Under the pieces are notes generated by a model, which searched no databases, was not told where the DNA came from, and was given only the letters and a program-made list of their open reading frames with translations. Shown piece by piece: positions 1-60,810 of a DNA stretch of 60,810 bases (its first letter is position 1; the number at the start of each line of letters is the position of its first letter). The translations under genes and the position numbers were made by a program. The DNA is from Desulfamplus magnetovallimortis (lineage in GTDB: Bacteria; Desulfobacterota; Desulfobacteria; Desulfobacterales; Desulfobacteraceae). The stretch lies in assembly GCF_900170035.1 (NCBI RefSeq), contig NZ_LT828547.1, forward strand, positions 128,893 through 189,702, written 5' to 3'.

Positions 1-156
1 CCGTTGAGTGTTGTTTTTGCGGTTTCCCACAGCATTTACTGGCTGTGGCTTACAGCTTTTGTTGGAGCCAACATGATTCAGGCAGCATTCACTGGTTTCT
101 GTCCTTTGGCCTATGTGTTAAAATCAATAGGCTTAGAATCAGGCAATGCATTCTAA
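1..156 (+). CDS. YgaP-like (DUF2892) inner membrane protein, C-terminal part
   Basis: The first 156 bases are open in frame 1 and encode the last 51 residues of a small membrane protein whose start lies before the window. The residues include a hydrophobic aromatic helix ([14 protein letters not shown]) followed by [16 protein letters not shown]. This is the usual end of DUF2892/YgaP-type membrane domains, which carry G-x-N-x-x-Q and FTGxCP motifs. In other bacteria this domain is found alone or fused to rhodanese. Here it lies 98 bp upstream of rubredoxin on the same strand, which would fit a shared sulfur or redox context, but that link is inference. Family assignment is fairly safe; function is not known. 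Confidence 0.7.
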
Positions 157-254
157 ATTAAGAACAACAGAAGAGTTTTTTGTTTTTTTTATTATGAGAT
201 GTTGGATTAAGATCAATTTGCAAAAAACAAATTTTTTAAAGGAGATTTATTAGA

Positions 255-413
255 ATGGACAAATATGTATGCGATCTTTGTGGATATGTTTATGATCCTG
301 CTGAGGGTGATCCTGATAGTGGTGTTGATGCTGGTACAAGCTTTGATGATCTTCCGGCGGACTGGGTATGCCCCATATGTGGTGCATCAAAGGATGATTT
401 TTCCAAAGAGTAG
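255..413 (+). CDS. Rubredoxin
   Basis: A 52-residue protein with the complete rubredoxin signature: Cys6-x2-Cys9-Gly-Tyr and Cys39-Pro-x-Cys42-Gly, plus the conserved Asp-Pro at 14-15, Gly18 and Trp37. The four cysteines bind one iron, and the protein is a small soluble one-electron carrier, typically in oxygen or peroxide detoxification in anaerobes. It is full length for the family. The ATG is preceded by AAAGGAG about 11 bases upstream, which fixes the start. No rubrerythrin or rubredoxin oxidoreductase is adjacent, so its partner is not shown here. A perfect 30-bp palindrome follows 22 bp after the stop and may end the transcript. Confidence 0.95.
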
Positions 414-435
414 TGTTTGAATAAACAGTCATTAG

Positions 436-465
436 AGTAGAGACAAGGCATGCCTTGTCTCTACT
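436..465. repeat. 30-bp perfect palindrome (GTAGAGACAAGGCATGCC core), possible terminator
   Basis: The 30 bases read identically on both strands. The same core recurs at 7102-7131 and, with one mismatch, at 45984-46011, where it is the centre of a larger element with terminal inverted repeats (family I). Here it stands alone between rubredoxin and the convergent DVU0772-like gene. A palindrome of this length could form a hairpin that ends transcription in both directions, although no clear T-run follows. Confidence 0.7.
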
Positions 466-515
466 ATGGTGAAGGGGTATTTATGTGAAAACAATCTCTG
501 TTTTTGCCTCATTTC

Positions 516-869
516 TTAGCATGCAAGCTCTTTTTGAAGCCACTCTTTTACTTCTCCCTCAACAGCAAAAACTCCTTTCTGATACCCAACTGATGCCAGA
601 AACTTCTTCTCAAGTCTTTCCGGAAGATTAAAAGTTGCAAGGTCTTCTGAGTCAAAGCCCTTTCTTTTTACAAGGGTTACAATGGGAGGATTCTTCCAGG
701 TGTTTATTACAAAATAGACTGTCTCATTATTGCTGTCTCTTGAATTATAGTACGAGAGATCTCTTAAAGGTCCCCATTCAAGATGAAGGGCAATGGCCTC
801 TTCTGGAGTCATCTCCCAGTCAACTGCATTCATTATAGCCAGATTATTTTTGATTTCATGAAGTTCCAT
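516..869 (-). CDS. DVU0772-like small protein
   Basis: A 117-residue soluble, acidic protein beginning MELHEIKNNLAIMNAVDWEM and ending in a helix VEGEVKEWLQKELAC. From memory it resembles the DVU0772 family of uncharacterised proteins from sulfate reducers: the DW-x-MTPEEA start, a central YYFVxNTW-like strand (here YFVINTWKNPP) and the KGV-x-A-x-EGEVKEWL end. There is no signal peptide or membrane segment. The ATG has a strong GGAGG 9 bases upstream. Just upstream is a TATAAT-like box near 890-895, but its -35 spacing is poor. It is transcribed towards rubredoxin and has no operon partner. Function unknown. Confidence 0.65.
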   Translation of the reverse strand: MELHEIKNNLAIMNAVDWEMTPEEAIALHLEWGPLRDLSYYNSRDSNNETVYFVINTWKNPPIVTLVKRKGFDSEDLATFNLPERLEKKFLASVGYQKGVFAVEGEVKEWLQKELAC

Positions 870-950
870 GTGCCTGCCTCCGTCCTTTTATATTATAGTT
901 CTGTTTTACCTTTCAAAATAGCTCTTTATTTATCAATCACTCAAAATTTT

Positions 951-1033
951 ATATGAAAGTCTCCGTAACAGTCTGTTTTAAAAACGACTTTCATGACTTT
1001 CATTGTGGCGGTAATCCGCCATCTACGTTATTA
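951..1033. repeat. Family III interspersed repeat (ATGAAAGTCTC...GGCGGTAATCCGCC...ACGTTATT)
   Basis: About 83 bp beginning ATATGAAAGTCTCCGTAACA and ending at ACGTTATT, with an internal palindrome GGCGGTAATCCGCC. Related copies lie at 7257-7336 (inverted), 9191-9235, 37032-37157 and 45891-45943, with a fragment at 18434-18474. Here it abuts a family II element. A second family II-like end (ATCACTCAAAATTTT) lies just before it, near 937-950, suggesting nested insertion. No coding capacity. Confidence 0.75.
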
Positions 1034-1226
1034 ATCACTCAAAGTCGACACCTATTATCCTGTGAGTCGTGTCAACACTTTCTGAATCAGGAGTCCCAAG
1101 ATTAACAGGAGAAGGCAGGATTATATTTATCCTGAACATCCTTTTTATCTTGGTTACCCCCCCTGGCTCAGACAAATTCCGCAAATGCAAAAAAGCAATA
1201 AAATTTCGAATTTGAGTGATCAATAA
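1031..1226. repeat. Family II element with terminal inverted repeats
   Basis: About 190 bp bounded by an inverted repeat: TTATTAATCACTCAAAGTCGA on the left and its near-complement at the right end (TTTGAGTGATCAATAA). The interior carries the family hallmarks: AGGCAGGATTAT, ATCCTGAACATCC, TCAGACAAAT, and an inverted pair of GTCTGAATC-like motifs. Other copies are at 7207, 11296, 18283, 21172, 49283, 50728, 54448 and 57838. It encodes no transposase, so it is best described as a MITE-like non-autonomous repeat. Confidence 0.8.
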
Positions 1227-1311
1227 GCACACTGAGTATATTGATTAACAAGCAAAAGGAATGCCACCTTGTGGCAGGGCAAAATCTGTGTCATATTGAT
1301 GTTATAGAATA

Positions 1312-1343
1312 CATTTATGTCTCACTATTGTGAGACATAAATG
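1312..1343. terminator. Perfect 14-bp hairpin, probable terminator
   Basis: CATTTATGTCTCAC, a TATT loop and the exact complement GTGAGACATAAATG. It lies 54 bp beyond the stop of the DHH phosphoesterase in its direction of transcription. There is no long T-run, so intrinsic termination is plausible but not certain. Confidence 0.5.
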
Positions 1344-1396
1344 GAGTCACTTATCATAAAAGCATGCTTCCACAAATTGTCGCAGTTGTTTTGATA

Positions 1397-2392
1397 TTAT
1401 TCAGTTTTGACACCGGCATTTGCCTCCACCTGATCAATTATCCACTCTCCGATTTTATTTTCAAAATCATCTTTGCCCATTACTTCAGCAAGATCTTCCA
1501 TTTTGATCTCAACCCTTGCCATAGCCTGATGCCCTCCTGCTGAACCAATTGATGCAAATGCCTGTTTTGCTGTATTGCCAGCGCTTTTTCTAAGGCCGTC
1601 GTTTCTCATTATAATGATAAGCTTTTCATTGTAGATACCTGATATAATACTCCAGTTGGCAGAGTCCATTCTCATAAAAAAGTCTGCTGTTATAACACAT
1701 TGATCAGGGTTTTTTATTTTGCCGGTGTGTGAATATACCCTGTGGTTTATTATTTTCTTTTTTTTTATGGCCGAAGCAATGAAATCAAGGTCGTTCTCCT
1801 TGAATTCAGCCTGTTCAATGCGTGTAATAAGACATGGATTGACATATTTATAAAGGAACTGAAACGCTCTTACATCGTCCATGGTGGTCTGACGAAGAAA
1901 TCCTGCTGTATCTGTCTTTATTCCCATTAAAAGAGCTGTGGCAAGGTTCTGGGAGGGTTTTATGGCAGCAGCTTTTATGTATTCTGTCATCATTGTTGAA
2001 CATGCTCCGTAGCCAGATCTTATGTCATTGAATTTGGCGCAGTCACATGATAGGGGATGGTGGTCGATTATGGCATCATACCGGAACATGGCAAAGCATT
2101 CGTGGTGGTCGGGCTGGGAATCAACCACTACAAATCTATCAAATTTTTTGTCATCAATTTCGTTTATGGGTATCATTTCAATGTTTAGAACCCTTAGCAT
2201 TGTCAGGTTGTCAGGCCGTCTTATCTCGTTGAAGTAGGTAATTTTGACCTCATATACCTTTCTCCATAAAAGGCGTTTGACAGCAAGGGCACTTGCAATG
2301 GCATCAGGATCGGCATTTATGACTATCAATACCCGATTATCGGTGGAAAAGAGTGATAGAAAGTTTTCAAGTCTCTGTATATTGCTCATCAT
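1397..2392 (-). CDS. DHH-family phosphoesterase (NrnA/oligoribonuclease-like)
   Basis: A 331-residue soluble protein with the DHH superfamily motifs in order. NADPDAIASA (26-35) corresponds to the first metal site, VVDSQPDHH (89-98) to the second, and IIDHHPL (108-114) is the DHH motif itself. GIKTDTAGFLR, near 160-170, is the fourth. The C-terminal DHHA1 domain ends with the substrate-binding SAGGHQAMAR. Members hydrolyse short oligoribonucleotides, pAp or cyclic dinucleotides using Mn; which substrate applies here cannot be told. The usual HNxxPDGDA start is altered to NADPDAIA, so the first histidine is replaced by Ala/Asn. The ATG has AGGAGAA upstream. It lies 47 bp after the membrane protein gene on the same strand, probably in one operon. 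Confidence 0.85.
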   Translation of the reverse strand: MMSNIQRLENFLSLFSTDNRVLIVINADPDAIASALAVKRLLWRKVYEVKITYFNEIRRPDNLTMLRVLNIEMIPINEIDDKKFDRFVVVDSQPDHHECFAMFRYDAIIDHHPLSCDCAKFNDIRSGYGACSTMMTEYIKAAAIKPSQNLATALLMGIKTDTAGFLRQTTMDDVRAFQFLYKYVNPCLITRIEQAEFKENDLDFIASAIKKKKIINHRVYSHTGKIKNPDQCVITADFFMRMDSANWSIISGIYNEKLIIIMRNDGLRKSAGNTAKQAFASIGSAGGHQAMARVEIKMEDLAEVMGKDDFENKIGEWIIDQVEANAGVKTE

Positions 2393-2439
2393 TTCTCCTG
2401 GTCAGACATATGAGCCAGTAATTATCAACAGACTCTAAA

Positions 2440-3558
2440 TTAATATTTGACGATGAACTGTCCAATCCTTCTGTTCTTCACATTGCTGAAAAACAGGGTC
2501 ACCACAATAAAAACATATCCTGCAATTGCAAGTGGTGCAAAGGGTGCAATCAGTGTTCCAAGGGGTGCCAGAATAAGAGCTGTAAGCCAGTGTACCATAA
2601 TTACCATGCCCGAGTGCATGCGTATTGGAAAATCCCTGAACCGGCATATCACTGCAAGGCCACACAGATTCCAGCCATAAAGGGAGGCAAATGTGTGGAT
2701 ACGAAGCAGCCATTTAGTATTGACAGGGTTATAATCAGGAGCCATCTGGTAGAAGATATAGACAATGCCGGATATTGCAGTGGCAATGAGAAAGCCAATT
2801 CCTGATGAGAGGAACTGTTTTTGCTGCATTTTTTGTCCAAGCTTACGATAGAGGCGAAATACGGTGATGACAGCAATAAAAAGTGCAGATGTAACAACAA
2901 GCTGTGGATAGAATTTTTCAAAAAGAATAAAAATAAAAAATATTATGACTCCCAGATTTATGGTCCAGAAACATATTACGGAAATAATTCCTGTGAGGCT
3001 TTCTCCGTTTGCCCTTATCATGGAGAAAATTACAGAAAGTGTTATAAGGGACAAAGGAAAAGAGAAACCAAGAAAAAATGTATTTAGAGCAAGTTTTTCC
3101 ATTACAACAGCGTGCATGTACTCGTTGTTTATTATGACAATGGAAGACATGACAAGGCCGATTGACAGGCACAGAAGTGAAGCCTGGTGAAATTTGGCTG
3201 AAACACTCTCTTTTAGTGTGAAAAAATTCCAGGGGAATATGGAAAACTTTTCGATTCTTAAGCTCTCCACAATTGATGCAAGGGCAATGGATATAATTAT
3301 TGTGACAGGATAGATTTCAAAAAAAGCAGACAGAGCATAAAGCAGGGAAAGAACAAGAAACATGCCTGTACGAAAAGAGAGCTTGTCCTTGCCTTCGGTA
3401 AAATAGAGAATGATTGTGCCGCCGGTACACAGGTTGAAAAGAAATATGTGCAGTCGTTCAAAATCGTAATGTTCCAAAGGGAAATAGACACCAGCATAGC
3501 CAAAGCAAAGGGCTGTTATCATCATGGTGGCAAAAAAGAGTTTTAAACTGCGAGTCAT
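2440..3558 (-). CDS. Polytopic membrane protein of unknown function
   Basis: A 372-residue protein made almost entirely of hydrophobic helices, about 10-12 by eye, separated by short basic loops (for example RLYRKLGQKMQQKQ near 240). Histidines sit at helix ends: MHAVVMEK near 148, RIHTFASLYGWN near 286 and VHWLTALILAPLG near 326. This arrangement is loosely reminiscent of heme-copper oxidase subunit I-like or NnrS-like proteins, but I do not recognise the family and do not assign heme binding. The predicted start MTRSLKLFFATMM follows GGAGAAAATCCG. It is upstream of the DHH phosphoesterase gene and probably co-transcribed with it. High confidence that it is a gene, low on role. Confidence 0.8.
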   Translation of the reverse strand: MTRSLKLFFATMMITALCFGYAGVYFPLEHYDFERLHIFLFNLCTGGTIILYFTEGKDKLSFRTGMFLVLSLLYALSAFFEIYPVTIIISIALASIVESLRIEKFSIFPWNFFTLKESVSAKFHQASLLCLSIGLVMSSIVIINNEYMHAVVMEKLALNTFFLGFSFPLSLITLSVIFSMIRANGESLTGIISVICFWTINLGVIIFFIFILFEKFYPQLVVTSALFIAVITVFRLYRKLGQKMQQKQFLSSGIGFLIATAISGIVYIFYQMAPDYNPVNTKWLLRIHTFASLYGWNLCGLAVICRFRDFPIRMHSGMVIMVHWLTALILAPLGTLIAPFAPLAIAGYVFIVVTLFFSNVKNRRIGQFIVKY

Positions 3559-3691
3559 CGGATTTTCTCCTTTTTAACTTTGATAGGCTTGTAAAAAGTC
3601 CAAGGTTAAGATTGTACATTAAAAATGTGGAATTTTTCATAAAACGGACATGGCGTATTAGCAAGCTGATTCAAGATATCCTTCAAAAATA

Positions 3692-3850
3692 GTTTAAACT
3701 TTTCTGTCTCTGTCCATTTGTCTGAATCACTGATTAAACGGATTAAATGATTACACTGATTAGAAAATCCGTGTAATAATCATAATCAGTGAAAATCCGT
3801 GATTCAGACAATTTAAAAGGAAAGTGTAAACTACTTTTGCCAGAATATGA
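3692..3850. repeat. Family V repeat carrying a nested GTCTGAATC/GATTCAGAC element
   Basis: The ends match the family V repeats at 21030 and 36329: TTTAAACTTTT on the left, and GAAAGTGTAAACTACTTT with a following ATATGAAG on the right. In the middle, 3720-3809, is an inverted-repeat segment bounded by GTCTGAATCAC and GTGATTCAGAC with AATCCGTGTAATAATCATAATCAGTGAAAATCCG-type content. This is a repeat type that recurs in many large bacterial genomes. No gene lies in 3559-4179; the rest of that interval is the TIR element at 4032-4174. Confidence 0.65.
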
Positions 3851-4031
3851 AGCATCCCTGATTTAATTTTCTTTTTTTAAAAAAAGTCTATCACAAAATG
3901 ATTTTTCAAAATAGAATATTTTGAGTTGTTTTTTAGAGGGATACCTGAGAGCATATCTGGCTGGGGAGGTGTAATAATTATATAAACAGGTTTATGAATT
4001 GCTGGGATGGGTTCTAAAGTTGTTGGGAAAA

Positions 4032-4174
4032 TTTTGAACCATGATAAAGATTTAAGGATTAAGATGATTAAACGGGCATGATTGCGTATCAATCATCCCC
4101 AAGTATAAAAATGATAGTCATTTTCACGGTAAAAATCAAGATAATCCTTAAGTCATGAAAATCATGGTTCAAAA
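4032..4174. repeat. TIR element (TTTTGAACCATGAT) containing a family IV repeat
   Basis: TTTTGAACCATGAT at 4032 is matched by ATCATGGTTCAAAA ending at 4174, and TTAAGGATT on the left is matched by AATCCTTAA on the right. Inside, 4068-4133 is a family IV repeat (TTAAACGGGCATGATTGCG ... TTTTCACGGTAAA), also found at 9120-9186 and, diverged, in tandem at 50540-50727. It ends 6 bp from the stop codon of the DUF3141 gene and could form a long cruciform or hairpin at that transcript end. Confidence 0.7.
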
Positions 4175-4179
4175 AAAGG

Positions 4180-6453
4180 TTAAACCGATATAACCTGCTC
4201 CTCAACAGATGGTTGCTGCGGATCTTCTTGAGATGATGGAAATGAAAAAAGCTCTTTAAGCAAAATTGTCTCAATGGTTTTTAAGAGGGCAATCTCCTTG
4301 GGATGAAGCACATCGTCGGCATTGGCAATTGTATTGGCAATTTCAATGGCTGTGATGCGATCTTCCTGGGATGGAATCAGATCAGCAAGTGTTTCAAGCG
4401 CCATTGCCTTGTCCTTTTCCAGAATTGCAGATTGTTCAATGATCATGTTTTTCATTTTTTCAGGTGTTATTTTGCTGAGGCGTTCATCTGCACGCATGAA
4501 AATCTCGGCTGCACCATATTCTGTCATGCCCATGACCTTATCTGCACGTGTTACTGCGATCATTATTCTGACCATTCCCTCTTCAAATCCGCCTCTTCTC
4601 ATTGCGGTTTCCCACAGTTCTGTCTCAATCTCCTTGAACATTTTTGTGGTTTTGAGGGTTACATCCATGTTGCTCTGTTTTGATTCTCCCTTTTTATTGA
4701 AAAACAGGGATTTTACCCAGTCGTTGCCATAAATATTATAGAATAGGGTTTCAAAAAGAAGATCCCGAGTATCTCGGAAAAAGTTAAGTTGATCTACAAT
4801 AGTATCTGAAGCAATATTTTCAATCTTTTTGAACAGGTTTTCTTCGCTGGCAGGTTGACGCCCTTTTTTTACCATGTCAGCAGCACTTTTCAGTGGCCAT
4901 ATAAAGGGATTCATGTCTGAAAAAGCGTAGCGCTCAAACCTAAGCGGATGAGCCTGGCGGATCATCTCTGCTGAAAGATCATTAGAGAACATTTTGACCC
5001 AGGGGCTTATGAAATCCTGATAGAGCTTGTCATTAAAGCTTGATATGGCAGATACAGACTCAAATACCTCTTCATCCCTGCTTTCACTGTCACCCATTGC
5101 CAGAATGTCGGAGATATCCCGCTCAATAAATTTAACACCGTGATCATTGAGCCAGGGTTTGCTTGGGCCATCTTGAATCACCATTTCATAAAGTCCCGGG
5201 GAGAGAAACTCTATTGCTTCAACGCACCCGACAATCTCTTTATGCTCCTTGCGGTTAACCTTGCTTGATACAAAAATTCCAAGATGGCCTATGTCATCAT
5301 GGAGCATATAGACTATGACCTGTCCATATTTTCTGATCTTTTCAACACTGCTGTAAACCCTTGGTATCCAGTTAAGTGCCTGCTGTGGAGGGGTTATGTT
5401 GTCTCCCCTTGATGCAAAGACAAGTATCGGGCTTTTAAAGTTTTTAAGATTAATGTATCTGTTGTCCGAAAGTTTTAAAATGCCCTGTTCAAGTTCATCA
5501 CTTATGAAAAGACGGTTTACAATAAAGCGTATCTCCTCTCTTCCCATGAGGTAAAAACCGCCCCACCATTTTTCAAAATCAAGGAATCTTTGCTCTTCTG
5601 TATCAACTTTTTTATAGACGTTGTAGAGCTTGTTCCACAATGTGTTTGCAGGATTTAACTCTTCAAATCCACGCACAAGATCTGCACCGTCAAAGGTGCC
5701 ATTTCCAATATCACTGCTCAATGACGCAAGCCAGCTTCCGCCAAAAAGCCCGCCCCTGTAGCGCATGGGATGTCCACCTCTGACACCTCCCCAATAGGAA
5801 AGTGGAGAGCCATTTAAAACCATGGGGCCTGTCACATCTGGTCTGTCAGCACCAACAAGTGCTGCTGCCCATCCACCCTGACAGTTACCCATAACAGCGG
5901 GTTTGGGGGCCTCTGGGTGGCGCATCATGACCTCTTCAAGAAAGCGAACCTGGCATTGCTGAACATCGGCAATGGTCTGGCCTGGAACAGGTTCAGTAAA
6001 AAAGATCATGAAATAGACCGGATAACCAGCCTCAAGTGCCACGCCGATCTGGGAATCCATTTTGGAACCGCCAATTCCAGGGCCGTGTCCTGCCCTTGGG
6101 TCAATAAGCACTATGGGACGTTTTTTGGGGTTGTGGGAAACTTTGGATTCATCTTCCGGAAGAATTCTGACAAGCTGAAAGTTGACAGGTCTTTCCATAT
6201 CCTTTCCGTCCCTGATAACCTTGTAATTAAAAACAAGTACCGGAGGTTGCCCATTCTTAAGATGTTCAAGATAGCCGTTGCCCCTTTTGCGGATGATATC
6301 CCAGAAGAGAACAGTTCTTTGAAAGCTGTCAACACAGTAATGATAGGCTTCTTCCGGCATATTGAAAAGCATGGCCGTTTCAGGAATTTCATCCATCAGG
6401 TCAAATCCTTTCGGAATTGACCATATTGTTTTCATATCGAACCTGTCGCTCAT
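4180..6453 (-). CDS. DUF3141 family PHA-synthase-like alpha/beta hydrolase with C-terminal TerB-like domain
   Basis: A 757-residue cytosolic protein. Residues about 70-420 form an alpha/beta hydrolase related to PHA synthases. The nucleophile elbow is Gly189-Asn-Cys191-Gln-Gly-Gly, with Cys instead of Ser as in PhaC. A later Asp in FASRGDNITPP and a His in DDIGHLGIF complete a plausible triad. The IDPRAGHGPGIGG segment at 118-129 is typical of DUF3141. The last roughly 60 residues (LADLIPSQEDR ... ANADDVLHPKEIALL) resemble the TerB tellurite-resistance fold. It is co-directional with phaJ, 45 bp downstream of it, and lies in the PHA locus, so a role in PHA synthesis or turnover is inferred; activity is unproven in this family. 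The start MSDRFDMK was kept because it is the only one ahead of the domain. Confidence 0.85.
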   Translation of the reverse strand: MSDRFDMKTIWSIPKGFDLMDEIPETAMLFNMPEEAYHYCVDSFQRTVLFWDIIRKRGNGYLEHLKNGQPPVLVFNYKVIRDGKDMERPVNFQLVRILPEDESKVSHNPKKRPIVLIDPRAGHGPGIGGSKMDSQIGVALEAGYPVYFMIFFTEPVPGQTIADVQQCQVRFLEEVMMRHPEAPKPAVMGNCQGGWAAALVGADRPDVTGPMVLNGSPLSYWGGVRGGHPMRYRGGLFGGSWLASLSSDIGNGTFDGADLVRGFEELNPANTLWNKLYNVYKKVDTEEQRFLDFEKWWGGFYLMGREEIRFIVNRLFISDELEQGILKLSDNRYINLKNFKSPILVFASRGDNITPPQQALNWIPRVYSSVEKIRKYGQVIVYMLHDDIGHLGIFVSSKVNRKEHKEIVGCVEAIEFLSPGLYEMVIQDGPSKPWLNDHGVKFIERDISDILAMGDSESRDEEVFESVSAISSFNDKLYQDFISPWVKMFSNDLSAEMIRQAHPLRFERYAFSDMNPFIWPLKSAADMVKKGRQPASEENLFKKIENIASDTIVDQLNFFRDTRDLLFETLFYNIYGNDWVKSLFFNKKGESKQSNMDVTLKTTKMFKEIETELWETAMRRGGFEEGMVRIMIAVTRADKVMGMTEYGAAEIFMRADERLSKITPEKMKNMIIEQSAILEKDKAMALETLADLIPSQEDRITAIEIANTIANADDVLHPKEIALLKTIETILLKELFSFPSSQEDPQQPSVEEQVISV

Positions 6454-6498
6454 TGCAAATCCTTTTTTATGTTCGGTTTCTTTTTTGTGATGGAGTGA

Positions 6499-6921
6499 CT
6501 ACTTTTTTTTGGGTGGGCTGACAACGGCACTGCCGTCAATCACAACAACGTCATTTTGATTGGTGCACGTTGTCTTCAGCATAACCTTATTCTTTTCCAC
6601 AATTTTTTCTGTCACTTCAACTCTGGCTGTGATGGTGTCTCCTATGCGGACAGGTGCTTTGAAACGGTATTGCTGTTCAAGATAAATTGTGCCAGGCCCT
6701 GGAATTTTCATGCCAATGACAGTTGAGATAAAGCTTCCCACTAAAATTCCGTGTGCAATGCGTCCTTTAAAGAAAGTTCCGGCAGCATATTGCTCATCTA
6801 TATGGGCAGGATTCATGTCGCCGCTTATTCCGGCAAAAAGATAGATGTCAGACTCTGAAACTGTCTTGGAAAATTGCTCAAAGTCACCAATATTCAATTC
6901 ATCAATTGTTCTTCCTGTCAT
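6499..6921 (-). CDS. phaJ: (R)-specific enoyl-CoA hydratase, MaoC-like
   Basis: A 140-residue single hot-dog fold protein. The hydratase motif FAGISGDMNPAHID has catalytic Asp35 and His40 with the expected spacing, and GRIAHGILVGSFIS supplies the Gly/Ser oxyanion region. FKAPVRIGDTITARVEVTEK is the usual second half. PhaJ converts trans-2-enoyl-CoA from beta-oxidation to (R)-3-hydroxyacyl-CoA, the monomer for PHA synthase. Length matches PhaJ (about 134-140). GGAGGGG sits 7-8 bases before the ATG. It precedes the DUF3141 gene by 45 bp, forming a two-gene unit. A more general MaoC dehydratase role is the alternative; the neighbouring phaR, phasins and phaC favour PhaJ. Confidence 0.88.
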   Translation of the reverse strand: MTGRTIDELNIGDFEQFSKTVSESDIYLFAGISGDMNPAHIDEQYAAGTFFKGRIAHGILVGSFISTVIGMKIPGPGTIYLEQQYRFKAPVRIGDTITARVEVTEKIVEKNKVMLKTTCTNQNDVVVIDGSAVVSPPKKK

Positions 6922-6946
6922 TTAAATTCCCCTCCTTGATTTAAAG

Positions 6947-7170
6947 TAGCGCACTGTCAACACTTAATTATATAGCTTTCCAGGTATAGCTTTTCTATAA
7001 AAAAAGTTTCTTTTTTGGTAAAAAAATTAATCCAGATAACAGACAGTTAGACTTTCCTATTATCAATTTGATTTTCTGGAATACTATAGGGTTATCTGCA
7101 ATGTAGAGACAAGGCATGCCTTGTCTCTACAATTAACCGAACCCTAATTTTTAGCTTTGACAATGCAGTA
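6947..7170. repeat. Family I element with terminal inverted repeats
   Basis: TAGCGCACTGTCAA at 6947 is matched inverted by TTGACAATGCAGTA ending at 7170. The 30-bp palindrome GTAGAGACAAGG... sits inside at 7102-7131, flanked by GGGTTATCTGCA and ACCGAACCCTAATTTTTAGC. The better-preserved, shorter copy is at 45944-46053, in the other orientation. The left arm here is about 110 bp longer, implying an insertion or a fused neighbour. It fills the space upstream of phaJ, so it may affect that promoter. Confidence 0.7.
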
Positions 7171-7206
7171 GTATTAGTTTTGTATTTTTACAGTGAAACA
7201 ATATAA

Positions 7207-7478
7207 ACTCAAAGTCAACACCTATGATCTTGTAAGCCTTGTCAACAGCGTCTGAATAACGTACATGGCGGATGCCCGCCACAATCGAAGAAATGAAAGT
7301 TGTTTTAAAAACAGCTATTTATTGAGACTTTCATATAAAGGATTCCCAGAATAAGGATTCCCAGGATTAACAAAGATAAGGCAGGATTATCTATCCCGAG
7401 CATCTTATCCATCCTGGTCATCCTGATTCAGACAAATGCAATAACTTCTGAAAAAGCGATAAAATGTCGATTTTGAGT
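7207..7478. repeat. Family II element interrupted by a nested family III repeat
   Basis: ACTCAAAGTCAACACCTATGATC at the left and TGTCGATTTTGAGT at the right form the family II ends. At 7257-7336 the element is split by an inverted family III copy (AATAACGTACATGGCGGATGCCCGCC ... GAGACTTTCATAT). After it, GGATTCCCAG is present twice, as expected for insertion into the element. This shows directly that family III is mobile or was mobile after family II. A family IV end (GTCATTTTCACGGTAAA) follows at 7511-7544. There is no gene between phaR and phaJ. Confidence 0.75.
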
Positions 7479-7549
7479 ATAAAAAATGTCAGTTAAAAAG
7501 CAGTGCATATATGGGTAAAAATGAGAGTCATTTTCACGGTAAATTATAA

Positions 7550-8008
7550 TTAATCTTTCTTGATGTTTTTTCCTATGTTTTCAGAAAAAAACTTCATGGG
7601 ATCAATGTCTTGTAATGTTTTTCCTGCAAAAGCAGACAGATCCATACCCATCTCAAAATAGGCATTGACCTGGTCATCCATTCTCTTTCTGTAGAAGAGA
7701 TAGTTTTCTATGGTTTTTTCCAGATATTTTTCAAAAAATTCATGTAGATGGCTTTCACCGTACTGAATAATAAGATGGAGAAGGGAGACAGGTATCAGAG
7801 CATTATCTTCCTTGGCCTTATTCATGATTATCTGGGTAAGTACCTGGGATGTGACATCTTCTCCACTGTTCACATCAATCACTTCCACCCTGTTATTTTT
7901 TTTAATCAGCAGAGCAACATCTTCAAGGGTGATATATGCACTCTGGTCTGTGTTATATAGCCTTCGGTTGGGATACTTTTTAATTATTATCTTGTTCGTA
8001 ACACTCAC
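7550..8008 (-). CDS. phaR: PHA synthesis repressor PhaR
   Basis: A 152-residue DNA- and PHA-binding regulator. The N-terminal PHB/PHA accumulation regulator domain is plain: IIKKYPNRRLYNTDQSAYIT (8-27), then LEDVALLIKKNNRVEVIDVNSGEDVT and LTQIIM. The remainder is the helical PHB-accumulation region (LLHLIIQYGESHLHEFFEKYLEKTIENY). Family members repress phasin genes and are released when they bind nascent PHA. The start is GTG, with AAGGA 7 bases upstream; an overlapping ATG is out of frame. It is divergent from the two phasin genes with a 412-bp shared control region that contains a candidate PhaR operator. Confidence 0.93.
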   Translation of the reverse strand: MSVTNKIIIKKYPNRRLYNTDQSAYITLEDVALLIKKNNRVEVIDVNSGEDVTSQVLTQIIMNKAKEDNALIPVSLLHLIIQYGESHLHEFFEKYLEKTIENYLFYRKRMDDQVNAYFEMGMDLSAFAGKTLQDIDPMKFFSENIGKNIKKD

Positions 8009-8238
8009 AGTGACATCCTTGAGGTCTATTGGTAGGTTTAAATTTCTGTGTATTTGTCTGGTTTTAAACTTATATATTAAGTTGAAGTATAATTTTTAAA
8101 GTTAATGCTACATTGCAGCATTTTTTTTGTCAATATCATTTTCTTTGAGCAGTCTTTTTTTTGATCTTTCCTCATATATCATTAAAAATCAACTATTTCA
8201 TGAGTTATTAAATAAAAAAAAGCTGAGTATAAAAAAAA

Positions 8239-8253
8239 TTGTGCAGCGCACAA
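8239..8253. promoter_or_regulatory. Candidate PhaR operator (TTGTGCAGCGCACAA)
   Basis: A perfect 15-bp palindrome with TGC-N3-GCA at its centre, matching the TGC/GCA-type sites reported for PhaR in alphaproteobacteria. It sits 9 bases upstream of the -35 box of the phasin promoter and inside the phaR-phasin divergent region. Binding is inferred from motif and position. Confidence 0.6.
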
Positions 8254-8261
8254 AAATTCTG

Positions 8262-8289
8262 TTGACAAATTTCGGGGAATTCATATATT
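8262..8289 (+). promoter_or_regulatory. Sigma70-type promoter of the phasin genes
   Basis: TTGACA at 8262-8267 and TATATT at 8284-8289 with 16 bases between them. It is the best consensus promoter seen in the window, about 130 bp upstream of the first phasin ATG, which leaves a long 5' leader. Confidence 0.6.
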
Positions 8290-8420
8290 GTCCAGACATA
8301 AAGGAAAGATTTTCAAAGTTCAGAAGTACTGTCATTAAAAGTTCAGAGCACTGTTATTAGTTGAATCAGGGGGCTGAACAATTTAAATTGAATTTTTATT
8401 TTTTTAAAAGGAGTTGCACA

Positions 8421-8681
8421 ATGGACGTTTCAACAGTTGCAAAACAGATGGTAGGTTTTCAGAAAACACTTTTCAATAATACTTTTAATGCGATGGTGAT
8501 TGTTCAAGATCAGACTGAAAATATGCTTAACGGTTTTCTGGGACAGGTACCATGGATCACAGATGATGCCCGCAAGCAGATGAATGAAAGCATGGCATTT
8601 GCAAAAAAAGCCAGGGATGATTTCAAAAAGGCAGTTGATGATGGATATTCTAAATTTGATCAGATGTTTGAACAGAAATAA
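8421..8681 (+). CDS. Phasin-like granule-associated protein 1
   Basis: An 86-residue, largely helical amphipathic protein: MDVSTVAKQMVGFQKTLFNN followed by a VQDQTENML heptad region and a Lys-rich end KKARDDFKKAVDDGY. Phasins coat PHA granules and control their size. The ATG at 8421 is preceded by AAAAGGAG with ideal spacing; an in-frame start 60 bp earlier lacks a ribosome site and is rejected. It aligns over its first two thirds with the next gene (FQK-x-x-F-x-N, VQDQ-x-E-x-x-LN, and a P-W/M-I motif), so the two are tandem paralogues. Downstream of PhaR-type control elements and ahead of phaC. Confidence 0.8.
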   Translation: MDVSTVAKQMVGFQKTLFNNTFNAMVIVQDQTENMLNGFLGQVPWITDDARKQMNESMAFAKKARDDFKKAVDDGYSKFDQMFEQK

Positions 8682-8712
8682 TCGGTAAGCTGTCAGTTTG
8701 AGGAGAGAAAAA

Positions 8713-9012
8713 ATGGATAATAAAAAAGTTTTTACACAGGTTTTTGACTACCAAAAAATGATGTTTGACAATGCATTTGCCATAATGAGCAATGTTCAGG
8801 ATCAAAGCGAAAAATTGCTTAATATGGCAGTTGAAAAAAATCCCATGATACCAAATGATACATTGCGAACCATCTCCTACTGGAGTGATTTTTTCAAGAA
8901 AAACAGGGCAAACTACAAGTCTTATGTTGATACCCACATTGACAAGGTAAAAGGGATGTTTGATGTCGTAGCACCTGCTTCTTCAAAAACAGATGCACCC
9001 GCAAATAATTAA
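8713..9012 (+). CDS. Phasin-like granule-associated protein 2
   Basis: A 99-residue paralogue of the preceding phasin: FDYQKMMFDNAFAIMSNVQD, then SEKLLNM, PMIPNDTLRTISYW and a C-terminal segment VAPASSKTDAPANN rich in Ala, Pro and Ser, as in some phasins. No signal or membrane segment. GAGGAGAG lies 7-8 bases before the ATG at 8713; a TTG five codons upstream overlaps that ribosome site and is unlikely to be used. It starts 31 bp after the first phasin stop, so both are in one transcript, which probably ends at the hairpin at 9061-9082. Confidence 0.8.
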   Translation: MDNKKVFTQVFDYQKMMFDNAFAIMSNVQDQSEKLLNMAVEKNPMIPNDTLRTISYWSDFFKKNRANYKSYVDTHIDKVKGMFDVVAPASSKTDAPANN

Positions 9013-9060
9013 TTTGCCTGTTTTATGTAAAACTTCAAGGTGATGCAAATGACTTCAAAG

Positions 9061-9082
9061 GGCAGGCTGAAAAAGCCTGTCC
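9061..9082 (+). terminator. Intrinsic-type terminator after the phasin genes
   Basis: GGCAGGCT, loop GAAAA, then AGCCTGTC(C), followed within a few bases by ATATTTTTAT. It lies 49 bp after the second phasin stop. Confidence 0.55.
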
Positions 9083-9119
9083 TCCATATTTTTATACAAA
9101 AGTATCATTAAGGTTTGTT

Positions 9120-9235
9120 TTTAAACGGGCATGATTGCGTATCAATCACCCCCAAACATAAAAATGATAGTCATTTTCACGGTAAAGATATTTTCATTCA
9201 TTCGATTGTGGCGGTTATCCGCCTTGTACGTTATT
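9120..9235. repeat. Family IV repeat followed by family III fragment
   Basis: 9120-9186 is a family IV copy (TTAAACGGGCATGATTGCG ... TCATTTTCACGGTAAA) almost identical to that at 4068-4133. 9191-9235 is a family III fragment (TTTTCATTCATTCGATTG ... GGCGGTTATCCGCC ... ACGTTATT). Both lie between the phasins and phaC. They are open in the phaC frame for 50 codons but are not phaC coding sequence, because the same repeats occur elsewhere out of any gene. Confidence 0.75.
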
Positions 9236-9264
9236 GGAAAGCCTCAAAGTCACGGAGTCCAGAA

Positions 9265-11250
9265 ATGTTAGATCCCAACAATTTATGCAAAACAACCCCT
9301 TTTTTTGATGATAACCTGAACAAGATGCGCAGTGACTTTTTGCTTAATCCAGGTTTTATGCTTGCCCAGATAACTGCTGCAAATAACTTGTTTTCAGGGA
9401 TTATGAAGTATAACAGCGATTTTTTTACGCCACTGATGACAGCCACCTCATACTTCAACAGTGTTGAGCAGTCTCGGCTTCTGGCTGATACTGCAAAGCT
9501 GGTGTCAAATATTACAGGACAACCGGAAGATGGCAAATCAGGATTCTCTTTTTTTCCCTGGGCATTGCAGGGAGGTCAGGATACCTCAGACAGTATAAAA
9601 GCTGATGATAGTATAAAAAAGGAGGAAAGCGAAAAAGAGTCTCCTTTTGAGGTCTGTAAAGCCTATCTTAAACTTCTTGAGTTCAACATTGAGCTGTTCA
9701 ACAGATACAATTCCGGAACAATGCAGGCAATCGGCGATGTTACGAAAAAAGATCTTGAAGGCTATTTTACAGCTCTTCAAAACACCCTCTGTAATAAGGA
9801 AGGTGATACCCTTGAAAAATTTTTCCTGCGTCAGTTTGACAGGATAAAAGGCGTGGTTGATACCCTTCCTGAAGCCATACAGGATATTGAATCCGAGTAT
9901 GGCTTTCATTTTGAGAGAAAAATCAATCCATTGATTGCTGAAACAGACCGCTTTTTTCTTTACCAGATAATGCCCACAACGCCCGGGGTAAATGTTGACG
10001 AAGGTGCAAAACCTCTGCTTATCATTCCGCCTTTTGTGCTGGGGAGCAATATCCTTGGATTTTTGCCAGGTGAAAACAGAAGTTATGCCCACAGTTTTGC
10101 CAATCAGGGAATTCCCACATATATAAGGATCATGAAGGATATTGCAATAACGCCTGCCTTTCAGTTGATGACAATGGAAGAAGATCTTCTTGATACCCGT
10201 TTTTTCTGTGAGAAGATCATGGCCAGAAACAAAAAAAAGGTTACTCTGAATGGTTACTGTCAGGGTGGATACAGTGCTGTGTGCAATATTCTTTCAGGGG
10301 AGCTGGATAGTGTGGTTGATGCACTTATCACATGTGTTGCTCCAATGGATGGAACCAGAAGTAAAGGCCTTGGAGAATTTTTGGAAAAACTGCCGTCAAG
10401 GTTCAATGATCTTGATTTTGGTACAAAAACCTTGCCTAATGGGAATAAAGTGGCAGACGGTAACCTTATGGGGTGGGTCTATAAGATCAAAAGCATTGAG
10501 CATGAAGCTCCAATGGTGGCATTTTTCAGGGATATGTTCATGGTGGAAGGAGCAAGGGAGAAGGGCAAGCCCATCAGCAAAACAGCTTTGGCTCTTAATT
10601 ACTGGCTACGGAACGAGAGAACAGATATACCCCTTGCTATCACAGGAATGAGTTTTGCAGCCTACAACATACCTGTGACTGAAGATGGGACTCTTCCTGT
10701 TACCATTTTTGGCAAGTCTCTCAATTTTAAAACAATAAATGAGAAAAAGATTCCTTGGCTTTTATGTTACGGAGAGCAGGACGATCTTGTAGAAAAAGAG
10801 ACAGCTCTTGCCCCCACTGACTATATTGATGTTGAGCTTACCCCTTTTCCCAAGGGTCATGTGGCAATTGCCACATCATGGTCACATCCAGAATCTGCAT
10901 GTGCCCTGCATACGCGCTTTGGAAAGGGAAATTACAGAGGGCCTGTCAAGTTTCAGATGGATCTCAATGATGAGATTGAGAAAAAGAGTATTTCTACTCC
11001 AAAGCCCCTTGCATCTTCCAAAACATCTGAGGCTGTAAAAACATCTGAGGCTGTAAAAACATCTGAGCCTGCAAAAACATCTGAGGCTGTAAAAACATCT
11101 GAGGCTGTAAAAACATCTGAGCCTGCAAAAACATCTGAGGCTGTAAAAACATCTGAGCCTGCAAAAACATCTGAGCCTGTAAAAACTTCTGCACCTGTAA
11201 AAGTAAAATCAGTTAAAGCAATGGTGCAAAAAAAAATCGGGCAAAAATAA
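9265..11250 (+). CDS. phaC: PHA synthase PhaC with a long Lys/Thr/Ser/Glu-rich repeat tail
   Basis: A 661-residue PHA synthase that polymerises (R)-3-hydroxyacyl-CoA on the granule surface. The nucleophile elbow is Gly-Tyr-Cys332-Gln-Gly-Gly. The catalytic Asp lies in GEQDDLV (Asp506 by alignment with the D-H-I-V motif), and His532 is in FPKGHVAI. The first 150 residues hold phasin-like helices (FNSVEQSRLLADTAKLVS). The start at 9265 (MLDPNNLCK) has CGGAG upstream; the longer reading frame is repeat DNA. After residue 585 come ten six-residue units of the type KTSEAV/KTSEPA, then a basic end KVKSVKAMVQKKIGQK. The repeats are not part of the synthase fold; a granule, DNA or protein contact is only a guess. 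Family II repeat follows the gene. Confidence 0.92.
   Translation: MLDPNNLCKTTPFFDDNLNKMRSDFLLNPGFMLAQITAANNLFSGIMKYNSDFFTPLMTATSYFNSVEQSRLLADTAKLVSNITGQPEDGKSGFSFFPWALQGGQDTSDSIKADDSIKKEESEKESPFEVCKAYLKLLEFNIELFNRYNSGTMQAIGDVTKKDLEGYFTALQNTLCNKEGDTLEKFFLRQFDRIKGVVDTLPEAIQDIESEYGFHFERKINPLIAETDRFFLYQIMPTTPGVNVDEGAKPLLIIPPFVLGSNILGFLPGENRSYAHSFANQGIPTYIRIMKDIAITPAFQLMTMEEDLLDTRFFCEKIMARNKKKVTLNGYCQGGYSAVCNILSGELDSVVDALITCVAPMDGTRSKGLGEFLEKLPSRFNDLDFGTKTLPNGNKVADGNLMGWVYKIKSIEHEAPMVAFFRDMFMVEGAREKGKPISKTALALNYWLRNERTDIPLAITGMSFAAYNIPVTEDGTLPVTIFGKSLNFKTINEKKIPWLLCYGEQDDLVEKETALAPTDYIDVELTPFPKGHVAIATSWSHPESACALHTRFGKGNYRGPVKFQMDLNDEIEKKSISTPKPLASSKTSEAVKTSEAVKTSEPAKTSEAVKTSEAVKTSEPAKTSEAVKTSEPAKTSEPVKTSAPVKVKSVKAMVQKKIGQK
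11020..11199. repeat. 18-bp in-frame minisatellite in phaC (10 units)
   Basis: Ten units of AAAACATCTGAGGCTGTA, varying only at the last two codons (GCT GTA, CCT GCA or CCT GTA), encode KTSEAV/KTSEPA/KTSEPV. Higher-order order is AV, AV, PA repeated twice, showing recent duplication of a 54-bp block. Confidence 0.9.
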
Positions 11251-11295
11251 GGCAAAAGCATGATGATTGAATAACAGTTGAATGTCTGAAATTTC

Positions 11296-11447
11296 CAAAG
11301 CGAGTGATCTCATTTGTCTGAATCATGATAACCAGGATGGATAGGATGTTCAGGATAGATAATCCTGCCTTATCTTGTTAATCTTGGGAATCCTGATTCA
11401 GACCAGTGTTGATAGGGTTTACAAGATCATAGGCGTCAACTTTGAGT
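11296..11447. repeat. Family II element between convergent phaC and the deacetylase fusion
   Basis: Contains CATTTGTCTGAATCATGATAACC, GATAATCCTGCCTTATC, TGGGAATCCTGATTCAGAC and the right terminal inverted repeat GGCGTCAACTTTGAGTAC. The left end is degraded. The right end lies one base from the TAG of the deacetylase fusion. It occupies the whole gap between two converging genes and is rich in inverted repeats, so it may serve as a two-way terminator. Confidence 0.75.
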
Positions 11448-11449
11448 AC

Positions 11450-13864
11450 CTATGCGATTTTAAAACCCACAGTTTTGCTGTAAATGGCCTTGCCGTCCCC
11501 CGGGGCATAAAAGTCCTCAAGAACAACATTGCAGTTATACCCACACCGCTCGTAAAAGGCTCTGGTGGATGCATAACCTGGCTGCATTGATGTCTCCACA
11601 TACACCTTAAGTCCACCTGCTTCGCTTATGAGGCGCTCCATTTCCGAAAGTATTATTTTTCCAAGTCCTCTGCCCTGAAGATCCGGGGAAACAGCAACCC
11701 AGTAAATATCGTGGCTTGTTAGTGTGCATGGAACAGGGCCGTAGCATCCATAACCTGTTATTTTATCCCCCTTGCGGGCTATGACAAAAAAATATCCGCT
11801 CTCTGCTCCCTTTTCAAGGCGCTCCCTTACAAGTTCCAACGCTATTTTTATTTCATCCGGCCTGAAAAAACCTGTACTTTCAACAAGTTTCTCGATTTTT
11901 TCCACATCTCCGTCAATTGGTTCATAACTTATTTTCATGCCTTTATGACTTAAATCATGCAGAGATTTTCGGCCTGTGACACTGAAGACAACATCTGCCA
12001 TGCCCTGAAAAAAATTCCTTGCATTTATCCCGAGGTTTCTGGTTCTGTATCCTCCCTCCTGAATAACAAGAACCGGAAGTCCTGTTTCACCGATCATGCG
12101 TCCGTTCATGCGAAAATCTGAAGGAGTAAGTGACCATGTACCTGTTGGATCATGGCGTGCAGTATCAAGACCCAGAGCAACCACAAGGAAATCTGGTTCA
12201 AAATCAGATATACGCCTAAGTGCCCTGGAAAGAGCCTTGACATACTCTTCTCCGTTAACTGCCTCCTCAAGGGGGATATTGAGATTAAAACCCTCTCCTT
12301 CATCAGCTCCGACTTCATCTTCAAAACCTGTGAAATATGGATAGGCAAAAGCTGGGTGACCATGTATTGAGACTGTCAATATGTCAGAACGGTTATAAAA
12401 AATATCCTGCTGCCCGTTTCCATGATGATAATCAATGTCAAGGATTGCAACTCTTCCATGCTCCCGCAGAAACTGGGCTGCAATGGCAGTATTGTTTAGA
12501 TAACAAAATCCCCCAAAGGCGCGTCTTTCTGCATGATGACCAGGGGGGCGAACCAGTGCATATGATACCCTCCTCCCCTCAAGAAGTGCCTTTGCTGCTG
12601 TGAGAGCGGCATCAACTCCTCCCCTTGCAGCCGGATATGCATTTCTGTTAATGGGTGTAAAGGTATCAATGCAGTAGTAGCCAGGAAGAACGGTTGTCTC
12701 GCGGGGTGGGCGGGTCTTGTTTCTGATGGGAAAAACATATGGATATAGCGATTTCCCCTCGGCTGTCTCTTCACATGCTGATACAAGATATGCCAAATAG
12801 TCGGCATCATGTATGCCGTGGATGTGGGTATCTGGAAAAGCCTCTGTCTCCATAATATCAAAAAGACCGGTTTTTTCAATTTCAGAAAGTATGCTTCTTA
12901 CACGTACAGGCGATTCCACATAACCCCTTTCATGTATATGGTGAATCTCGTGGCGTTTATTTATTACAAGGGCAATTTTCTCTTTGAGCCCTGAATCAAC
13001 ATTTTTTTTGACTTTTTCCGGCCTGACATGGCAAAACGGCCTTATCTTTACAGGATTTTGCTTTATGGAAGTCACCACCATCTCAACATAATCAGGAGGG
13101 CAAAGCTCTGCATATTTTCGTTCCAGTATGGCACGAACAACCCTTCTTGCGTGATTTCGGCTTAAAGGTTTGTCACTGCCCAGAGCATCGTAAACAAGAA
13201 AGGGAGAGCATGAACCGTAAGAATCAACCTTGTCAGGATGGGGATCACCAACATCAGCTTTGTCAGAAGGGGCATCACCAACATCTTTTTTATCAGAAGG
13301 CACATTCCCAACATCTACTTTGTCAGAAGGTAGAGCTTTAATGTCGGCCTTATTATTGTTGTCAGAAATCCACTGCCCAACCGAAATTTCATAAGCTGTG
13401 CCGGCTATTGGGCGCGCTCCATACCTTTCATAAAAACGTAGCCGGGCAACATTTTCCTTTAAAATCTCGGGGTCACAGGCGCCTTGAGTATCTGGAAGGC
13501 ACTCAAAGAAAAGCCCACGCACCCCAAGGGATGAGCATTCACTTCTGACACGCTCATACAGGGCACTTCCAAGCCCGCCGCGCAGTGTGTCCCTTGCCGT
13601 GGCAATCCAGTCCAGGAAACAGAAATTGATTTCCGGCTCATGGAGTACCATGGCAAAGCCAAGCACCTTGTGGCGCATGTTTTCAGCCACAAAAAGAATC
13701 GGACGAAACCTAAGCTTGAAAGGGTTCCTCAGTTTGTCTCCAATATGGATGATATCCTCTTCAGGAGCCTGGGGAAAACGTTTGTTTAAAATCCCTCTGA
13801 CCTGATTCAAGGCATCCCTATTAACAGGGATAACATCATCAAAAATACGTCTTATGCGAAACAT
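11450..13864 (-). CDS. GNAT-deacetylase-GNAT triple-domain fusion protein
   Basis: An 804-residue cytosolic protein with three enzymes. Residues 1-165 are a GNAT-like acetyltransferase (RGGLGSALYERVRSEC, then RLRFYERYGARP). Residues 280-630 are a class II histone-deacetylase/acetylpolyamine amidohydrolase domain with all key residues: His443-His444 in PPGHHAE, zinc ligands Asp478 and His480 in DIDYHHG, Asp572 in RHDP and Tyr606 in EGGYRTR. Residues about 650-795 are a second GNAT (VAVSPDLQGRGLGK, then FYERCGYN). The first linker carries four 10-residue units of the DVGxxPSDK type. It follows two ATP-grasp ligases and kamA on the same strand, 98 bp after the last ligase with a hairpin between. 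Acetylation and deacetylation of an amine made by this operon is inferred. Confidence 0.88.
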   Translation of the reverse strand: MFRIRRIFDDVIPVNRDALNQVRGILNKRFPQAPEEDIIHIGDKLRNPFKLRFRPILFVAENMRHKVLGFAMVLHEPEINFCFLDWIATARDTLRGGLGSALYERVRSECSSLGVRGLFFECLPDTQGACDPEILKENVARLRFYERYGARPIAGTAYEISVGQWISDNNNKADIKALPSDKVDVGNVPSDKKDVGDAPSDKADVGDPHPDKVDSYGSCSPFLVYDALGSDKPLSRNHARRVVRAILERKYAELCPPDYVEMVVTSIKQNPVKIRPFCHVRPEKVKKNVDSGLKEKIALVINKRHEIHHIHERGYVESPVRVRSILSEIEKTGLFDIMETEAFPDTHIHGIHDADYLAYLVSACEETAEGKSLYPYVFPIRNKTRPPRETTVLPGYYCIDTFTPINRNAYPAARGGVDAALTAAKALLEGRRVSYALVRPPGHHAERRAFGGFCYLNNTAIAAQFLREHGRVAILDIDYHHGNGQQDIFYNRSDILTVSIHGHPAFAYPYFTGFEDEVGADEGEGFNLNIPLEEAVNGEEYVKALSRALRRISDFEPDFLVVALGLDTARHDPTGTWSLTPSDFRMNGRMIGETGLPVLVIQEGGYRTRNLGINARNFFQGMADVVFSVTGRKSLHDLSHKGMKISYEPIDGDVEKIEKLVESTGFFRPDEIKIALELVRERLEKGAESGYFFVIARKGDKITGYGCYGPVPCTLTSHDIYWVAVSPDLQGRGLGKIILSEMERLISEAGGLKVYVETSMQPGYASTRAFYERCGYNCNVVLEDFYAPGDGKAIYSKTVGFKIA
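13235..13330. repeat. 30-bp in-frame minisatellite in the deacetylase fusion
   Basis: About four units encoding PSDKVDVGNV, PSDKKDVGDA, PSDKADVGDP and PDKVDS, in the linker between the first GNAT and the deacetylase domain. Confidence 0.8.
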
Positions 13865-13887
13865 TTTTTACTCTTATCCACCAAATA

Positions 13888-13916
13888 AAAAGGGCAGATA
13901 TTAAGTCTGCCCTTTT
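13888..13916 (-). terminator. Hairpin between ATP-grasp ligase B and the deacetylase fusion
   Basis: On the minus strand AAAAGGGCAGA, a 7-base loop and TCTGCCCTTTT followed by TATTTGG: an 11-bp perfect stem with T-rich 3' side. It is placed after the third gene of the operon and 24 bp before the fourth, so it could be a terminator, an attenuator or a stem that sets the level of the downstream gene. Confidence 0.65.
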
Positions 13917-13962
13917 GAATTTTCAGTTTTCAATAATTACTTCAAAGCTTCTCAATAATTCT

Positions 13963-15090
13963 CTATTGTTGTCTTAAATCTGGCATCAGACACGCAATAA
14001 TATGTTCCACTCCGCTTTTATAAGATATGCCTGCCCTCTCCATTGCGGCTGCAAATCCGGCATCCGGAGAGATACATGGATTGGCGTTTATTTCAAGGAT
14101 AAAGGGATTGCCCTCTTCATCCACCCTGAAATCCACACGGGCATACCCCTTTAGATCAAAACAGTGCCAGCATCCAATGGCAAGCTTTTCAAGTCTTTTT
14201 AGAAGAGGCTCATCTTCTGGAATAAATTCAAAATTTCGGGATGTATTGCGGTATTCTTCTGCATCTTCCACCCATTTTGCTCTATATCCAACAATTTTTG
14301 CCTGATTTTCATTAAATCCCTTGAAAACTATTTCAGCAGGTGGAAGAACCCATGGTTCCCCTGAATGAGACTCTCCTGTACAATTGCCTGGAAGATTATC
14401 ATCATCATTTTGTGGATAATCCTTACCCGCCAGGAGGGAAATATTGAACTCTCTGCCGCTGATGAAACGCTCTGCAAAACAGCTTCCCCCAAGAGCTGGT
14501 GCCCTTTCAGGAAGAATTTTCGCAATTTCACAGGAAGTGCCTTTAACCAGGTTCTCCTGTTCAAGCCCAAGGGAAGCGTGCTCCCACAAGGATTTTATAA
14601 TCCACACTACAGATTTTTCTTTTTCATATGCATTATCATTACTGCCGGCATGCATGATTGTTTCTGTTTCTCTGTTTTCGATTGTATCCACATCGGGGCA
14701 GTTTTTAATGGGTTTAATCCATTCTGCTGTGGGAAGCCCCCATGCTGCCATTCTCTCCTTGGCCATAACCTTGTTGGAGGTTATGTATATAGAATCTGCT
14801 GTACATCCTGAGTAGGGAATATTTAAAGCATCAAGAAGATCCGGCACCACATGAATAAGCCTTCCATGGCCGTCAAGTGATTCCACAAGGTTGAAAACAG
14901 CAGCAGGGGCAATCTCTGCAAGCTTTTCTGAAAGTGCGTTCAGGTTAAGGTCACATGGTAATGCCACTGGCAGAAAGCCAAGCTCTTCAAGGGCATTGGA
15001 GACAGCTTTTACCTGAAATAGCACATCCTCTTCATCCGGAAGACTTATATCCCTTACTGCATTATGAACAACAGCGATAACCTTTTTCAT
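13963..15090 (-). CDS. ATP-grasp ligase B (D-Ala-D-Ala ligase-like)
   Basis: A 375-residue ATP-grasp carboxylate-amine ligase. The N-terminal domain starts MKKVIAVVHNAVRD and carries AVFNLVESLDGHGRL, DALNIPYSGCTADS and TSNKVMAKERMAAWGLPTAEW, as in D-Ala-D-Ala ligases. The ATP-grasp core has CFAERFISGREFNISLL, and the metal-binding end is RVDFRVDEEGNPFILEINANPCISPDAG. The start at 15090 is chosen because GGAGAGG lies 5-6 bases upstream and the ATG overlaps the previous stop as ATGA. A D-Ala-D-Ala ligase role in the wall is unlikely given the context; joining an amino acid to another amino compound is the likely chemistry. Substrates unknown. Confidence 0.87.
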   Translation of the reverse strand: MKKVIAVVHNAVRDISLPDEEDVLFQVKAVSNALEELGFLPVALPCDLNLNALSEKLAEIAPAAVFNLVESLDGHGRLIHVVPDLLDALNIPYSGCTADSIYITSNKVMAKERMAAWGLPTAEWIKPIKNCPDVDTIENRETETIMHAGSNDNAYEKEKSVVWIIKSLWEHASLGLEQENLVKGTSCEIAKILPERAPALGGSCFAERFISGREFNISLLAGKDYPQNDDDNLPGNCTGESHSGEPWVLPPAEIVFKGFNENQAKIVGYRAKWVEDAEEYRNTSRNFEFIPEDEPLLKRLEKLAIGCWHCFDLKGYARVDFRVDEEGNPFILEINANPCISPDAGFAAAMERAGISYKSGVEHIIACLMPDLRQQ

Positions 15091-16196
15091 GCAGCCTCTC
15101 CAAAAGCCACTTTCTGGCAACATATATCCGAATTGTCTGCTGTTTTTGATGGATATCTCTTTTGTTCTGAAGTATGACTCTTTATCTCTTGAAATTCACC
15201 ATATGATTTTTTTACTCTTTCAATTGCTGATGAAAGTATCATTTCAATGAGCTGAAAATGTGATATCCCGAAAAAACGGCAGAGAATCGGCAGATCAGAG
15301 TAGGTTGGATTAAGTCCGGCAAGGGGATTAACCTCTATGAATGCGGGCTTGCCAAAACGATCACAACGAATATCAATGCGTCCGCCATCTCTGCATCCTA
15401 ATACCTTCCATGATGAGAGGGCAAGTCTTTCCACATCCATAATGAGAGGCTCATTTTCGGGAGTAACCGGGCTGTATTCAACCCGTCCCTTCCATTCTGC
15501 CTTGTTCTCAAAGGAATAAATATCTTTTTCCGCTTTTTCCAGAAGATGAATCTCCATTGTGCCCAAAACACGGGCATCCCTTCCTGTTCCCACAATTCCA
15601 ACAGTAAACTCCCTTCCGGAAAGAAACTCCTCCACAAGTACAGGCTGCCGGAACTGTTCCATAAGCTCCCTACATACAGAAGGAAGATCATCTCTGGAAC
15701 GGACAATTGATTTTGCTGTTATGCCCATTCCTGTACCTTCTGCAACAGGTTTGACAAAAAAAGGCGGTTCAAAAGAAAGAGTCTCCGCAGGTCTGTCATA
15801 TTGGGATTCAATAACCATAAAATTTGCAGTTGCAAGTCCTGCATCCCGAATCACCCGTTTTGTCAGACCTTTATGCAAAGTAAGGGCAAGAACCAGAGGA
15901 TCTGAAAATGTGTAAGGGATTCCATACATATCCAGAATTGCAGGAACCTGGGCTTCTCTTGCCACTCCATTCAATCCTTCTGCAAAGTTGAAAACAAGAT
16001 CCCAGCGTTCTCCTTTTACAAGGCGTTCTGTCAGACTTCGGCCGGTTCCAATGCACACTGTTTCATGTCCAAGGCTTTGGAGAATATTCTCAATGGATTC
16101 AACTGTCTCAAGAGAATCAAACTCGGCTGTTGCCAATTCGCTGTATCCCATGTCAAGATATTCCTGACGCAGGTCATAAGTAAGGCCAATGATCAT
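15087..16196 (-). CDS. ATP-grasp ligase A (D-Ala-D-Ala ligase-like)
   Basis: A 369-residue paralogous ATP-grasp ligase. It opens MIIGLTYDLRQEYLDMGYSE and has LVFNFAEGLNGVAREAQVPA, YGIPYTFSDPLVLALTLHKG, the ATP-binding FVKPVAEGTGMGIT, VLVEEFLSGREFTVGI and the Mg-binding GRIDIRCDRFGKPAFIEVNP. The last 40 residues (RVKKSYGEFQEIKSHTS...) are a charged tail. Start and stop both overlap neighbours by 4 bp (ATGA) with kamA upstream and ligase B downstream, so translation is coupled and the three proteins are likely made together. It differs throughout from ligase B, so the two probably add different substrates or act as a heteromer; both are inference. Confidence 0.87.
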   Translation of the reverse strand: MIIGLTYDLRQEYLDMGYSELATAEFDSLETVESIENILQSLGHETVCIGTGRSLTERLVKGERWDLVFNFAEGLNGVAREAQVPAILDMYGIPYTFSDPLVLALTLHKGLTKRVIRDAGLATANFMVIESQYDRPAETLSFEPPFFVKPVAEGTGMGITAKSIVRSRDDLPSVCRELMEQFRQPVLVEEFLSGREFTVGIVGTGRDARVLGTMEIHLLEKAEKDIYSFENKAEWKGRVEYSPVTPENEPLIMDVERLALSSWKVLGCRDGGRIDIRCDRFGKPAFIEVNPLAGLNPTYSDLPILCRFFGISHFQLIEMILSSAIERVKKSYGEFQEIKSHTSEQKRYPSKTADNSDICCQKVAFGEAA

Positions 16197-17818
16197 GATG
16201 CTCCCCCTTTTTCACTAAAAAGAGATGTTTCATAGATATTTTTATTATTAAGAGCACGATCATTACTATTTCTGTACCTGTTTACAGGAAGAGTTACAGA
16301 ATTATTCACAGGAAGACTTACTGAATTGTTAACAGGAAGACTTACGGAATTGTTAGCAGGAACGTTTTCAAGTTCGTTTACGGGATCCGGATAACGGAAC
16401 ATACGGTTCTCATAATTTTTAAGCACAAGCTCTTCTGGTGTATGCTCCTGAACATAATTAGGCATAAGCGGAATCTTTCCTCCACCGCCAGGGGCATCAA
16501 TAACGTATGTGGGCACTGCATATCCTGTTGTAAAACCTCTTAATCCCTGAATAATCTCAAGGCCCTTATCAATGGTTGTACGAAAATGTCCGGAGCCTGT
16601 AATGGGATCACACTGGTAAAGATAGTAGGGGCGCACCCGCATCTTCATAAGATTTTGAACCAACTGTCTCATAGTTCCCACAGAATCATTGATACCCTTT
16701 AAAAGAACGCTCTGGGAACCCAGAGGAATACCTGCATCTGCAAGCATGGTGCAGGCTTTGTGGGTCTCAGGGGTACACTCGTCAGGATGGGTAAAATGGA
16801 GACTCATCCAGAGAGGGTGGTATTTTTTTAGCATCTTGACAAGTTTTGGTGTAATACGCTGGGGCAGAACAGCCGGAACCTTTGTGCCGATACGGATCAC
16901 CTCAACATGGGGGATTGTGCGCAACCTTGAGAGTACCCATTCCAGACGATCATCACTTAGAGTAAGGGGATCACCTCCGGAAAGAAGCACATCACGGATT
17001 GTCGGGGTGTTTCGGATATACTCAATGGCTTTTTCCCAGCGACTTCGGCCAGCATGAATTCCGCCATGACCAACAACGCGTGATCGTGTGCAGTATCGGC
17101 AATAGGTGGAACAGAAATCAAGCAGCAGAAAAAGCACTCTGTCAGGGTAACGATGCACAAGCCCTGGTATGGGACTTTGATGATCTTCTCCAAGGGGGTC
17201 ATCGGACTCACAGGACATTTTGATCCACTCATCCATCCTTGGCACAACAGATCGGCGCAGGGGCTGGTCAGGATCATTTGCCGATATCAGGCTCAGATAG
17301 TATGGAGTAATGCTCAATGGAAGCTGTGATTCCGTATTAACAAGGGATTCATCCGGAGAAAGTACCAGCATCCTGCTCAATTTTTCATATGTTTTTATAC
17401 GGTTACTGATCTGCCACTGCCAGTCATTCCATTCTCTGTCTGTGACATCAGAATAAAATTTGCGCCTGAACGCCCTGGTTTGAGGGGTGCTTCTTGGATT
17501 TGATATGCGTCGGTTAATCTTTAGCTGGTTGATATTTAGCCTTGCTGCTGGAATGGTGGTGGTCTGTTTCAAAGTGACTGAGTCAAATGCAGATGGAACT
17601 ACATGTTGAAAATGGTTGGCATCATTGTGAAAATGGTTGGAATCACTGGAATCAAGTGATGATGCTGAGGCATTGGGGAAACCTGAATCAAGGTAGTCTG
17701 TTGAATCAATGATTTTGGAAAAATTGTCAGGATGATTTATAAAGCGGCCTCTACTGGGAGGTTCGTCATCATCAAACAACATGGCTTTTTCGGCTGGTAC
17801 TGCTTGTCCCTCTTGCAT
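16193..17818 (-). CDS. kamA: Lysine 2,3-aminomutase (radical SAM/PLP)
   Basis: A 541-residue radical SAM enzyme that moves the alpha-amino group of L-lysine to give L-beta-lysine. The cluster motif is Cys236-STY-Cys240-RY-Cys243-TR. SAM-binding SGGDPL is at 280-285. The PLP lysine is Lys448 in DAPGGGGKIP. Two aspartates known to hold the lysine side chain in clostridial KamA, Asp404 (YQCDPITG) and Asp441 (DAPGG), are both present, arguing against a glutamate mutase. An unusual N-terminal extension of about 115 residues, His/Asn/Ser-rich, precedes the family start, and a 3-copy NNSVSLPV repeat follows near 490-520. AAGGAG lies 6 bases from the ATG. It is the first gene of a tight operon with two ligases. 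Confidence 0.92.
   Translation of the reverse strand: MQEGQAVPAEKAMLFDDDEPPSRGRFINHPDNFSKIIDSTDYLDSGFPNASASSLDSSDSNHFHNDANHFQHVVPSAFDSVTLKQTTTIPAARLNINQLKINRRISNPRSTPQTRAFRRKFYSDVTDREWNDWQWQISNRIKTYEKLSRMLVLSPDESLVNTESQLPLSITPYYLSLISANDPDQPLRRSVVPRMDEWIKMSCESDDPLGEDHQSPIPGLVHRYPDRVLFLLLDFCSTYCRYCTRSRVVGHGGIHAGRSRWEKAIEYIRNTPTIRDVLLSGGDPLTLSDDRLEWVLSRLRTIPHVEVIRIGTKVPAVLPQRITPKLVKMLKKYHPLWMSLHFTHPDECTPETHKACTMLADAGIPLGSQSVLLKGINDSVGTMRQLVQNLMKMRVRPYYLYQCDPITGSGHFRTTIDKGLEIIQGLRGFTTGYAVPTYVIDAPGGGGKIPLMPNYVQEHTPEELVLKNYENRMFRYPDPVNELENVPANNSVSLPVNNSVSLPVNNSVTLPVNRYRNSNDRALNNKNIYETSLFSEKGGAS
16284..16372. repeat. 24-bp in-frame minisatellite at the end of kamA
   Basis: Three and a half units encode PANNSVSL, PVNNSVSL, PVNNSVTL, PV after the catalytic core of KamA. 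Confidence 0.8.
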
Positions 17819-18465
17819 TGTTTCTCCTTAAAAATAAATAGAAGTGGTTATTCCCATTTAAAACTTTTCAATCGACAAAATGACAAAATAAAATAATTTT
17901 TGATGAACCTGCAAAAAAGTCTGACGGGAACAACCCTTAGCAAACACCATACCTGATTTAAAAGCTGCTGTTGATTATCTCATTTTTATTAAAACAAGAA
18001 ATAATTCAAATGAACTTTTGAATTGTTTAATGTTCTGATTTTTCAATGTTTTTGCAAAGTATATTTGTAATACAGAGGAGAAAAAACAGTGATATCCACA
18101 GGGCTTTTTTCATGAATTAAAATTTTGAAAAGAATCTTAATGCATATTAAAAGAGGAGGGGTAGAATCTTCAAAAAAAGGAAGATAAAAAAAGGGAATTG
18201 TAATATCCGATTTCCATAAAAAACACCGGAAACAGGTGTCACCGTATGTCCGGTTTTTCATTCTGAAAGGAGCATCAACGAATGTACACTGCCGTAATCC
18301 TTATTCTGTTAACCTTGGGCATCCTGATTCAGACATTATTGACAAGGTTCAAAAGATCATAGGTGTCGATTTTCAGTACATAGGGTTGCCCCTATGTTTC
18401 AATGTTCGTTGTGCCCGCAGGGCATGGTCTTTATATGTAACAAGCTGTTTTAAGATGACTTTTAT
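17819..18465. other. Gene-free interval upstream of kamA: terminator and decayed repeats
   Basis: No gene is supported here. On the minus strand, ACACC-TGTTTCC-GGTGT followed by TTTTTT (18222-18240), within a larger ACCGGA/TCCGGT stem ending at 18255, is a plausible terminator of the toxin-antitoxin transcript. 18283-18378 is a half family II element with the right end GTGTCGATTTTCAGT. 18378-18397 is an ACATAGG/CCTATGT hairpin. 18434-18474 is a family III fragment touching the antitoxin stop. The kamA promoter should lie in 17830-17990, which is AT-rich; I see no convincing -35/-10 pair. Confidence 0.5.
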
Positions 18466-18708
18466 TCATTCGATCATTCTATCATATTCATCAGGGGTTA
18501 CATCTGGAACTTGAGACATTACAGTCAAAAAACCTTCTCCCGTAGCTCGTTCAGCCCTCTCTTCAAGATATGGGTCTGGTAGAAGCTTATGTAGTTTTTC
18601 AGCAAGTGAAGCCGCAATTATTTCATCTATTGATATATTATTTAACTTCAATATCTCATATGTCTTTTGATATAATTTATCAGGAATGTTTATCAATAAT
18701 TCTGCCAT
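18466..18708 (-). CDS. Putative antitoxin of the PIN toxin
   Basis: An 80-residue acidic protein: MAELLINIPDKLYQKTYEIL, then NNISIDEIIAASLAEKL and a C-terminal tail PDVTPDEYDRMIE. The N-terminal strand and two helices resemble the short DNA-binding segment of ribbon-helix-helix type antitoxins, and the acidic end would cover the toxin. Its ATG overlaps the toxin stop by one base (TAATG), so translation is coupled. The order is toxin first, which is less usual but known for PIN pairs of this type. The stop touches a family III repeat fragment. Confidence 0.7.
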   Translation of the reverse strand: MAELLINIPDKLYQKTYEILKLNNISIDEIIAASLAEKLHKLLPDPYLEERAERATGEGFLTVMSQVPDVTPDEYDRMIE

Positions 18709-19139
18709 TATATTTCTCCTATCTCTTTTAAAAAATCTTTAGGGTTCATTATGCTGACACCAAAGGCATTTGCTCTTATAAAATTTTTTGTATTGTATGT
18801 AATAATATAATCTGCCGAACAAGAAAAAGCCAGTTCAAGGATAAAATCATCATCAGCATCTTTAAGATGAGGTCTAAGCAAATAAAAAATTTGATGCCTG
18901 TTTGCACATGCAACCAGATCATCTATGAACTTATCAATAATTGAAAGATTTTTACCTTGCCGATGAATTTCTCGTTTTAAAACAGCTTCATATTCAAGAA
19001 CAATAGAAGTAGATACATTAATCTTAAAACGAGCATCTTTTTCTTTTAATAGATTTAACAAGCGAAATGATGCCCCATTTTTAGAACGTAACGCAGCAAC
19101 AAAGACATTTGTATCTATGATGATTTGATAAGTTTTCAA
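18708..19139 (-). CDS. PIN-domain toxin (COG1569-like)
   Basis: A 143-residue PIN-fold ribonuclease. IIIDTNVFVAALRSKNGAS near the start gives the first metal-binding Asp9 and Asn11. A mid-protein Glu in IVLEYEAVLKREI is the second site, and LKDADDDFILELAFSCSADYIITYNTKNF supplies the distal acidic cluster. VapC-type proteins of this class cut RNA and are held by a cognate antitoxin, here the gene that follows. It lies 57 bp upstream (in transcription) of nothing larger; the AAA gene ends just before it. The start MKTYQIIIDTN lacks a clear ribosome site but no other start fits. Confidence 0.85.
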   Translation of the reverse strand: MKTYQIIIDTNVFVAALRSKNGASFRLLNLLKEKDARFKINVSTSIVLEYEAVLKREIHRQGKNLSIIDKFIDDLVACANRHQIFYLLRPHLKDADDDFILELAFSCSADYIITYNTKNFIRANAFGVSIMNPKDFLKEIGEI

Positions 19140-19196
19140 TAAAATGGCTCTTTCATTCTGGTTATTTGTTTCAATGGAAGAGATCGTTGATTTTAT

Positions 19197-20930
19197 CTAA
19201 ATACCAGCCACATTGATCTTAAACACCCGCCATCCCTGATTCCCGATACAGTAAATCACATATTGTGAGATTTTGGCCTCTGGATATTCTACTGCAAGGC
19301 CGTCAACATATCCTGCAATCTGTTTTGTATCTTCATCCTGCAATGTAAAATCTTCAATGGTGGTTTTTAGCCTTTTAAATTCTGCATTGGAAAGATACTT
19401 AAACTCTATTACCATGCGAATTCCTGCAAAGCACTCATTGTACTTTCCCACAAATTCAAGGTCACTTCTGCCCTTGGGGTAGGAGCGCTCTACATTCCAG
19501 GTGAACCACTCAGAGAGGTAACGGCTGCAAAGTTCATAAAAGGTGGTACGATAAAAGTTTTCGTTGACCTTCTGGAATATGGCTTCTGGAAGCTGTGATA
19601 TATAACGATCCCAGTATGCAGCAAAAAGGGCGCTTAAATCCAAATCCTTCAAAAATTGTTGCATGGCATTGGTGTAACCTGTTGAGACATCAATTGCGTG
19701 GAGTTCGTTAAAATATTCTGCAAAAATTTTACGCATGTTCATGTTGGGCAGCTTTAAATTGAAACTGTCAAGACGGGTAAGCATTCCAAGATAATAAAAA
19801 GATATGGGGAAAAAACCTTTTTCAAAAAATTGGGACATATTAAACTTGGCGGTGAGAAAATTTTTGTCATACTCAATGGTATTATGAACCATTAACTGAT
19901 CTACAAACCCCTTTGTAAGGTCAGGATTGGAGCCTGTTATCCTTCTTACCCACTCAAGGTCGGTTTTAAGGTTCATGTCTGTAAGGTACTCAGGATAGGC
20001 ACGGTACCTTGTAAAATAGTGGAGAAAGTAGATTAAAATTGTGGAGTTATATACAGGTTCGCCATTGGGATGTATGAAGTGGTAGCCGTTGTACTGGTTT
20101 TTTATAAGGGCATCGGTTTCGCTTCGGGTATCTGGATCCATTTCATAATCATGGTAAATTTCATCAAGCAGGCGATCCACCTCGGCCTGGGTAAAACCAA
20201 GCATGTTCTCAAACTCCGGCTCTAAGGTTATGATGGTGGCAATGTTGAAGCCAGATGCAAGCTCATCAATGGTCACCGGCAAAACTCCAGTTATAAAGAC
20301 ATTCCGGATGGTTTGACTCTTTCTTCCCTCTTTCAAGGTCTTGAAAAAGGTTTTTAAAAAACCCTTAGAGGACATGAGCTGGTGGTAAAGGTGATCCTCA
20401 TGGGAGACAATGAGCTGATTGGCAAAGTTGTCGTACTCGTCAATAATTACAAACAGAGGCGGGAGATTATCTCTTTTGACTGTTTTAAGAATACTCTGGA
20501 GATTGTTTACAGCACTTTTGTCAAGGTCTATGGTAATCTGATCCTGAAACCATTGCTGATTAAAAAAAACAAGATTGTCCAACTGGGCATTGCATACATG
20601 GTTGAAACTTTTCTCTATGGTTGCCATATCCCCCACTTCTATTACGGAAAAGTCAAGATGCAGCACAAAACAGGAACTATGCAGGGGCGTGGGTTTTTTG
20701 CCGATCCATGTGTGGCCGAAAAGCTCATGAAAATCATCTTTTTTCCGGATGTCGTAATAGGCTTCCAGCATGGTGCAGAGAAGGGATTTGCCGAACCTTC
20801 TGGGACGCAGAAAAACTGGATTTTTGATACGTTCTAATTTCTCTATGTATTGAGTTTTATCCACAAAATAACCGTTTTCTTGTATAATCGCCTCATAACT
20901 TGCCTCGGCGTATAATATGCGTTTTTTCAT
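19197..20930 (-). CDS. AAA-ATPase/PD-(D/E)XK nuclease-like protein, copy 1 (DUF1703)
   Basis: A 577-residue protein of the AAA-ATPase-like family joined to a C-terminal nuclease fold. The P-loop is RRFGKS at 44-49 after MKKRILYAEASYEAI, which is the usual start. Walker B is PLFVIIDEYDNF. The distal domain has PKGRSDLEFVGKYNECFAG followed by MVIEFKY, the E-x-K of PD-(D/E)XK enzymes. Families like this are often present in dozens of copies in large anaerobe genomes; their role is unknown and may be mobile-element or defence related. The start at 20930 follows GGAGAG; upstream in-frame codons come from a repeat. It shares long, nearly identical DNA with the next copy. The TonB-type or other genes nearby give no clue. 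Confidence 0.88.
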   Translation of the reverse strand: MKKRILYAEASYEAIIQENGYFVDKTQYIEKLERIKNPVFLRPRRFGKSLLCTMLEAYYDIRKKDDFHELFGHTWIGKKPTPLHSSCFVLHLDFSVIEVGDMATIEKSFNHVCNAQLDNLVFFNQQWFQDQITIDLDKSAVNNLQSILKTVKRDNLPPLFVIIDEYDNFANQLIVSHEDHLYHQLMSSKGFLKTFFKTLKEGRKSQTIRNVFITGVLPVTIDELASGFNIATIITLEPEFENMLGFTQAEVDRLLDEIYHDYEMDPDTRSETDALIKNQYNGYHFIHPNGEPVYNSTILIYFLHYFTRYRAYPEYLTDMNLKTDLEWVRRITGSNPDLTKGFVDQLMVHNTIEYDKNFLTAKFNMSQFFEKGFFPISFYYLGMLTRLDSFNLKLPNMNMRKIFAEYFNELHAIDVSTGYTNAMQQFLKDLDLSALFAAYWDRYISQLPEAIFQKVNENFYRTTFYELCSRYLSEWFTWNVERSYPKGRSDLEFVGKYNECFAGIRMVIEFKYLSNAEFKRLKTTIEDFTLQDEDTKQIAGYVDGLAVEYPEAKISQYVIYCIGNQGWRVFKINVAGI

Positions 20931-20950
20931 TTTTCTCTCCGTATCATGTG

Positions 20951-20994
20951 CAACCTCACCCCCCAGCCCCCTCTCCATGACTGGAGAGGGGGAG
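20951..20994. repeat. CCCTCTCCA/TGGAGAGGG inverted repeat
   Basis: CAACCTCACCCCCCAGCCCC then CCTCTCCATGACTGGAGAGGGGGAGAA. This is a common interspersed GC-rich hairpin in bacterial genomes and is far more GC-rich than its surroundings. It lies just upstream of the copy 1 ATPase start. Confidence 0.75.
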
Positions 20995-21029
20995 AATAAT
21001 GCAAAAAATAGGCATGTTTCATTTACCGC

Positions 21030-21112
21030 TTTACACTTTCAGGGACACCATTCCCATTTGTCGGGATTCTTCCTAAAAAAAGTGTAAACTACTTTGGGGA
21101 AGATATGAAAGA
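21030..21112. repeat. Family V repeat
   Basis: TTTACACTTTCAGGGACACC on the left and AAAGTGTAAACTACTTTG, then ATATGAAAGATGCC on the right. Closely related to 3692-3850 and to 36329-36410. Confidence 0.7.
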
Positions 21113-21171
21113 TGCCAAAAAATATACATTTTTTTTTGCATATCTTTTTAGTATCATTATTACTCAAAATC

Positions 21172-21352
21172 GACATCTTATTGCTTTTTTAGAAGTTATT
21201 GCAGTTGTCTGAACCAGGATAACCAGGATGGATAGGATGCTCAGGATAGATAGGATGCTCAGGATAGATAATCCTGCCTTATCCTGTTAATCTTGGGAAT
21301 CCTGATTCAGACAGTGTTGACAAGGCTTACAAGATCATAGGTGTCGATGAGT
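21172..21352. repeat. Family II element between the two ATPase copies
   Basis: ACTCAAAATCGACATCTTATTGC at the left, GTGTCGATGAGT at the right, with a tandem GGATAGGATGCTCAGGATAGA inside. It ends two bases from the TAA of ATPase copy 2 and separates the two copies. Confidence 0.85.
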
Positions 21353-21354
21353 TA

Positions 21355-23091
21355 TTAACCCTTAATCTTAAAAATCCGCCAACCTTGATTCCCGATACAG
21401 TATATAACATACTGGGAGACCTTTGCCTCTGGATATTCTGTTGCAAGCCCCTCAACATATCCTGCAATCTGCATCGTATCTTCATCCTGCAATGTAAAAT
21501 CGGAAATGGTGGTCTTGAATTTTTTAAACTCTGCATTGGAGAAATATTTAAACTCAATGACCAAGCGAATCCCGGCAAAGCACTCACTGTATTTTCCCAC
21601 AAACTCAAGATCAGATCGACCTTTGGGGTAGGATCGCTCCACATTCCATATGAACCAGCGTGAAAGATAACGGCTGCAAAGTTCATAAAATGTAGTGCGG
21701 TAGAAATTTTCATTTACCTGCTGGAATATGGCTTCCGGAAGCTGGGAGATGTAATGTTTCCAGTATGAAGCAAAAAGGGCTTCTAAATCAAGATCATTGA
21801 TAAAACGCTGCATACTCTCCTGATAACGTGTTGAAACGTCAATTTGATACAACTCATTGAAATACTCAACAAATATCTTACGCATATTCATGTTGGGAAG
21901 GGTCAGGTAAAAATCATCTAATTTGGTGAGCATCCCAAGATAGTAAAATGATATGGGAAAAAAGCTCTTATCAAAAAACTGGGACATGTTAAACTTGGCT
22001 GTTAAAACATTTTTGTCAAATGCTATCCTGTTATTCATGGTCAACTGCCCCACAAACCCCTTTGTCAGGTCAGGATTGGAACCTGTTATCCTTCTTACCC
22101 ACTCAAGATCGGTTTTAAGATTCATGTCAGTGAGGTACTCAGGATAGGCACGGTACCTTGTAAAATAGTGGAGAAAGTAGATTAAAATTGTGGAGTTATA
22201 TACAGGTTCACCATCACCATCGGTTTTCAAGAAATGGTAACCGTTGTACTGGTTTTTTATAAGGGCATCGGTTTCGCTTCGGGTATCTGGATCCATTTCA
22301 TAATCATGGTAAATTTCATCAAGCAGGCGATCCACCTCGGCCTGGGTAAAGCCAAGCATGTTCTCAAACTCCGGCTCTAAGGTTATGATGGTGGCAATGT
22401 TGAAGCCAGATGCAAGCTCATCAATGGTCACCGGCAGAACACCGGTAATAAAGACATTCCGGATGGTTTGACTCTTTCTACCCTCTTTCAAGGTCTTGAA
22501 AAAGGTCTTTAAAAAACCCCTGGAGGACATGAGCTGGTGGTAAAGGTGATCCTCATGGGAGACAATTAGCTGATTGGCAAAGTTGTCGTACTCGTCTATA
22601 ATTACAAACAATGGTGGCAGATACTCCTCCTCTATGGAGTTAAGAAGTGCCTTAAGATTTTCCGATGCCCTGCCCTTTATATCAACCTCTGGTTCATGTT
22701 TAAAAAAACTGCTGTTTTGGCGTATCAATTTTTTAATACGCAGATTACAAGTGTTATTAAAACTATGCTCAATATCCAAAAGATTTCCCGATGAAGAATC
22801 TACCGTTGACATATCAAGATGCAGCACAAAACAGGAACTATGCAGGGGCGTTGGATTTTTGCCGATCCATGTGTGGCCGAAAAGCTCATGAAAATCATCT
22901 TTTTTCCGGATATCGTAATAGGCTTCAAGCATGGTGCAGAGAAGGGATTTACCGAATCTTTTGGGACGGAGAAATACAGGGTTGTTGATACTTTCCAATT
23001 TTTCAATGTACTCTGTTTTATCCACAAAATAGCCGTTTTCCCGTACAACTGCCTCATAACTTGCTTCGGCATATAAGATGCGTTTTTTCAT
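21355..23091 (-). CDS. AAA-ATPase/PD-(D/E)XK nuclease-like protein, copy 2 (DUF1703)
   Basis: A 578-residue paralogue of the preceding protein with the same order: MKKRILYAEASYEAVVREN, P-loop KRFGKS, Walker B PLFVIIDEYDNF and a C-terminal nuclease fold with LVIEFKY. Between residues about 110 and 180 the two copies differ strongly (here NLLDIEHSFNNTCNLRIKK), while the ATPase core from FITGVLPVTIDELASGFNIA to DLTKGF is almost the same at DNA level. That mosaic fits gene conversion. Start at 23091 follows GGAGATAACA. The stop is directly followed by a family II end. Confidence 0.88.
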   Translation of the reverse strand: MKKRILYAEASYEAVVRENGYFVDKTEYIEKLESINNPVFLRPKRFGKSLLCTMLEAYYDIRKKDDFHELFGHTWIGKNPTPLHSSCFVLHLDMSTVDSSSGNLLDIEHSFNNTCNLRIKKLIRQNSSFFKHEPEVDIKGRASENLKALLNSIEEEYLPPLFVIIDEYDNFANQLIVSHEDHLYHQLMSSRGFLKTFFKTLKEGRKSQTIRNVFITGVLPVTIDELASGFNIATIITLEPEFENMLGFTQAEVDRLLDEIYHDYEMDPDTRSETDALIKNQYNGYHFLKTDGDGEPVYNSTILIYFLHYFTRYRAYPEYLTDMNLKTDLEWVRRITGSNPDLTKGFVGQLTMNNRIAFDKNVLTAKFNMSQFFDKSFFPISFYYLGMLTKLDDFYLTLPNMNMRKIFVEYFNELYQIDVSTRYQESMQRFINDLDLEALFASYWKHYISQLPEAIFQQVNENFYRTTFYELCSRYLSRWFIWNVERSYPKGRSDLEFVGKYSECFAGIRLVIEFKYFSNAEFKKFKTTISDFTLQDEDTMQIAGYVEGLATEYPEAKVSQYVIYCIGNQGWRIFKIKG

Positions 23092-23150
23092 TGTTATCTC
23101 CATATTATTTGAAAACAAGAACCCGCCATCTCTGATTGCAGAATTGGTAC

Positions 23151-24506
23151 TTATTGATCGTCTGTGGAGTATAGGTCAAAATCGGGATAAAGTAGTTCAG
23201 CACACTCCATGCATATACCATGACTGAACTGGGCATCAGAGTGCTCACTTATATATGCTTCAATCTGGTTCCAGTATCCTTTGTCATCTCGGATTTTTTT
23301 GCAATGTGAACATATGGGAATCAAACCGCTCAACTGTTTGACATTTGCCATTGCCTCCTGGAGTTTCTTTATCAGTTCTGCATTGGCCTTTTCACTTTTA
23401 TCCCTTTTATCCAGATTTTTACTGTTCTGAAGTGCAATTGCGGCAAGTTCTCCAAAACCTTCTGCAATTCTTGCGTCATTGTCATTAAAGTCAGATGGTT
23501 TGTTGGCAAGTCCTATGATTCCAACAGTTTTTTCCTTTAACACCAAGGGGGCAAACATCACATTTTCTAAGCGTACATGGCCTACGGGCATGTACTCCAC
23601 CCATCTGCTCTCCATAAAATTATTGTCATATACAGATCTGTTTTCCCTGTAGGCAACTTCCCTTAATCCCCTGATTGGCATTGGTAGTTCAGGGTCAACA
23701 TCACATGGCAATCCTCCGGCTTCGAGAAAGAGCACTTCATTTTCAGAGCCATCTTCTGCAAGCAAAGCAACATAACCAGAGGTTGAACCAATAAGGCCGG
23801 AGCAGATATCAAATACCTTGCGGGAAATGCTTTCAAAACTTCCCTGCTCCAGAACAGCCCTTGCACCCATAAGCAGGCTTTTTACCTCTTTTTCCTTTTT
23901 TCTGCTCTCTTCAAGGGTTTCACTCAATCTGTGTTTCGTCATTTTAAGATCGTTAATATCTGTTATTGTAAGCATTAGCTCGCTCAAGGTATCTTCTTTC
24001 ATAATAGTGGATTGGTTATGACGGGTGCCCTCCAGCAGCACATGGCATATTGTGCCATTTCCAGTAGAAATTTTTGCCTCGATTTTTTTCCCCTGGGGTT
24101 GTTTATAAAGAGCCTTATAGCGTGCCCTGAAGCCTGATGCATCATCATCCACAAGAAGATCTGCAAATGCCTGTCCTGATTTTTTAATGTCTCTGCGATT
24201 TAATATTTTAAGAAATGTCTCGTTGTGCTGTTTTATCATTCCAATTTCGTCAAGGATGACATATCCCACAGGTGCATTGTTAAAAAGAGAGATATACCGG
24301 GATTTGTTTTCCTCTATTATTTTCTGGGCACTCCTTAACTCTTCATTTTGAAGCTCCAGTTCAATCTGATGAAGCTGCAACTCTTCAATCAGTTTGGTGA
24401 TGTCAGCGTTGTCTATATTTTCAGAATTATCAGGGAGCTTGTTAAGCACGGCTTTAGCTTTGATTCTAAGGGAATCCCTGTATTCTTCCATTTTTTTTGA
24501 TTCCAT
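23151..24506 (-). CDS. PAS-GAF sensor protein with Cys-rich tail, no kinase domain
   Basis: A 451-residue soluble protein. The N-terminus is a coiled coil (ELQLHQIELELQNEELRSAQ, near 45-65), then a PAS domain (SLFNNAPVGYVILDEIGMI, about 75-190), a GAF domain (about 215-375: VLEQGSFESISRKVFDICS through FAPLVLKEKTVGIIGLANK) and a C-terminal tail. The tail, after SGLIPICSHCKKIRDDKGYW, has a CX2C-X29-CX2C pattern ending in GICMEC. There is no histidine kinase, cyclase or DNA-binding domain, so the tail is the likely output or a metal site. The same tail ends the PAS protein at 52933-54363. It lies 125 bp downstream of the CheB-CheR fusion on the same strand. Confidence 0.85.
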   Translation of the reverse strand: MESKKMEEYRDSLRIKAKAVLNKLPDNSENIDNADITKLIEELQLHQIELELQNEELRSAQKIIEENKSRYISLFNNAPVGYVILDEIGMIKQHNETFLKILNRRDIKKSGQAFADLLVDDDASGFRARYKALYKQPQGKKIEAKISTGNGTICHVLLEGTRHNQSTIMKEDTLSELMLTITDINDLKMTKHRLSETLEESRKKEKEVKSLLMGARAVLEQGSFESISRKVFDICSGLIGSTSGYVALLAEDGSENEVLFLEAGGLPCDVDPELPMPIRGLREVAYRENRSVYDNNFMESRWVEYMPVGHVRLENVMFAPLVLKEKTVGIIGLANKPSDFNDNDARIAEGFGELAAIALQNSKNLDKRDKSEKANAELIKKLQEAMANVKQLSGLIPICSHCKKIRDDKGYWNQIEAYISEHSDAQFSHGICMECAELLYPDFDLYSTDDQ

Positions 24507-24631
24507 TTATTATCTCCTCATTGCTTCTTCAAGTTTAAACTGTCAGGTGACTTTTAAGTCTTTTCAAAGGTTCAAGGCATTTTCTACCCGACAATCAAAC
24601 CTTGAAAGAACACTCAGAGCCGGATAATTTT

Positions 24632-27600
24632 TTAAACAGGCTCTAAATGCTCACAATTCTTGTTTGCGTCTCTGTCTGTGAATTTCTTTTTTTCTGTTAT
24701 ATCCTCTATTATTGTGAAAGCCTGACAAGGCTCACTCTCTCCATCTCTGAACTCTGGAAATGCATCCACTTTAATCCAGCGATGTGTCTTTTCCTTTGGG
24801 TTATAAATTCCCATTATAAAGTTCTTAACTGGTTTTCCGGTTTTAAGCGTAACCATTGAAGGGTGTTGTGTGCCTGGCAAATCAGAACCATCTTTCTGGA
24901 TTGCCCGCCATTGAGGATCCATTGATGTTTTGCCGGTAATCTGATCCAGTGTCAGCCCAAGAATCTCCTCGGCAGCAGGGTTGGCGGAAATTATCTCTCC
25001 CTTTGCATTCTGATAAACCACTCCCTGGGTAATCTTTTCAAAAAGTTTATTATACTTAAGTTCTGAGGCTTCAAGGCTCCATGCCATCTGTTTGTTATAT
25101 GTATTGTCTTCAAAGCTTACCCCCAGCCTGTTGTCCGGCAGTAAAAAAGCAACCAGACGGTAATATCCATCATTTCCATCATCTTTATAATGAAGCTCAT
25201 CCTTAAAACAGGGCTTTCCGGTTTTCATAACATCAAGAAATTCATCCAGCAATCCCATCTCTTCTGCACGTGGCCATATTTTTTGAAACGTTTCACCCTT
25301 CCATTGTTTAATCTCAATGCCGGTAAGTTTTTCTGCTGTGGGGTTGCTGCTCTCCAGAACCAGATCTCCATCTTCATTGAGTTTGTAAATAAAAAGCCCT
25401 GAAGGCATATGGCGGACAATATCTTTGGATGCCTGCCGGCTGTATCGCAAATCCTGCCTGATATTCATCATCTCAGTGATATCAACAAAGGTTATCATGG
25501 TTCCGGCATATGTATCAGGGCCTATATTATAGGGTAGAATCTGAATAAGATATGTCCTGCCATCCTGATCCTTTTTTTTCACAGAGATCATCCTGTTGTT
25601 AATCTGAACGCCCTTGACAGCTTCAAATGGATCAAAATCAACCATACGGTGGGATAGATGATGGATGGGGCGTCCTATATCTTTCTCCATGATATTAAAA
25701 ATTTTTGTAATATGTGGAGAGTATTTCCTTATTTCACAGTTTTCATCCAGAATAAGAATGTCAATACCGGAGCTTGAAAGCAGATTTTCAACATCATTGC
25801 TCATTTCTGTAAGTTCAATGATCTTGTTCTGATATTCTGAATTTACGGTAAAAAGCTCTTCGTTTGTACTTTGCAGCTCTTCATTTGTGCTTTGCAGCTC
25901 TTCATTGCTTGCCAGAAGCTCCTCATTTGTGGCCTGCAACTCCTCGTTTGAGGTTTCAAGCTCTTCAATTGTGGCCTGAAGGTTCTCCTTTGAAAACTGA
26001 AGATCCAGCTCAAGATCTCTGATTCTCTGCTGCACATCCTCCTTGATATCATAGGTCTGAACAAGGGTTCCATCCCTGTCCCTGCTACTATATGTCTTTT
26101 CACCACTGGTTTCCTCAAAAAAGACAGCAACAAGGGAGTCATTCCCCTTTTTTTCAGGAAAGGGAATGATACGAAGAGTAATGTTTTTTGTACGATCCCG
26201 GACTGTAAAAATGATATTGGAATAGAGAAGCTCCTCCTTGGAACGGAAAACCTTCTGAATGCCTGTGGCCAGGGGTATGGCAAGATCCTTTATAACCATT
26301 TTGGTGATGTCATAGACAACCTTTCCCGAAGGAACCTTAAAAAAGCCTTCTGTATCACCAAAAATGTGTATAACTTCCATCTGTTCATTTACAATAACTG
26401 AAAGAAGGATAAAATGTTTCTCTATGACGCCCATATAACGTTCCATCATTCGCGTCTCATCTGGTCTGTTGTAGCTGGGCTTTCTATCCCTGAATGAAAA
26501 TGGAAAACTTCTACTGTAGTCGGTTCTGTCACGGGGAGCCATATCACCATCATGGCATTTTGCAGGGTGCTTGCCTATGGATTTGTATATTTTGAACTTG
26601 GGATGTATTGTTTCAAAGCAAGTTGCCATATCTCCAACTGTTTCACTTGTACCAAGAAAGAGAATCCCTCCTGGATTAAGGGAAAAATTGAACATATTCA
26701 AAGCTTTCTGCTGAAGAACAGGCTGAAGATAGATCAAGAGGTTGCGGCATGTTATAAGATCAATCTTGGTAAACGGGGGATCCTTTACAAGGTTGTGCTG
26801 GGCAAAAACCACCATCTCCCTTATGTGTCTTGCAATTTGATAATTTTCCTCTTTTTTATAAAAGTATTTACCAAGAAGCCTTGGAGTAAGATCAGCGGCA
26901 ATACTTTCCGGATATACCCCGTTTCCTGCATGCATCACAGCGTCACGGTCAAGATCTGTTGCAAAAATTTTGACATCCCGTGTTACACCAAGTTTCTCCA
27001 TGGTCTCTTTGGCAAGTATTGCTATGGTGTAAGCCTCTTCACCTGTTGAGCATGCCGTGACCCATATTCTAAGCTCCCTGTCCCTGACACTTGAGATAAG
27101 AGCAGGCAAAGCAGTTTCCATCAATTCATTCATTGCTTCGGGATCTCTGAAAAAACATGTCACTCCAATAAGAAGTTCCCTGTAAAGGGTCATCACCTCT
27201 GATGGATATCTCTGTATATACTGAACATAATCGTTGAGATGGTTTATCTGGTTGACTGTCATTCTGCGCTCAATGCGCCTGCTGATGGTGGTGGGCTTGT
27301 AGTATGTGAAATCAACCTTTGCCTTTTCCCTAAGCTCTGAAAATATCCTTGTAAGTCCCTTTTCATCACTTAAAAAACTTTTTGTCTGCTTTCTGCCTGA
27401 CACATATGGATGTCCCATATATGCCATTAACTGATCTGGCATCTCCTTTGGAGGAAGAATAAAATCAGCAACACCTGTTGATATTGCTGCCCTTGGCATA
27501 CCGTCAAATTTGGCACTGCTTTCATCCTGAACCATCACCATTCCGCCGGACTCCTTGATGGCCCGAACCCCCCGGGTTCCGTCACTTCCTGTTCCTGATA

Positions 27601-28024
27601 AAATAATGGCAATTGCCCGGTCTCCCTGATCTTCTGCAAGGGATTTTAAAAAAATGTCAATGGGAAGATTAATACCCCTTGTGGCATCCTTCTCTTTTAA
27701 AACCAGCTTGCCATGAAATATGGAAAGATTTTTCTTGGGAGGAATCATATAGATGTTGTTGGGCATAACCTCCATTCCATCTGTGGAACGATGTACAGGA
27801 ATGCTTGTCTTTTTTGATAAAAGTTCCACCATCAGGCTTTTATAATCAGGTGAAAGATGCTGTATAACGATAAATGCAAGCCCGCTTTCAACAGGCATGT
27901 TGCTGAAAAAGTCCTCAATTGCTTCAAGGCCACCGGCAGATGCACCAATCCCTACATAATGGGTAACCTTGCCGGTGGCTTTGTTAGCCGTTGATTCACT
28001 GTTCATTTTCTCTTTTTTTTCCAT
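24632..28024 (-). CDS. CheB-CheR-PAS fusion protein
   Basis: A 1130-residue cytosolic signalling protein. Residues about 20-205 are CheB methylesterase with the triad motifs GASAGGLEA (Ser), IQHLSPD (His) and GTGSDGTRG (Asp). Residues about 220-490 are CheR methyltransferase ([43 protein letters not shown]). A long Glu-rich coiled coil follows ([16 protein letters not shown] near 690) and then three PAS domains ending [10 protein letters not shown] near 1110. No kinase or receiver is attached. Proteins of this layout usually sit with hybrid kinases and are thought to control receptor methylation or other sensory outputs. It lies 81 bp after a multi-PAS kinase gene and ahead of the PAS-GAF gene. 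Confidence 0.92.
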
Positions 28025-28105
28025 CTTTACACCCCTTTACCTTAAAAATGCATCAGCCTCCGGAGGATAGTCTAATTAACATTAAAGAATATTGTTCCTT
28101 TTTTG

Positions 28106-30823
28106 TTATTCATTTTCTCTCATTGGGATAAGAACCCTTATACAGGTAGTGTCTGTCTCGTCACATGTCTCCATTTCAATCTCATAACCCATGACTTTGG
28201 CCATAAGTTTGGCAGAATAGGTGCCAAGCCCTGTTCCTTTCTTTTTGCCATGGGTGAGATACTTTCCAAAAAAATTCTTGCGCATCTCCTCGGGAACAGA
28301 TCCTTTATTGTGAATGGCAATAGATATACTTGATTTGTTTGATTTTGGGGTATTGCTTTTTTTATACTGAATATTTTTCTCATCTGCAATTGATTTCGGA
28401 TGAATAATTGTCTCATCTGTACTTGATTCCGGATGAATAATTGCCTCATCTGTATTTGATTCCGGATGAATAGTTGTCTCATCTGTACTTGATCTCGGAT
28501 GAATAATTACCTCATTTGTAATTAAGTCCGGTTCTGAAATTTCAATCAAAATCCCGTTTTCCTCAGGGGAGGCCTCAATTGCATTGACAATAAGATTGGA
28601 AAACATGGAAGAGAAAAGATTTTTCTCGGAAAGTACCATTAAATATTTTCCCTTGGTGAAGGGTTCCCCGTTTAACATTATTCTGTGGCTTATCTTTTTC
28701 ATGGATAAAAGCGATGCATTTTGTTCAATGATTCTGCCGATTATTTTCAGGGCATCAATCTGCTGAGGCTGATAGTTATATTTCCCAGTCTCCATTTTGA
28801 ACATGTCAAGTGAGGAGTCAATCATTTTGAGCATATTTTTTGCTGCATCCTTTATAATTCCAAGGATCTTGAGCTGCTCTTTATCAAGATTTCCCTTTGC
28901 TGAAAGAACAAAGGGAAACCCCATTATTGCACTCAAAGGCTGCTTGAGATCATGACGCATTATGCGATCAACATCCTCTTTTAATCTCTCAAGCTCCTTT
29001 TTTTCAGTGATATCCACAACAAAAGTGACTTTACGGGGACGACCATCAATGCCGATAACCCTTGCAGCATCAGCAATTATAGCTATGAGGCTGCCGTTTT
29101 TATCAACAACCTCCCATTCTCCCCTTAATTCAGATTCTCCCTGAATAAAGCTATCATGCAGTTCACCGAGTATTTTCCTGCTCTTTTCCGGTACAACAAT
29201 TGTAAAATGTTTGCCAATCAGCTCAGACTCATCATATTTATAAAGACGACAATAAGCTGGATTTACCTGCTCAAATATTCCATTTTCATCTGTTATGCAT
29301 ATACCCACAGGAGTGTTGTCTATTATGGCCGTAAGTCTTTTTTCACTTTGCTTGATGGCTGTTATTTCAAGCCCGTGGGAGACAAGACCTGTAATTATTT
29401 CCTTTTCGTTTCGATAAGGAACATATGTCATCTCCATCCAACACTTGCCTTTACCGGAAAAAGTTATTTCTGTCTCATAAGTTATAGTCTCTCCTGCAAG
29501 ACAACGATCAAGATGTGGCTTTATTTCTCTTTCAAACACATCCTGCCCCACAAAATCAGCAGGTCTTTTTCCTGTTATCTGTTCTTTTTCAAGTTCATAA
29601 AACTCTTTATAAACATCATTGACTGCAATATATCTGTAGTCTTTTGAAAGAAAAGCCATGGGCTGGGGAAGTGTTGCAAGAATATGGCTGTAATAGTGAA
29701 GAATTGCATCAGCTTCTATTTTGTGAAGTGCAAATCCCAGATCACGCGCCATCTCTCCGAAAAGATCCTGTGCCTCTTTATCAAAGGCATATATATCAAG
29801 CACAGAGACAGATAAAACACCAAAAATCTTGCCATGGCTTTCTATACGTCTTGTCAATCCTGCACGGGCTGCATATCTGTGGGACAATGGACAACCTGGG
29901 CAATCTTCAGACGGATTTTTTATGACAATAACACTCTCTTTCTCAAGGGCCTGTTTCATGCATGGTGGATGCTCAATCCGGTCAAGATGCCGCTGCATCT
30001 GTATAAAGGAATCTTCCTTGAATTCACTTGAGGCTGTCATGGTGACGGTGCCTTTCTCGTCAAGCAGCGCAATCCATGCATTATAATATCCCATGCTTTG
30101 GGTCAGGGTTTTGCAGACAAGCCTAATTAATGACACCGGCTCCTTTTCATTGACAATAAGCTGGTTGACCTTCCGTATGGCAGACAAAACACTCTTTATA
30201 TGTGCTTCCCTCTTCAGTATCTCCTCACGTTCGGTTATATCTGAAATGGAGATCAAAATATGATCCGAGAGATTACCGTCAAATTTTTTGTCAAATTGCT
30301 GAATACGTCCCTTTAGTTCTGCATAAAAAAATGTTTCATTTTGACTGGTTAGCCGAAGTTTCATGGTTTTCCCTTCAGGATTTTTGAAAAAAGCCTTGAA
30401 CCTGGAAAGAAAGATTGGTCTGTCCTCCTTTTCTATAAATTCTGAAAAAGGTTTTCTGATCAGATCAGAACGTTTTTTGGTCAACATTTCACAGATTGTC
30501 TGGTTTACATCAATAATCATGGGGTCTTGATTCATTACGATGTAGCCGACAGGAGCATTATTAAAAAGTGTCGAGAATCTGTCCCTTGATCTTTCGATCT
30601 CCTTCTGGGCATTTCTAAGCTCCTCGTTCTGTATCTCCAGCTCAACCTGATGTAGCTGAAGTTCAGTGACCAGCTTATCAACATTTTCCCTGGGTATGCT
30701 TTCACCTGCACCAAAGCCTTTTTTTAAAATAGCTTCTGCTTTTTCGCGCAGTCTCAGTTCACTCTTTTGGAGATTTAATCTGTTATGTTCAATTTCATGC
30801 ATCTTTTTCTCCAATTTATTCAT
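28106..30823 (-). CDS. Multi-PAS/GAF sensor histidine kinase with repeat insertion in the ATPase domain
   Basis: A 905-residue soluble kinase. Coiled coil at the start (LQLHQVELEIQNEELRNAQK), PAS1 at about 80-205 (TLFNNAPVGYIVMNQD), GAF at about 210-375, PAS2 at about 385-500 and PAS3 at about 500-620. The phospho-acceptor is His624 in IMRHDLKQPLSAI. The ATPase N box is NLIVNAIEAS (743 on) and the G2 box is GKKKGTGLGTYSAK near 862. Between them, at about 771-815, four 11-residue units of the IIHPESSTDE type are inserted, an unusual place for a repeat. The first strand ends ILIEIS and the next begins SISIAIHNKG, so the insertion is in a loop. First gene of a set with CheB-CheR and PAS-GAF genes. 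Confidence 0.92.
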   Translation of the reverse strand: MNKLEKKMHEIEHNRLNLQKSELRLREKAEAILKKGFGAGESIPRENVDKLVTELQLHQVELEIQNEELRNAQKEIERSRDRFSTLFNNAPVGYIVMNQDPMIIDVNQTICEMLTKKRSDLIRKPFSEFIEKEDRPIFLSRFKAFFKNPEGKTMKLRLTSQNETFFYAELKGRIQQFDKKFDGNLSDHILISISDITEREEILKREAHIKSVLSAIRKVNQLIVNEKEPVSLIRLVCKTLTQSMGYYNAWIALLDEKGTVTMTASSEFKEDSFIQMQRHLDRIEHPPCMKQALEKESVIVIKNPSEDCPGCPLSHRYAARAGLTRRIESHGKIFGVLSVSVLDIYAFDKEAQDLFGEMARDLGFALHKIEADAILHYYSHILATLPQPMAFLSKDYRYIAVNDVYKEFYELEKEQITGKRPADFVGQDVFEREIKPHLDRCLAGETITYETEITFSGKGKCWMEMTYVPYRNEKEIITGLVSHGLEITAIKQSEKRLTAIIDNTPVGICITDENGIFEQVNPAYCRLYKYDESELIGKHFTIVVPEKSRKILGELHDSFIQGESELRGEWEVVDKNGSLIAIIADAARVIGIDGRPRKVTFVVDITEKKELERLKEDVDRIMRHDLKQPLSAIMGFPFVLSAKGNLDKEQLKILGIIKDAAKNMLKMIDSSLDMFKMETGKYNYQPQQIDALKIIGRIIEQNASLLSMKKISHRIMLNGEPFTKGKYLMVLSEKNLFSSMFSNLIVNAIEASPEENGILIEISEPDLITNEVIIHPRSSTDETTIHPESNTDEAIIHPESSTDETIIHPKSIADEKNIQYKKSNTPKSNKSSISIAIHNKGSVPEEMRKNFFGKYLTHGKKKGTGLGTYSAKLMAKVMGYEIEMETCDETDTTCIRVLIPMRENE
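28380..28512. repeat. 33-bp in-frame minisatellite inside the kinase ATPase domain
   Basis: Four units of a 33-bp repeat (consensus on the plus strand TCATCTGTACTTGATTCCGG, then ATGAATAATTGTC) encode IIHPESSTDE-type units. Confidence 0.9.
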
Positions 30824-30844
30824 AAATCGTCTCGATTATATCAT

Positions 30845-30958
30845 AATCATCCCATGGCATAAAAATGTGGTATATTTTTACGGTAAGGTTGCCTTTGCTT
30901 CCCATTTATTTATGGTTATTTTCAAGGACTTCACGTATTTTCAAGGACTTCACGTATT
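30845..30958. repeat. Family IV fragment and a 19-bp tandem duplication at the hybrid kinase stop
   Basis: 30845-30887 is a family IV-like fragment (CATAAAAATGTGG ... TTTTTACGGTAAGG). 30921-30939 and 30940-30958 are perfect direct copies of TTCAAGGACTTCACGTATT. The second copy encodes the end of the hybrid kinase (KIREVLEN) and the first shifts the frame so that a TGA follows at once. Confidence 0.7.
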
Positions 30959-33426
30959 TTTAAGGAAAGATCCTTCATAATAACCGGTTTCATCAAAAAA
31001 CCTTTAATACCAAGCGATAGAGCCTTCTCTTCAGACATTATTTCGCTGAACCCGGTACAGAGAAGCACCGGAATATCAGGACGCAGACGGGTTAATTCAG
31101 CTGCAAGTTTGTCTCCGGACATGCCGGGCATTGCCATATCCGTAATTACAATGTCAAACACATCAGGAGTGAGCATACAGGTTTCAATGGCTTCAATAGC
31201 ACTTGCACATGACGTAACCTTGTAGCCCAGGCGCTCCAGCATCCTCTTTTCCATTCTAATGAGAGACTCTTCATCATCCACAAGAAGTATATGTTCAGTG
31301 CCGCCCTGAATCTCTTTTTCTTCCTTGTAATCCTGTCTGTCAGAAAAATCTGTTCCTGCCATGGGCAAATAAACATGAAATTTCGATCCTTGTCCATGCT
31401 GGCTATCTACATTGATAAATCCCCCCATTTTTGTAACAATGCCATGTACAACAGAAAGCCCCATTCCAGTACCTTTACCAACATCTTTGGTTGTAAAAAA
31501 GGGATCGAAGATTTTTTCTTTAACCTCTTCTGTCATTCCTTTACCTGTATCAGCTACGGTTAAACAGGCATATCGTCCTTTTAACACACCTGAAATTGTG
31601 GCATCATGCTCTCCCAGTTCAATCTCTTTCAGGGTAACGTTGAGTTCTCCGCCGCTCTCTTCCATGGCATGGTAGGCATTTGTGGTAAGATTCATGACTA
31701 TCTGATGGATTTGTGTGGGATTTGCCTTAATCATTCCACAATCTGACCGGATATCCTGTTCCATTTTTATGGTTGCAGGGATGGTTGCCCTGATCAGTTT
31801 CAATGCTTCCTTTATAACAGGCTCCAAGTTCATCTCATGAAATTCGTCGGTCTCCTGACGGGAAAAGGTAAGGATCTGCTGAACCAGTCCCCTGGCTCTC
31901 ATGGCGGCAGAATAGATTTCATTAAGGCTCTCTCTCAAAGGATTTCCGGCAGCAAGATCATCGAGCATCATCTCTGTATAACCTATAATGGGAACAAGAA
32001 TATTATTGAAATCATGTGCAATACCGCCGGACAAGGTTCCAACAGCCTCAAGCTTCTGGGATTGGAGAAGCTTTATCTCAAGCTCTTTTCTCATCTTTTC
32101 AGAGGCAATCCTCTCCCTGATCTCATCGTTAAGCTGATCATTTTTAACAGAGAGTTCCTGTGTTCTCTCCTGCACCCGATGTTCCAGTTCATCGCGGGCA
32201 TTCCGCAGGGATAGTTCAGCATCCTTTCTTTTAATCACCATGCTGTTGAATGCAGTGGCAAGGTTTCCGATCTCGTCATCGCTTTCAACCATTACCTGAC
32301 GTTCCAGGTTCCCTGCCTCGATCTCCCTTGCTGCACCTGCAAGTTCTTCAATGGGGCGTATCACCCTTTTTTCAATATATTGCCACCCCATGATAATGGA
32401 AACAGCAAGGCTTGCAATAAATACCAGAACAAGAATAGTTGATATTGTTTTCCAGACAAACCTGGCCTTACTGGTAGTAGCCTGGACATCTGTTCTGGTC
32501 TTTTCTATCAAAATCTGGACAACGGCATTTATTTTTCTTGATAACTCAACGCACTCCTTTGAAAGCAGTCCGGCATCGGATATTGTCTTAAGTATTTCTC
32601 TCCGTATTTCCGGTATGGAATCGGGATAGTCAAGATAGTCAACATAACCGTGAAACTCTGCAATTAATTGACCATAGGCATTGGAAAGCTGGGGGATTAG
32701 CTCTTCACTCTGTTCACTCATGTCTGCAAGGTTGGAAAGGCATTTCAGTTTTATCAGGTTCAAGTTTTCCTCATTCTGCTCTGTTGCAACCGAGAGAAGA
32801 AGCTTTGTAAGTGAACTTGTGGTCATTCTGATATTGACAAGGTGCAGCAACTGCTCGACCTTTGCAGCCACATCATCAGCCATCATACCTTCATTCATCT
32901 CAATCCATTGATCTACAGGAACCCTGAATACGGATATGGCAGGGTTAATGATCTCCTCGGACTTTTTATAGGTTTCAAGAAGCTGGGTGTATCGTCTCTG
33001 TTGAGCTTCCGTCAGTACCAGTTTTTTCCTGACTGTTTGATCTATCCTGGAGACATATCCTGTGAAATCCCTGAAGTCCGATTCAAGTTCCCTTACCATT
33101 CCGATACTTAAGGCAAAGTTGCCGAGCTGCCCGAATATCCTGGATAAATTTTCGATTTCACTATTTATTTCACCTGAAATCACTGTACGTTCTTTTTCAT
33201 CAGCAGATGCAATCAGGGAAGGTGCGCTGGCAACAATACGTTCACTCTGGGCAGCTAGTTGCTGGGCAAGGATCAACGGAGGCAGATCCTGGGTAGTTAT
33301 TTTATCCAGAGTATTCCTAAAAAAGAACAGAATGTAAAAATTAAGGAGCGTTGAGAGTACCATAAAGGCAGTCACAGCTATAAAAGATGCCATGAGTTTG
33401 ATTTTAACGCTTTTTTGGGGATTCAT
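30931..33426 (-). CDS. Membrane hybrid sensor histidine kinase (helical sensor-HAMP-HisKA-HATPase-REC)
   Basis: An 831-residue inner membrane kinase. TM1 is at about 12-34 (LMASFIAVTAFMVLSTLLN), followed by a long helical periplasmic region to about 330, TM2 (TISTILVLVFIASLAVSI) and a HAMP domain (about 350-405). HisKA has the His in SGGIAHDFNNILVPI, HATPase has NLTTNAYHAME and GTGMGLSVVHGI, and the receiver has DDEE and VITDMAMPG. The helical sensor is like that of TorS-type kinases, which read a periplasmic binding protein. This gene is the third of an operon, 35 bp after two DctP-type binding proteins with no permease, so the binding proteins are probably its signal inputs. The stop lies in a 19-bp duplication. 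Confidence 0.9.
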   Translation of the reverse strand: MNPQKSVKIKLMASFIAVTAFMVLSTLLNFYILFFFRNTLDKITTQDLPPLILAQQLAAQSERIVASAPSLIASADEKERTVISGEINSEIENLSRIFGQLGNFALSIGMVRELESDFRDFTGYVSRIDQTVRKKLVLTEAQQRRYTQLLETYKKSEEIINPAISVFRVPVDQWIEMNEGMMADDVAAKVEQLLHLVNIRMTTSSLTKLLLSVATEQNEENLNLIKLKCLSNLADMSEQSEELIPQLSNAYGQLIAEFHGYVDYLDYPDSIPEIRREILKTISDAGLLSKECVELSRKINAVVQILIEKTRTDVQATTSKARFVWKTISTILVLVFIASLAVSIIMGWQYIEKRVIRPIEELAGAAREIEAGNLERQVMVESDDEIGNLATAFNSMVIKRKDAELSLRNARDELEHRVQERTQELSVKNDQLNDEIRERIASEKMRKELEIKLLQSQKLEAVGTLSGGIAHDFNNILVPIIGYTEMMLDDLAAGNPLRESLNEIYSAAMRARGLVQQILTFSRQETDEFHEMNLEPVIKEALKLIRATIPATIKMEQDIRSDCGMIKANPTQIHQIVMNLTTNAYHAMEESGGELNVTLKEIELGEHDATISGVLKGRYACLTVADTGKGMTEEVKEKIFDPFFTTKDVGKGTGMGLSVVHGIVTKMGGFINVDSQHGQGSKFHVYLPMAGTDFSDRQDYKEEKEIQGGTEHILLVDDEESLIRMEKRMLERLGYKVTSCASAIEAIETCMLTPDVFDIVITDMAMPGMSGDKLAAELTRLRPDIPVLLCTGFSEIMSEEKALSLGIKGFLMKPVIMKDLSLKIREVLENT

Positions 33427-33461
33427 AATTGCCTCTGACTGTTTTTAGAAATTTTTCATGG

Positions 33462-34871
33462 CTACACCTTTTTCCACCACCTTCGGGGAAGGACATTTTC
33501 AGGAAGTCTCTCCAAAGGAATCTCCCTGGCAATGTTGAATATCTCCTGATAGATATCAACATTACCTGCAAGCCTGTTAAGTTTTTCCCGCCACTCCTCC
33601 CAGGGTTGAGGGTTAAAGCAAGGGGCGCATCTCTGCTGGATCTTATGGAGTTCCTTTTCAGAAAACTTTACATAACGGATACCCTGGTCTGAAAAAACAG
33701 TCCCCTGCATTTGTGGCTCTGAAGCCCCTGCCATATTTATCAGAGAAGCTTCTCCGGCAAGCTGTCCCCATATTTGTGTATAGTATGCCGACTCCATCAT
33801 GGCAACCTGTAGATCAGGGGAGAGACTTTCAAAGACGCTGGTTCGGATGGCAGCATGGGTATTTCCGCTGAAGAGGCGAAGGTCAAGTACCTGGGAGATG
33901 ATCCCCGATTGTTCAAATGCCATGCCCGCAGCAGCAGTTTCCCAGGTCTCCATGCCGTCAACAAGACCAAATTTCATGGCATTAAGTGTTCCGCCCCAAT
34001 CCATGGGGACAGGAACAATGCCAAGAAGCTCCAGTGCTTTCTGTCCGAATTTACTGGCTGTGACACGTATTTTTGCCCCTTTAAGATCATCAATGCTTTT
34101 GATATCAGGCTTCTCTCGCCACTTCATGCCCATTGTAAGGCCCCGCAAGCGGCAATGAGTAAACAGAAGATGAAGCCCGTGATGTTTTCGGAGGGGCTCC
34201 CGCAACAGTTTCTCACTTTTGGGATGATAAAAAAAATGGTGCTGGGATGCCCTGTCCGGAAAGATGCCAGGAAAGTTCAATACATTGAAATATTCGGCAA
34301 TTCCGGCAGCATTCTGTATGGATGAAGAGTAGATATCCACAATGCCCTGCATAGCCTTTTTAACGCAGGTCATCTCATTGCAAATTTCACCTCCAGGAAT
34401 CAGTTCTATACGTATTTCACCATCTGTTCTCTCTTCAAGATCCCTTATAAATTCAAGGTATCCAAAACCGTTGATCTGGAATATTCTCTTTCCAGTTATG
34501 GTGATGGCATAGGTAAGGGTTCTCCTTGGTTTTCCGGTATATACAGTTTTTCCTGAATATCCTGCTTTTTCTGCATATCCTCTTTTACCATATCCGCCAT
34601 CTGCTCCGGAAGAGCGTTTTTTGCTGATATTTTGGGCAGCATCCGCAAGGGTAGAAATCGTTAATGGGTCTCCTCCCATTGAAGTTAATGCCATCAGCAG
34701 GGATGTCCATCCAAATGTGCGTGCAAGTCGTCCCATCTCCCTTCTTGAAACAGGTGCAGGTGCAATTTGTCCCATATCTTTTCTTGAAACAGGTTCAGAA
34801 AGAGCGCTGTTCTCAAAGCCGGCATTCTGAACAGGAATCCCTGGTGTCAGGCTTAAATCTCTATTTTTCAT
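33462..34871 (-). CDS. TRAP-type (DctP) periplasmic binding protein 2
   Basis: A 469-residue exported binding protein of the DctP family. The mature part is ordinary: RRTLTYAITITGKRIFQING, DLEERTDGEIRIELIPGGEI, GLVDGMETWETAAAGM and an end PWEEWREKLNRLAGNVDIY. The N-terminus is long: an SRKDMGQIAPAPVSRREMGR segment, with a twin-arginine-like SRREMG before a hydrophobic LLMALTSMG stretch, then a Gly/Tyr/Lys-rich linker. The start at 34871 overlaps the upstream paralogue's stop by 11 bp (translational coupling). It is about half identical to its neighbour by eye. No DctQ or DctM permease is present, so uptake is doubtful and a sensory role is more likely. Confidence 0.88.
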   Translation of the reverse strand: MKNRDLSLTPGIPVQNAGFENSALSEPVSRKDMGQIAPAPVSRREMGRLARTFGWTSLLMALTSMGGDPLTISTLADAAQNISKKRSSGADGGYGKRGYAEKAGYSGKTVYTGKPRRTLTYAITITGKRIFQINGFGYLEFIRDLEERTDGEIRIELIPGGEICNEMTCVKKAMQGIVDIYSSSIQNAAGIAEYFNVLNFPGIFPDRASQHHFFYHPKSEKLLREPLRKHHGLHLLFTHCRLRGLTMGMKWREKPDIKSIDDLKGAKIRVTASKFGQKALELLGIVPVPMDWGGTLNAMKFGLVDGMETWETAAAGMAFEQSGIISQVLDLRLFSGNTHAAIRTSVFESLSPDLQVAMMESAYYTQIWGQLAGEASLINMAGASEPQMQGTVFSDQGIRYVKFSEKELHKIQQRCAPCFNPQPWEEWREKLNRLAGNVDIYQEIFNIAREIPLERLPENVLPRRWWKKV

Positions 34872-36084
34872 ATTTCCACCACCTTCGGGGGTCAATGTTT
34901 TGAGCCAGTGTATCTGCGGGAATTTCCCTGGCAATGTTGAATATCTCCTGATAGATATCAATATCTCCTGCCAGTTTATTGAGTTTTTCCCGCCAACTTT
35001 CCCAAGGTTTTGGGTTATACAAAGGAGAACAGATCTTTTCTGCTTTTTCCAGTTCCTTTACGGGAAGTTCAACAAAGCGGATGCCATGCTTTGCAAAGAT
35101 GGTATCCTGCTTCATGGGCAGAGATGCGCCCACCGTATTAAAGCACGCAACTTCAGTTGCCATCTGGGTCTGATAGGCTGACTCCATGACAGCATACTGA
35201 AGATCCGGTGTCAGTTTCTCGAAGACACGCTCATTGATCCCTGTATGTTCGTTGGCGCTGAAAAGTCGCAGATTAACAACCTGTGAGATCACTTCAGGAA
35301 ACTCGGCGGCCACGGCTGAGGAGTAGCCTTCCATTCCGTCAACCATTCCATATTTTAAAGCACCGAGGGTCTCCTCCCAGGGGATGGGTATCGGTTTCAT
35401 GTTCAAAAGCTCCAGTGCCAGTTTACCGGGCTTACTTGCTGTAACCCTGATTGTCATGCCGGAGAGCTCCTCTATGGTGGTGATATCAGGTTTTTTCCGC
35501 CACTTCATTCCCATCAGAAGTTCCCGAAGACGACAGTTGGTAAAAAGGAAACGGATGCCATATTGTTTGATCAGAGGCTCCCGCAGAAGTTTGTTGCTTT
35601 TGGGATGATAGAAAAAATATTGCTGTGAAGCTCTTCCGGGGAACATATAGGGAAAATCAAGGATATTGAAGAAGGGGACAGACTCTGCCGCATTTTGCGT
35701 TGTGGAGCAATAGATGTCAATAATCCCTGATTGTGCCCTTTTTATGCAGTCAAACTGGTTGCAGATAGTGTTCTGGTCTATGATCTCCACACGGATTTCA
35801 CCATCTGTACGATCTTCGAGATCCCTGACAAAATGTAAACAGCCAATGGGGTCAATGTGTTCCCAATCCTTCCATTTGACGCTCAGGCCATACACAAGGG
35901 TCACTCTTGTATTTTTTGCGCTCCTTTTTTTCTCCTGGAGTGCTGCTGCATCTGCAAGTCTGAGGGTAGAGAAATTGTCACCAGGAGCGAATGCAGCCAT
36001 TGCCATAAGCGTGGAGGTAATGCCAAAATTTCTGGTAATTCTCAAAAAATCACGTCTGGAATAGTTTCGTGATTGTTTTTTCAT
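34861..36084 (-). CDS. TRAP-type (DctP) periplasmic binding protein 1
   Basis: A 407-residue binding protein with a clear twin-arginine signal SRRDFLRITRNFGIT and hydrophobic stretch LMAMAAFAPG, cut before the mature protein at about residue 40. The mature DctP fold shows DLEDRTDGEIRVEIIDQNTI, KYGMVDGMEGYSSA and PWESWREKLNKLAGDIDIY. TAT export would mean that it folds in the cytoplasm, perhaps because of a cofactor or a partner. The start at 36084 has AAGGAG 6-7 bases upstream; the longer reading frame is repeat DNA. First gene of the binding protein-binding protein-kinase operon. Confidence 0.9.
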   Translation of the reverse strand: MKKQSRNYSRRDFLRITRNFGITSTLMAMAAFAPGDNFSTLRLADAAALQEKKRSAKNTRVTLVYGLSVKWKDWEHIDPIGCLHFVRDLEDRTDGEIRVEIIDQNTICNQFDCIKRAQSGIIDIYCSTTQNAAESVPFFNILDFPYMFPGRASQQYFFYHPKSNKLLREPLIKQYGIRFLFTNCRLRELLMGMKWRKKPDITTIEELSGMTIRVTASKPGKLALELLNMKPIPIPWEETLGALKYGMVDGMEGYSSAVAAEFPEVISQVVNLRLFSANEHTGINERVFEKLTPDLQYAVMESAYQTQMATEVACFNTVGASLPMKQDTIFAKHGIRFVELPVKELEKAEKICSPLYNPKPWESWREKLNKLAGDIDIYQEIFNIAREIPADTLAQNIDPRRWWKYEK

Positions 36085-36138
36085 ATTCTGCTCCTTGGAA
36101 ACTATAGTTTTCCAGATAATTAAATTGACAAACACAAT

Positions 36139-36214
36139 GTAGGGGCAACCCTGTGTGGTTGCCCCTGCTTGTGGTTGCCCCCCCACAATGGGCGACCACA
36201 AGGGGCGCCCCTAC
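36139..36214. repeat. GC-rich GTAGGGGC...GCCCCTAC inverted repeat
   Basis: GTAGGGGCAACCCTGTGTGG, then TTGCCCC... and the complement GGGCGCCCCTAC. A widely known interspersed hairpin type in large bacterial genomes. It lies upstream of binding protein 1 and after the chimeric DUF1016 gene. Confidence 0.75.
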
Positions 36215-36229
36215 GTTGTTACCATCACC

Positions 36230-36958
36230 TCACCGCTCATTAGTTTTGGCAATAGGGTATCTTTTATAGTGTTCGTTTGTAATTTGGGTAAAATCATCAA
36301 TCAATTTTTGGCATCCTTCATTTCCCAGTTTACACTTTCCCGAACAGAATGCCCGTTTTTCGGGGATACTGTTCCGGAAAGTGCAAAGTACTTTCTGTAT
36401 GATATGAAGGATGCCCAATTTTTGTGGTGGCATTCTGAATTTCACCCATTCAACACCATCTTTGGATAGCATGTTTACTGTGCTACCGTTTGTAGCACCT
36501 GAAATTTGTTCATGCACATCATTGGTTTTCAAAAGATGAAATAAGAAGATATTTTGAATTGTCTTTTGGACATAAAAGAGAGCTTGATCATGGTTTTGAG
36601 TCTTGCTCATGATAATTAAATTATGACCCCAGGGAATCTGGGCAACAAGCTGTTGCCCAATTAGAGAATCTTGAGACCAGAAGAGAAACCACTGCCTCAT
36701 ATATTTAAGATTACGCAGAGAAAATCCTTTTATATCAGGAAATTCTGACTGTAAATCTTTGCTTAACTGTTTGAGAAAACCATCGCCCCATGAGGTATGT
36801 TTTTGTTTTTCAACAATTTGAGCAGCCATATCCCAATACAAATTCAAAAATGCCTGATTTACTGAAACCGCAGCTTTTATCTGAGCGTTTTTTATTCTGC
36901 TTTTAATATCATTTATAAAAAAATAATAGTCTTTGTCGGTAATGAGTGACTTATTCAT
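36230..36958 (-). pseudogene. Chimeric remnant: DUF1016 (YhcG) N-terminus joined to an HsdS fragment and a repeat
   Basis: Residues 1 to about 135 match the DUF1016/YhcG N-terminal domain (VNQAFLNLYWDMAAQIVEKQ, SLRNLKYMRQWFLFW, QIPWGHNLIIM). YhcG proteins normally continue with a PD-(D/E)XK domain to about 350 residues; this one is cut. From about 137 the sequence FHLLKTNDVHEQISGATNGS followed by TVNMLSKDGVEWVKFRMPPQ looks like the target-recognition end of a type I restriction HsdS protein. After that, residues 180-215 are encoded by a family V repeat (36329-36410). The frame is open throughout, so the junctions are in-frame, but it is best read as a mosaic fossil. An hsdM fragment lies upstream. 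Confidence 0.7.
36329..36410. repeat. Family V repeat inside the chimeric reading frame
   Basis: TTTACACTTTCCCGAACAG on the left, GGAAAGTGCAAAGTACTTTC and GATATGAAGGATGCC on the right, as in 21030-21112. It is translated within the chimeric gene. Confidence 0.7.
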
Positions 36959-37031
36959 ATAATGATCTTTTCTAAATTTTCCATAATAGTCTTTTTTTAT
37001 AAGAAAGTCCCCGTCTTTTAAGGCTCCAAAG

Positions 37032-37157
37032 GACTTTCATGCTTCGTTGTGGCAGATGGTTCTGCCATGGCCGTTATATGAAAGTCTCGGTAACAGCCTG
37101 TTTTTAAAACGACTTTCATCCCTTCGATTGTGGCGGTCATCAGCCATGTACGTTATT
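37032..37157. repeat. Two family III repeats at the end of the hsdM remnant
   Basis: 37032-37075 and 37076-37157 carry GACTTTCAT, a TGGCAGATGGTTCTGCCA or TGGCGGTCATCAGCCA palindrome and CGTTAT. The second copy reads ATATGAAAGTCTCGGTAACA to ACGTTATTTAA. The hsdM fragment's last five codons and stop are inside it, so the insertion truncated that gene. Confidence 0.75.
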
Positions 37158-37364
37158 TAAATTGGCTTCTTCAAGCAACTGTTCCTCAAACCCAGCTTTT
37201 AAGCTGGTAAAGCGTTCCTTAAAATCAAAGTCGTCTTCCTCTTCAGCCAGTCCAACATAACGCCCCGGAGTCAGCACATAATCCAGTTCTTTAACTCGCT
37301 CGATACTTGCCGCACAGCGAAAACCTTTTACATCTTCGTATGGGCTTAGTGGAAATGCCATCAT
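37140..37364 (-). pseudogene. hsdM C-terminal remnant (type I restriction methylase)
   Basis: A 74-residue open frame whose residues 9-66 match the extreme C-terminus of type I methylases: YEDVKGFRCAASIERVKELD, YVLTPGRYVG, AEEEDDFDFKERFTSLKAGF. The VLTPGRYVG motif is characteristic. A complete HsdM is about 500 residues; the catalytic NPPF domain is absent. The last residues (NNVHG) are coded by a family III repeat. Its ATG overlaps the hybrid kinase stop by 4 bp (ATGA), which could make a fused transcript, but it is unlikely to be functional. With the HsdS-like segment 0.4 kb away this marks a lost type I system. Confidence 0.75.
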
Positions 37365-39076
37365 TTTTTATCAAGCACACTTCTCACAGTCCTGGCCATA
37401 TCCTCCATTGTCACAGGTTTCATGAGATATTCTTGAATACCCCCAGACATGGATTTATCCTTATCAATTAATTGACTCAATCCTGTGCAGAGAATAATGG
37501 GAATATCCGGCTTGATTTTCAGAAGCTCACGGGAGAGATCCTCACCGGTTATATCGGGCATTGTCATATCTGTAATCACAAGATCTATGCTATCAAAGGC
37601 TTCATGAAATATATTAATTGCCTCGATACCACTTGTAATGGCGACCACCTGATAGCCAAGGCGCTCAAGCTGCTTTTTTTCCATGTCACATACTATTTCA
37701 TCGTCATCCACAAGTAAAATACGTTCTGTCCCACCGGGTATTTTTCCATTTGATATATCTTTACCATGTAAATGCAATTTATTTTTATAAGTGGAGGGGG
37801 CTGATTCCGGCCATGAAAGTTTATCTTCTATATCCGGTTCAACAATGGCGGGAAGATATACCTGGAAAGTAGTTCCCTGGCCAGGTTCGCTGTACATTGT
37901 TATATGTCCGCCATGGCTTGCCACTATTCCATGAACCACGGATAGGCCAAGCCCTGTTCCTTCATCCCTGGGCTTGGTTGTAAAATATGGTTCAAATATT
38001 CTTGGCTGTTGCTCTTTATCTATTCCTATGCCTGTATCACTGATTTCAAGCCTCAAATACTTTCCAGTGGCCAGATCAAGATCAGCAAGATAATTGTCAG
38101 GGGTAATAATCATTTCAGTAAGGGAGATTGCCAAAATCCCCCCTTTCTCCCGCATGGAATAACAGGCATTGGTAAAAAGATTTATCAGAATTTGATGAAT
38201 CTGGGTGGGATCCCCAGAGATAGCGTCACAACCAGAATCTATGGATTGCCGTATTTCTATGGTTACCGGTATGGAAGATCGTAAAAGCTTGAGAGCATCC
38301 TTGATCAACACCTGAAGCTGCACTCTTTTTTTATCTTTTTTTGTCTGGCGGCTGAATGTCAATACTTGACGGGCTAACTCCCTGGCTTGATTGGCAGCAA
38401 TAAGAACCTGTTGGAGATTTTGCCATGCAACGGAATCTTCAGGTAAATCCATCATGGTCATTTCTGTATAACCAATGATGGGAGATAGCATATTATTGAA
38501 ATCATGGGCAATACCTCCGGCCAAAGTTCCAATGGCCTCCATCTTCCGGGCCTGCTGCAAACTCTCCTGTACCTTTGCAAGCCTTGTTTTCTCCTGTTCA
38601 AGCTGACGGACTTTTTTTTCCAGTTTTTTGGACAAGGCATTTGTATAGGCATTATTTAATTCATTCCTGCTTTTCAGAGGTTTTTCAGGAATCAGTAGTT
38701 TATTTTCTTTAAATGATTCCAGGACGGTTTTAATTTCAAGCAGAAAAGGGTTTATCTCCATTGGTTTAAGAATAAACCTTGATGCACCAAGATCCATGGC
38801 CAGTTTTTCGTCACTTGGGTCTGTATAGGTAGCGGTATAGAAGATAAATGGAATGGAACAAAGATTTTTATCAGACTTGACTGCACGACAAAGGGCATAT
38901 CCATCCATTTCAGGCATGAGTATGTCGGATATTATAAGCGAAGGAGGATTGGTGGATGCCATCTCAAGTGCCAGTTTTCCATTTTCAGCACTTTCTACAT
39001 CATAACCATTTGCCTCCAGCAATGTTTCAAGAAAAATCCTTGAATCTTCATTGTCTTCGACTATGAGAATTTTCAT
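37361..39076 (-). CDS. Hybrid histidine kinase (REC-HisKA-HATPase-REC)
   Basis: A 571-residue soluble kinase. REC1 is at about 1-120 with VEDNED and IISDILMPEMDG; a coiled coil (KLEKKVRQLEQEKTRLAKVQ) leads to HisKA with the acceptor in LAGGIAHDFNNMLSPIIGYT, HATPase with NLFTNACYSM and GTGLGLSVVHGI, and REC2 at about 450-570 with DDDE and VITDMTMPDITG. Both receivers have an aspartate acceptor, Asp52 and about Asp504. It follows a single-domain receiver gene by 2 bp and a BvgS-like kinase, all on one strand, suggesting a phosphorelay. The C-terminal DKK is followed by the hsdM remnant. Confidence 0.92.
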   Translation of the reverse strand: MKILIVEDNEDSRIFLETLLEANGYDVESAENGKLALEMASTNPPSLIISDILMPEMDGYALCRAVKSDKNLCSIPFIFYTATYTDPSDEKLAMDLGASRFILKPMEINPFLLEIKTVLESFKENKLLIPEKPLKSRNELNNAYTNALSKKLEKKVRQLEQEKTRLAKVQESLQQARKMEAIGTLAGGIAHDFNNMLSPIIGYTEMTMMDLPEDSVAWQNLQQVLIAANQARELARQVLTFSRQTKKDKKRVQLQVLIKDALKLLRSSIPVTIEIRQSIDSGCDAISGDPTQIHQILINLFTNACYSMREKGGILAISLTEMIITPDNYLADLDLATGKYLRLEISDTGIGIDKEQQPRIFEPYFTTKPRDEGTGLGLSVVHGIVASHGGHITMYSEPGQGTTFQVYLPAIVEPDIEDKLSWPESAPSTYKNKLHLHGKDISNGKIPGGTERILLVDDDEIVCDMEKKQLERLGYQVVAITSGIEAINIFHEAFDSIDLVITDMTMPDITGEDLSRELLKIKPDIPIILCTGLSQLIDKDKSMSGGIQEYLMKPVTMEDMARTVRSVLDKK

Positions 39077-39078
39077 TG

Positions 39079-39444
39079 TCAGGCTCCTATAACCTTCTTG
39101 ATTTGACTCATCACGATTGCGGGATCTATGGGTTTTTCAATGTATCCGTCACAACCTGCCCCCAGAAGTTTTTCCCGATCACCTGCCATGGCATATGATG
39201 TCATGGCAATAATGGGGATGGTATTACCAATTTCTGAATTTCTGATAATCTTGAGTACATCGGTTCCCATGATATCAGGTAACTGAATATCAAGAATTAT
39301 AAAATCGGGACGTTCCTGCAACGCCAGATCCACACCCTGTTGACCTGTTTCAGCCCTTATGGTTATGTAGTTATGGGCTTCCAGGATAAAGGTAATCAAC
39401 TCCATATTATTCTCATTATCTTCTATGACAAGTACTCTTTTCAT
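39079..39444 (-). CDS. Single-domain response regulator (CheY/DivK-like)
   Basis: A 121-residue receiver domain: MKRVLVIEDNENNMELITFI, DFIILDIQLPDIMGTDVLK with acceptor Asp53, a Thr/Ser switch in IAMTSYAMAGD and Lys in YIEKPIDP. No output domain. It starts with an ATGA overlap on the BvgS-like kinase stop and ends 2 bp before the next kinase. The NNMELI start resembles DivK-like receivers. It is likely a phosphate carrier between those kinases. Confidence 0.93.
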   Translation of the reverse strand: MKRVLVIEDNENNMELITFILEAHNYITIRAETGQQGVDLALQERPDFIILDIQLPDIMGTDVLKIIRNSEIGNTIPIIAMTSYAMAGDREKLLGAGCDGYIEKPIDPAIVMSQIKKVIGA

Positions 39445-42041
39445 GGATTGTCCTTTTCAGCCTGTTCCGTTTTATTATCCATTGATACAAGCTTAGAGGG
39501 AATCAGAAGACCAAAGGTGCTTCCTCTGCCCTCCTCGCTTCTAAATATAATCTCTCCCCCCAGAATTTCAGTGGCAAGCTTTTTTGTCAGATAGAGTCCA
39601 AGTCCAGTACCACCGGCCTTGATCTTCAATCGTGAATCCAGACGCTCAAATGCTTCAAACAGTTTCGGCTGATTCTCTTTTGAAATACCTATGCCTGTAT
39701 CAGAGACCAAAATTTCAACATTCTGGCCGCACATTCGGCTCGTAAGTGTGATTCTGCCAGCTTCAGTGAATTTAACGGCATTGCTCATATAGTTGATGAT
39801 ACACTGAAGTAGCCGCTTCCTGTCCGTATGGAGTTTCAGTTCCTCTGGAACAGACAGAACAAGTTCCAGTTTTTTTGCCTTTAACTGAGGTTCAATGTTA
39901 ATGACAGCCTCATCAACAATTTCGGAAAGGATAATATCTTCAGGATAGATATCAATCCTGCCAGCCTCGATTTTTGAAATGTCAATAACGTCAGTGATAA
40001 GGGAAAGAAGGTGTTTAGCCGAATTGTAAACCCTTGTAAGATGATCTTTCTGCTTATCATTAAGTGGTCCAGTCATTCCCTGGACAATCACACCTGTAAA
40101 TCCAATGATGGAATTGAGAGGCGTTCTCAGTTCGTGGCTCATGGACGCAATAAACATGCTTTTGAGCTGATCAAGTTTTTTTAGTTCTTTGTTGGCTTCA
40201 TTGAGTTTTTCATCGATTTCAATTCGCTTTTGAATTTCTTTTTGTAACTTGTAGTTCCATATCAGGATCACAAAAAGTATTATGAGTGCACCCGCTCCTA
40301 TCTGCATGGCATAACGCCAGATAATTCGCGGGGCAATACCTGGTTTGTACTCAATATTGATCCAGCGATTACGGATAGCATTTTCCTCTTCAGGTTCTAT
40401 GGATGCAAGTGCCTTGTTGACAATGCCGAGAAGCTCCGGCCAGTCATTACGAATAGCAATGTGAAGGGTCTGTGTATCCTGGGAAACCGGAGCTGCAACC
40501 TTGAGGTTGGTAAGGTTCAGCTTTCTGATCCAGTAGGTTGACGAGGCAATGTTACCCACAAATGCCTGGGCCTGACCATTTGAAACCGCAAGAAGGGACT
40601 TTTGGAGTGTATCATACAAAAGCGGTTGAATTTTGGTGTTCTCCCTCAGATAGCCTTCATGGGAACTGTTCCTTTGTACTGCAACTTCCATATTTTCTAT
40701 ATCATCAATGCCTGTCAAAAAAGGGCTGTCCGTACGGGTAATAATGGCACGATGAAAGCTGATGTATGGCCTTGAAAATTTCAGAAAAGCCTTGCGTTCC
40801 TGGGTAATAGCGACACATGGTAATAGATCTATTTCCTTATGCTGTGCTTTTTCCACTGCATCCTTCCAGCTGATATTCTCCGTCACCTCAAATTCAAGGC
40901 CAACCCGTTGAGTCAGAATAGTCAGATAATCCGATGCAATACCACTATAAGAACCGTTCGGGTCCAAATATTCAAAAGGAGCAAACTCGGGGTCAATACC
41001 GATGCGGATCACCGGATGATTACGAATCCAGGCCTTCTCCTCGCTGGTTAGAACTACGCTTTTGTCTGAATGATATATTTGGGGTTCGGAAAAGATAAGC
41101 TCCCTTGGAAGGCCTGACAGGTAAACATAAATGGCCTTATTGTAAATAGAGCCGGGGTCTTTTTTTAGTTTATAAAGATGATGGTCGATTTTGCTAATTA
41201 GTGTGGAGGCAAGGGGAGACTCTTTGGGAAAAGCAAACTTGAGATGCCTGGGGTTAAAAATAATTGATGTTTTAACCAAACCATACTCTTCGGCAAACAG
41301 AGAGCCAAAAATTCTGTTAACAATCCCTGCATCTGCCTGGTCAGCAGACAACAATTCAAACACATCTTTATAATCTTCTACTTCGATGAATTTACAGTCA
41401 ACATCAAAATTATGGGCAAGCTTTTTGATACCACCATCGCCTTCCGTGTGGATGCTGCCTTTCATTACAGCAACTCTCTTCCCGTTCAAATCAATCAGGG
41501 ACTCAGTGGTCACTCTATCATTGGTATAGACAGTTGCCCAGTTGACGAGAAATGTTTCATGGTTGAAGCTATATCTTTCTGCTCGCTCCTCAGAAAAAGC
41601 CACATCCACCATAATATCAATGTCGTTTTTTTCAAGCATATCAAGACATTCACTCCAACTGCCGTGAATATAGCCGAGTTTCCACCCCTCTTTTTGTGCA
41701 ATGTAATTAAGAACATCTGGAAAGAGACCGACAATATTTCCTGAATTTTCCGAATAAATCTTTGGTCGATTCTCGTATGCTCCCACACGTATGGTGAGTG
41801 GTGACTTGATGCTTTGATCTGCAAGGGCAAGTGAAGAATAGGGCATGATCAAAGATAAAAAAAACAGAGTAAAGATAAAAAAGCTGAAAAGAGAGAGATT
41901 TTGCCTGATTTTACCATTTGTTTTTCTATTGGGGAGAGGAAATATTAAATGACAACCCTTTCCATAAGCAATTGGGGCTTGATTACCATGGAAAAAGATA
42001 TAAGGAAACAGGTCAAAATAATTTAAATGTTCAATTTGCAT
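39441..42041 (-). CDS. BvgS-like sensor kinase with two periplasmic binding domains
   Basis: An 866-residue membrane kinase. After a signal-type segment near 50-72 (FSFFIFTLFFLSLIMPY), two SBP_bac_3 (PBPb) domains follow: about 80-300 (RVGAYENRPKIYSENSGNIV) and about 330-565 (RIGIDPEFAPFEYLDPNGS). TM at about 575-597 (IGAGALIILFVILIW), then HisKA with the acceptor His in [19 protein letters not shown] and HATPase with NYMSNAVKF and GTGLGLYLTKKL. No receiver or Hpt, in contrast to BvgS; the next gene, a lone receiver, overlaps it by 4 bp and probably supplies it. Substrates are unknown. Start codon is uncertain: about 45 residues precede the signal segment, with GGAAAG 12 bases upstream. Confidence 0.9.
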   Translation of the reverse strand: MQIEHLNYFDLFPYIFFHGNQAPIAYGKGCHLIFPLPNRKTNGKIRQNLSLFSFFIFTLFFLSLIMPYSSLALADQSIKSPLTIRVGAYENRPKIYSENSGNIVGLFPDVLNYIAQKEGWKLGYIHGSWSECLDMLEKNDIDIMVDVAFSEERAERYSFNHETFLVNWATVYTNDRVTTESLIDLNGKRVAVMKGSIHTEGDGGIKKLAHNFDVDCKFIEVEDYKDVFELLSADQADAGIVNRIFGSLFAEEYGLVKTSIIFNPRHLKFAFPKESPLASTLISKIDHHLYKLKKDPGSIYNKAIYVYLSGLPRELIFSEPQIYHSDKSVVLTSEEKAWIRNHPVIRIGIDPEFAPFEYLDPNGSYSGIASDYLTILTQRVGLEFEVTENISWKDAVEKAQHKEIDLLPCVAITQERKAFLKFSRPYISFHRAIITRTDSPFLTGIDDIENMEVAVQRNSSHEGYLRENTKIQPLLYDTLQKSLLAVSNGQAQAFVGNIASSTYWIRKLNLTNLKVAAPVSQDTQTLHIAIRNDWPELLGIVNKALASIEPEEENAIRNRWINIEYKPGIAPRIIWRYAMQIGAGALIILFVILIWNYKLQKEIQKRIEIDEKLNEANKELKKLDQLKSMFIASMSHELRTPLNSIIGFTGVIVQGMTGPLNDKQKDHLTRVYNSAKHLLSLITDVIDISKIEAGRIDIYPEDIILSEIVDEAVINIEPQLKAKKLELVLSVPEELKLHTDRKRLLQCIINYMSNAVKFTEAGRITLTSRMCGQNVEILVSDTGIGISKENQPKLFEAFERLDSRLKIKAGGTGLGLYLTKKLATEILGGEIIFRSEEGRGSTFGLLIPSKLVSMDNKTEQAEKDNP

Positions 42042-42218
42042 AATGTGAATTCTTTCCAGTAGGAGTGACTGCGTATTTTGTTTTCCAAATAGACATTAGA
42101 CACTATATCCATTTTCCATAACGTATTGATTCTATTGAAATACATTTTTGCAATATTCAATAAAATCAAATTGTTAAACCCAAACCACTATAGTGGTTAA
42201 TGAAGAATGCCAAAATGA

Positions 42219-43454
42219 TCACTCAAAATGACTGGCACATTCCGATGATGCAGGAAGGGAAAGTATAACTTTTGTGCCAAAACCTTCTCTGGAGCTAATG
42301 GAGATGGAGCCGCGATTCAATTCTGCAAATTCCTTTGCCACCATAAGGCCAAGGCCGCTTCCATCCTCCCTTCGGGTTCCTGGGCGGGATGATTTTGCAC
42401 CTGTTTCAAATATGGAATCACAAATCTCTTTTTTCATCCCAACACCATTATCTGTAACTGCAATATTGTGCCATTTGCCATCTTGTGTGCATGAGATCAC
42501 AACCCTGTTGCCACTGTCACAATATTTAATTGCATTGTGGACAAGATTCCTGATTATAAACTGCAACATGTTTTTATCATACATGACATCACAGCCTTCA
42601 GGAACATCACAGGTAAGCTCGACACCTTTGGCTGTGGCATCTTCCATGAAAAAAGAGATTATCTCCTCTGCAATTCCTGCTACATTAACCTCCTCTGTCA
42701 CAACTTCTATGCTGCCGGTCTGCATTCTTGCCCATGTAAAAAGATTTTCAAACAGCTTGTACATATGCTTTGAAGAGTCTGCCATTGCCCTTATTCTATC
42801 CTGCTTTTCATCATCGTTAAGATCATGGTAAAAACTTTCAAGCATATCTATACTTCCTGTTATACTGAAAAGCTTATTTCTCATATCATGGGCTACAATG
42901 GAAAAAAGCTTGTCCTTTGAAGCATTTGCCTTTGCAAGCTCTTTATTTGTTTCTTCAAGGGCATGATTGACCTCCTCAAGAGTACTGTTGGCATCCGCAA
43001 GTGCCTGATTTGACTTGCCAAGGGCAACATTGGCATCTGCAAGGTCTGCATTTGCCTTTTCAAGCTCTTTTTTTTGTCTTGAAATGGTAAGATGGGTTTT
43101 AATTCTTGCAAGAACCTCATCCTGGTTAAAGGGCTTTACTATAAAATCAACGGCTCCGCTGTTAAATGCCTTGATCTTGTTGTCAGTGTCTGCAAAGGCT
43201 GTAAGAAATATGATGGGTATTTCACGGGTATCTTCATTTTCCTTCAGGCGCCTGCATGTCTCATAGCCATCCATCTCCGGCATCATGATATCCAGAAGGA
43301 TAATATCTGGATGGGCAAAGGCGGTTCTTTCAAGGGCTTCCCTGCCATTTTTGGCAACAAATATCTTGTTTCCCTTCTCTCCGGTCAAATAGTCAAAAAG
43401 CACCTTAAGGTTGGTGGGATTGTCATCCACAATCAATATTTTGTTTTCATTCAT
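42219..43454 (-). CDS. REC-histidine kinase fusion protein
   Basis: A 411-residue soluble protein: receiver at about 1-125 ([52 protein letters not shown]), a striking coiled coil of heptads of the type [20 protein letters not shown], HisKA with His in [18 protein letters not shown], and HATPase with NLVHNAIKY and [14 protein letters not shown]. Such proteins take phosphate on the receiver and modulate a kinase. The start overlaps the upstream hybrid kinase by 8 bp, so the two are coupled and likely act in one relay. Codons for coiled coil are repeats of Ala/Asn. Confidence 0.92.
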
Positions 43455-45858
43455 TCGATTTTATCTCCAGAACTGATTCTGCAAGCTGCACGATCTCGTC
43501 AATCATGAAATTCTCAGCCATTTCATTGATTTTATCCTTAAATCGGGACGTTACAGCTCCTTTTTCAATTTTTGCTGCCCACTCCTGAATACCAGTAATA
43601 TCCCCCTGTTTTGCAACCTGCAAAAGCATATCTATATCACCAATGGCATTTGCAATGTGTTGTTTATCCTCATTGGAAAAAGAGGCGTTGCCATTTTCAG
43701 ATTCTGCCGATAGTTCATCCTTGGCACTTTGAACAGAGTCATCAGCTCCATATATCCAGCCGATATCTTTATACTTTGACAGCACTGTAAAAAGGGAGTG
43801 AAGGCTTACAGGCTTTGTAAGAAAAGCATCACATCCTGCCCTGAAACTCTTCTCCCTGGAATCATTTACAACACTTGCCGATATGGCAATTATCAGGGTA
43901 TCTTTCAACGCAGGATCGTTGCCCTTGCGAATTCTGTGAACTGCCTCAAATCCGTTCATCTCCGGCATCATAAGATCCATGAGAATTACGTCCGGAATTA
44001 TCTCATGTGCCAACTTTATGCACTCTTTGCCATTGGCGGCCATATAGACATTAAAGCCCATTGGCTCAAGAGCATCCCTTAAAAGCTCGCGGTTGTTTAG
44101 GTTGTCATCAGCCACAAGTATTCGGAAATCTTGATTGGATATTCCCATGATCTTCTGGTCAGGGGCAAGGGTTATCTCCCTTGCATTTGTCTCAGGCAGA
44201 TGGATGGAAAAACTGAATGTGCTTCCTTCACCAGGTGTTGACTTCACAACAAGCTCACTTCCCATCAACTGAACCAAGCGCTTGCAGATTGCAAGACCAA
44301 GACCTGTTCCCTGAAGGCTATCATTAATGCTCCCCGCCTGTTCAAAGGGATGAAATATCTTTTCAAGGTCTTTTTTATCAATACCGGAACCTGTATCTCT
44401 TATTGAAAAGGATATCCACTCTGAACCACCTGTAGCCTCCCTGAAGGCAGCAGGGACATCGTTATCTCTTTCCACATGATACTCCACGCCTCCTGCATGG
44501 GTAAACTTTACCGCATTATCAAGGATATTGAAAAGCACCTGCCGAATCCTGACTTCATCCCCTAAAACCCAGCTTGGCAAATCTTCGGCTGCATGGAGTA
44601 CAAAACCTATGTTTTTCTTTCGTGCCTTTATGCGGGTAATTGCGGCAGTTGATTCCAGAAGTTCACCAAGGGAAAACTCAACAGGATTCAGTTCCATCTT
44701 TCCTGCTTCAATCTTGGAGAGATCCAGGATATCATTGATCATCAAAAGCAGATGCTCTCCGCTCTGGCTTATTATTTTTAGCTGCTTAAGCTCGGTCTCC
44801 TGAAGATTACCGTTGCGCTCCATTATTTGTGTATAGCCAAGAATTCCGTTGAGAGGGGTTCTGAGCTCATGGCTCATACTGGCCAAAAATGCACTCTTGG
44901 CACGGTTTGCAACTTCAGCCTTGTCCTTTGCCCCGATCAGCTCCTGATTGAGCTTCTGAAGGGAACGGGTTCTCTCCATGACTTTCTGTTCAAGCTCAAC
45001 CTTGTGATTTTCAAGCTCCTGATCCCTCATCTGGATCTCGTTGATCATGTTGTTAAAGGCTCTGATCATATAGTGAAGTTCATCATTGAAAATATCCATA
45101 CAGGGGACCCGAAGGGAGTAATTTTTCTCTTTTGTTATGGTTTTTACAGCATTGGTCAAAGAGGCAATGGGCCCTGCCACAACCTTCATGGATTTTGAAA
45201 AAAACATGTAAATTACAAGACCTGTCAAAAGAAGAATAACAAGATTGTAACCTACATACCAACGGATAAGCTCAATGATTCTATCCTTTCCTGCAATAAT
45301 CAACAGATGGCCTAAGTATGTACCATTAAACAAGATGGATGAATGACACTCAAGCCTTTTGAAGCAGTGGTTCAATCCATCTGGCTGAAGAGGCCATTTT
45401 GCAAGGGTTTCCGGTGTAACATCACTGTTTTCATAACTGCTTTCATAACTGCTGTTATCTCTTTTCTTATCACTTTTCTCATCACTTTTCTCATCACTTT
45501 TTTTATCAGCATGATCCTCTGGTGAATTACGGATGTAGGTAGCAAAAACCTTGCCTTTTTCATTGTAAATGGCAGCAGCTATGATATCGTTGTTTTCCCT
45601 GAGGGCATTGAGATTTTCCACAGCCGCATCCGGATCATTAAAATAGAGGGGAGCCTCAACATTTTTCTCCATAACAGAAGCAAGGGAAATAAAGCCGTAG
45701 TTCAGGGTTTTTTTCATGATATAAAAATCATTGATCACAAAAAAAGTCCCTGCAAAGACAAGTGCTATGCCGTTACTTATCAGTATCATCAGAAAAATTT
45801 TGGTTTTCAGGCTTCGATTTGCCAAAAGGGAACGCATAAGCCGGTTTACAATATTCAT
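43447..45858 (-). CDS. Membrane hybrid histidine kinase (HAMP-HisKA-HATPase-REC, Hpt-like tail)
   Basis: An 803-residue kinase. TM1 [19 protein letters not shown] near 20-40 and TM2 [16 protein letters not shown] near 195-215 flank a small sensor region, which includes a low-complexity [17 protein letters not shown]-like run. HAMP follows, then coiled coil, HisKA with [18 protein letters not shown], HATPase with NILDNAVKF and [15 protein letters not shown] with [13 protein letters not shown] and [12 protein letters not shown], and a helical tail ([20 protein letters not shown]) that may be a degenerate phosphotransfer domain. The start at 45858 ([10 protein letters not shown]) is chosen because the residues upstream are repeat DNA; its ribosome site AGGAG is rather far. 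BarA/EvgS-like. A family I element separates it from yfiR. Confidence 0.88.
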
Positions 45859-45890
45859 GGAAAACTGATGCTCCTGCAAATGGGTTGCAT

Positions 45891-46053
45891 TGTTGTTTTT
45901 AAAATGATTTTCATGACTTTGATTGTGGCGGGTATCCGCCATGTAGTGCATTGTCAAGGCTAACAATTAGGATTCGGTTAGTTGTAGAGACAAGGCATTC
46001 CTTGTCTCTACGTTGCAGATAACCCTTAAAATTACGTGTTGACAGTGCAGTAG
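45891..46053. repeat. Family III repeat and an intact-looking family I element with TIRs
   Basis: 45891-45943 is family III (TTGTTGTTTTTAAAATGATTT, GGCGGGTATCCGCC). 45944-46053 is a 110-bp family I element: TAGTGCATTGTCAA at the left, TTGACAGTGCAGTA at the right, with the near-palindrome GTAGAGACAAGGCATTCC inside. It lies between yfiR and the hybrid kinase and splits what would otherwise be one operon. Confidence 0.8.
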
Positions 46054-46065
46054 GTTATACATGCT

Positions 46066-46978
46066 CTATCTGTCAGATACTATTCTGGCAAGTCGAAGAA
46101 GATGAGAGCTGATTTTAATGCCTGAGCGATTTTTTGCATCAACATTGATTTCAAATCCGATGCGGTTATTGGGCTTTGGATAGAAATTGAGAATCCCCCC
46201 CTGCTCAGCAAATCCGGGAAAGTCTCCAACTGTTAAAATTGGATGCCCGGCAATCATGTCAAGCAGCGCCTGTGCTTTTTTTTTCTCCGAACGGGTAACA
46301 ATTACAATCTGGGCATCAACAATGGGGGGAACAATGTTATTATCAACTGTAGTAGCGATATTTTTATCAGCAAGATTCTCTTTATTATCACCAACAGAAG
46401 ACATTTTTTTATCATTAACAAAAGTCTCTCTTTTATCACCAACAGAAGATATTTTTTTTATCATTAACAAAAGTCTCTCTTTTATCACTAACAGAAGAGG
46501 CTCTTTTATCATTAACAGAAGTTCCAATTAACTTTCCTGAATCTGGATAATGGAGTACCCTCAGCTTTTTGTTCTGAAACAGGCGATCTGCAAAGGGAGC
46601 AAACAACCCTTCATATTCATTGTCTCCCAGAATTATAATGGTAAACCATTGTTCCGCATCATGCTTTCCATCTTCAAATACACTACCTGTTGTTTTGGTT
46701 TCTTCAGTGCTACCTTCAGGTATTGTTTTTATCGTTTTGTTTGATTTTTGATGGGCAAAAGATTCTTCCGGCCATTCAATAAAATCGGTGAACTTAATTA
46801 TCAATGCTGCCTGAATCTCCTGTCTTGAGATATCCTCAGAGGCAGCCGGTAATACAAATGCCCATAAAAAGGTTATCTGAATGGCCAGAAAAAGCAATGG
46901 GCAGACAACAAAAGTTGCAAAAGAATTTCGCATATCATATGCAATCTTTTCCATGGGATTGCGCCTCACTGCCTTCAT
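46066..46978 (-). pseudogene. YfiR-family periplasmic protein, frame-shifted in an A8 tract
   Basis: Two overlapping reading frames add up to one YfiR (DUF4154) protein. The first (46436-46978, 180 aa) has a signal segment (LLFLAIQITFLWAFVLPA) and the YfiR hallmarks AALIIKFTDFIEWPEESF and WFTIIILGDNEYEGLFAPFADRLF, then runs into a repeat and stops at TGA. The second (from 46066) continues in another frame: IVIVTRSEKKKAQALLDMIA, HPILTVGDFPGFAEQGGILN and IKISSHLLRLARIVSD. The frames part at eight A residues (46452-46459, minus strand); a sister repeat unit has seven A and stays in frame. Removing one A rebuilds the protein. It begins 1 bp after the TonB receptor stop. In YfiBNR systems YfiR is a periplasmic repressor of a diguanylate cyclase; here kinases follow. 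Confidence 0.82.
46375..46530. repeat. In-frame repeats with A-tracts in yfiR
   Basis: Units encoding SVNDKRASS, VSDKRETF, VNDKKISSVG, DKRETFVNDKKMSSVGDN in the insert between the two YfiR halves. Each unit has a run of 6-8 A (T on the plus strand), the only difference between them being the run length. Confidence 0.8.
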
Positions 46979-46979
46979 A

Positions 46980-49208
46980 TCAAAACATCCAACTTAGCCC
47001 GATGGTGTAAACGGGTTCTTCAAGGGTAATTTGCTGTTTGTTAAGGGAATCATAGTAGTACCCTGTTGACGGAACGTCATTATCGAAGATATTTTTCCCT
47101 TTCAGAAACAGTGAGCAGCGATCAGTCAGGTGATATCTGAGACCTGCATTTACAACAATGCGGTTATGATCAAAAAGATCCTGTTCCTGATTTTCGCCTC
47201 CGTCTTCTTCCCCTGAAGGTAAATTGTTTTCAACTGTTGTTACAGCAGCATTGTAAAGACACCCAAGGGTCATATCCAGGCGGTCATCAAAGAAAGTATG
47301 CCCCATGTTAAATTTAATGATATGTTCAGGATAGACCTTCCAGTTTTCTCCATTCCTGTTTGTCAGACGCATGAAAAAATCGGTTGCATCTGTGTTGTGA
47401 GGGTGTGAAAAGCCATATGAGATATCAAACCAGGTTCGATCATCAGGTGCAAAATATAGTGAAACCTCAAAACCGGCAGATGCAAAAGAATCGGTGATGA
47501 TCTGCTCTACATAATCAGCCTCATCTGGGAGCTGCTCTGAATTATCAACTGCGGATTGCGATGATGATGAGCTGTTCTGGGACACCTGAGAATCAGAATC
47601 AGAAGAATCATCAGGATTTCCCGGCAATAAAAACACGGAATCCTTAAATACATTGTAATATCCGTTCAGACTGAAACGGCAGCGATCATCCAAAAATCCG
47701 AGATGATATCCAATCTCGTAACTTTTTACCTCTTCGGAAGTGAGCAGCTCATGTATATCTCCATAAGTGACATAATTTATATATTGAGGGTAGTGATATC
47801 CCTCCTGATATATCAATTTTATATTTTGGTGGTCATCAAGATCCCAGGTGATACCAAATCTTGGAGTGACCATATCAAGGGAGCCACCTTCAAATTCAAG
47901 TTCCACATTTTCTCCATGGAATTCAAACTCTTCAGAATAAACACCATCATAACGAAGGCCGGCAAACAGCATTACATCCTTTAATATCTGGTAATTATCC
48001 TCAATAAATATGCTGGCTTCAAGCCACTCCACATTGGCTTCAAAGGAGATATTTCCCTGGTCGTCAATCGGTGCAAAGTCAGGAATCTCACCTGATTCAT
48101 AAATATCACTTACATTTATGACAATACTGTCAGCATGAAATCGTTTCCATAAAAGTGACCCGCCAAGTGCAATCCTGTGACCTGCAAATCGGGTTGTTTT
48201 AAGAAGAAGCCTTGATTTGACCTGCCATTCTGAATCCTGATTTTCATCCTCCCATGAGAGGTAGTCAGGGTCATATTCAAAGTATTTAATTGGTATTCCA
48301 AGTGTCAATACTTCAGTATCTGTCAAATGAAAATCCATCTCAGGAATTATTGCAGAACTATTCATGGCAAGCTCGGAATAGCCACTTTTGTCATATTTGA
48401 ATTTAAGGGTGGAGTCAACAACTTCATTTTGGAGAAATGTGGTTAACCTGAAGTTCTCCTTTTCCCAGTTCAATGAAAAACGGCTGTTGGACTCAGGAAA
48501 GGAGTTCATCTTCACTTCTCCATCCTCAATTCCTTCAGACTCAACCGTGCCTGCATAGAAGAAAAAATCTCCTTTTGTAGGTGATGAGAAGCCATAACCG
48601 GTTTCAACCTTTACAAGATTATGGGGAAAGCCCGCCTCTGAATTGACAAAGCCTCCTGGATGCTCTGCTCCGTTTTTCTGGATTACATTGATAAAGCCGT
48701 TGATTGACCCACTGCCATGGATAATGGAACAAGGACCTTTGAGAACTTCAATGCGATCCATATAGCCAAGAAGAGGCAAATCAAGGTTGGTGTTAATGCC
48801 AACTCCGTTGCTGATATTCATGCTCTCACCGTCCAGCATGTATAAAATGGTGGCATTGGAAGAAGAGGCAATTCCTCTAGTGGCTGACAAGGCTCCGGCG
48901 CTGTAGGCACCTGAAACATTAACCCCGGGCACATGATATTCCAAAAAATCGGAAATACTTGATGCATATGCACTCTCTATCTTTTCTCCTGATATCACGC
49001 AAATAGCACCTGGTGCCTTTTCCTGGGGGATATCAAAAAAACTGGTGGAGCTTGTTTCAATTGACATCAACTGCTCTATGCTCATTTCTGCAAGTTCTTC
49101 CACAAGGGTTTTTGCATTGGCATCAAACGATACAAACGGAAGTAAAAGAAGGGGAGTAAGCAGACGGATAAAAATGGTATAATCATAGCCGTTTAAACAC
49201 TTATTCAT
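46980..49208 (-). CDS. TonB-dependent outer membrane receptor
   Basis: An outer membrane protein of about 742 residues. Signal segment YTIFIRLLTPLLLLPFVSFD is followed by LVEELAEMSIEQLMSIETSS, typical of this branch. The plug (about 50-165) has AYASSISDFLEYHVPGVNVS, TRGIASSSNATILYMLDGES, DRIEVLKGPCSIIHGSGSIN and GFINVI. The remaining 22-strand barrel ends with SLFLKGKNIFDNDVPSTG and a C-terminal aromatic (GLSWMF). A Ser/Asp-rich loop (DDSDSQVSQNSSSS) is present. Start chosen at MNKCLNGYDY (49208); a longer one is 14 codons upstream and none has a strong ribosome site. It leads directly into yfiR, so an envelope signalling system is more likely than plain uptake. Ligand unknown. Confidence 0.9.
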   Translation of the reverse strand: MNKCLNGYDYTIFIRLLTPLLLLPFVSFDANAKTLVEELAEMSIEQLMSIETSSTSFFDIPQEKAPGAICVISGEKIESAYASSISDFLEYHVPGVNVSGAYSAGALSATRGIASSSNATILYMLDGESMNISNGVGINTNLDLPLLGYMDRIEVLKGPCSIIHGSGSINGFINVIQKNGAEHPGGFVNSEAGFPHNLVKVETGYGFSSPTKGDFFFYAGTVESEGIEDGEVKMNSFPESNSRFSLNWEKENFRLTTFLQNEVVDSTLKFKYDKSGYSELAMNSSAIIPEMDFHLTDTEVLTLGIPIKYFEYDPDYLSWEDENQDSEWQVKSRLLLKTTRFAGHRIALGGSLLWKRFHADSIVINVSDIYESGEIPDFAPIDDQGNISFEANVEWLEASIFIEDNYQILKDVMLFAGLRYDGVYSEEFEFHGENVELEFEGGSLDMVTPRFGITWDLDDHQNIKLIYQEGYHYPQYINYVTYGDIHELLTSEEVKSYEIGYHLGFLDDRCRFSLNGYYNVFKDSVFLLPGNPDDSSDSDSQVSQNSSSSSQSAVDNSEQLPDEADYVEQIITDSFASAGFEVSLYFAPDDRTWFDISYGFSHPHNTDATDFFMRLTNRNGENWKVYPEHIIKFNMGHTFFDDRLDMTLGCLYNAAVTTVENNLPSGEEDGGENQEQDLFDHNRIVVNAGLRYHLTDRCSLFLKGKNIFDNDVPSTGYYYDSLNKQQITLEEPVYTIGLSWMF

Positions 49209-49282
49209 AATATCACACATATTTATTTCAGGTGTCAGATTGCATAACATGCTTTTTTCAATTCAATCATTACCAAATATAT

Positions 49283-49400
49283 ACTCAAAATTGACATCTT
49301 GTTGGCTTTTTGGCATTAATTGCATTTGTCTGAATCAGGATGCCCGGGATTTACAGGATGCTCAGGATAAACAATCCTGCCTTATCTTTTCAAAATCGAC
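49283..49400. repeat. Family II element, right end degraded
   Basis: ACTCAAAATTGACATCTTG at the left, then CATTTGTCTGAATCAGGATG, GGATGCTCAGGATAAACAATCC, CTTATCTTTTC and a right end CAAAATCGACAAATAGTGG that is out of place. Upstream of the TonB receptor. Confidence 0.7.
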
Positions 49401-49465
49401 AAATAGTGGATGGACGGAATGCCTTGATTTTACAATAAAGTTATTGGTTGGAAAATCTATAGTTT

Positions 49466-50131
49466 TTAAAGAGTGATGTTTTTAACAATAGATTTCAATA
49501 TATTACGACAGTTCAAAATGTGAAATTCCCTGGTGGCACTATGAACATACTTTATCTTTTCCAGAAGCTTCACTGGAAAAGTTTCAAATCTCACCAGAAG
49601 CTCTTCAATAGAAAGGCTTTGCTTGACATTGGCCATCTCAAACGCTTTTCTCCAATCTTTGTAACCTCGGGAATGCGCCTCCAGAATATCAGCAATATCC
49701 TTGGGTTCATCTCTGTTAAGAATTGCTCCAAATTTATTGGACATAATTTCATTTAGCGTGTCTATCTTGTGGTTATCAATTAAGTTAAATTTTTCAATTT
49801 TTTCAATATATTCATGGACGAAATCCAGCTGAAGCACAAGTGAGTTCTGACTAAATAAAATTCTGACAAAATCTTTGCTCTCAACAGTTATTTCAAATTC
49901 AAGGTGATTTGACTTTAGCAGAAAATCCTTTAATTCTGACCTGAACATATTGTTTTTGTTTGTGAAGAAATCCAGATCATCACTGTATCTGTGATTATAG
50001 TTGTGGAATCTGCTCAGTGCAGTGCCACCTGTGAGGTAAAACATGTTATCAAGAGAAGAAATAATTTCCAGCAATTCATCCTGAAATTTATAAAGAATAT
50101 CATAGTGTCCAGCGTAATCTTTCTGGTGCAT
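49466..50131 (-). CDS. Nucleotidyltransferase (AbiEii/AbiGii toxin family)
   Basis: A 221-residue protein with the polymerase-beta fold core: FYLTGGTALSRFHNYNHRYSD then DDLDFFT. The first Asp pair (S-D-D-L-D) binds metal, as in AbiEii toxins. It continues LQLDFVHEYIEKIEKF, where the third acid sits in VLQLDF, and ILNRDEPKDIADILEAHSRG. AbiEii proteins transfer nucleotides to tRNA or other acceptors and act with an antitoxin partner in phage exclusion. The start at 50131 follows AGGTGAG; GTG at 50140 is possible. It overlaps the upstream small protein by 32 bp. The distal stretch to residue 221 is not otherwise recognised. Confidence 0.85.
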   Translation of the reverse strand: MHQKDYAGHYDILYKFQDELLEIISSLDNMFYLTGGTALSRFHNYNHRYSDDLDFFTNKNNMFRSELKDFLLKSNHLEFEITVESKDFVRILFSQNSLVLQLDFVHEYIEKIEKFNLIDNHKIDTLNEIMSNKFGAILNRDEPKDIADILEAHSRGYKDWRKAFEMANVKQSLSIEELLVRFETFPVKLLEKIKYVHSATREFHILNCRNILKSIVKNITL

Positions 50132-50420
50132 TGGTCTCACCTAAGTAGTGATTTCTGAGGGCTGCGACCCTGGTATTTTGAAATTCATGTTTAAAGCATC
50201 CATAAGGAATTTTCTCAAGCAGCTCTTTCAGGTCATTTTCCTTGAAAAGCCTTTTTGCCACACGGAAAAAGTCACTTGAATTGAGAATAATTTTTTTTAA
50301 AAGATAGAGTTTTTCATCTTTCTGATTTCCGTAGATGATATTTTCAATATCCTTAGTGGTATAATCATAGTCCCAGAAGCACTCTTTTATAACAGTATTC
50401 AAAATGTTTGTTTCATTCAT
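50100..50420 (-). CDS. Small partner of the AbiE-like nucleotidyltransferase (DUF6922-like)
   Basis: A 106-residue protein beginning MNETNILNTVIKECFWDYDY and continuing TTKDIENIIYGNQKDEKLYL, LKKIILNSSDFFRVAKRLF. The FWD segment and IIxxxxxxxxxYLxxKI pattern recalls DUF6922-type partners that sit before nucleotidyltransferase toxins; the match is from memory. It overlaps the toxin start by 32 bp, a usual sign of an antitoxin-toxin pair. The promoter side is occupied by three tandem 62-bp repeats. Confidence 0.7.
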   Translation of the reverse strand: MNETNILNTVIKECFWDYDYTTKDIENIIYGNQKDEKLYLLKKIILNSSDFFRVAKRLFKENDLKELLEKIPYGCFKHEFQNTRVAALRNHYLGETNAPERLRWTL

Positions 50421-50539
50421 ATAAAACAGGCTCTTGCTTGTTTGTTACTGTCAAAATCCATACCTTACTACATTTTTAATATTTATTACATTTGTTAAAA
50501 TAGGAGTAAAAACAAGTTTTACAGGCACAGCATAATGTT

Positions 50540-50727
50540 TTTACCGTGAAAATGGATACAAATTTTCATATTCGGGGGTGGCTGAGTCACAGCTATGTCC
50601 GTTTACCGTGAAGATAGATACAAATTTTCATATTCGGGGGTGGCTGAGTCACAGCCATGTCTGTTTACCGTGAAAATGGATACAAATTTTCATATTCGGG
50701 GTGGCTGAGTCACAGCCATGTCCGTTT
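50540..50727. repeat. Three tandem 62-bp family IV repeats upstream of the AbiE-like pair
   Basis: Three copies (starts 50540, 50602, 50664) of TTTACCGTGAAAATGGATAC, AAATTTTCATATTCGGGGG, TGGCTGAGTCACAGCCATGT. Each unit has a GGCTGAGTCACAGCC hairpin. They are a diverged, tandem form of the single repeats at 4068 and 9120. Copies differ by only a few bases. They end where a short family II element starts. Not a CRISPR: no spacers. Confidence 0.85.
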
Positions 50728-50793
50728 ACTCAAAATCGACACTTAGTTGCATTTTTGGTATTTGGGCTTTTTACAGGGGCATCATCTTTGAGT
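50728..50793. repeat. Minimal 66-bp family II element
   Basis: ACTCAAAATCGACACTTAG at the left and ATCATCTTTGAGT at the right, with none of the usual interior. Its right end is two bases from the threonine aldolase TAA. It shows that the ends alone can persist or move. Confidence 0.65.
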
Positions 50794-50795
50794 TC

Positions 50796-51803
50796 TTATG
50801 CCTTGAAAAAAGCATGAAAGCTCTCAATAACCCGCTCAATATCCTTCCTGCTTACATCCAGATGTGTAACAAGACGAAGATTATCATACCCATTGATAAG
50901 AATGCCATGCTCCATCATGAATGTGGACAATCCACTGCCCCTCTTGCCTGTTCTGACAAAAACCATATTGGTGGATGCAGAATCAGGTGATATCTCAATC
51001 TCGTCAATGGAGGAAAGCCCATCCGCAAGGATAGATGCATTTTCATGATCCACAGAGAGCCTTTCTATATTGTTTTGAAGTGCGTAAATGCCGGCAGCAG
51101 CAAGAATACCGGCCTGACGCATGCCTCCTCCCAGCATTTTCCTCCATCTTCTGGCAAGCTTGATCATGTCACGGCTTCCACACAGAATTGAGCCTACAGG
51201 TGCACCAAGCCCCTTGGAGAGGCACACTGATATTGTATCAAAGGGAGCTGCAATATCCTTTGCATCAATGCCAAGTTTCACGGCAGCATTGAAAACTCGG
51301 GCACCATCCAGATGAAATTTCAACTGATGTTGCTCAACAAATTGTGCTGCATTCTCCATATAGTTCATGGGCAGAACTTTGCCACCCTGGGTATTTTCAA
51401 GGCATAAAAGGGTGGTTTTTGCAAAATGGTCGTCAATGGGTTTTATATGTGCTTCAACACGACCAAGATCAAGTGTGCCGTCAGTCTCAAACTCAAGGGG
51501 CTGGGGCTGGATGCTTCCGAGAACCGCAGCACCTCCTGCCTCATATTTATATGTGTGGGCGGTCTGTCCCACAATATACTCATCTCCACGGCCGCAATGT
51601 GTCAAAAGTGCAAGTAGATTGCTCTGGGTACCTGATGAGCAAAAAAGAGCATCTTCTGTTCCTATCATTTCCGCTGCAATGGCCTGAAGACGGTTTACTG
51701 TGGGATCTTCTCCATACACATCGTCTCCAACCTGAGCTTCTGCCATGCATGCACGCATTGAAGCATCTGGTTTTGTAACAGTATCACTTCTTAAATCAAT
51801 CAC
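50796..51803 (-). CDS. ltaE: Low-specificity L-threonine aldolase
   Basis: A 335-residue PLP-dependent aldolase. MIDLRSDTVTKPDASMRACM is the family start. The active-site motifs GDDVYGEDPTVNRLQ, CSSGTQSNLLAL, HLDGARVFNAAVKLG and ISVCLSKGLGAPVGS (the Lys binds PLP) all fit, and GGGMRQAGILAAAGIYAL is the following helix. It splits L-threonine or L-allo-threonine to glycine and acetaldehyde. Start is GTG at 51803; an in-frame stop lies just upstream. It follows the AI-2E permease by 39 bp, probably in the same operon with the PAS sensor. Confidence 0.93.
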   Translation of the reverse strand: MIDLRSDTVTKPDASMRACMAEAQVGDDVYGEDPTVNRLQAIAAEMIGTEDALFCSSGTQSNLLALLTHCGRGDEYIVGQTAHTYKYEAGGAAVLGSIQPQPLEFETDGTLDLGRVEAHIKPIDDHFAKTTLLCLENTQGGKVLPMNYMENAAQFVEQHQLKFHLDGARVFNAAVKLGIDAKDIAAPFDTISVCLSKGLGAPVGSILCGSRDMIKLARRWRKMLGGGMRQAGILAAAGIYALQNNIERLSVDHENASILADGLSSIDEIEISPDSASTNMVFVRTGKRGSGLSTFMMEHGILINGYDNLRLVTHLDVSRKDIERVIESFHAFFKA

Positions 51804-51842
51804 CGTAGCAGTCTCGCTTTTTTAAAAAATAGTAGTTTATTC

Positions 51843-52940
51843 TCACGAATTTCTATGTTTTAATTCCAAATCTCCGGGTAAGATTTTGTATTGCCTGCTG
51901 CTGAACCATGCTTTGATAACTGCATGGACAAGGGTGGCAAGGGGTATGGCCAGAAAAAGTCCCCATGTTCCCCAAAGCCCTCCAAAAACAAGAACAGCAA
52001 CAATTATGGCAACAGGATGAAGGTTTACAACTTCAGAGAGCAGAAGCGGTGCAAGAAGATTGCCGTCAAGGGCTTGAATCACCCCGTAGGCAGCAACAAC
52101 ATAGGCAGTTTTGGCAACAAAGCCCCATTGGAAAAAAGCAACAAGGGCAATTGGCAGAACCATAAGGGCAGCACCTATGTATGGGATCAACACTGAAAGC
52201 CCTACAAAAAGAGATAAAAGTACGGCAAATTGAAGATCGAAAAAAGCAAAAGTTGCGTAACTTACACCCCATACAATAAGGATTTCCCAGATTTTACCTC
52301 TGACATAGTTTGTAATCTGGATATTTACCTCGTTCCAAACCTTTGTTGACAGATCCCTGTTGTCAGGAAGAAAACCCTTGAACCACTGCAGGATAAGGTG
52401 CTTGTCTTTTAAAAAGAAAAAAATCAGAAGTGGAACCAGAACAAGATATACAATCACTGTAATCAGGCTTTTAACTGATGCAAGGGAAAATGACAAAATT
52501 TTCTGTCCCTGACTGTAAAGCTCCGAGGCAATGGCATTTACAAAATAGTCTATCTGAGATTTATTGATTATATCAGGATATTTTTCCATTGCCTCCATAA
52601 ATGCTTTCTGTCCCTTTCCAAGCATTGTTGGAAGTGTCTGTATAAACTGGGCAACCTGCTTGGAAAGGAGTGGAACAAGCCCTGTCACTGTAACTATTAC
52701 ACAGGCCATGAAAAAACAGAAGACAATTATCACAGCAGGTGTTCTCGGGGTTTTAATCCATTCAAGCCTTTGAACCATTCCCTCAAGCAGATATGCAATC
52801 ATGGCACCCATGAAGACTGGTATTAGCATATCTCCAAGAAGAAATACTGTGAGAAAGCCAGATATCAGCAAAAGCGTCAATATTATTATCTGGGGATCAG
52901 AAAAATTGCGGTTAATCCATTGGCGGAACATGTCAAACAT
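51843..52940 (-). CDS. AI-2E family transporter (PerM/YdiK-like)
   Basis: A 365-residue polytopic protein with about eight helices, in the family order: two N-terminal helices (IIILTLLLISGFLTVFLLGD, VFMGAMIAYLLEG), a central soluble stretch with the LSKQVAQFIQTLPTML region, then SLITVIVYLVLVPLLIFFFL, a VRGKIWEILIVWGVSYAT helix and a C-terminal GGLWGTWGLFLAIPLATLVH. Family members move autoinducer-2 or other solutes, or act in Na/H exchange; no specific substrate can be named. Its start overlaps the upstream PAS protein by 8 bp. Confidence 0.9.
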   Translation of the reverse strand: MFDMFRQWINRNFSDPQIIILTLLLISGFLTVFLLGDMLIPVFMGAMIAYLLEGMVQRLEWIKTPRTPAVIIVFCFFMACVIVTVTGLVPLLSKQVAQFIQTLPTMLGKGQKAFMEAMEKYPDIINKSQIDYFVNAIASELYSQGQKILSFSLASVKSLITVIVYLVLVPLLIFFFLKDKHLILQWFKGFLPDNRDLSTKVWNEVNIQITNYVRGKIWEILIVWGVSYATFAFFDLQFAVLLSLFVGLSVLIPYIGAALMVLPIALVAFFQWGFVAKTAYVVAAYGVIQALDGNLLAPLLLSEVVNLHPVAIIVAVLVFGGLWGTWGLFLAIPLATLVHAVIKAWFSSRQYKILPGDLELKHRNS

Positions 52941-54363
52941 GGGAATTCCTCTTCTTTTTTTTCATTTGAATATACCAATCTTCATGGCCGTAAAGTTGAT
53001 CTGAGCAATCTGGACAGATACCATGGCTGAAGGAAGCATCGGAATGTTTCTGGATATAGGATTCCAGAATATTCCAGTACCCTTTGTCATCCCTGATTTT
53101 TTTGCAGTGTGAACAGATGGGAATAAGACCGCTTAATACATTTACTTTTTCAAGTGCGGCCTTTAGCTTTTTAATAAGGTTTTCTCGTTCTTCTTCTGCC
53201 TGCTTGCGTTCGGTTATGTCATTTCCTGAACTTAACGTGGCAATAATATTGGCGTCATTATCCATCATTATGGTATTATTCCAGGCGATCATTCTCTCTT
53301 TGCCGCTTTTTGTTACAATAGAATTTTCAAAATACTCAACTGACTCAATCTCCCCGGCCATTATGCGCCTGAAAACCTCTGCTGCCTGACTTTTTTCATT
53401 TTTCGGCACAAAGCGTTCAAACCAATTGGTGCCGATAATATCTTTTTCATCATAGCCTAAGATCGAACAGCCTTTTTTATTGATTAAAATAACCTTCTGA
53501 TCAGGAGCAATGGCGACCATTATAACAGCAGCGATATCAAGATATGTTTGTGCATGGTCTCTTTCCTCTTTAAGGCTTTTTGTCCGCTCCTCTACAATGT
53601 GTTCAAGCTCGTCATGTGCTTTTTGCAGGTGCTCCTCTGCTTTTTGTCGCATCAAAAGCTCATAACTTATTTTCTGATATGATGAATATAAATATAAAGT
53701 CATTTCATTGATTGAAGATATCATCTGGCTGAGTTCATCATTAAAGTCAATCCCTTCACGTGGTAAAGCCAGTAACTTTGGTTTGTCTTTAAAATCAAAA
53801 TGTTTTAAATAGGAACTAATTAACAAAATATGTTTTATAAGTAGGAAGTGGAAAAGAATATATATAAAAGTTGTTACAAGAAAAGTCTTAAGACTTTGGG
53901 CTATGAGAATCGTTATAAGGCGGCTGGACAAGCGGGAATAAACGGAAGACATGCTTGCAACTACTGTCAGATTTCCTATTTGACGGGATATGATCCTGCT
54001 TTCATAAATAAGAGGAATCTGCTTTTCAATATTAAATTTTGATATTTTTTCCCCAATTTTTATATTGATATTACTTTCACCTGTAAGTTCAATGTACTCA
54101 ATGTCCCTGAGATTCAATATCCCTTCCAATTGAGATTGCAGCCCTTTTTTATTAAAAAACCACAACGCTTCAATGAGTGGTTGTTTAAAACTTGTCTCTA
54201 TTCTCTGAAACTGGTCATCAATAACTCTTGTGTCTCTTTTATATTCAATGAGAAGCTGGATTGCGGTTATAAACAGGGTTACAATACCACTGAACAGCAG
54301 TATGTAAAACAAAAGCCGATATGCAATCCTGTTACTCATTTTTTTATAAAAATTTAAAATCAT
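52933..54363 (-). CDS. Membrane PAS sensor protein with Cys-rich tail, no kinase domain
   Basis: A 476-residue protein. TM1 LLFYILLFSGIVTLFITAI near 16-36 and TM2 TFLVTTFIYILFHFLLIK near 155-175 enclose a periplasmic domain of about 115 residues. A HAMP-like stretch and coiled coil follow, then a PAS domain (VAIAPDQKVILINKKGCSIL, about 280-395), a coiled coil and the tail GLIPICSHCKKIRDDKGYW with CX2C-X29-CX2C ending GICPDC. As in the 23151 gene there is no histidine kinase or other output. GGAAATGC is before the ATG. It overlaps the AI-2E transporter gene, so the two may be a sensor-permease unit. Confidence 0.87.
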   Translation of the reverse strand: MILNFYKKMSNRIAYRLLFYILLFSGIVTLFITAIQLLIEYKRDTRVIDDQFQRIETSFKQPLIEALWFFNKKGLQSQLEGILNLRDIEYIELTGESNINIKIGEKISKFNIEKQIPLIYESRIISRQIGNLTVVASMSSVYSRLSSRLITILIAQSLKTFLVTTFIYILFHFLLIKHILLISSYLKHFDFKDKPKLLALPREGIDFNDELSQMISSINEMTLYLYSSYQKISYELLMRQKAEEHLQKAHDELEHIVEERTKSLKEERDHAQTYLDIAAVIMVAIAPDQKVILINKKGCSILGYDEKDIIGTNWFERFVPKNEKSQAAEVFRRIMAGEIESVEYFENSIVTKSGKERMIAWNNTIMMDNDANIIATLSSGNDITERKQAEEERENLIKKLKAALEKVNVLSGLIPICSHCKKIRDDKGYWNILESYIQKHSDASFSHGICPDCSDQLYGHEDWYIQMKKKKRNSHV

Positions 54364-54447
54364 TGCATTTCCAATAAAAAAAGTTTCTCAATTACGCATG
54401 GCAAATGGACATAAGCAATTCATAGATTGCTTATTTTCGTGTTGTTT

Positions 54448-54625
54448 TCTCAAAGTCGTCACCTATGATCTTGTAAGCCTTGTTAACAGTGTCTGAATCA
54501 GGATTCCCAGGATTAACAAAGATAAGGCAGGATTATCTATCCTGAACATCCTATCCATCCTGGTTATCGTGATTCAGACAAATGCAATAACTTCTGAAAA
54601 AGCAATAAAAATGTCGATTTTGAGT
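54448..54625. repeat. Family II element, near-complete
   Basis: CTCAAAGTCGTCACCTATGATC at the left and ATGTCGATTTTGAGTAT at the right with TCTGAATCAGGATTCCCAGG, AAAGATAAGGCAGGATTATC and GTGATTCAGACAAATGCAAT inside. Its right end is three bases from the TAA of the binding-protein gene. Confidence 0.85.
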
Positions 54626-54628
54626 ATA

Positions 54629-55567
54629 TTATTGGGCATCAATAAAGGCTTCATAGTATTGTCGAATGAGTTTCAGCTCTTTTTTATCGGTGTGGCCTAT
54701 TTCTGTAATGCTGCGATATTCATCGGTCGTTTTTATCCTGCGTAATACTTCATTCCACTTTTCTATAATGCGCTTCCCCCACTCATTTTTTGTACAACAC
54801 AAATAGACATAGGAATAGGGTTCCATTTCACTGATCGGGATGCTTGTTATTGAAGCTGTGTCATCACCTTTTTTATTATAGTATTCAGCAACAATTGGAT
54901 ATTCTATAGTGTAATCAATGCGGCCTGTGCTAACCATTTTTATCAATGATTCAGCTCTTGCCGAAACACGAGTCAGGTTGGAACCGGATTCATATTTTTT
55001 TAGTAACGTATCTACTTTTTCGGTAAAGGATCTGTTTTTCTCTGCATACCCATTAAAACGTTTGTCACTCAGTAAGGTTACAATGGAGTATGACTCCGGA
55101 TTTCCCAGCTTATCAGCGTCTGCTTTTTTAATGATAATGGCATTGGGCAAAACAAAGGTATGGGGTATTGAGTAATAAACAAGATTCTCTCTATTGCCGC
55201 TTTTCAGACCAAACGGATAGCAGATATTATTATTTTGTTCCACTTCATGCCAAAATCTTGCCCAATTCATTATTTCGGTTACATGATCGTATTCCGGTAA
55301 ATTATCCTGTGCCACCTTTAGAATATGATTGAATCTACCATTTCCTTTATCTTCTCCTTCCAATATCATCCATGGTGGCCAATCCAATATCATCCAGGTT
55401 ATGCTATCTTTTGAGTAAACTTTTGATAGACAGGAAGAGGATGCAATAATAAATGTAAACAGTAGAAGAACGCATTGCCACAATTTAAGCAATAAAAATT
55501 CTTTACAAGGATTCCTCTTACCTACACTTTTCATAAACATAATGATCTCATTTTTTGCCTTACTCAT
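54629..55567 (-). CDS. Periplasmic substrate-binding protein (PBPb fold)
   Basis: A 312-residue exported protein. A signal segment (LLKLWQCVLLLFTFIIASSS, followed by Cys) precedes the mature part ITWMILDWPPWMILEGED, which is the start of an SBP_bac_3-type fold; later VLPNAIIIKKADADKLG, SLIKMVSTGRIDYTIEYPIV and the end RIKTTDEYRSITEIG fit a two-lobed binding protein. It resembles the group known as TIGR02285. A Ser-Ser-Cys near the signal end may be a lipobox, but the position is not ideal. The gene is alone: no permease or kinase is adjacent, and the AI-2E/PAS unit is separated by a family II element. Ligand unknown. The stop is followed at 3 bp by that element. An alternative start is MFMKSV at residue 10. 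Confidence 0.8.
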   Translation of the reverse strand: MSKAKNEIIMFMKSVGKRNPCKEFLLLKLWQCVLLLFTFIIASSSCLSKVYSKDSITWMILDWPPWMILEGEDKGNGRFNHILKVAQDNLPEYDHVTEIMNWARFWHEVEQNNNICYPFGLKSGNRENLVYYSIPHTFVLPNAIIIKKADADKLGNPESYSIVTLLSDKRFNGYAEKNRSFTEKVDTLLKKYESGSNLTRVSARAESLIKMVSTGRIDYTIEYPIVAEYYNKKGDDTASITSIPISEMEPYSYVYLCCTKNEWGKRIIEKWNEVLRRIKTTDEYRSITEIGHTDKKELKLIRQYYEAFIDAQ

Positions 55568-55569
55568 AA

Positions 55570-55676
55570 CTATTTTTGGTAGTGCATAAAAGTGTTGATA
55601 TCTTTTTGTGAAAGCCCTGCTGAATCAAGGTTTGTGAAGAGCTCATCAACATATTTGGGACACCACCCTATTTTTT
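55570..55676 (-). other. Short unassigned reading frame between SurE and the binding protein
   Basis: The 109-bp gap is open in one minus-strand frame and would encode about 35 residues: KKIGWCPKYVDELFTNLDSA, then GLSQKDINTFMHYQK and a TAG 2 bp before the binding-protein ATG. There is no ATG at its 5' side; it joins the SurE frame only by a shift at the A-rich stretch after the SurE stop. It could be a SurE tail lost by a frameshift, or a remnant of another gene. I do not recognise the sequence. Confidence 0.3.
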
Positions 55677-56438
55677 TTAAAGGATTGAGTATGAATCAAG
55701 TTTTGTCATCAAAAGGTGGTTGGTAAGATCACATTGAATGGGAGTTACTGAGATATAATGCTCCTCCAGTGCCGCATCATCTGTTTCAGGCTCATTTTCC
55801 ACAGGGTCCATGCAGTCATACCAGTAATATGTATGTCCACGGGGATCTGTCTCTTTTTTAAATCGTCTGGAAACATTTCGGGTCGCCTGGCGGGTTATTT
55901 TAATTCCCAGCACCTCATTTAGATTTATGGCAGGGGCATTGATGTTAAGAAAGGTTCCCTGGTGAATTGTTTCAATAAGGCTTTGGGAGGCAAATGCATC
56001 AATGAATCTGGCCATCCCTGTGTAATCCATTATATCCCCTCTTTTTATGGAGACAGCAATGGCCGGTACTCCATTTATGGCAGCTTCCCTTGCAGCACCT
56101 GCCGTACCGGAATAATTGATATTAACGCCGGTGTTTGAGCCTGCATTTACACCGGAAATTACAAGATCCGGAGGAGTCTCATACAGCTCAAACAGGGCAA
56201 GTTTAACGCAGTCAGCAGGTGTTCCGGTAACAGAGTACTCTTCAGACTCCATTGCAGTTATTTTTTTTGCCATATTTTTCATCCTGAGAGGTTCGTGAAG
56301 GGTAATTCCGTGGCCGACAGCACTTCGTTCTCTGTCAGGAGCCACCAGAGTGACCTTGTGGCTGTATCGAAACTGTTCATAAAGGGCACGAATGCCAGGT
56401 GCCAGGTATCCATCGTCATTTGTCAAAAGTATATTCAT
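55677..56438 (-). CDS. surE: 5'-nucleotidase SurE
   Basis: A 253-residue metal-dependent phosphatase that dephosphorylates nucleoside 5'- and 3'-monophosphates. MNILLTNDDGYLAPGIRALY has the metal ligands Asp8-Asp9; LVAPDRERSAVGHGITLHEP and SVTGTPADCVKLAL follow; the third site is in PDLVISGVNAGSNTGVNINY. Length is usual for SurE (about 250). The start at 56438 (MNILLTND) follows a GAAAGG region; an ATG six codons upstream is also possible. It is divergent from the MFS gene with a gap of about 100 bp that should hold both promoters. Confidence 0.93.
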   Translation of the reverse strand: MNILLTNDDGYLAPGIRALYEQFRYSHKVTLVAPDRERSAVGHGITLHEPLRMKNMAKKITAMESEEYSVTGTPADCVKLALFELYETPPDLVISGVNAGSNTGVNINYSGTAGAAREAAINGVPAIAVSIKRGDIMDYTGMARFIDAFASQSLIETIHQGTFLNINAPAINLNEVLGIKITRQATRNVSRRFKKETDPRGHTYYWYDCMDPVENEPETDDAALEEHYISVTPIQCDLTNHLLMTKLDSYSIL

Positions 56439-56544
56439 TAATCCATTGCCTTTCATGTTTATTGGTGCTTAAATCTCGGGTTGCATCAATTTTATTTTAT
56501 AACATGTTTTCAGCACGACTGTACAGGTATGATTGGAGCCATCA

Positions 56545-58038
56545 ATGTATTCTATCCCCATTAACAGCATGAGAGTCTTTATTCCATTTGCCATGGGATA
56601 CTTTCTCTCCTATTTATATCGCGTTGTAAATGCCGTTATTGCCCCTGATCTTGTTTTGGATCTAAATATTGATCCATCACAGCTTGGCCTGCTGACATCA
56701 ACTTACTTTATATCCTTTGCATCTTCACAGCTTGCCCTTGGTGTGCTGTTAGATCGCTACGGACCAAGGCTTATCAATGCATCATTGCTGCTTATTGCTG
56801 CAACAGGAGCATTTGTTTTTGCCAGATCCCACACATTGACGGGGCTTGTAGTTGGTCGAGCATTGATAGGCCTTGGGGTATCGGCCTGTCTTATGGCAGC
56901 TTTTAAGGCATATGTAATATGGTTTCCTGAAAAAATCTGGCCAAGAGTCAATGGATTTCAGATGGCAGCAGGTGGAGTTGGAGCATTGACAGCAACAACA
57001 CCTGTTGAATGGATGCTTAAAATAACCGACTGGAGGGGAGTATTTGCAGGACTTGCGGTTTTAAGCTTGGTTATTGCAGCAGTACTCTTTTTTGTTGTAC
57101 CGCAAAAAAAAGCCATGAACAATTTGCCGAATGACAAGGATAAACAAAAACATAAAAAAAATGAATCCCTTAAAGAGCAGATAGCAGGCATAAGAGTTAT
57201 CTTTTCAAGCCGGAACTTCTGGAGAGCAGCTCCTGTTACCACCCTTTCCCAGGCAACATTTCTTTCCATACAGGGGCTTTGGATAGGGCCATGGCTCAAA
57301 GATGTTGCAGGGCTTGAACGCCACGACATTGCAACAATATTGTCACTGACAGCAGTTGCAATGATAACAGGCTTTATTACACTTGGAATGGCTGCAGAAA
57401 GGCTTGAACAAAGGGGGATGGATCTGCTTCTTGTCTCAATAACAGGAATGGCAGTTTTTATGGCTGTTCAGGTATTAATAATTTTAGATATTGTATCAGG
57501 TGCCATGCCCTGGGTTCTGTTTGGTTTTTTTGGTACATCAGGAATTATTGCCTATGCCGGGCTTTCCAGAAAGTTTCCCGGATACCTTTCCGGAAGGGTT
57601 ACCACAGGGATTAACCTCCTGGTTTTTGTTACAGCCTTTGTTGCTCAATGGGCAATTGGAGCCATTATAAAACTGTGGGATATGGGGGGGGCGGCGGTGC
57701 ATGCTCCATCCGTTGCTTCAGCAATTAAAAATGGTGCATCCCAAACAGCACAGAACTATTATGCAGCTTCAGGATACAAAGCGGGATTTGCAATAATGCT
57801 TATGCTTCAACTGGCAGCGGTCATCTGGTACTTTATTTCCTCAAAATCGACATCTTATTGCTTTTTTAGAAGTTCTTGCATTGGTCTGAATCAGGATGCC
57901 CAGGATGCTCAGGATTTACAGGATAAAAATCTTGAGCATCCTGTAAATCCTGGTTATCCTGATTCAGACAAATTCAAGAAATGCCAAAAAGTCCAACAAG
58001 GTGTCGATTTTGAAAATTCAAAGAACCCTAATTTTTAG
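56545..58038 (+). CDS. MFS transporter with a repeat-derived C-terminus
   Basis: A 497-residue major facilitator transporter with about 12 helices. The first half has MRVFIPFAMGYFLSYLYRVV, QLALGVLLDRYGPRLINAS (the A-loop motif) and GRALIGLGVSACLMAAFKAY. The second half has TTLSQATFLSIQGLWIGPWL and GLSRKFPGYLSGRVTTGINL; the last helix ends LQLAAVIWYFISS. The next 63 residues, from KSTSYCFFRSSCIG to the stop, are encoded by a family II element and a family I fragment, so they did not belong to the ancestral protein. Start: ATG at 56545 with GGAG 6 bases upstream; a TTG 12 bp earlier is less likely. It resembles nitrate/sugar-phosphate style MFS antiporters, substrate unknown. Confidence 0.87.
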   Translation: MYSIPINSMRVFIPFAMGYFLSYLYRVVNAVIAPDLVLDLNIDPSQLGLLTSTYFISFASSQLALGVLLDRYGPRLINASLLLIAATGAFVFARSHTLTGLVVGRALIGLGVSACLMAAFKAYVIWFPEKIWPRVNGFQMAAGGVGALTATTPVEWMLKITDWRGVFAGLAVLSLVIAAVLFFVVPQKKAMNNLPNDKDKQKHKKNESLKEQIAGIRVIFSSRNFWRAAPVTTLSQATFLSIQGLWIGPWLKDVAGLERHDIATILSLTAVAMITGFITLGMAAERLEQRGMDLLLVSITGMAVFMAVQVLIILDIVSGAMPWVLFGFFGTSGIIAYAGLSRKFPGYLSGRVTTGINLLVFVTAFVAQWAIGAIIKLWDMGGAAVHAPSVASAIKNGASQTAQNYYAASGYKAGFAIMLMLQLAAVIWYFISSKSTSYCFFRSSCIGLNQDAQDAQDLQDKNLEHPVNPGYPDSDKFKKCQKVQQGVDFENSKNPNF

Positions 58039-58070
58039 CTTTGACAATGCAATAGGTTTCGAGTTTGAGT
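57838..58070. repeat. Family II element (coding for the MFS tail) and family I fragment
   Basis: 57838-58015 is a family II copy: CTCAAAATCGACATCTTATTGC, TCTGAATCAGGATGCCCAGG, an inner hairpin (AGGATTTACAGGATAAAAATC/complement) and GTGTCGATTTTGAAAA. 58021-58056 is a family I end (ACCCTAATTTTTAGCTTTGAC, AATGCAATAG). 58057-58070 is another family II end (CGAGTTTGAGTAC) 10 bp from the stop of the next, convergent gene. Confidence 0.8.
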
Positions 58071-58080
58071 ACTTAAGAAT

Positions 58081-60810
58081 CTAAAGTGATGCATATCTGT
58101 TATCCAACAGGGTTTTTAATTTAACATATTCTCGAATCAGCCTCTCATGCATCTCTTCAGTGTTTGCAAGCGATTTTTTTGCTGCCATTTTTTCAATATC
58201 CACAATCACTTTATGTAATGATTTTGCACTGAAATTGGCAGCCATGCCTTTAAGAGCATGGGTGTTTTTTGCAATACCATCAAAATCCTTTTTCATAATA
58301 GAGTCGTTGAGTTTAGGAATTTGTTTCTCAAATCCACTGATGGCAACGGGAAGCATTTTTTTGAATATCGCCATATTGTTGCCGCAACGGTTAAGAAATT
58401 CCACATGGTCAAAAATATGGTTTTCAGCTTCAAAATCAATCTTATCTTTTTGACTCTCCTGATTATCTTGCTCTCTCTTATCATCCTGATTATCTTGTTG
58501 CTCCAGATCTTCATGATTTAAGGAAGAATTAATTTGATTATGATTAAATTGTGCTGCAATTACATTAAAAAGAAGATCAGGCTCAACTGGTTTGGTAATA
58601 TAGTCTGTGAATCCTTTAGCCATAAAACGGGCTCTGTCTTCGGACATGGCATGGGCTGTCATGGCGATAATTGGGATATCTGAATTTGTCATATTTGATT
58701 CCCGAATATTCCTGGTGGCTTCAATACCGTCCATTTCCGGCATTTCTATATCCATCAATACCAGGTCATAGGACTCTTTGCTGATGAGTTTCAAGCCCTG
58801 TTTTCCATTGTATGCGATATCCACCGACACTTTAAATCTTTTAAGAATTTCTGAGATCACTTTCTGGTTAAAGAGATTGTCTTCAACAATCAGAATTTTT
58901 CGTCCGGAAAGGGGAAACGCTCTGTCCCGAAAAGCCTTTGTCATTTTTGGAATATGAACTTTTGCTCTTTTTTCAAATAGTGCCGTAAACCAGAATTTAC
59001 TGCCTTTGCCTTCAGTACTTTCAACACCGACTCTTCCGCCCATCATTTCAGCCAGTTGCTTGGAGATCACCAGACCAAGTCCTGTACCGCCATATTTTCG
59101 GGTGGTAGAAGAGTCAACCTGTGAAAAGGACTTGAATAGAAGGTTTAACTGGTTTTCAGGAATACCGATACCTGTATCAATGACAGTAAACCGAAGCGTT
59201 GTGTGAAGATCATCTTCATTTTGATTTGAAATATGGATGGTGACACCACCGGTATTGGTAAATTTTATGGCATTGGTTGTAAAATTAAGCAGAATCTGAC
59301 GCAAACGAAGAGAATCACCATAAAGAAAGGGAGAGACATCAGATTCCATATGGCAATTCAGATAAAGTCCCTTTTCTTTCGCCTTGGGAGAAATCAATCG
59401 AATGATATCATCAATCTCCTGCTTGAGACCAAACTCCACAGCTTCCAGTTCCAGTTTTCCAGCTTCAATTTTGGATAAGTCCAGAATATCGTTAATCAAA
59501 GAGAGTAGAATTTCCGAAGATTCCAAAACGGTTTGTGCATAGTCATGCTGTAGTGGTGTCAAGTCTGTTTCCATGAGAAGACGGGTCATGTTGATGACAG
59601 GATTCATGGGTGTCCGGATTTCATGACTCATATTGGCAAGGAATCGGCTTTTGGCAAGATTTGCGGCCTCAGCAGCTTCTTTTGCCTGTTTTAGGGCATT
59701 TTCATGTACACGTCGGTCAGTTATGTTAATAAAGTTTGCAATGCCTCCGGTGAGGTTTTCCTCCTCATCAAAAAGTGGGGCGGCATTGACTGAAATCCAG
59801 CGCTGTTCACCCTGTTCATCAATCAATCCGTGCTCAATCCCTGATACAACCCTTTGCTCAGTCATGGCAATGGCAAGTGGAAATTTTTCAGGAGAAAAAG
59901 GATTGCCATTGTCGTCGATACTTCTCCAGTCAGGGTCATTAAAATAGCGTTTGGTAATGACATCATATTGAACATTGAGGATTTCACCGGCAGCAGCATT
60001 GGCATAAATAATCTGTCCATCAGAATTGACCTGAACCACTCCTGTGACAAGATGATTCAGAATATACTGTAAACGGTTCTCTTTGGCACGCAGCGCCTCT
60101 TCCATTTTCATTCGTTCCGTGATGTCGATCAACACCCCCTGGATGCCCACGACTTCATTATTTAGAATGTTCGGGGTACTGGATGTTCTTACCCAGCGAA
60201 ATCCATCTGTTTTGTGCAGCATACGCCATTCAATGGGTTGGGCTTTTCCGTTCAATCGATCCAGCAGGGTCATATTGATCAGGGCAATATCATTTGGTAC
60301 GACTAATTCTGATACATGGCAGCCCATAAGTTCATCTGCCCGAAATCCTGTAATGTTATGTATTACAGGTGAGACGTAGGTCACTTTTCCTTCAAGATCA
60401 AGAGTATAAATGGCCTCGCTGATATTTTCCACCAGCCGACGGTAACGCTCCTCACTCTCCTGCAAACATCTGGTACGTTCTGCCACCTGAGCCTTAAGCT
60501 CTTGATTGCGCTGGGCAATGGCATTGAGCCGCCAGCGATAGCCCCCAAAGAGAAGCGTCAGTAGCAGCATAAGGGTACAGGCCTGAAACCAGATCGTTTT
60601 CCACCAGGGTGGCGTGATTATTATTGCAACAGAAGCTCCCATCTCATTCCAGACACCGTTATCATTGGACGCCTTGACCCGAAACGTGTAGCTTCCCGAA
60701 GGAATATTGGTATAGGTGGCTTTCCGGTCTTTGGAATCGGTCTTGATCCAGTTTTGATCAAATCCTTCCAGCATGTAGGCAAATTGGTTGCGGTTGGACT
60801 TCCGGAAATT
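58081..60810 (-). CDS. Propeller-type (Y_Y_Y) hybrid histidine kinase, N-terminus outside the window
   Basis: 909 residues are visible; the frame continues past the window edge. It begins in the Y_Y_Y domain ([33 protein letters not shown]) that follows beta-propeller repeats in two-component regulators of this type, so a periplasmic propeller is expected upstream. TM at about 75-95 ([20 protein letters not shown]), then two PAS domains (about 120-240 and 250-370), HisKA with [17 protein letters not shown], HATPase with NFTTNAIKF and [12 protein letters not shown], a receiver with [14 protein letters not shown] and [13 protein letters not shown], and an Hpt domain with the acceptor in [13 protein letters not shown] Gln/Asp-rich linker ([16 protein letters not shown]) links REC and Hpt. 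It is convergent with the MFS gene, with nested repeats between. Confidence 0.9.

Follow-up and report, generated by a model that had tools for sequence, protein, structure and literature searches.

The cluster analyzed here resembles several described systems. In the AblA/AblB pathway (TIGR03820, TIGR03827), a lysine 2,3-aminomutase and a GNAT acetyltransferase yield N-epsilon-acetyl-beta-lysine, and N-acetylglutaminylglutamine amide (NAGGN) is made by a GNAT/ATP-grasp protein. Beta-lysine also occurs in antibiotics, e.g., streptothricin and viomycin, and EpmB, a relative of KamA, supplies it for EF-P. In acuABC, a GNAT paired with a deacetylase regulates an enzyme. The acetylpolyamine amidohydrolase class deacetylates acetylputrescine and acetylcadaverine, according to an excerpt of PMC11532494. 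The tails of these two compounds are close to that of acetyl-beta-lysine. A limited literature search found no paper describing the cluster.

The window, i.e., the whole stretch of 60,810 nucleotides of Desulfamplus magnetovallimortis DNA that was analyzed, carries kamA, ligA, ligB and a gene for a GNAT-deacetylase-GNAT fusion on its minus strand. All four genes were found where a preliminary description had placed them, and Pfam confirmed their families: Radical_SAM and LAM_C in KamA, two ATP-grasp proteins of the D-Ala-D-Ala-ligase type (LigA and LigB), and Hist_deacetyl flanked on both sides by GNAT domains in the fusion. The features are the following:

16193..17818, minus strand: kamA, predicted L-lysine 2,3-aminomutase (radical SAM, PLP), 541 aa
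15087..16196, minus strand: ligA, ATP-grasp ligase of the D-Ala-D-Ala-ligase family, 369 aa
13963..15090, minus strand: ligB, second, more divergent ATP-grasp ligase, 375 aa from 15090 (5'-most ATG at 15123)
13888..13916, minus strand: terminator-like 11-bp hairpin followed by a T-run, a pattern match only, in the 98-nt gap between ligB and the fusion
11450..13864, minus strand: GNAT1-linker-deacetylase-GNAT2 fusion, 804 aa
13379..13864, minus strand: GNAT1 domain, residues 1-162
13223..13330, minus strand: in-frame 30-bp tandem repeat, 3.6 copies, between GNAT1 and the linker
12965..13213, minus strand: conserved linker of about 83 residues (218-300), without a Pfam family
12005..12919, minus strand: zinc deacetylase domain, residues 316-620, nearest to acetylpolyamine amidohydrolases
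11453..11929, minus strand: GNAT2 domain, residues 646-804, homologue of the solved structure 2r7h and core GNAT of the cluster

The junctions also agree with the preliminary description: kamA and ligA overlap by ATGA, and the fusion starts 98 bases past the ligB stop. The ATGA overlap between ligA and ligB is obtained with the ligB start at 15090, not with the ORF-list start at 15123. The start at 15090 (MKKVIAVV...) has GGAG just upstream and aligns with the starts of L051, L053, L064, and L065. The hairpin in the gap behind ligB may decouple the fusion in part from the genes before it; such terminator-like patterns number 14 in the region vs. 6.7 in shuffles.

A search across genomes, the check suggested in that description, revealed a strongly conserved neighborhood. 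Among 395 genomes of the window's phylum, kamA lies within 6 kb of ligB, on the same strand and always upstream, in at least 63 of the 70 ligB matches of 330 bits or more; this is a lower bound, with kamA positions taken from the matches listed, and the 330-bit line was set after the scores were seen. The ligB search itself (E 1e-25) matched 244 of the 395 genomes, many of them probably through ordinary Ddl genes; of the ligB rows listed, the count took in the 139 that reach 210 bits and left out 11 lower ones. Strong ligB is found in 69 of these genomes, roughly one in six, among the matches listed. In the band of 210–290 bits, kamA is nearby for only a part of the listed matches (at least 31 of 57). 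Around the ligB matches of relatives, 17 of the 19 loci read contain kamA. MAGs with Planctomycetota or Acidobacteria in their titles show the order kamA-ligA-ligB-GNAT2 again, and in many the last two form a single reading frame. The recurring kamA linkage across relatives and the phylum sample rejects a chance neighborhood; the co-occurrence tests ignore the relatedness of the genomes. One search matched 20 of 58 genomes, from which G039 (E 1.3e-6, partial) was left out of further reading. Row L046, which alignment A2 carries in a wrong frame, was excluded from alignment A5.

The arrangement is not uniform. The order is ligB-GNAT2-kamA-ligA in L062 and kamA-ligB/GNAT2-ligA in L201, and L066 holds a lone ligB. 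In the Planctomycetota sample, ligA was found in 33 of 246 genomes, and four of the nine widened ligA loci have no kamA within about 9 kb, two of them (L202 and L203) holding ligA alone. The Bacteroidota sample gave four matches in 198, all weaker, and no plasmid copies were found at the limits used.

TetR-like genes, named by eye, lie 5' of kamA in four loci among the matches listed. No conserved extra gene was found by all-against-all clustering of neighbors, which was swamped by antisense ORFs, or among 12 neighboring genes (2 + 10) compared with Pfam; these 12 share no theme, and no exporter, regulator or peptidase recurs among the few neighbors examined. These results bear on the idea of a secreted bioactive peptide or metal chelator with beta-lysine, for which the antibiotics named above, an MFS transporter near L158 and an ABC-2 membrane gene near L149 would speak. 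The lack of a common theme, the restriction of the TetR-like genes to those four loci, and a gene set that is nearly fixed and widespread make such a product quite improbable.

As judged by sequence comparison, the core of the cluster is kamA, ligA, ligB, and the C-terminal GNAT (GNAT2), the last often fused to ligB, and GNAT1-deacetylase is a separate optional module. The preliminary description had put its weight on the triple fusion. This emphasis has to be shifted: GNAT2 goes with LigB, sharing its frame in many relatives, and GNAT1-deacetylase also occurs as its own gene. The module has five linked arrangements, namely after kamA (L161, L198, and L211), after ligB as its own gene (L154, L199, and L213), after GNAT2 (L214), between two kamA genes (L212), and in the fusion (the window and eight other loci), or it is unlinked, sometimes on another contig. 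In the window's lineage, LigB precedes it and GNAT2 follows, the latter in one chain with it. The triple fusion was rejected as the founding enzyme, since the nine fusions share one branch (SH-aLRT 91; tree of 24 rows built quickly, without bootstrap) and GNAT1-deacetylase moves as a unit. The core does not need the module, as only 27 of the 69 phylum genomes with strong ligB have it among the matches listed. In total, 38 of the 395 phylum genomes, the window's own included, contain GNAT1-deacetylase, and all 38 also have ligB, which fits a substrate made by the ligase pathway. In the Planctomycetota sample, six of the seven genomes with the module have ligA; in G636, the module is present and ligA has no match at E 1e-60.

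The CoA-loop residues G97 and G99 of GNAT1 are present in all 24 homologues, and no significant PDB sequence match was found for this domain. GNAT2 is homologous to 2r7h across nearly its full length (E 2.6e-39). The tandem repeat of the fusion is absent in all 14 other aligned homologues.

KamA, which has an N-terminal extension of about 115 aa and a repeat-bearing tail, aligns to 2a5h with E 2e-146. The tail contains an in-frame tandem repeat at 16279–16362. The alignment and 44 KamA rows confirmed the earlier statement that the Cys cluster, the PLP lysine, and the lysine-binding aspartates are retained. The cluster (CxxxCxxC) is C236/C240/C243; D293 and D330 of 2a5h, which we take to be the lysine-binding pair, correspond to D404 and D441, and K337, presumably the PLP lysine, to K448. 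D404 is found in 44 of 44 rows, D441 and K448 in 43, with L045 gapped there. The protein remains below the AblA equivalog cut-off (TIGR03820; 497.6 vs. 525.4 bits, the match stopping at model position 366 of 417) and below the EpmB cut-off (TIGR03821; 250 vs. 369.3 bits). Were the ligases to put beta-lysine on a protein, as EpmA/EpmB do on EF-P, the kinship of KamA with EpmB would provide the parallel; but KamA scores far lower on EpmB than on AblA and the ligases best match small-molecule Ddl enzymes, so that we consider protein tagging very improbable.

The lysine 2,3-aminomutase next to a GNAT could also be read as a variant of AblA/AblB that makes plain N-epsilon-acetyl-beta-lysine, with GNAT2 in the place of AblB and another use for the ligases. 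This would agree with the absence of AblB (TIGR03827) matches at E 1e-5 in the window's genome and with the faint match of GNAT2 to the AblB model (16.6 bits, cut-off 205.1), but kamA and ligB are near-constant partners here, and it is ligB, not kamA, to which GNAT2 is fused. Moreover, G024 holds both AblB and the canonical cluster, and in G389 the variant cluster L163 has a kamA-ablB pair next to it; AblB and the cluster are therefore not simple alternatives, and we find the plain osmolyte rather improbable. That the cluster is AblAB under another name is likewise disfavored by this low GNAT2 score and by the presence of AblB in only two of 22 cluster genomes tested.

According to sequence comparison, the ATP-grasp residues are conserved in both ligases; LigA retains K149, E189, D275, E288, and N290, which we take to be these residues. 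The preliminary description had allowed that the ligases might be plain D-Ala-D-Ala ligases. By score they are not: LigA reaches 114.7 bits and LigB 39.1 on TIGR01205 (Ddl), whose cut-off is 245.65, and two genes elsewhere in the genome exceed it; a plain Ddl identity was rejected on this basis. NAGGN acetyltransferase/ligase models were absent from the families listed at E 0.001 for the fusion (3 of 3), ligB (22 of 22), and ligA (best 25 of 32), and from the best 25 of 31 families at E 0.01 for the ligB-GNAT2 protein of L055; a true member would be expected at the top ranks.

The deacetylase keeps every zinc and His residue, as had been claimed: H443, H444, D478, H480, D567, and Y606 are present, and these residues, together with the RPPGHH and EGGY motifs, occur in 24 of 24 rows at the columns checked. 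Among the 60 solved-structure matches listed, the closest are the acetylpolyamine amidohydrolases 6phr (E 6.4e-77), 9gkz, and 3q9b; the “Acetoin utilization protein” 5li3 (4.1e-36) and HDLP (1.4e-30) are further away, and no recognizable AcuC entry is included. The long loop before the GYYC motif aligns with the acetylpolyamine amidohydrolases over its whole length. Across the 24 rows, the loop GYYC[IL]D[TS]FTP varies little or not at all, a hint that the substrate is a dedicated one. Glu117 of 3q9b, presumably a polyamine-recognition residue in the long loop, is replaced by Phe402 in 24 of 24 cluster deacetylases, by Asp in 6phr and by Gly in 9gkz. At the site of Glu106 of 3q9b, a polyamine-recognition residue in the long loop according to an excerpt of PMC11532494, the cluster deacetylases (24 rows) have T, S, P, or A, 6phr has Asp, and 9gkz has His. 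Since both sites also vary among the solved acetylpolyamine amidohydrolases, the loop residues give only a hint against polyamine substrates.

In GNAT1-deacetylase, an AcuA/AcuC-like pair might instead be fused, with reversible acetylation of a protein, e.g., a pathway enzyme, as its task and the small molecule left untouched. GNAT and deacetylase pairs controlling an enzyme have a precedent in acuABC, and the module is optional and sometimes unlinked. An excerpt of PMC11532494 reports that PsApaH, a related enzyme, can deacetylate a protein in vitro as well. Such a switch is unlikely in our opinion, given the sequence distances to the solved structures among the matches listed, the loop shared with the amidohydrolase class, and the restriction of the module to ligase-holding genomes in the phylum sample.

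Based on these comparisons, we consider it somewhat probable that the cluster directs the synthesis of an acetylated beta-lysyl peptide and carries an accessory module for taking acetyl groups off or shifting them. It would encode a small, self-contained, non-ribosomal pathway. KamA is predicted from its conserved residues to convert L-lysine to beta-lysine, and LigA and LigB would couple it, in two steps driven by ATP, with one or two additional amino acids or amines. GNAT2, the companion of LigB and often its fusion partner, would acetylate the product on one of its amino groups, the free terminal amine of the beta-lysyl unit being the likeliest site. GNAT1-deacetylase may act on the same product or an intermediate: the deacetylase would strip an acetyl group from the aminoalkyl tail and GNAT1 would add one, so that the acetylated pool is recycled or the acetyl group moved. 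The likeliest role would be that of an intracellular acetylated beta-lysyl dipeptide or tripeptide serving as a protective solute or amine store. The beta-lysine-containing, ligated, and acetylated product of the preliminary description withstood both conditions named there as refuting it, ligases or fusion never occurring with kamA elsewhere and plain Ddl ligases by score, and stands as the best reading; its reversible acetylation of one product and its osmolyte, storage or signal role stay conjectural.

Family and neighborhood fix neither the ligase substrates, the joining order nor the acetylated nitrogen, and without regulation, a chain holding both GNAT1 and the deacetylase would run a futile cycle. 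The weaker ligB band, the ligA loci lacking kamA, the varying order, and the hairpin 5' of the fusion also stand against the best reading. In a conceivable but doubtful variant, acetyl would be a protecting group: GNAT1 would cap the terminal amine of beta-lysine, the ligases would couple the right nitrogen, the deacetylase would uncap it, and GNAT2 would set the final acetyl group, these acetyl-handling domains forming one chain in the window's lineage.

If the acetylated beta-lysyl peptide is real, a nearly fixed and widespread enzyme set makes a metabolite that nobody has named, and acetyl-beta-lysine osmolytes would be extended to peptides. New roles would be suggested for proteins named “D-alanine-D-alanine ligase” or “D-alanine N-acetyltransferase,” including the solved structure 2r7h, and the fusion would be a natural case of small-molecule acetyl-adding and acetyl-removing enzymes on one chain.

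Compared with known systems, LigA and LigB resemble D-alanine-D-alanine ligase at the family level and have Ddl enzymes as their closest solved structures, whereas the genome's two other genes, and not they, pass the TIGR01205 cut-off. The name of 2r7h, “putative D-alanine N-acetyltransferase,” is an annotation only, whereas the context of GNAT2 suggests a beta-lysine peptide substrate. With the acetylpolyamine amidohydrolases (6phr, 9gkz, 3q9b; “cluster 4” in an excerpt of PMC11532494), the deacetylase shares the zinc and catalytic residues, the two motifs and the long loop, but here it is fused to GNAT1. As in NAGGN synthesis, an ATP-grasp amino-acid ligase fused to an acetyltransferase would give an acetylated dipeptide; in contrast, the domain order is ligase-GNAT, KamA replaces the asparagine-synthetase-like partner, and the NAGGN model is absent among the NCBIfam matches listed for the cluster proteins. 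As in the AblA/AblB pathway, a lysine 2,3-aminomutase with conserved catalytic residues would feed beta-lysine to a GNAT, but the cluster adds two ligases, and its GNAT2 is not AblB and goes with ligB.

The cluster comprises four genes whose existence and placement, as given in the preliminary description, were borne out by the ORF coordinates, and the domain names used there match the Pfam and NCBIfam results. In order of transcription, the features are as follows:

16193-17818, minus strand: kamA, first gene
15087-16196, minus strand: ligA, second gene
13963-15090, minus strand: ligB, third gene, with the start that gives an ATGA overlap
13888-13916: hairpin of 11 bp followed by a T-run, in the gap that separates ligB from the fusion gene
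11450-13864, minus strand: GNAT1-deacetylase-GNAT2 fusion of 804 residues, fourth gene

Due to this hairpin, co-transcription is likely for kamA, ligA and ligB but less settled for the fusion gene. Directly upstream of kamA (18466-19139), a PIN_3-domain gene and a small partner without a Pfam match look like a toxin-antitoxin pair; beyond them lie two adjoining, closely similar AAA-ATPase_like/PDDEXK_9 genes (19197-20978, on which the Pfam scan was made, and 21355-23118). A gene with a PHB/PHA accumulation regulator domain (PHB_acc_N, 7550-8008) is convergent with the operon and has genes close by that, judged by eye, are phasin-like and PHA-synthase-like.

The kamA/ligase gene set, earlier proposed to form a pathway, recurs across genomes and is conserved. 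Of 58 genomes taken from among the window's relatives, 20 carry ligB (the window's own counted), and kamA was present at 17 of the 19 loci read around the relatives' ligB matches. The other two, one at a contig end (L056) and one with a lone ligB (L066), belong to genomes with kamA elsewhere. A ligB profile search of 395 genomes, drawn evenly from the window's phylum, gave 70 matches of at least 330 bits among those listed, in 69 genomes; at least 63 of these 70 are accompanied by a same-strand kamA no more than 6 kb away, always upstream, and in 55 of the 63 linked loci the gap is 1.0–1.5 kb, approximately the length of ligA. Linkage falls with the ligB score, to at least 10 of 12 matches listed at 290–330 bits and at least 31 of 57 at 210–290 bits. 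A collection of named genomes yielded 15 loci, with titles referring to Planctomycetota or Planctomycetes, Thermoguttaceae, Phycisphaerae, Acidobacteria, Thermoanaerobaculum or Thermoanaerobaculia, and Bacteroidales; kamA lies inside the locus in nine and elsewhere in the genome in the remaining six, in one of which the match is partial and runs into a contig end. In the Planctomycetota sample, ligA was detected in 33/246 genomes (E 1e-60). Twenty of these loci were fetched: kamA lies within 1.5 kb in 10, was found in two more on a wider reading, and is absent from four read to ~9 kb. The phylum of the Bacteroidales record yielded matches in 4/198 genomes.

The usual order across loci is kamA-ligA-ligB-GNAT2 (exceptions: L062 and L201), and in many loci ligB and GNAT2 form one reading frame (for example, L055, L057, L058, L059, L061, L036, L042, L047, L155, and L160). 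At L162 (8691-11256) and L163 (7665-11328) the cluster takes a variant form in which a GNAT accompanies two ligA-like ligases; kamA comes after the GNAT in L163, and the L162 locus is without kamA, though its genome has one.

The nearest solved relative of KamA is the lysine 2,3-aminomutase 2a5h, whose residues D293, D330 and K337 align to D404, D441 and K448 of KamA. D404 is kept in 44/44 KamA rows, and D441 and K448 in 43/44, L045 being gapped there. Such an Asp pair (D404/D441) marks lysine rather than glutamate as the substrate; lysine is therefore the predicted substrate in all aligned rows. Further KamA-like genes of the window's genome are located at C5:210826-211479, C7:128833-129921 and C10:37334-39076. 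Both LigA and LigB keep the residues of the ATP-grasp catalytic set. The possibility that they are plain D-Ala-D-Ala ligases (Ddl), which would have undermined the pathway idea, was rejected, since both score far under the cut-off and two separate Ddl genes of the genome pass it.

GNAT2 is homologous to the structure 2r7h, which carries the annotation putative D-alanine N-acetyltransferase; the identification of GNAT2 as AblB was rejected by comparison with the AblB model. GNAT1 had no significant sequence match in the PDB, but it is probably an active enzyme, judging from the G-x-G that ends its CoA loop and is invariant in 24/24 rows. The nearest solved structures of the deacetylase are acetylpolyamine amidohydrolases, which points to a small acetylated amine as its substrate. 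Of these amidohydrolases, 9gkz is presumably the PsApaH of PMC11532494. That paper reports that this class deacetylates acetylputrescine and acetylcadaverine, that its long loops form head-to-head dimers, and that Glu106 of the Mycoplana enzyme salt-bridges the polyamine (PMC11532494). In the cluster deacetylases, T, S, P or A occupies the Glu106 site, and Phe the Glu117 site in 24/24 rows; however, these sites also vary within the class (Asp and Asp in 6phr, His and Gly in 9gkz), so the differences are only a hint. A loop near-invariant in the 24 rows likewise hints at a dedicated substrate.

The joining of acetylating and deacetylating domains in one chain had seemed the most striking feature of the window's cluster. 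The GNAT1-linker-deacetylase module also occurs as a separate protein of ~570–650 codons; its arrangements, fused and separate, are the following:

Between kamA and ligA: L161, L198, L211
Between ligB and GNAT2, as an independent gene: L154, L199, L213
Between ligB and GNAT2, fused to GNAT2: the window, L051-L053, L060, L064, L065, L068, L069
After GNAT2: L214
Flanked by two different kamA genes: L212, 42-4604
Beside ligB, with kamA-ligA-GNAT2 on another contig (split cluster): genome G588, L233 and L200 (2889-6509)
On another contig: genomes G002, G035, G046, G049, G057

In a tree of 24 module proteins, the nine fusions fall on one branch (SH-aLRT 91), and six arrangement labels require 8 changes. 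A triple fusion as the founding enzyme was accordingly rejected, and the window's fusion appears to have arisen when two pieces were joined in its own lineage.

A search for GNAT1-linker detected it in 38 of the 395 phylum genomes (the window's own counted); every one of them has a ligB match scoring 210 bits or more, and in 27 the match is strong (Fisher 4e-20, relatedness uncorrected). In the Planctomycetota sample the module was detected in 7/242 genomes, six of them with ligA, versus 33/246 overall (Fisher 2.7e-5, the two draws differing by four genomes). The seventh, G636, lacks ligA at E 1e-60 and has no cluster gene in the 18 kb surrounding the module; an ORF resembling a RimK-type ATP-grasp ligase by eye (L240, 5971-6906) lies 1.4 kb upstream of it. 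The module is missing, at the threshold used, from 42 of the 69 strong-ligB genomes and is optional for the cluster.

In-frame tandem repeats lie inside unrelated protein genes at five sites in the window:

11020-11202: period 18 bp, PHA-synthase-like C-terminus (by eye; no Pfam match at 1e-5)
13223-13330: period 30 bp, GNAT1-deacetylase linker, missing from 14 aligned homologues, as if the window's genome gains coding minisatellites
16279-16362: period 24 bp, KamA tail
28368-28531 and 45455-45508: periods 33 and 12 bp, two sensor-kinase-like genes (by eye)

A 24/49-bp repeat array (46377-46527) spans the end of ORF 46436-46978 and the start of the overlapping same-strand ORF 46066-46527, and the gene may therefore be interrupted at the repeat. 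Between ORFs, at 50540-50729, a 62-bp unit is tandemly repeated roughly three times with 93% matching.

What is observed is the gene set, its linkage and usual order, the conserved catalytic residues, the separate Ddl genes and no detected AblB in the window's genome; in the inferred route, KamA would convert lysine to beta-lysine, two ligation steps would follow, GNAT2 would acetylate the product, and the accessory module would take off or transfer the acetyl group. The acetylated tail of a beta-lysyl unit resembles acetylputrescine or acetylcadaverine, and an enzyme of the acetylpolyamine amidohydrolase class is for this reason plausible as a partner. In the neighbouring genes that were inspected, no gene outside the set recurs except TetR-like genes in four loci, and this mildly favours an intracellular product (a protective solute or a store) over an exported antibiotic.

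No description of the gene set was found among the listings of open-access papers searched, in part with wording probably blind to "2,3-aminomutase"; the 2009 amidoligase survey, where the set would most likely have been mentioned before, lay outside that scope, and the set's novelty is thus provisional. AblB, of the known N-epsilon-acetyl-beta-lysine pathway, was not detected in the window's genome. AblB and the cluster can coexist in one genome: in G024, AblB occurs alongside the canonical cluster, and in G389 a kamA-ablB pair (C1:1654251-1656375) accompanies the variant cluster L163. The ablAB pair has been proposed in Pelobacter carbinolicus (PMC3543383). Acetyl-beta-lysine and the acetylated-dipeptide solutes follow a logic similar to that of the cluster; each of its parts comes from a known family, and it is their combination that appears to be new.
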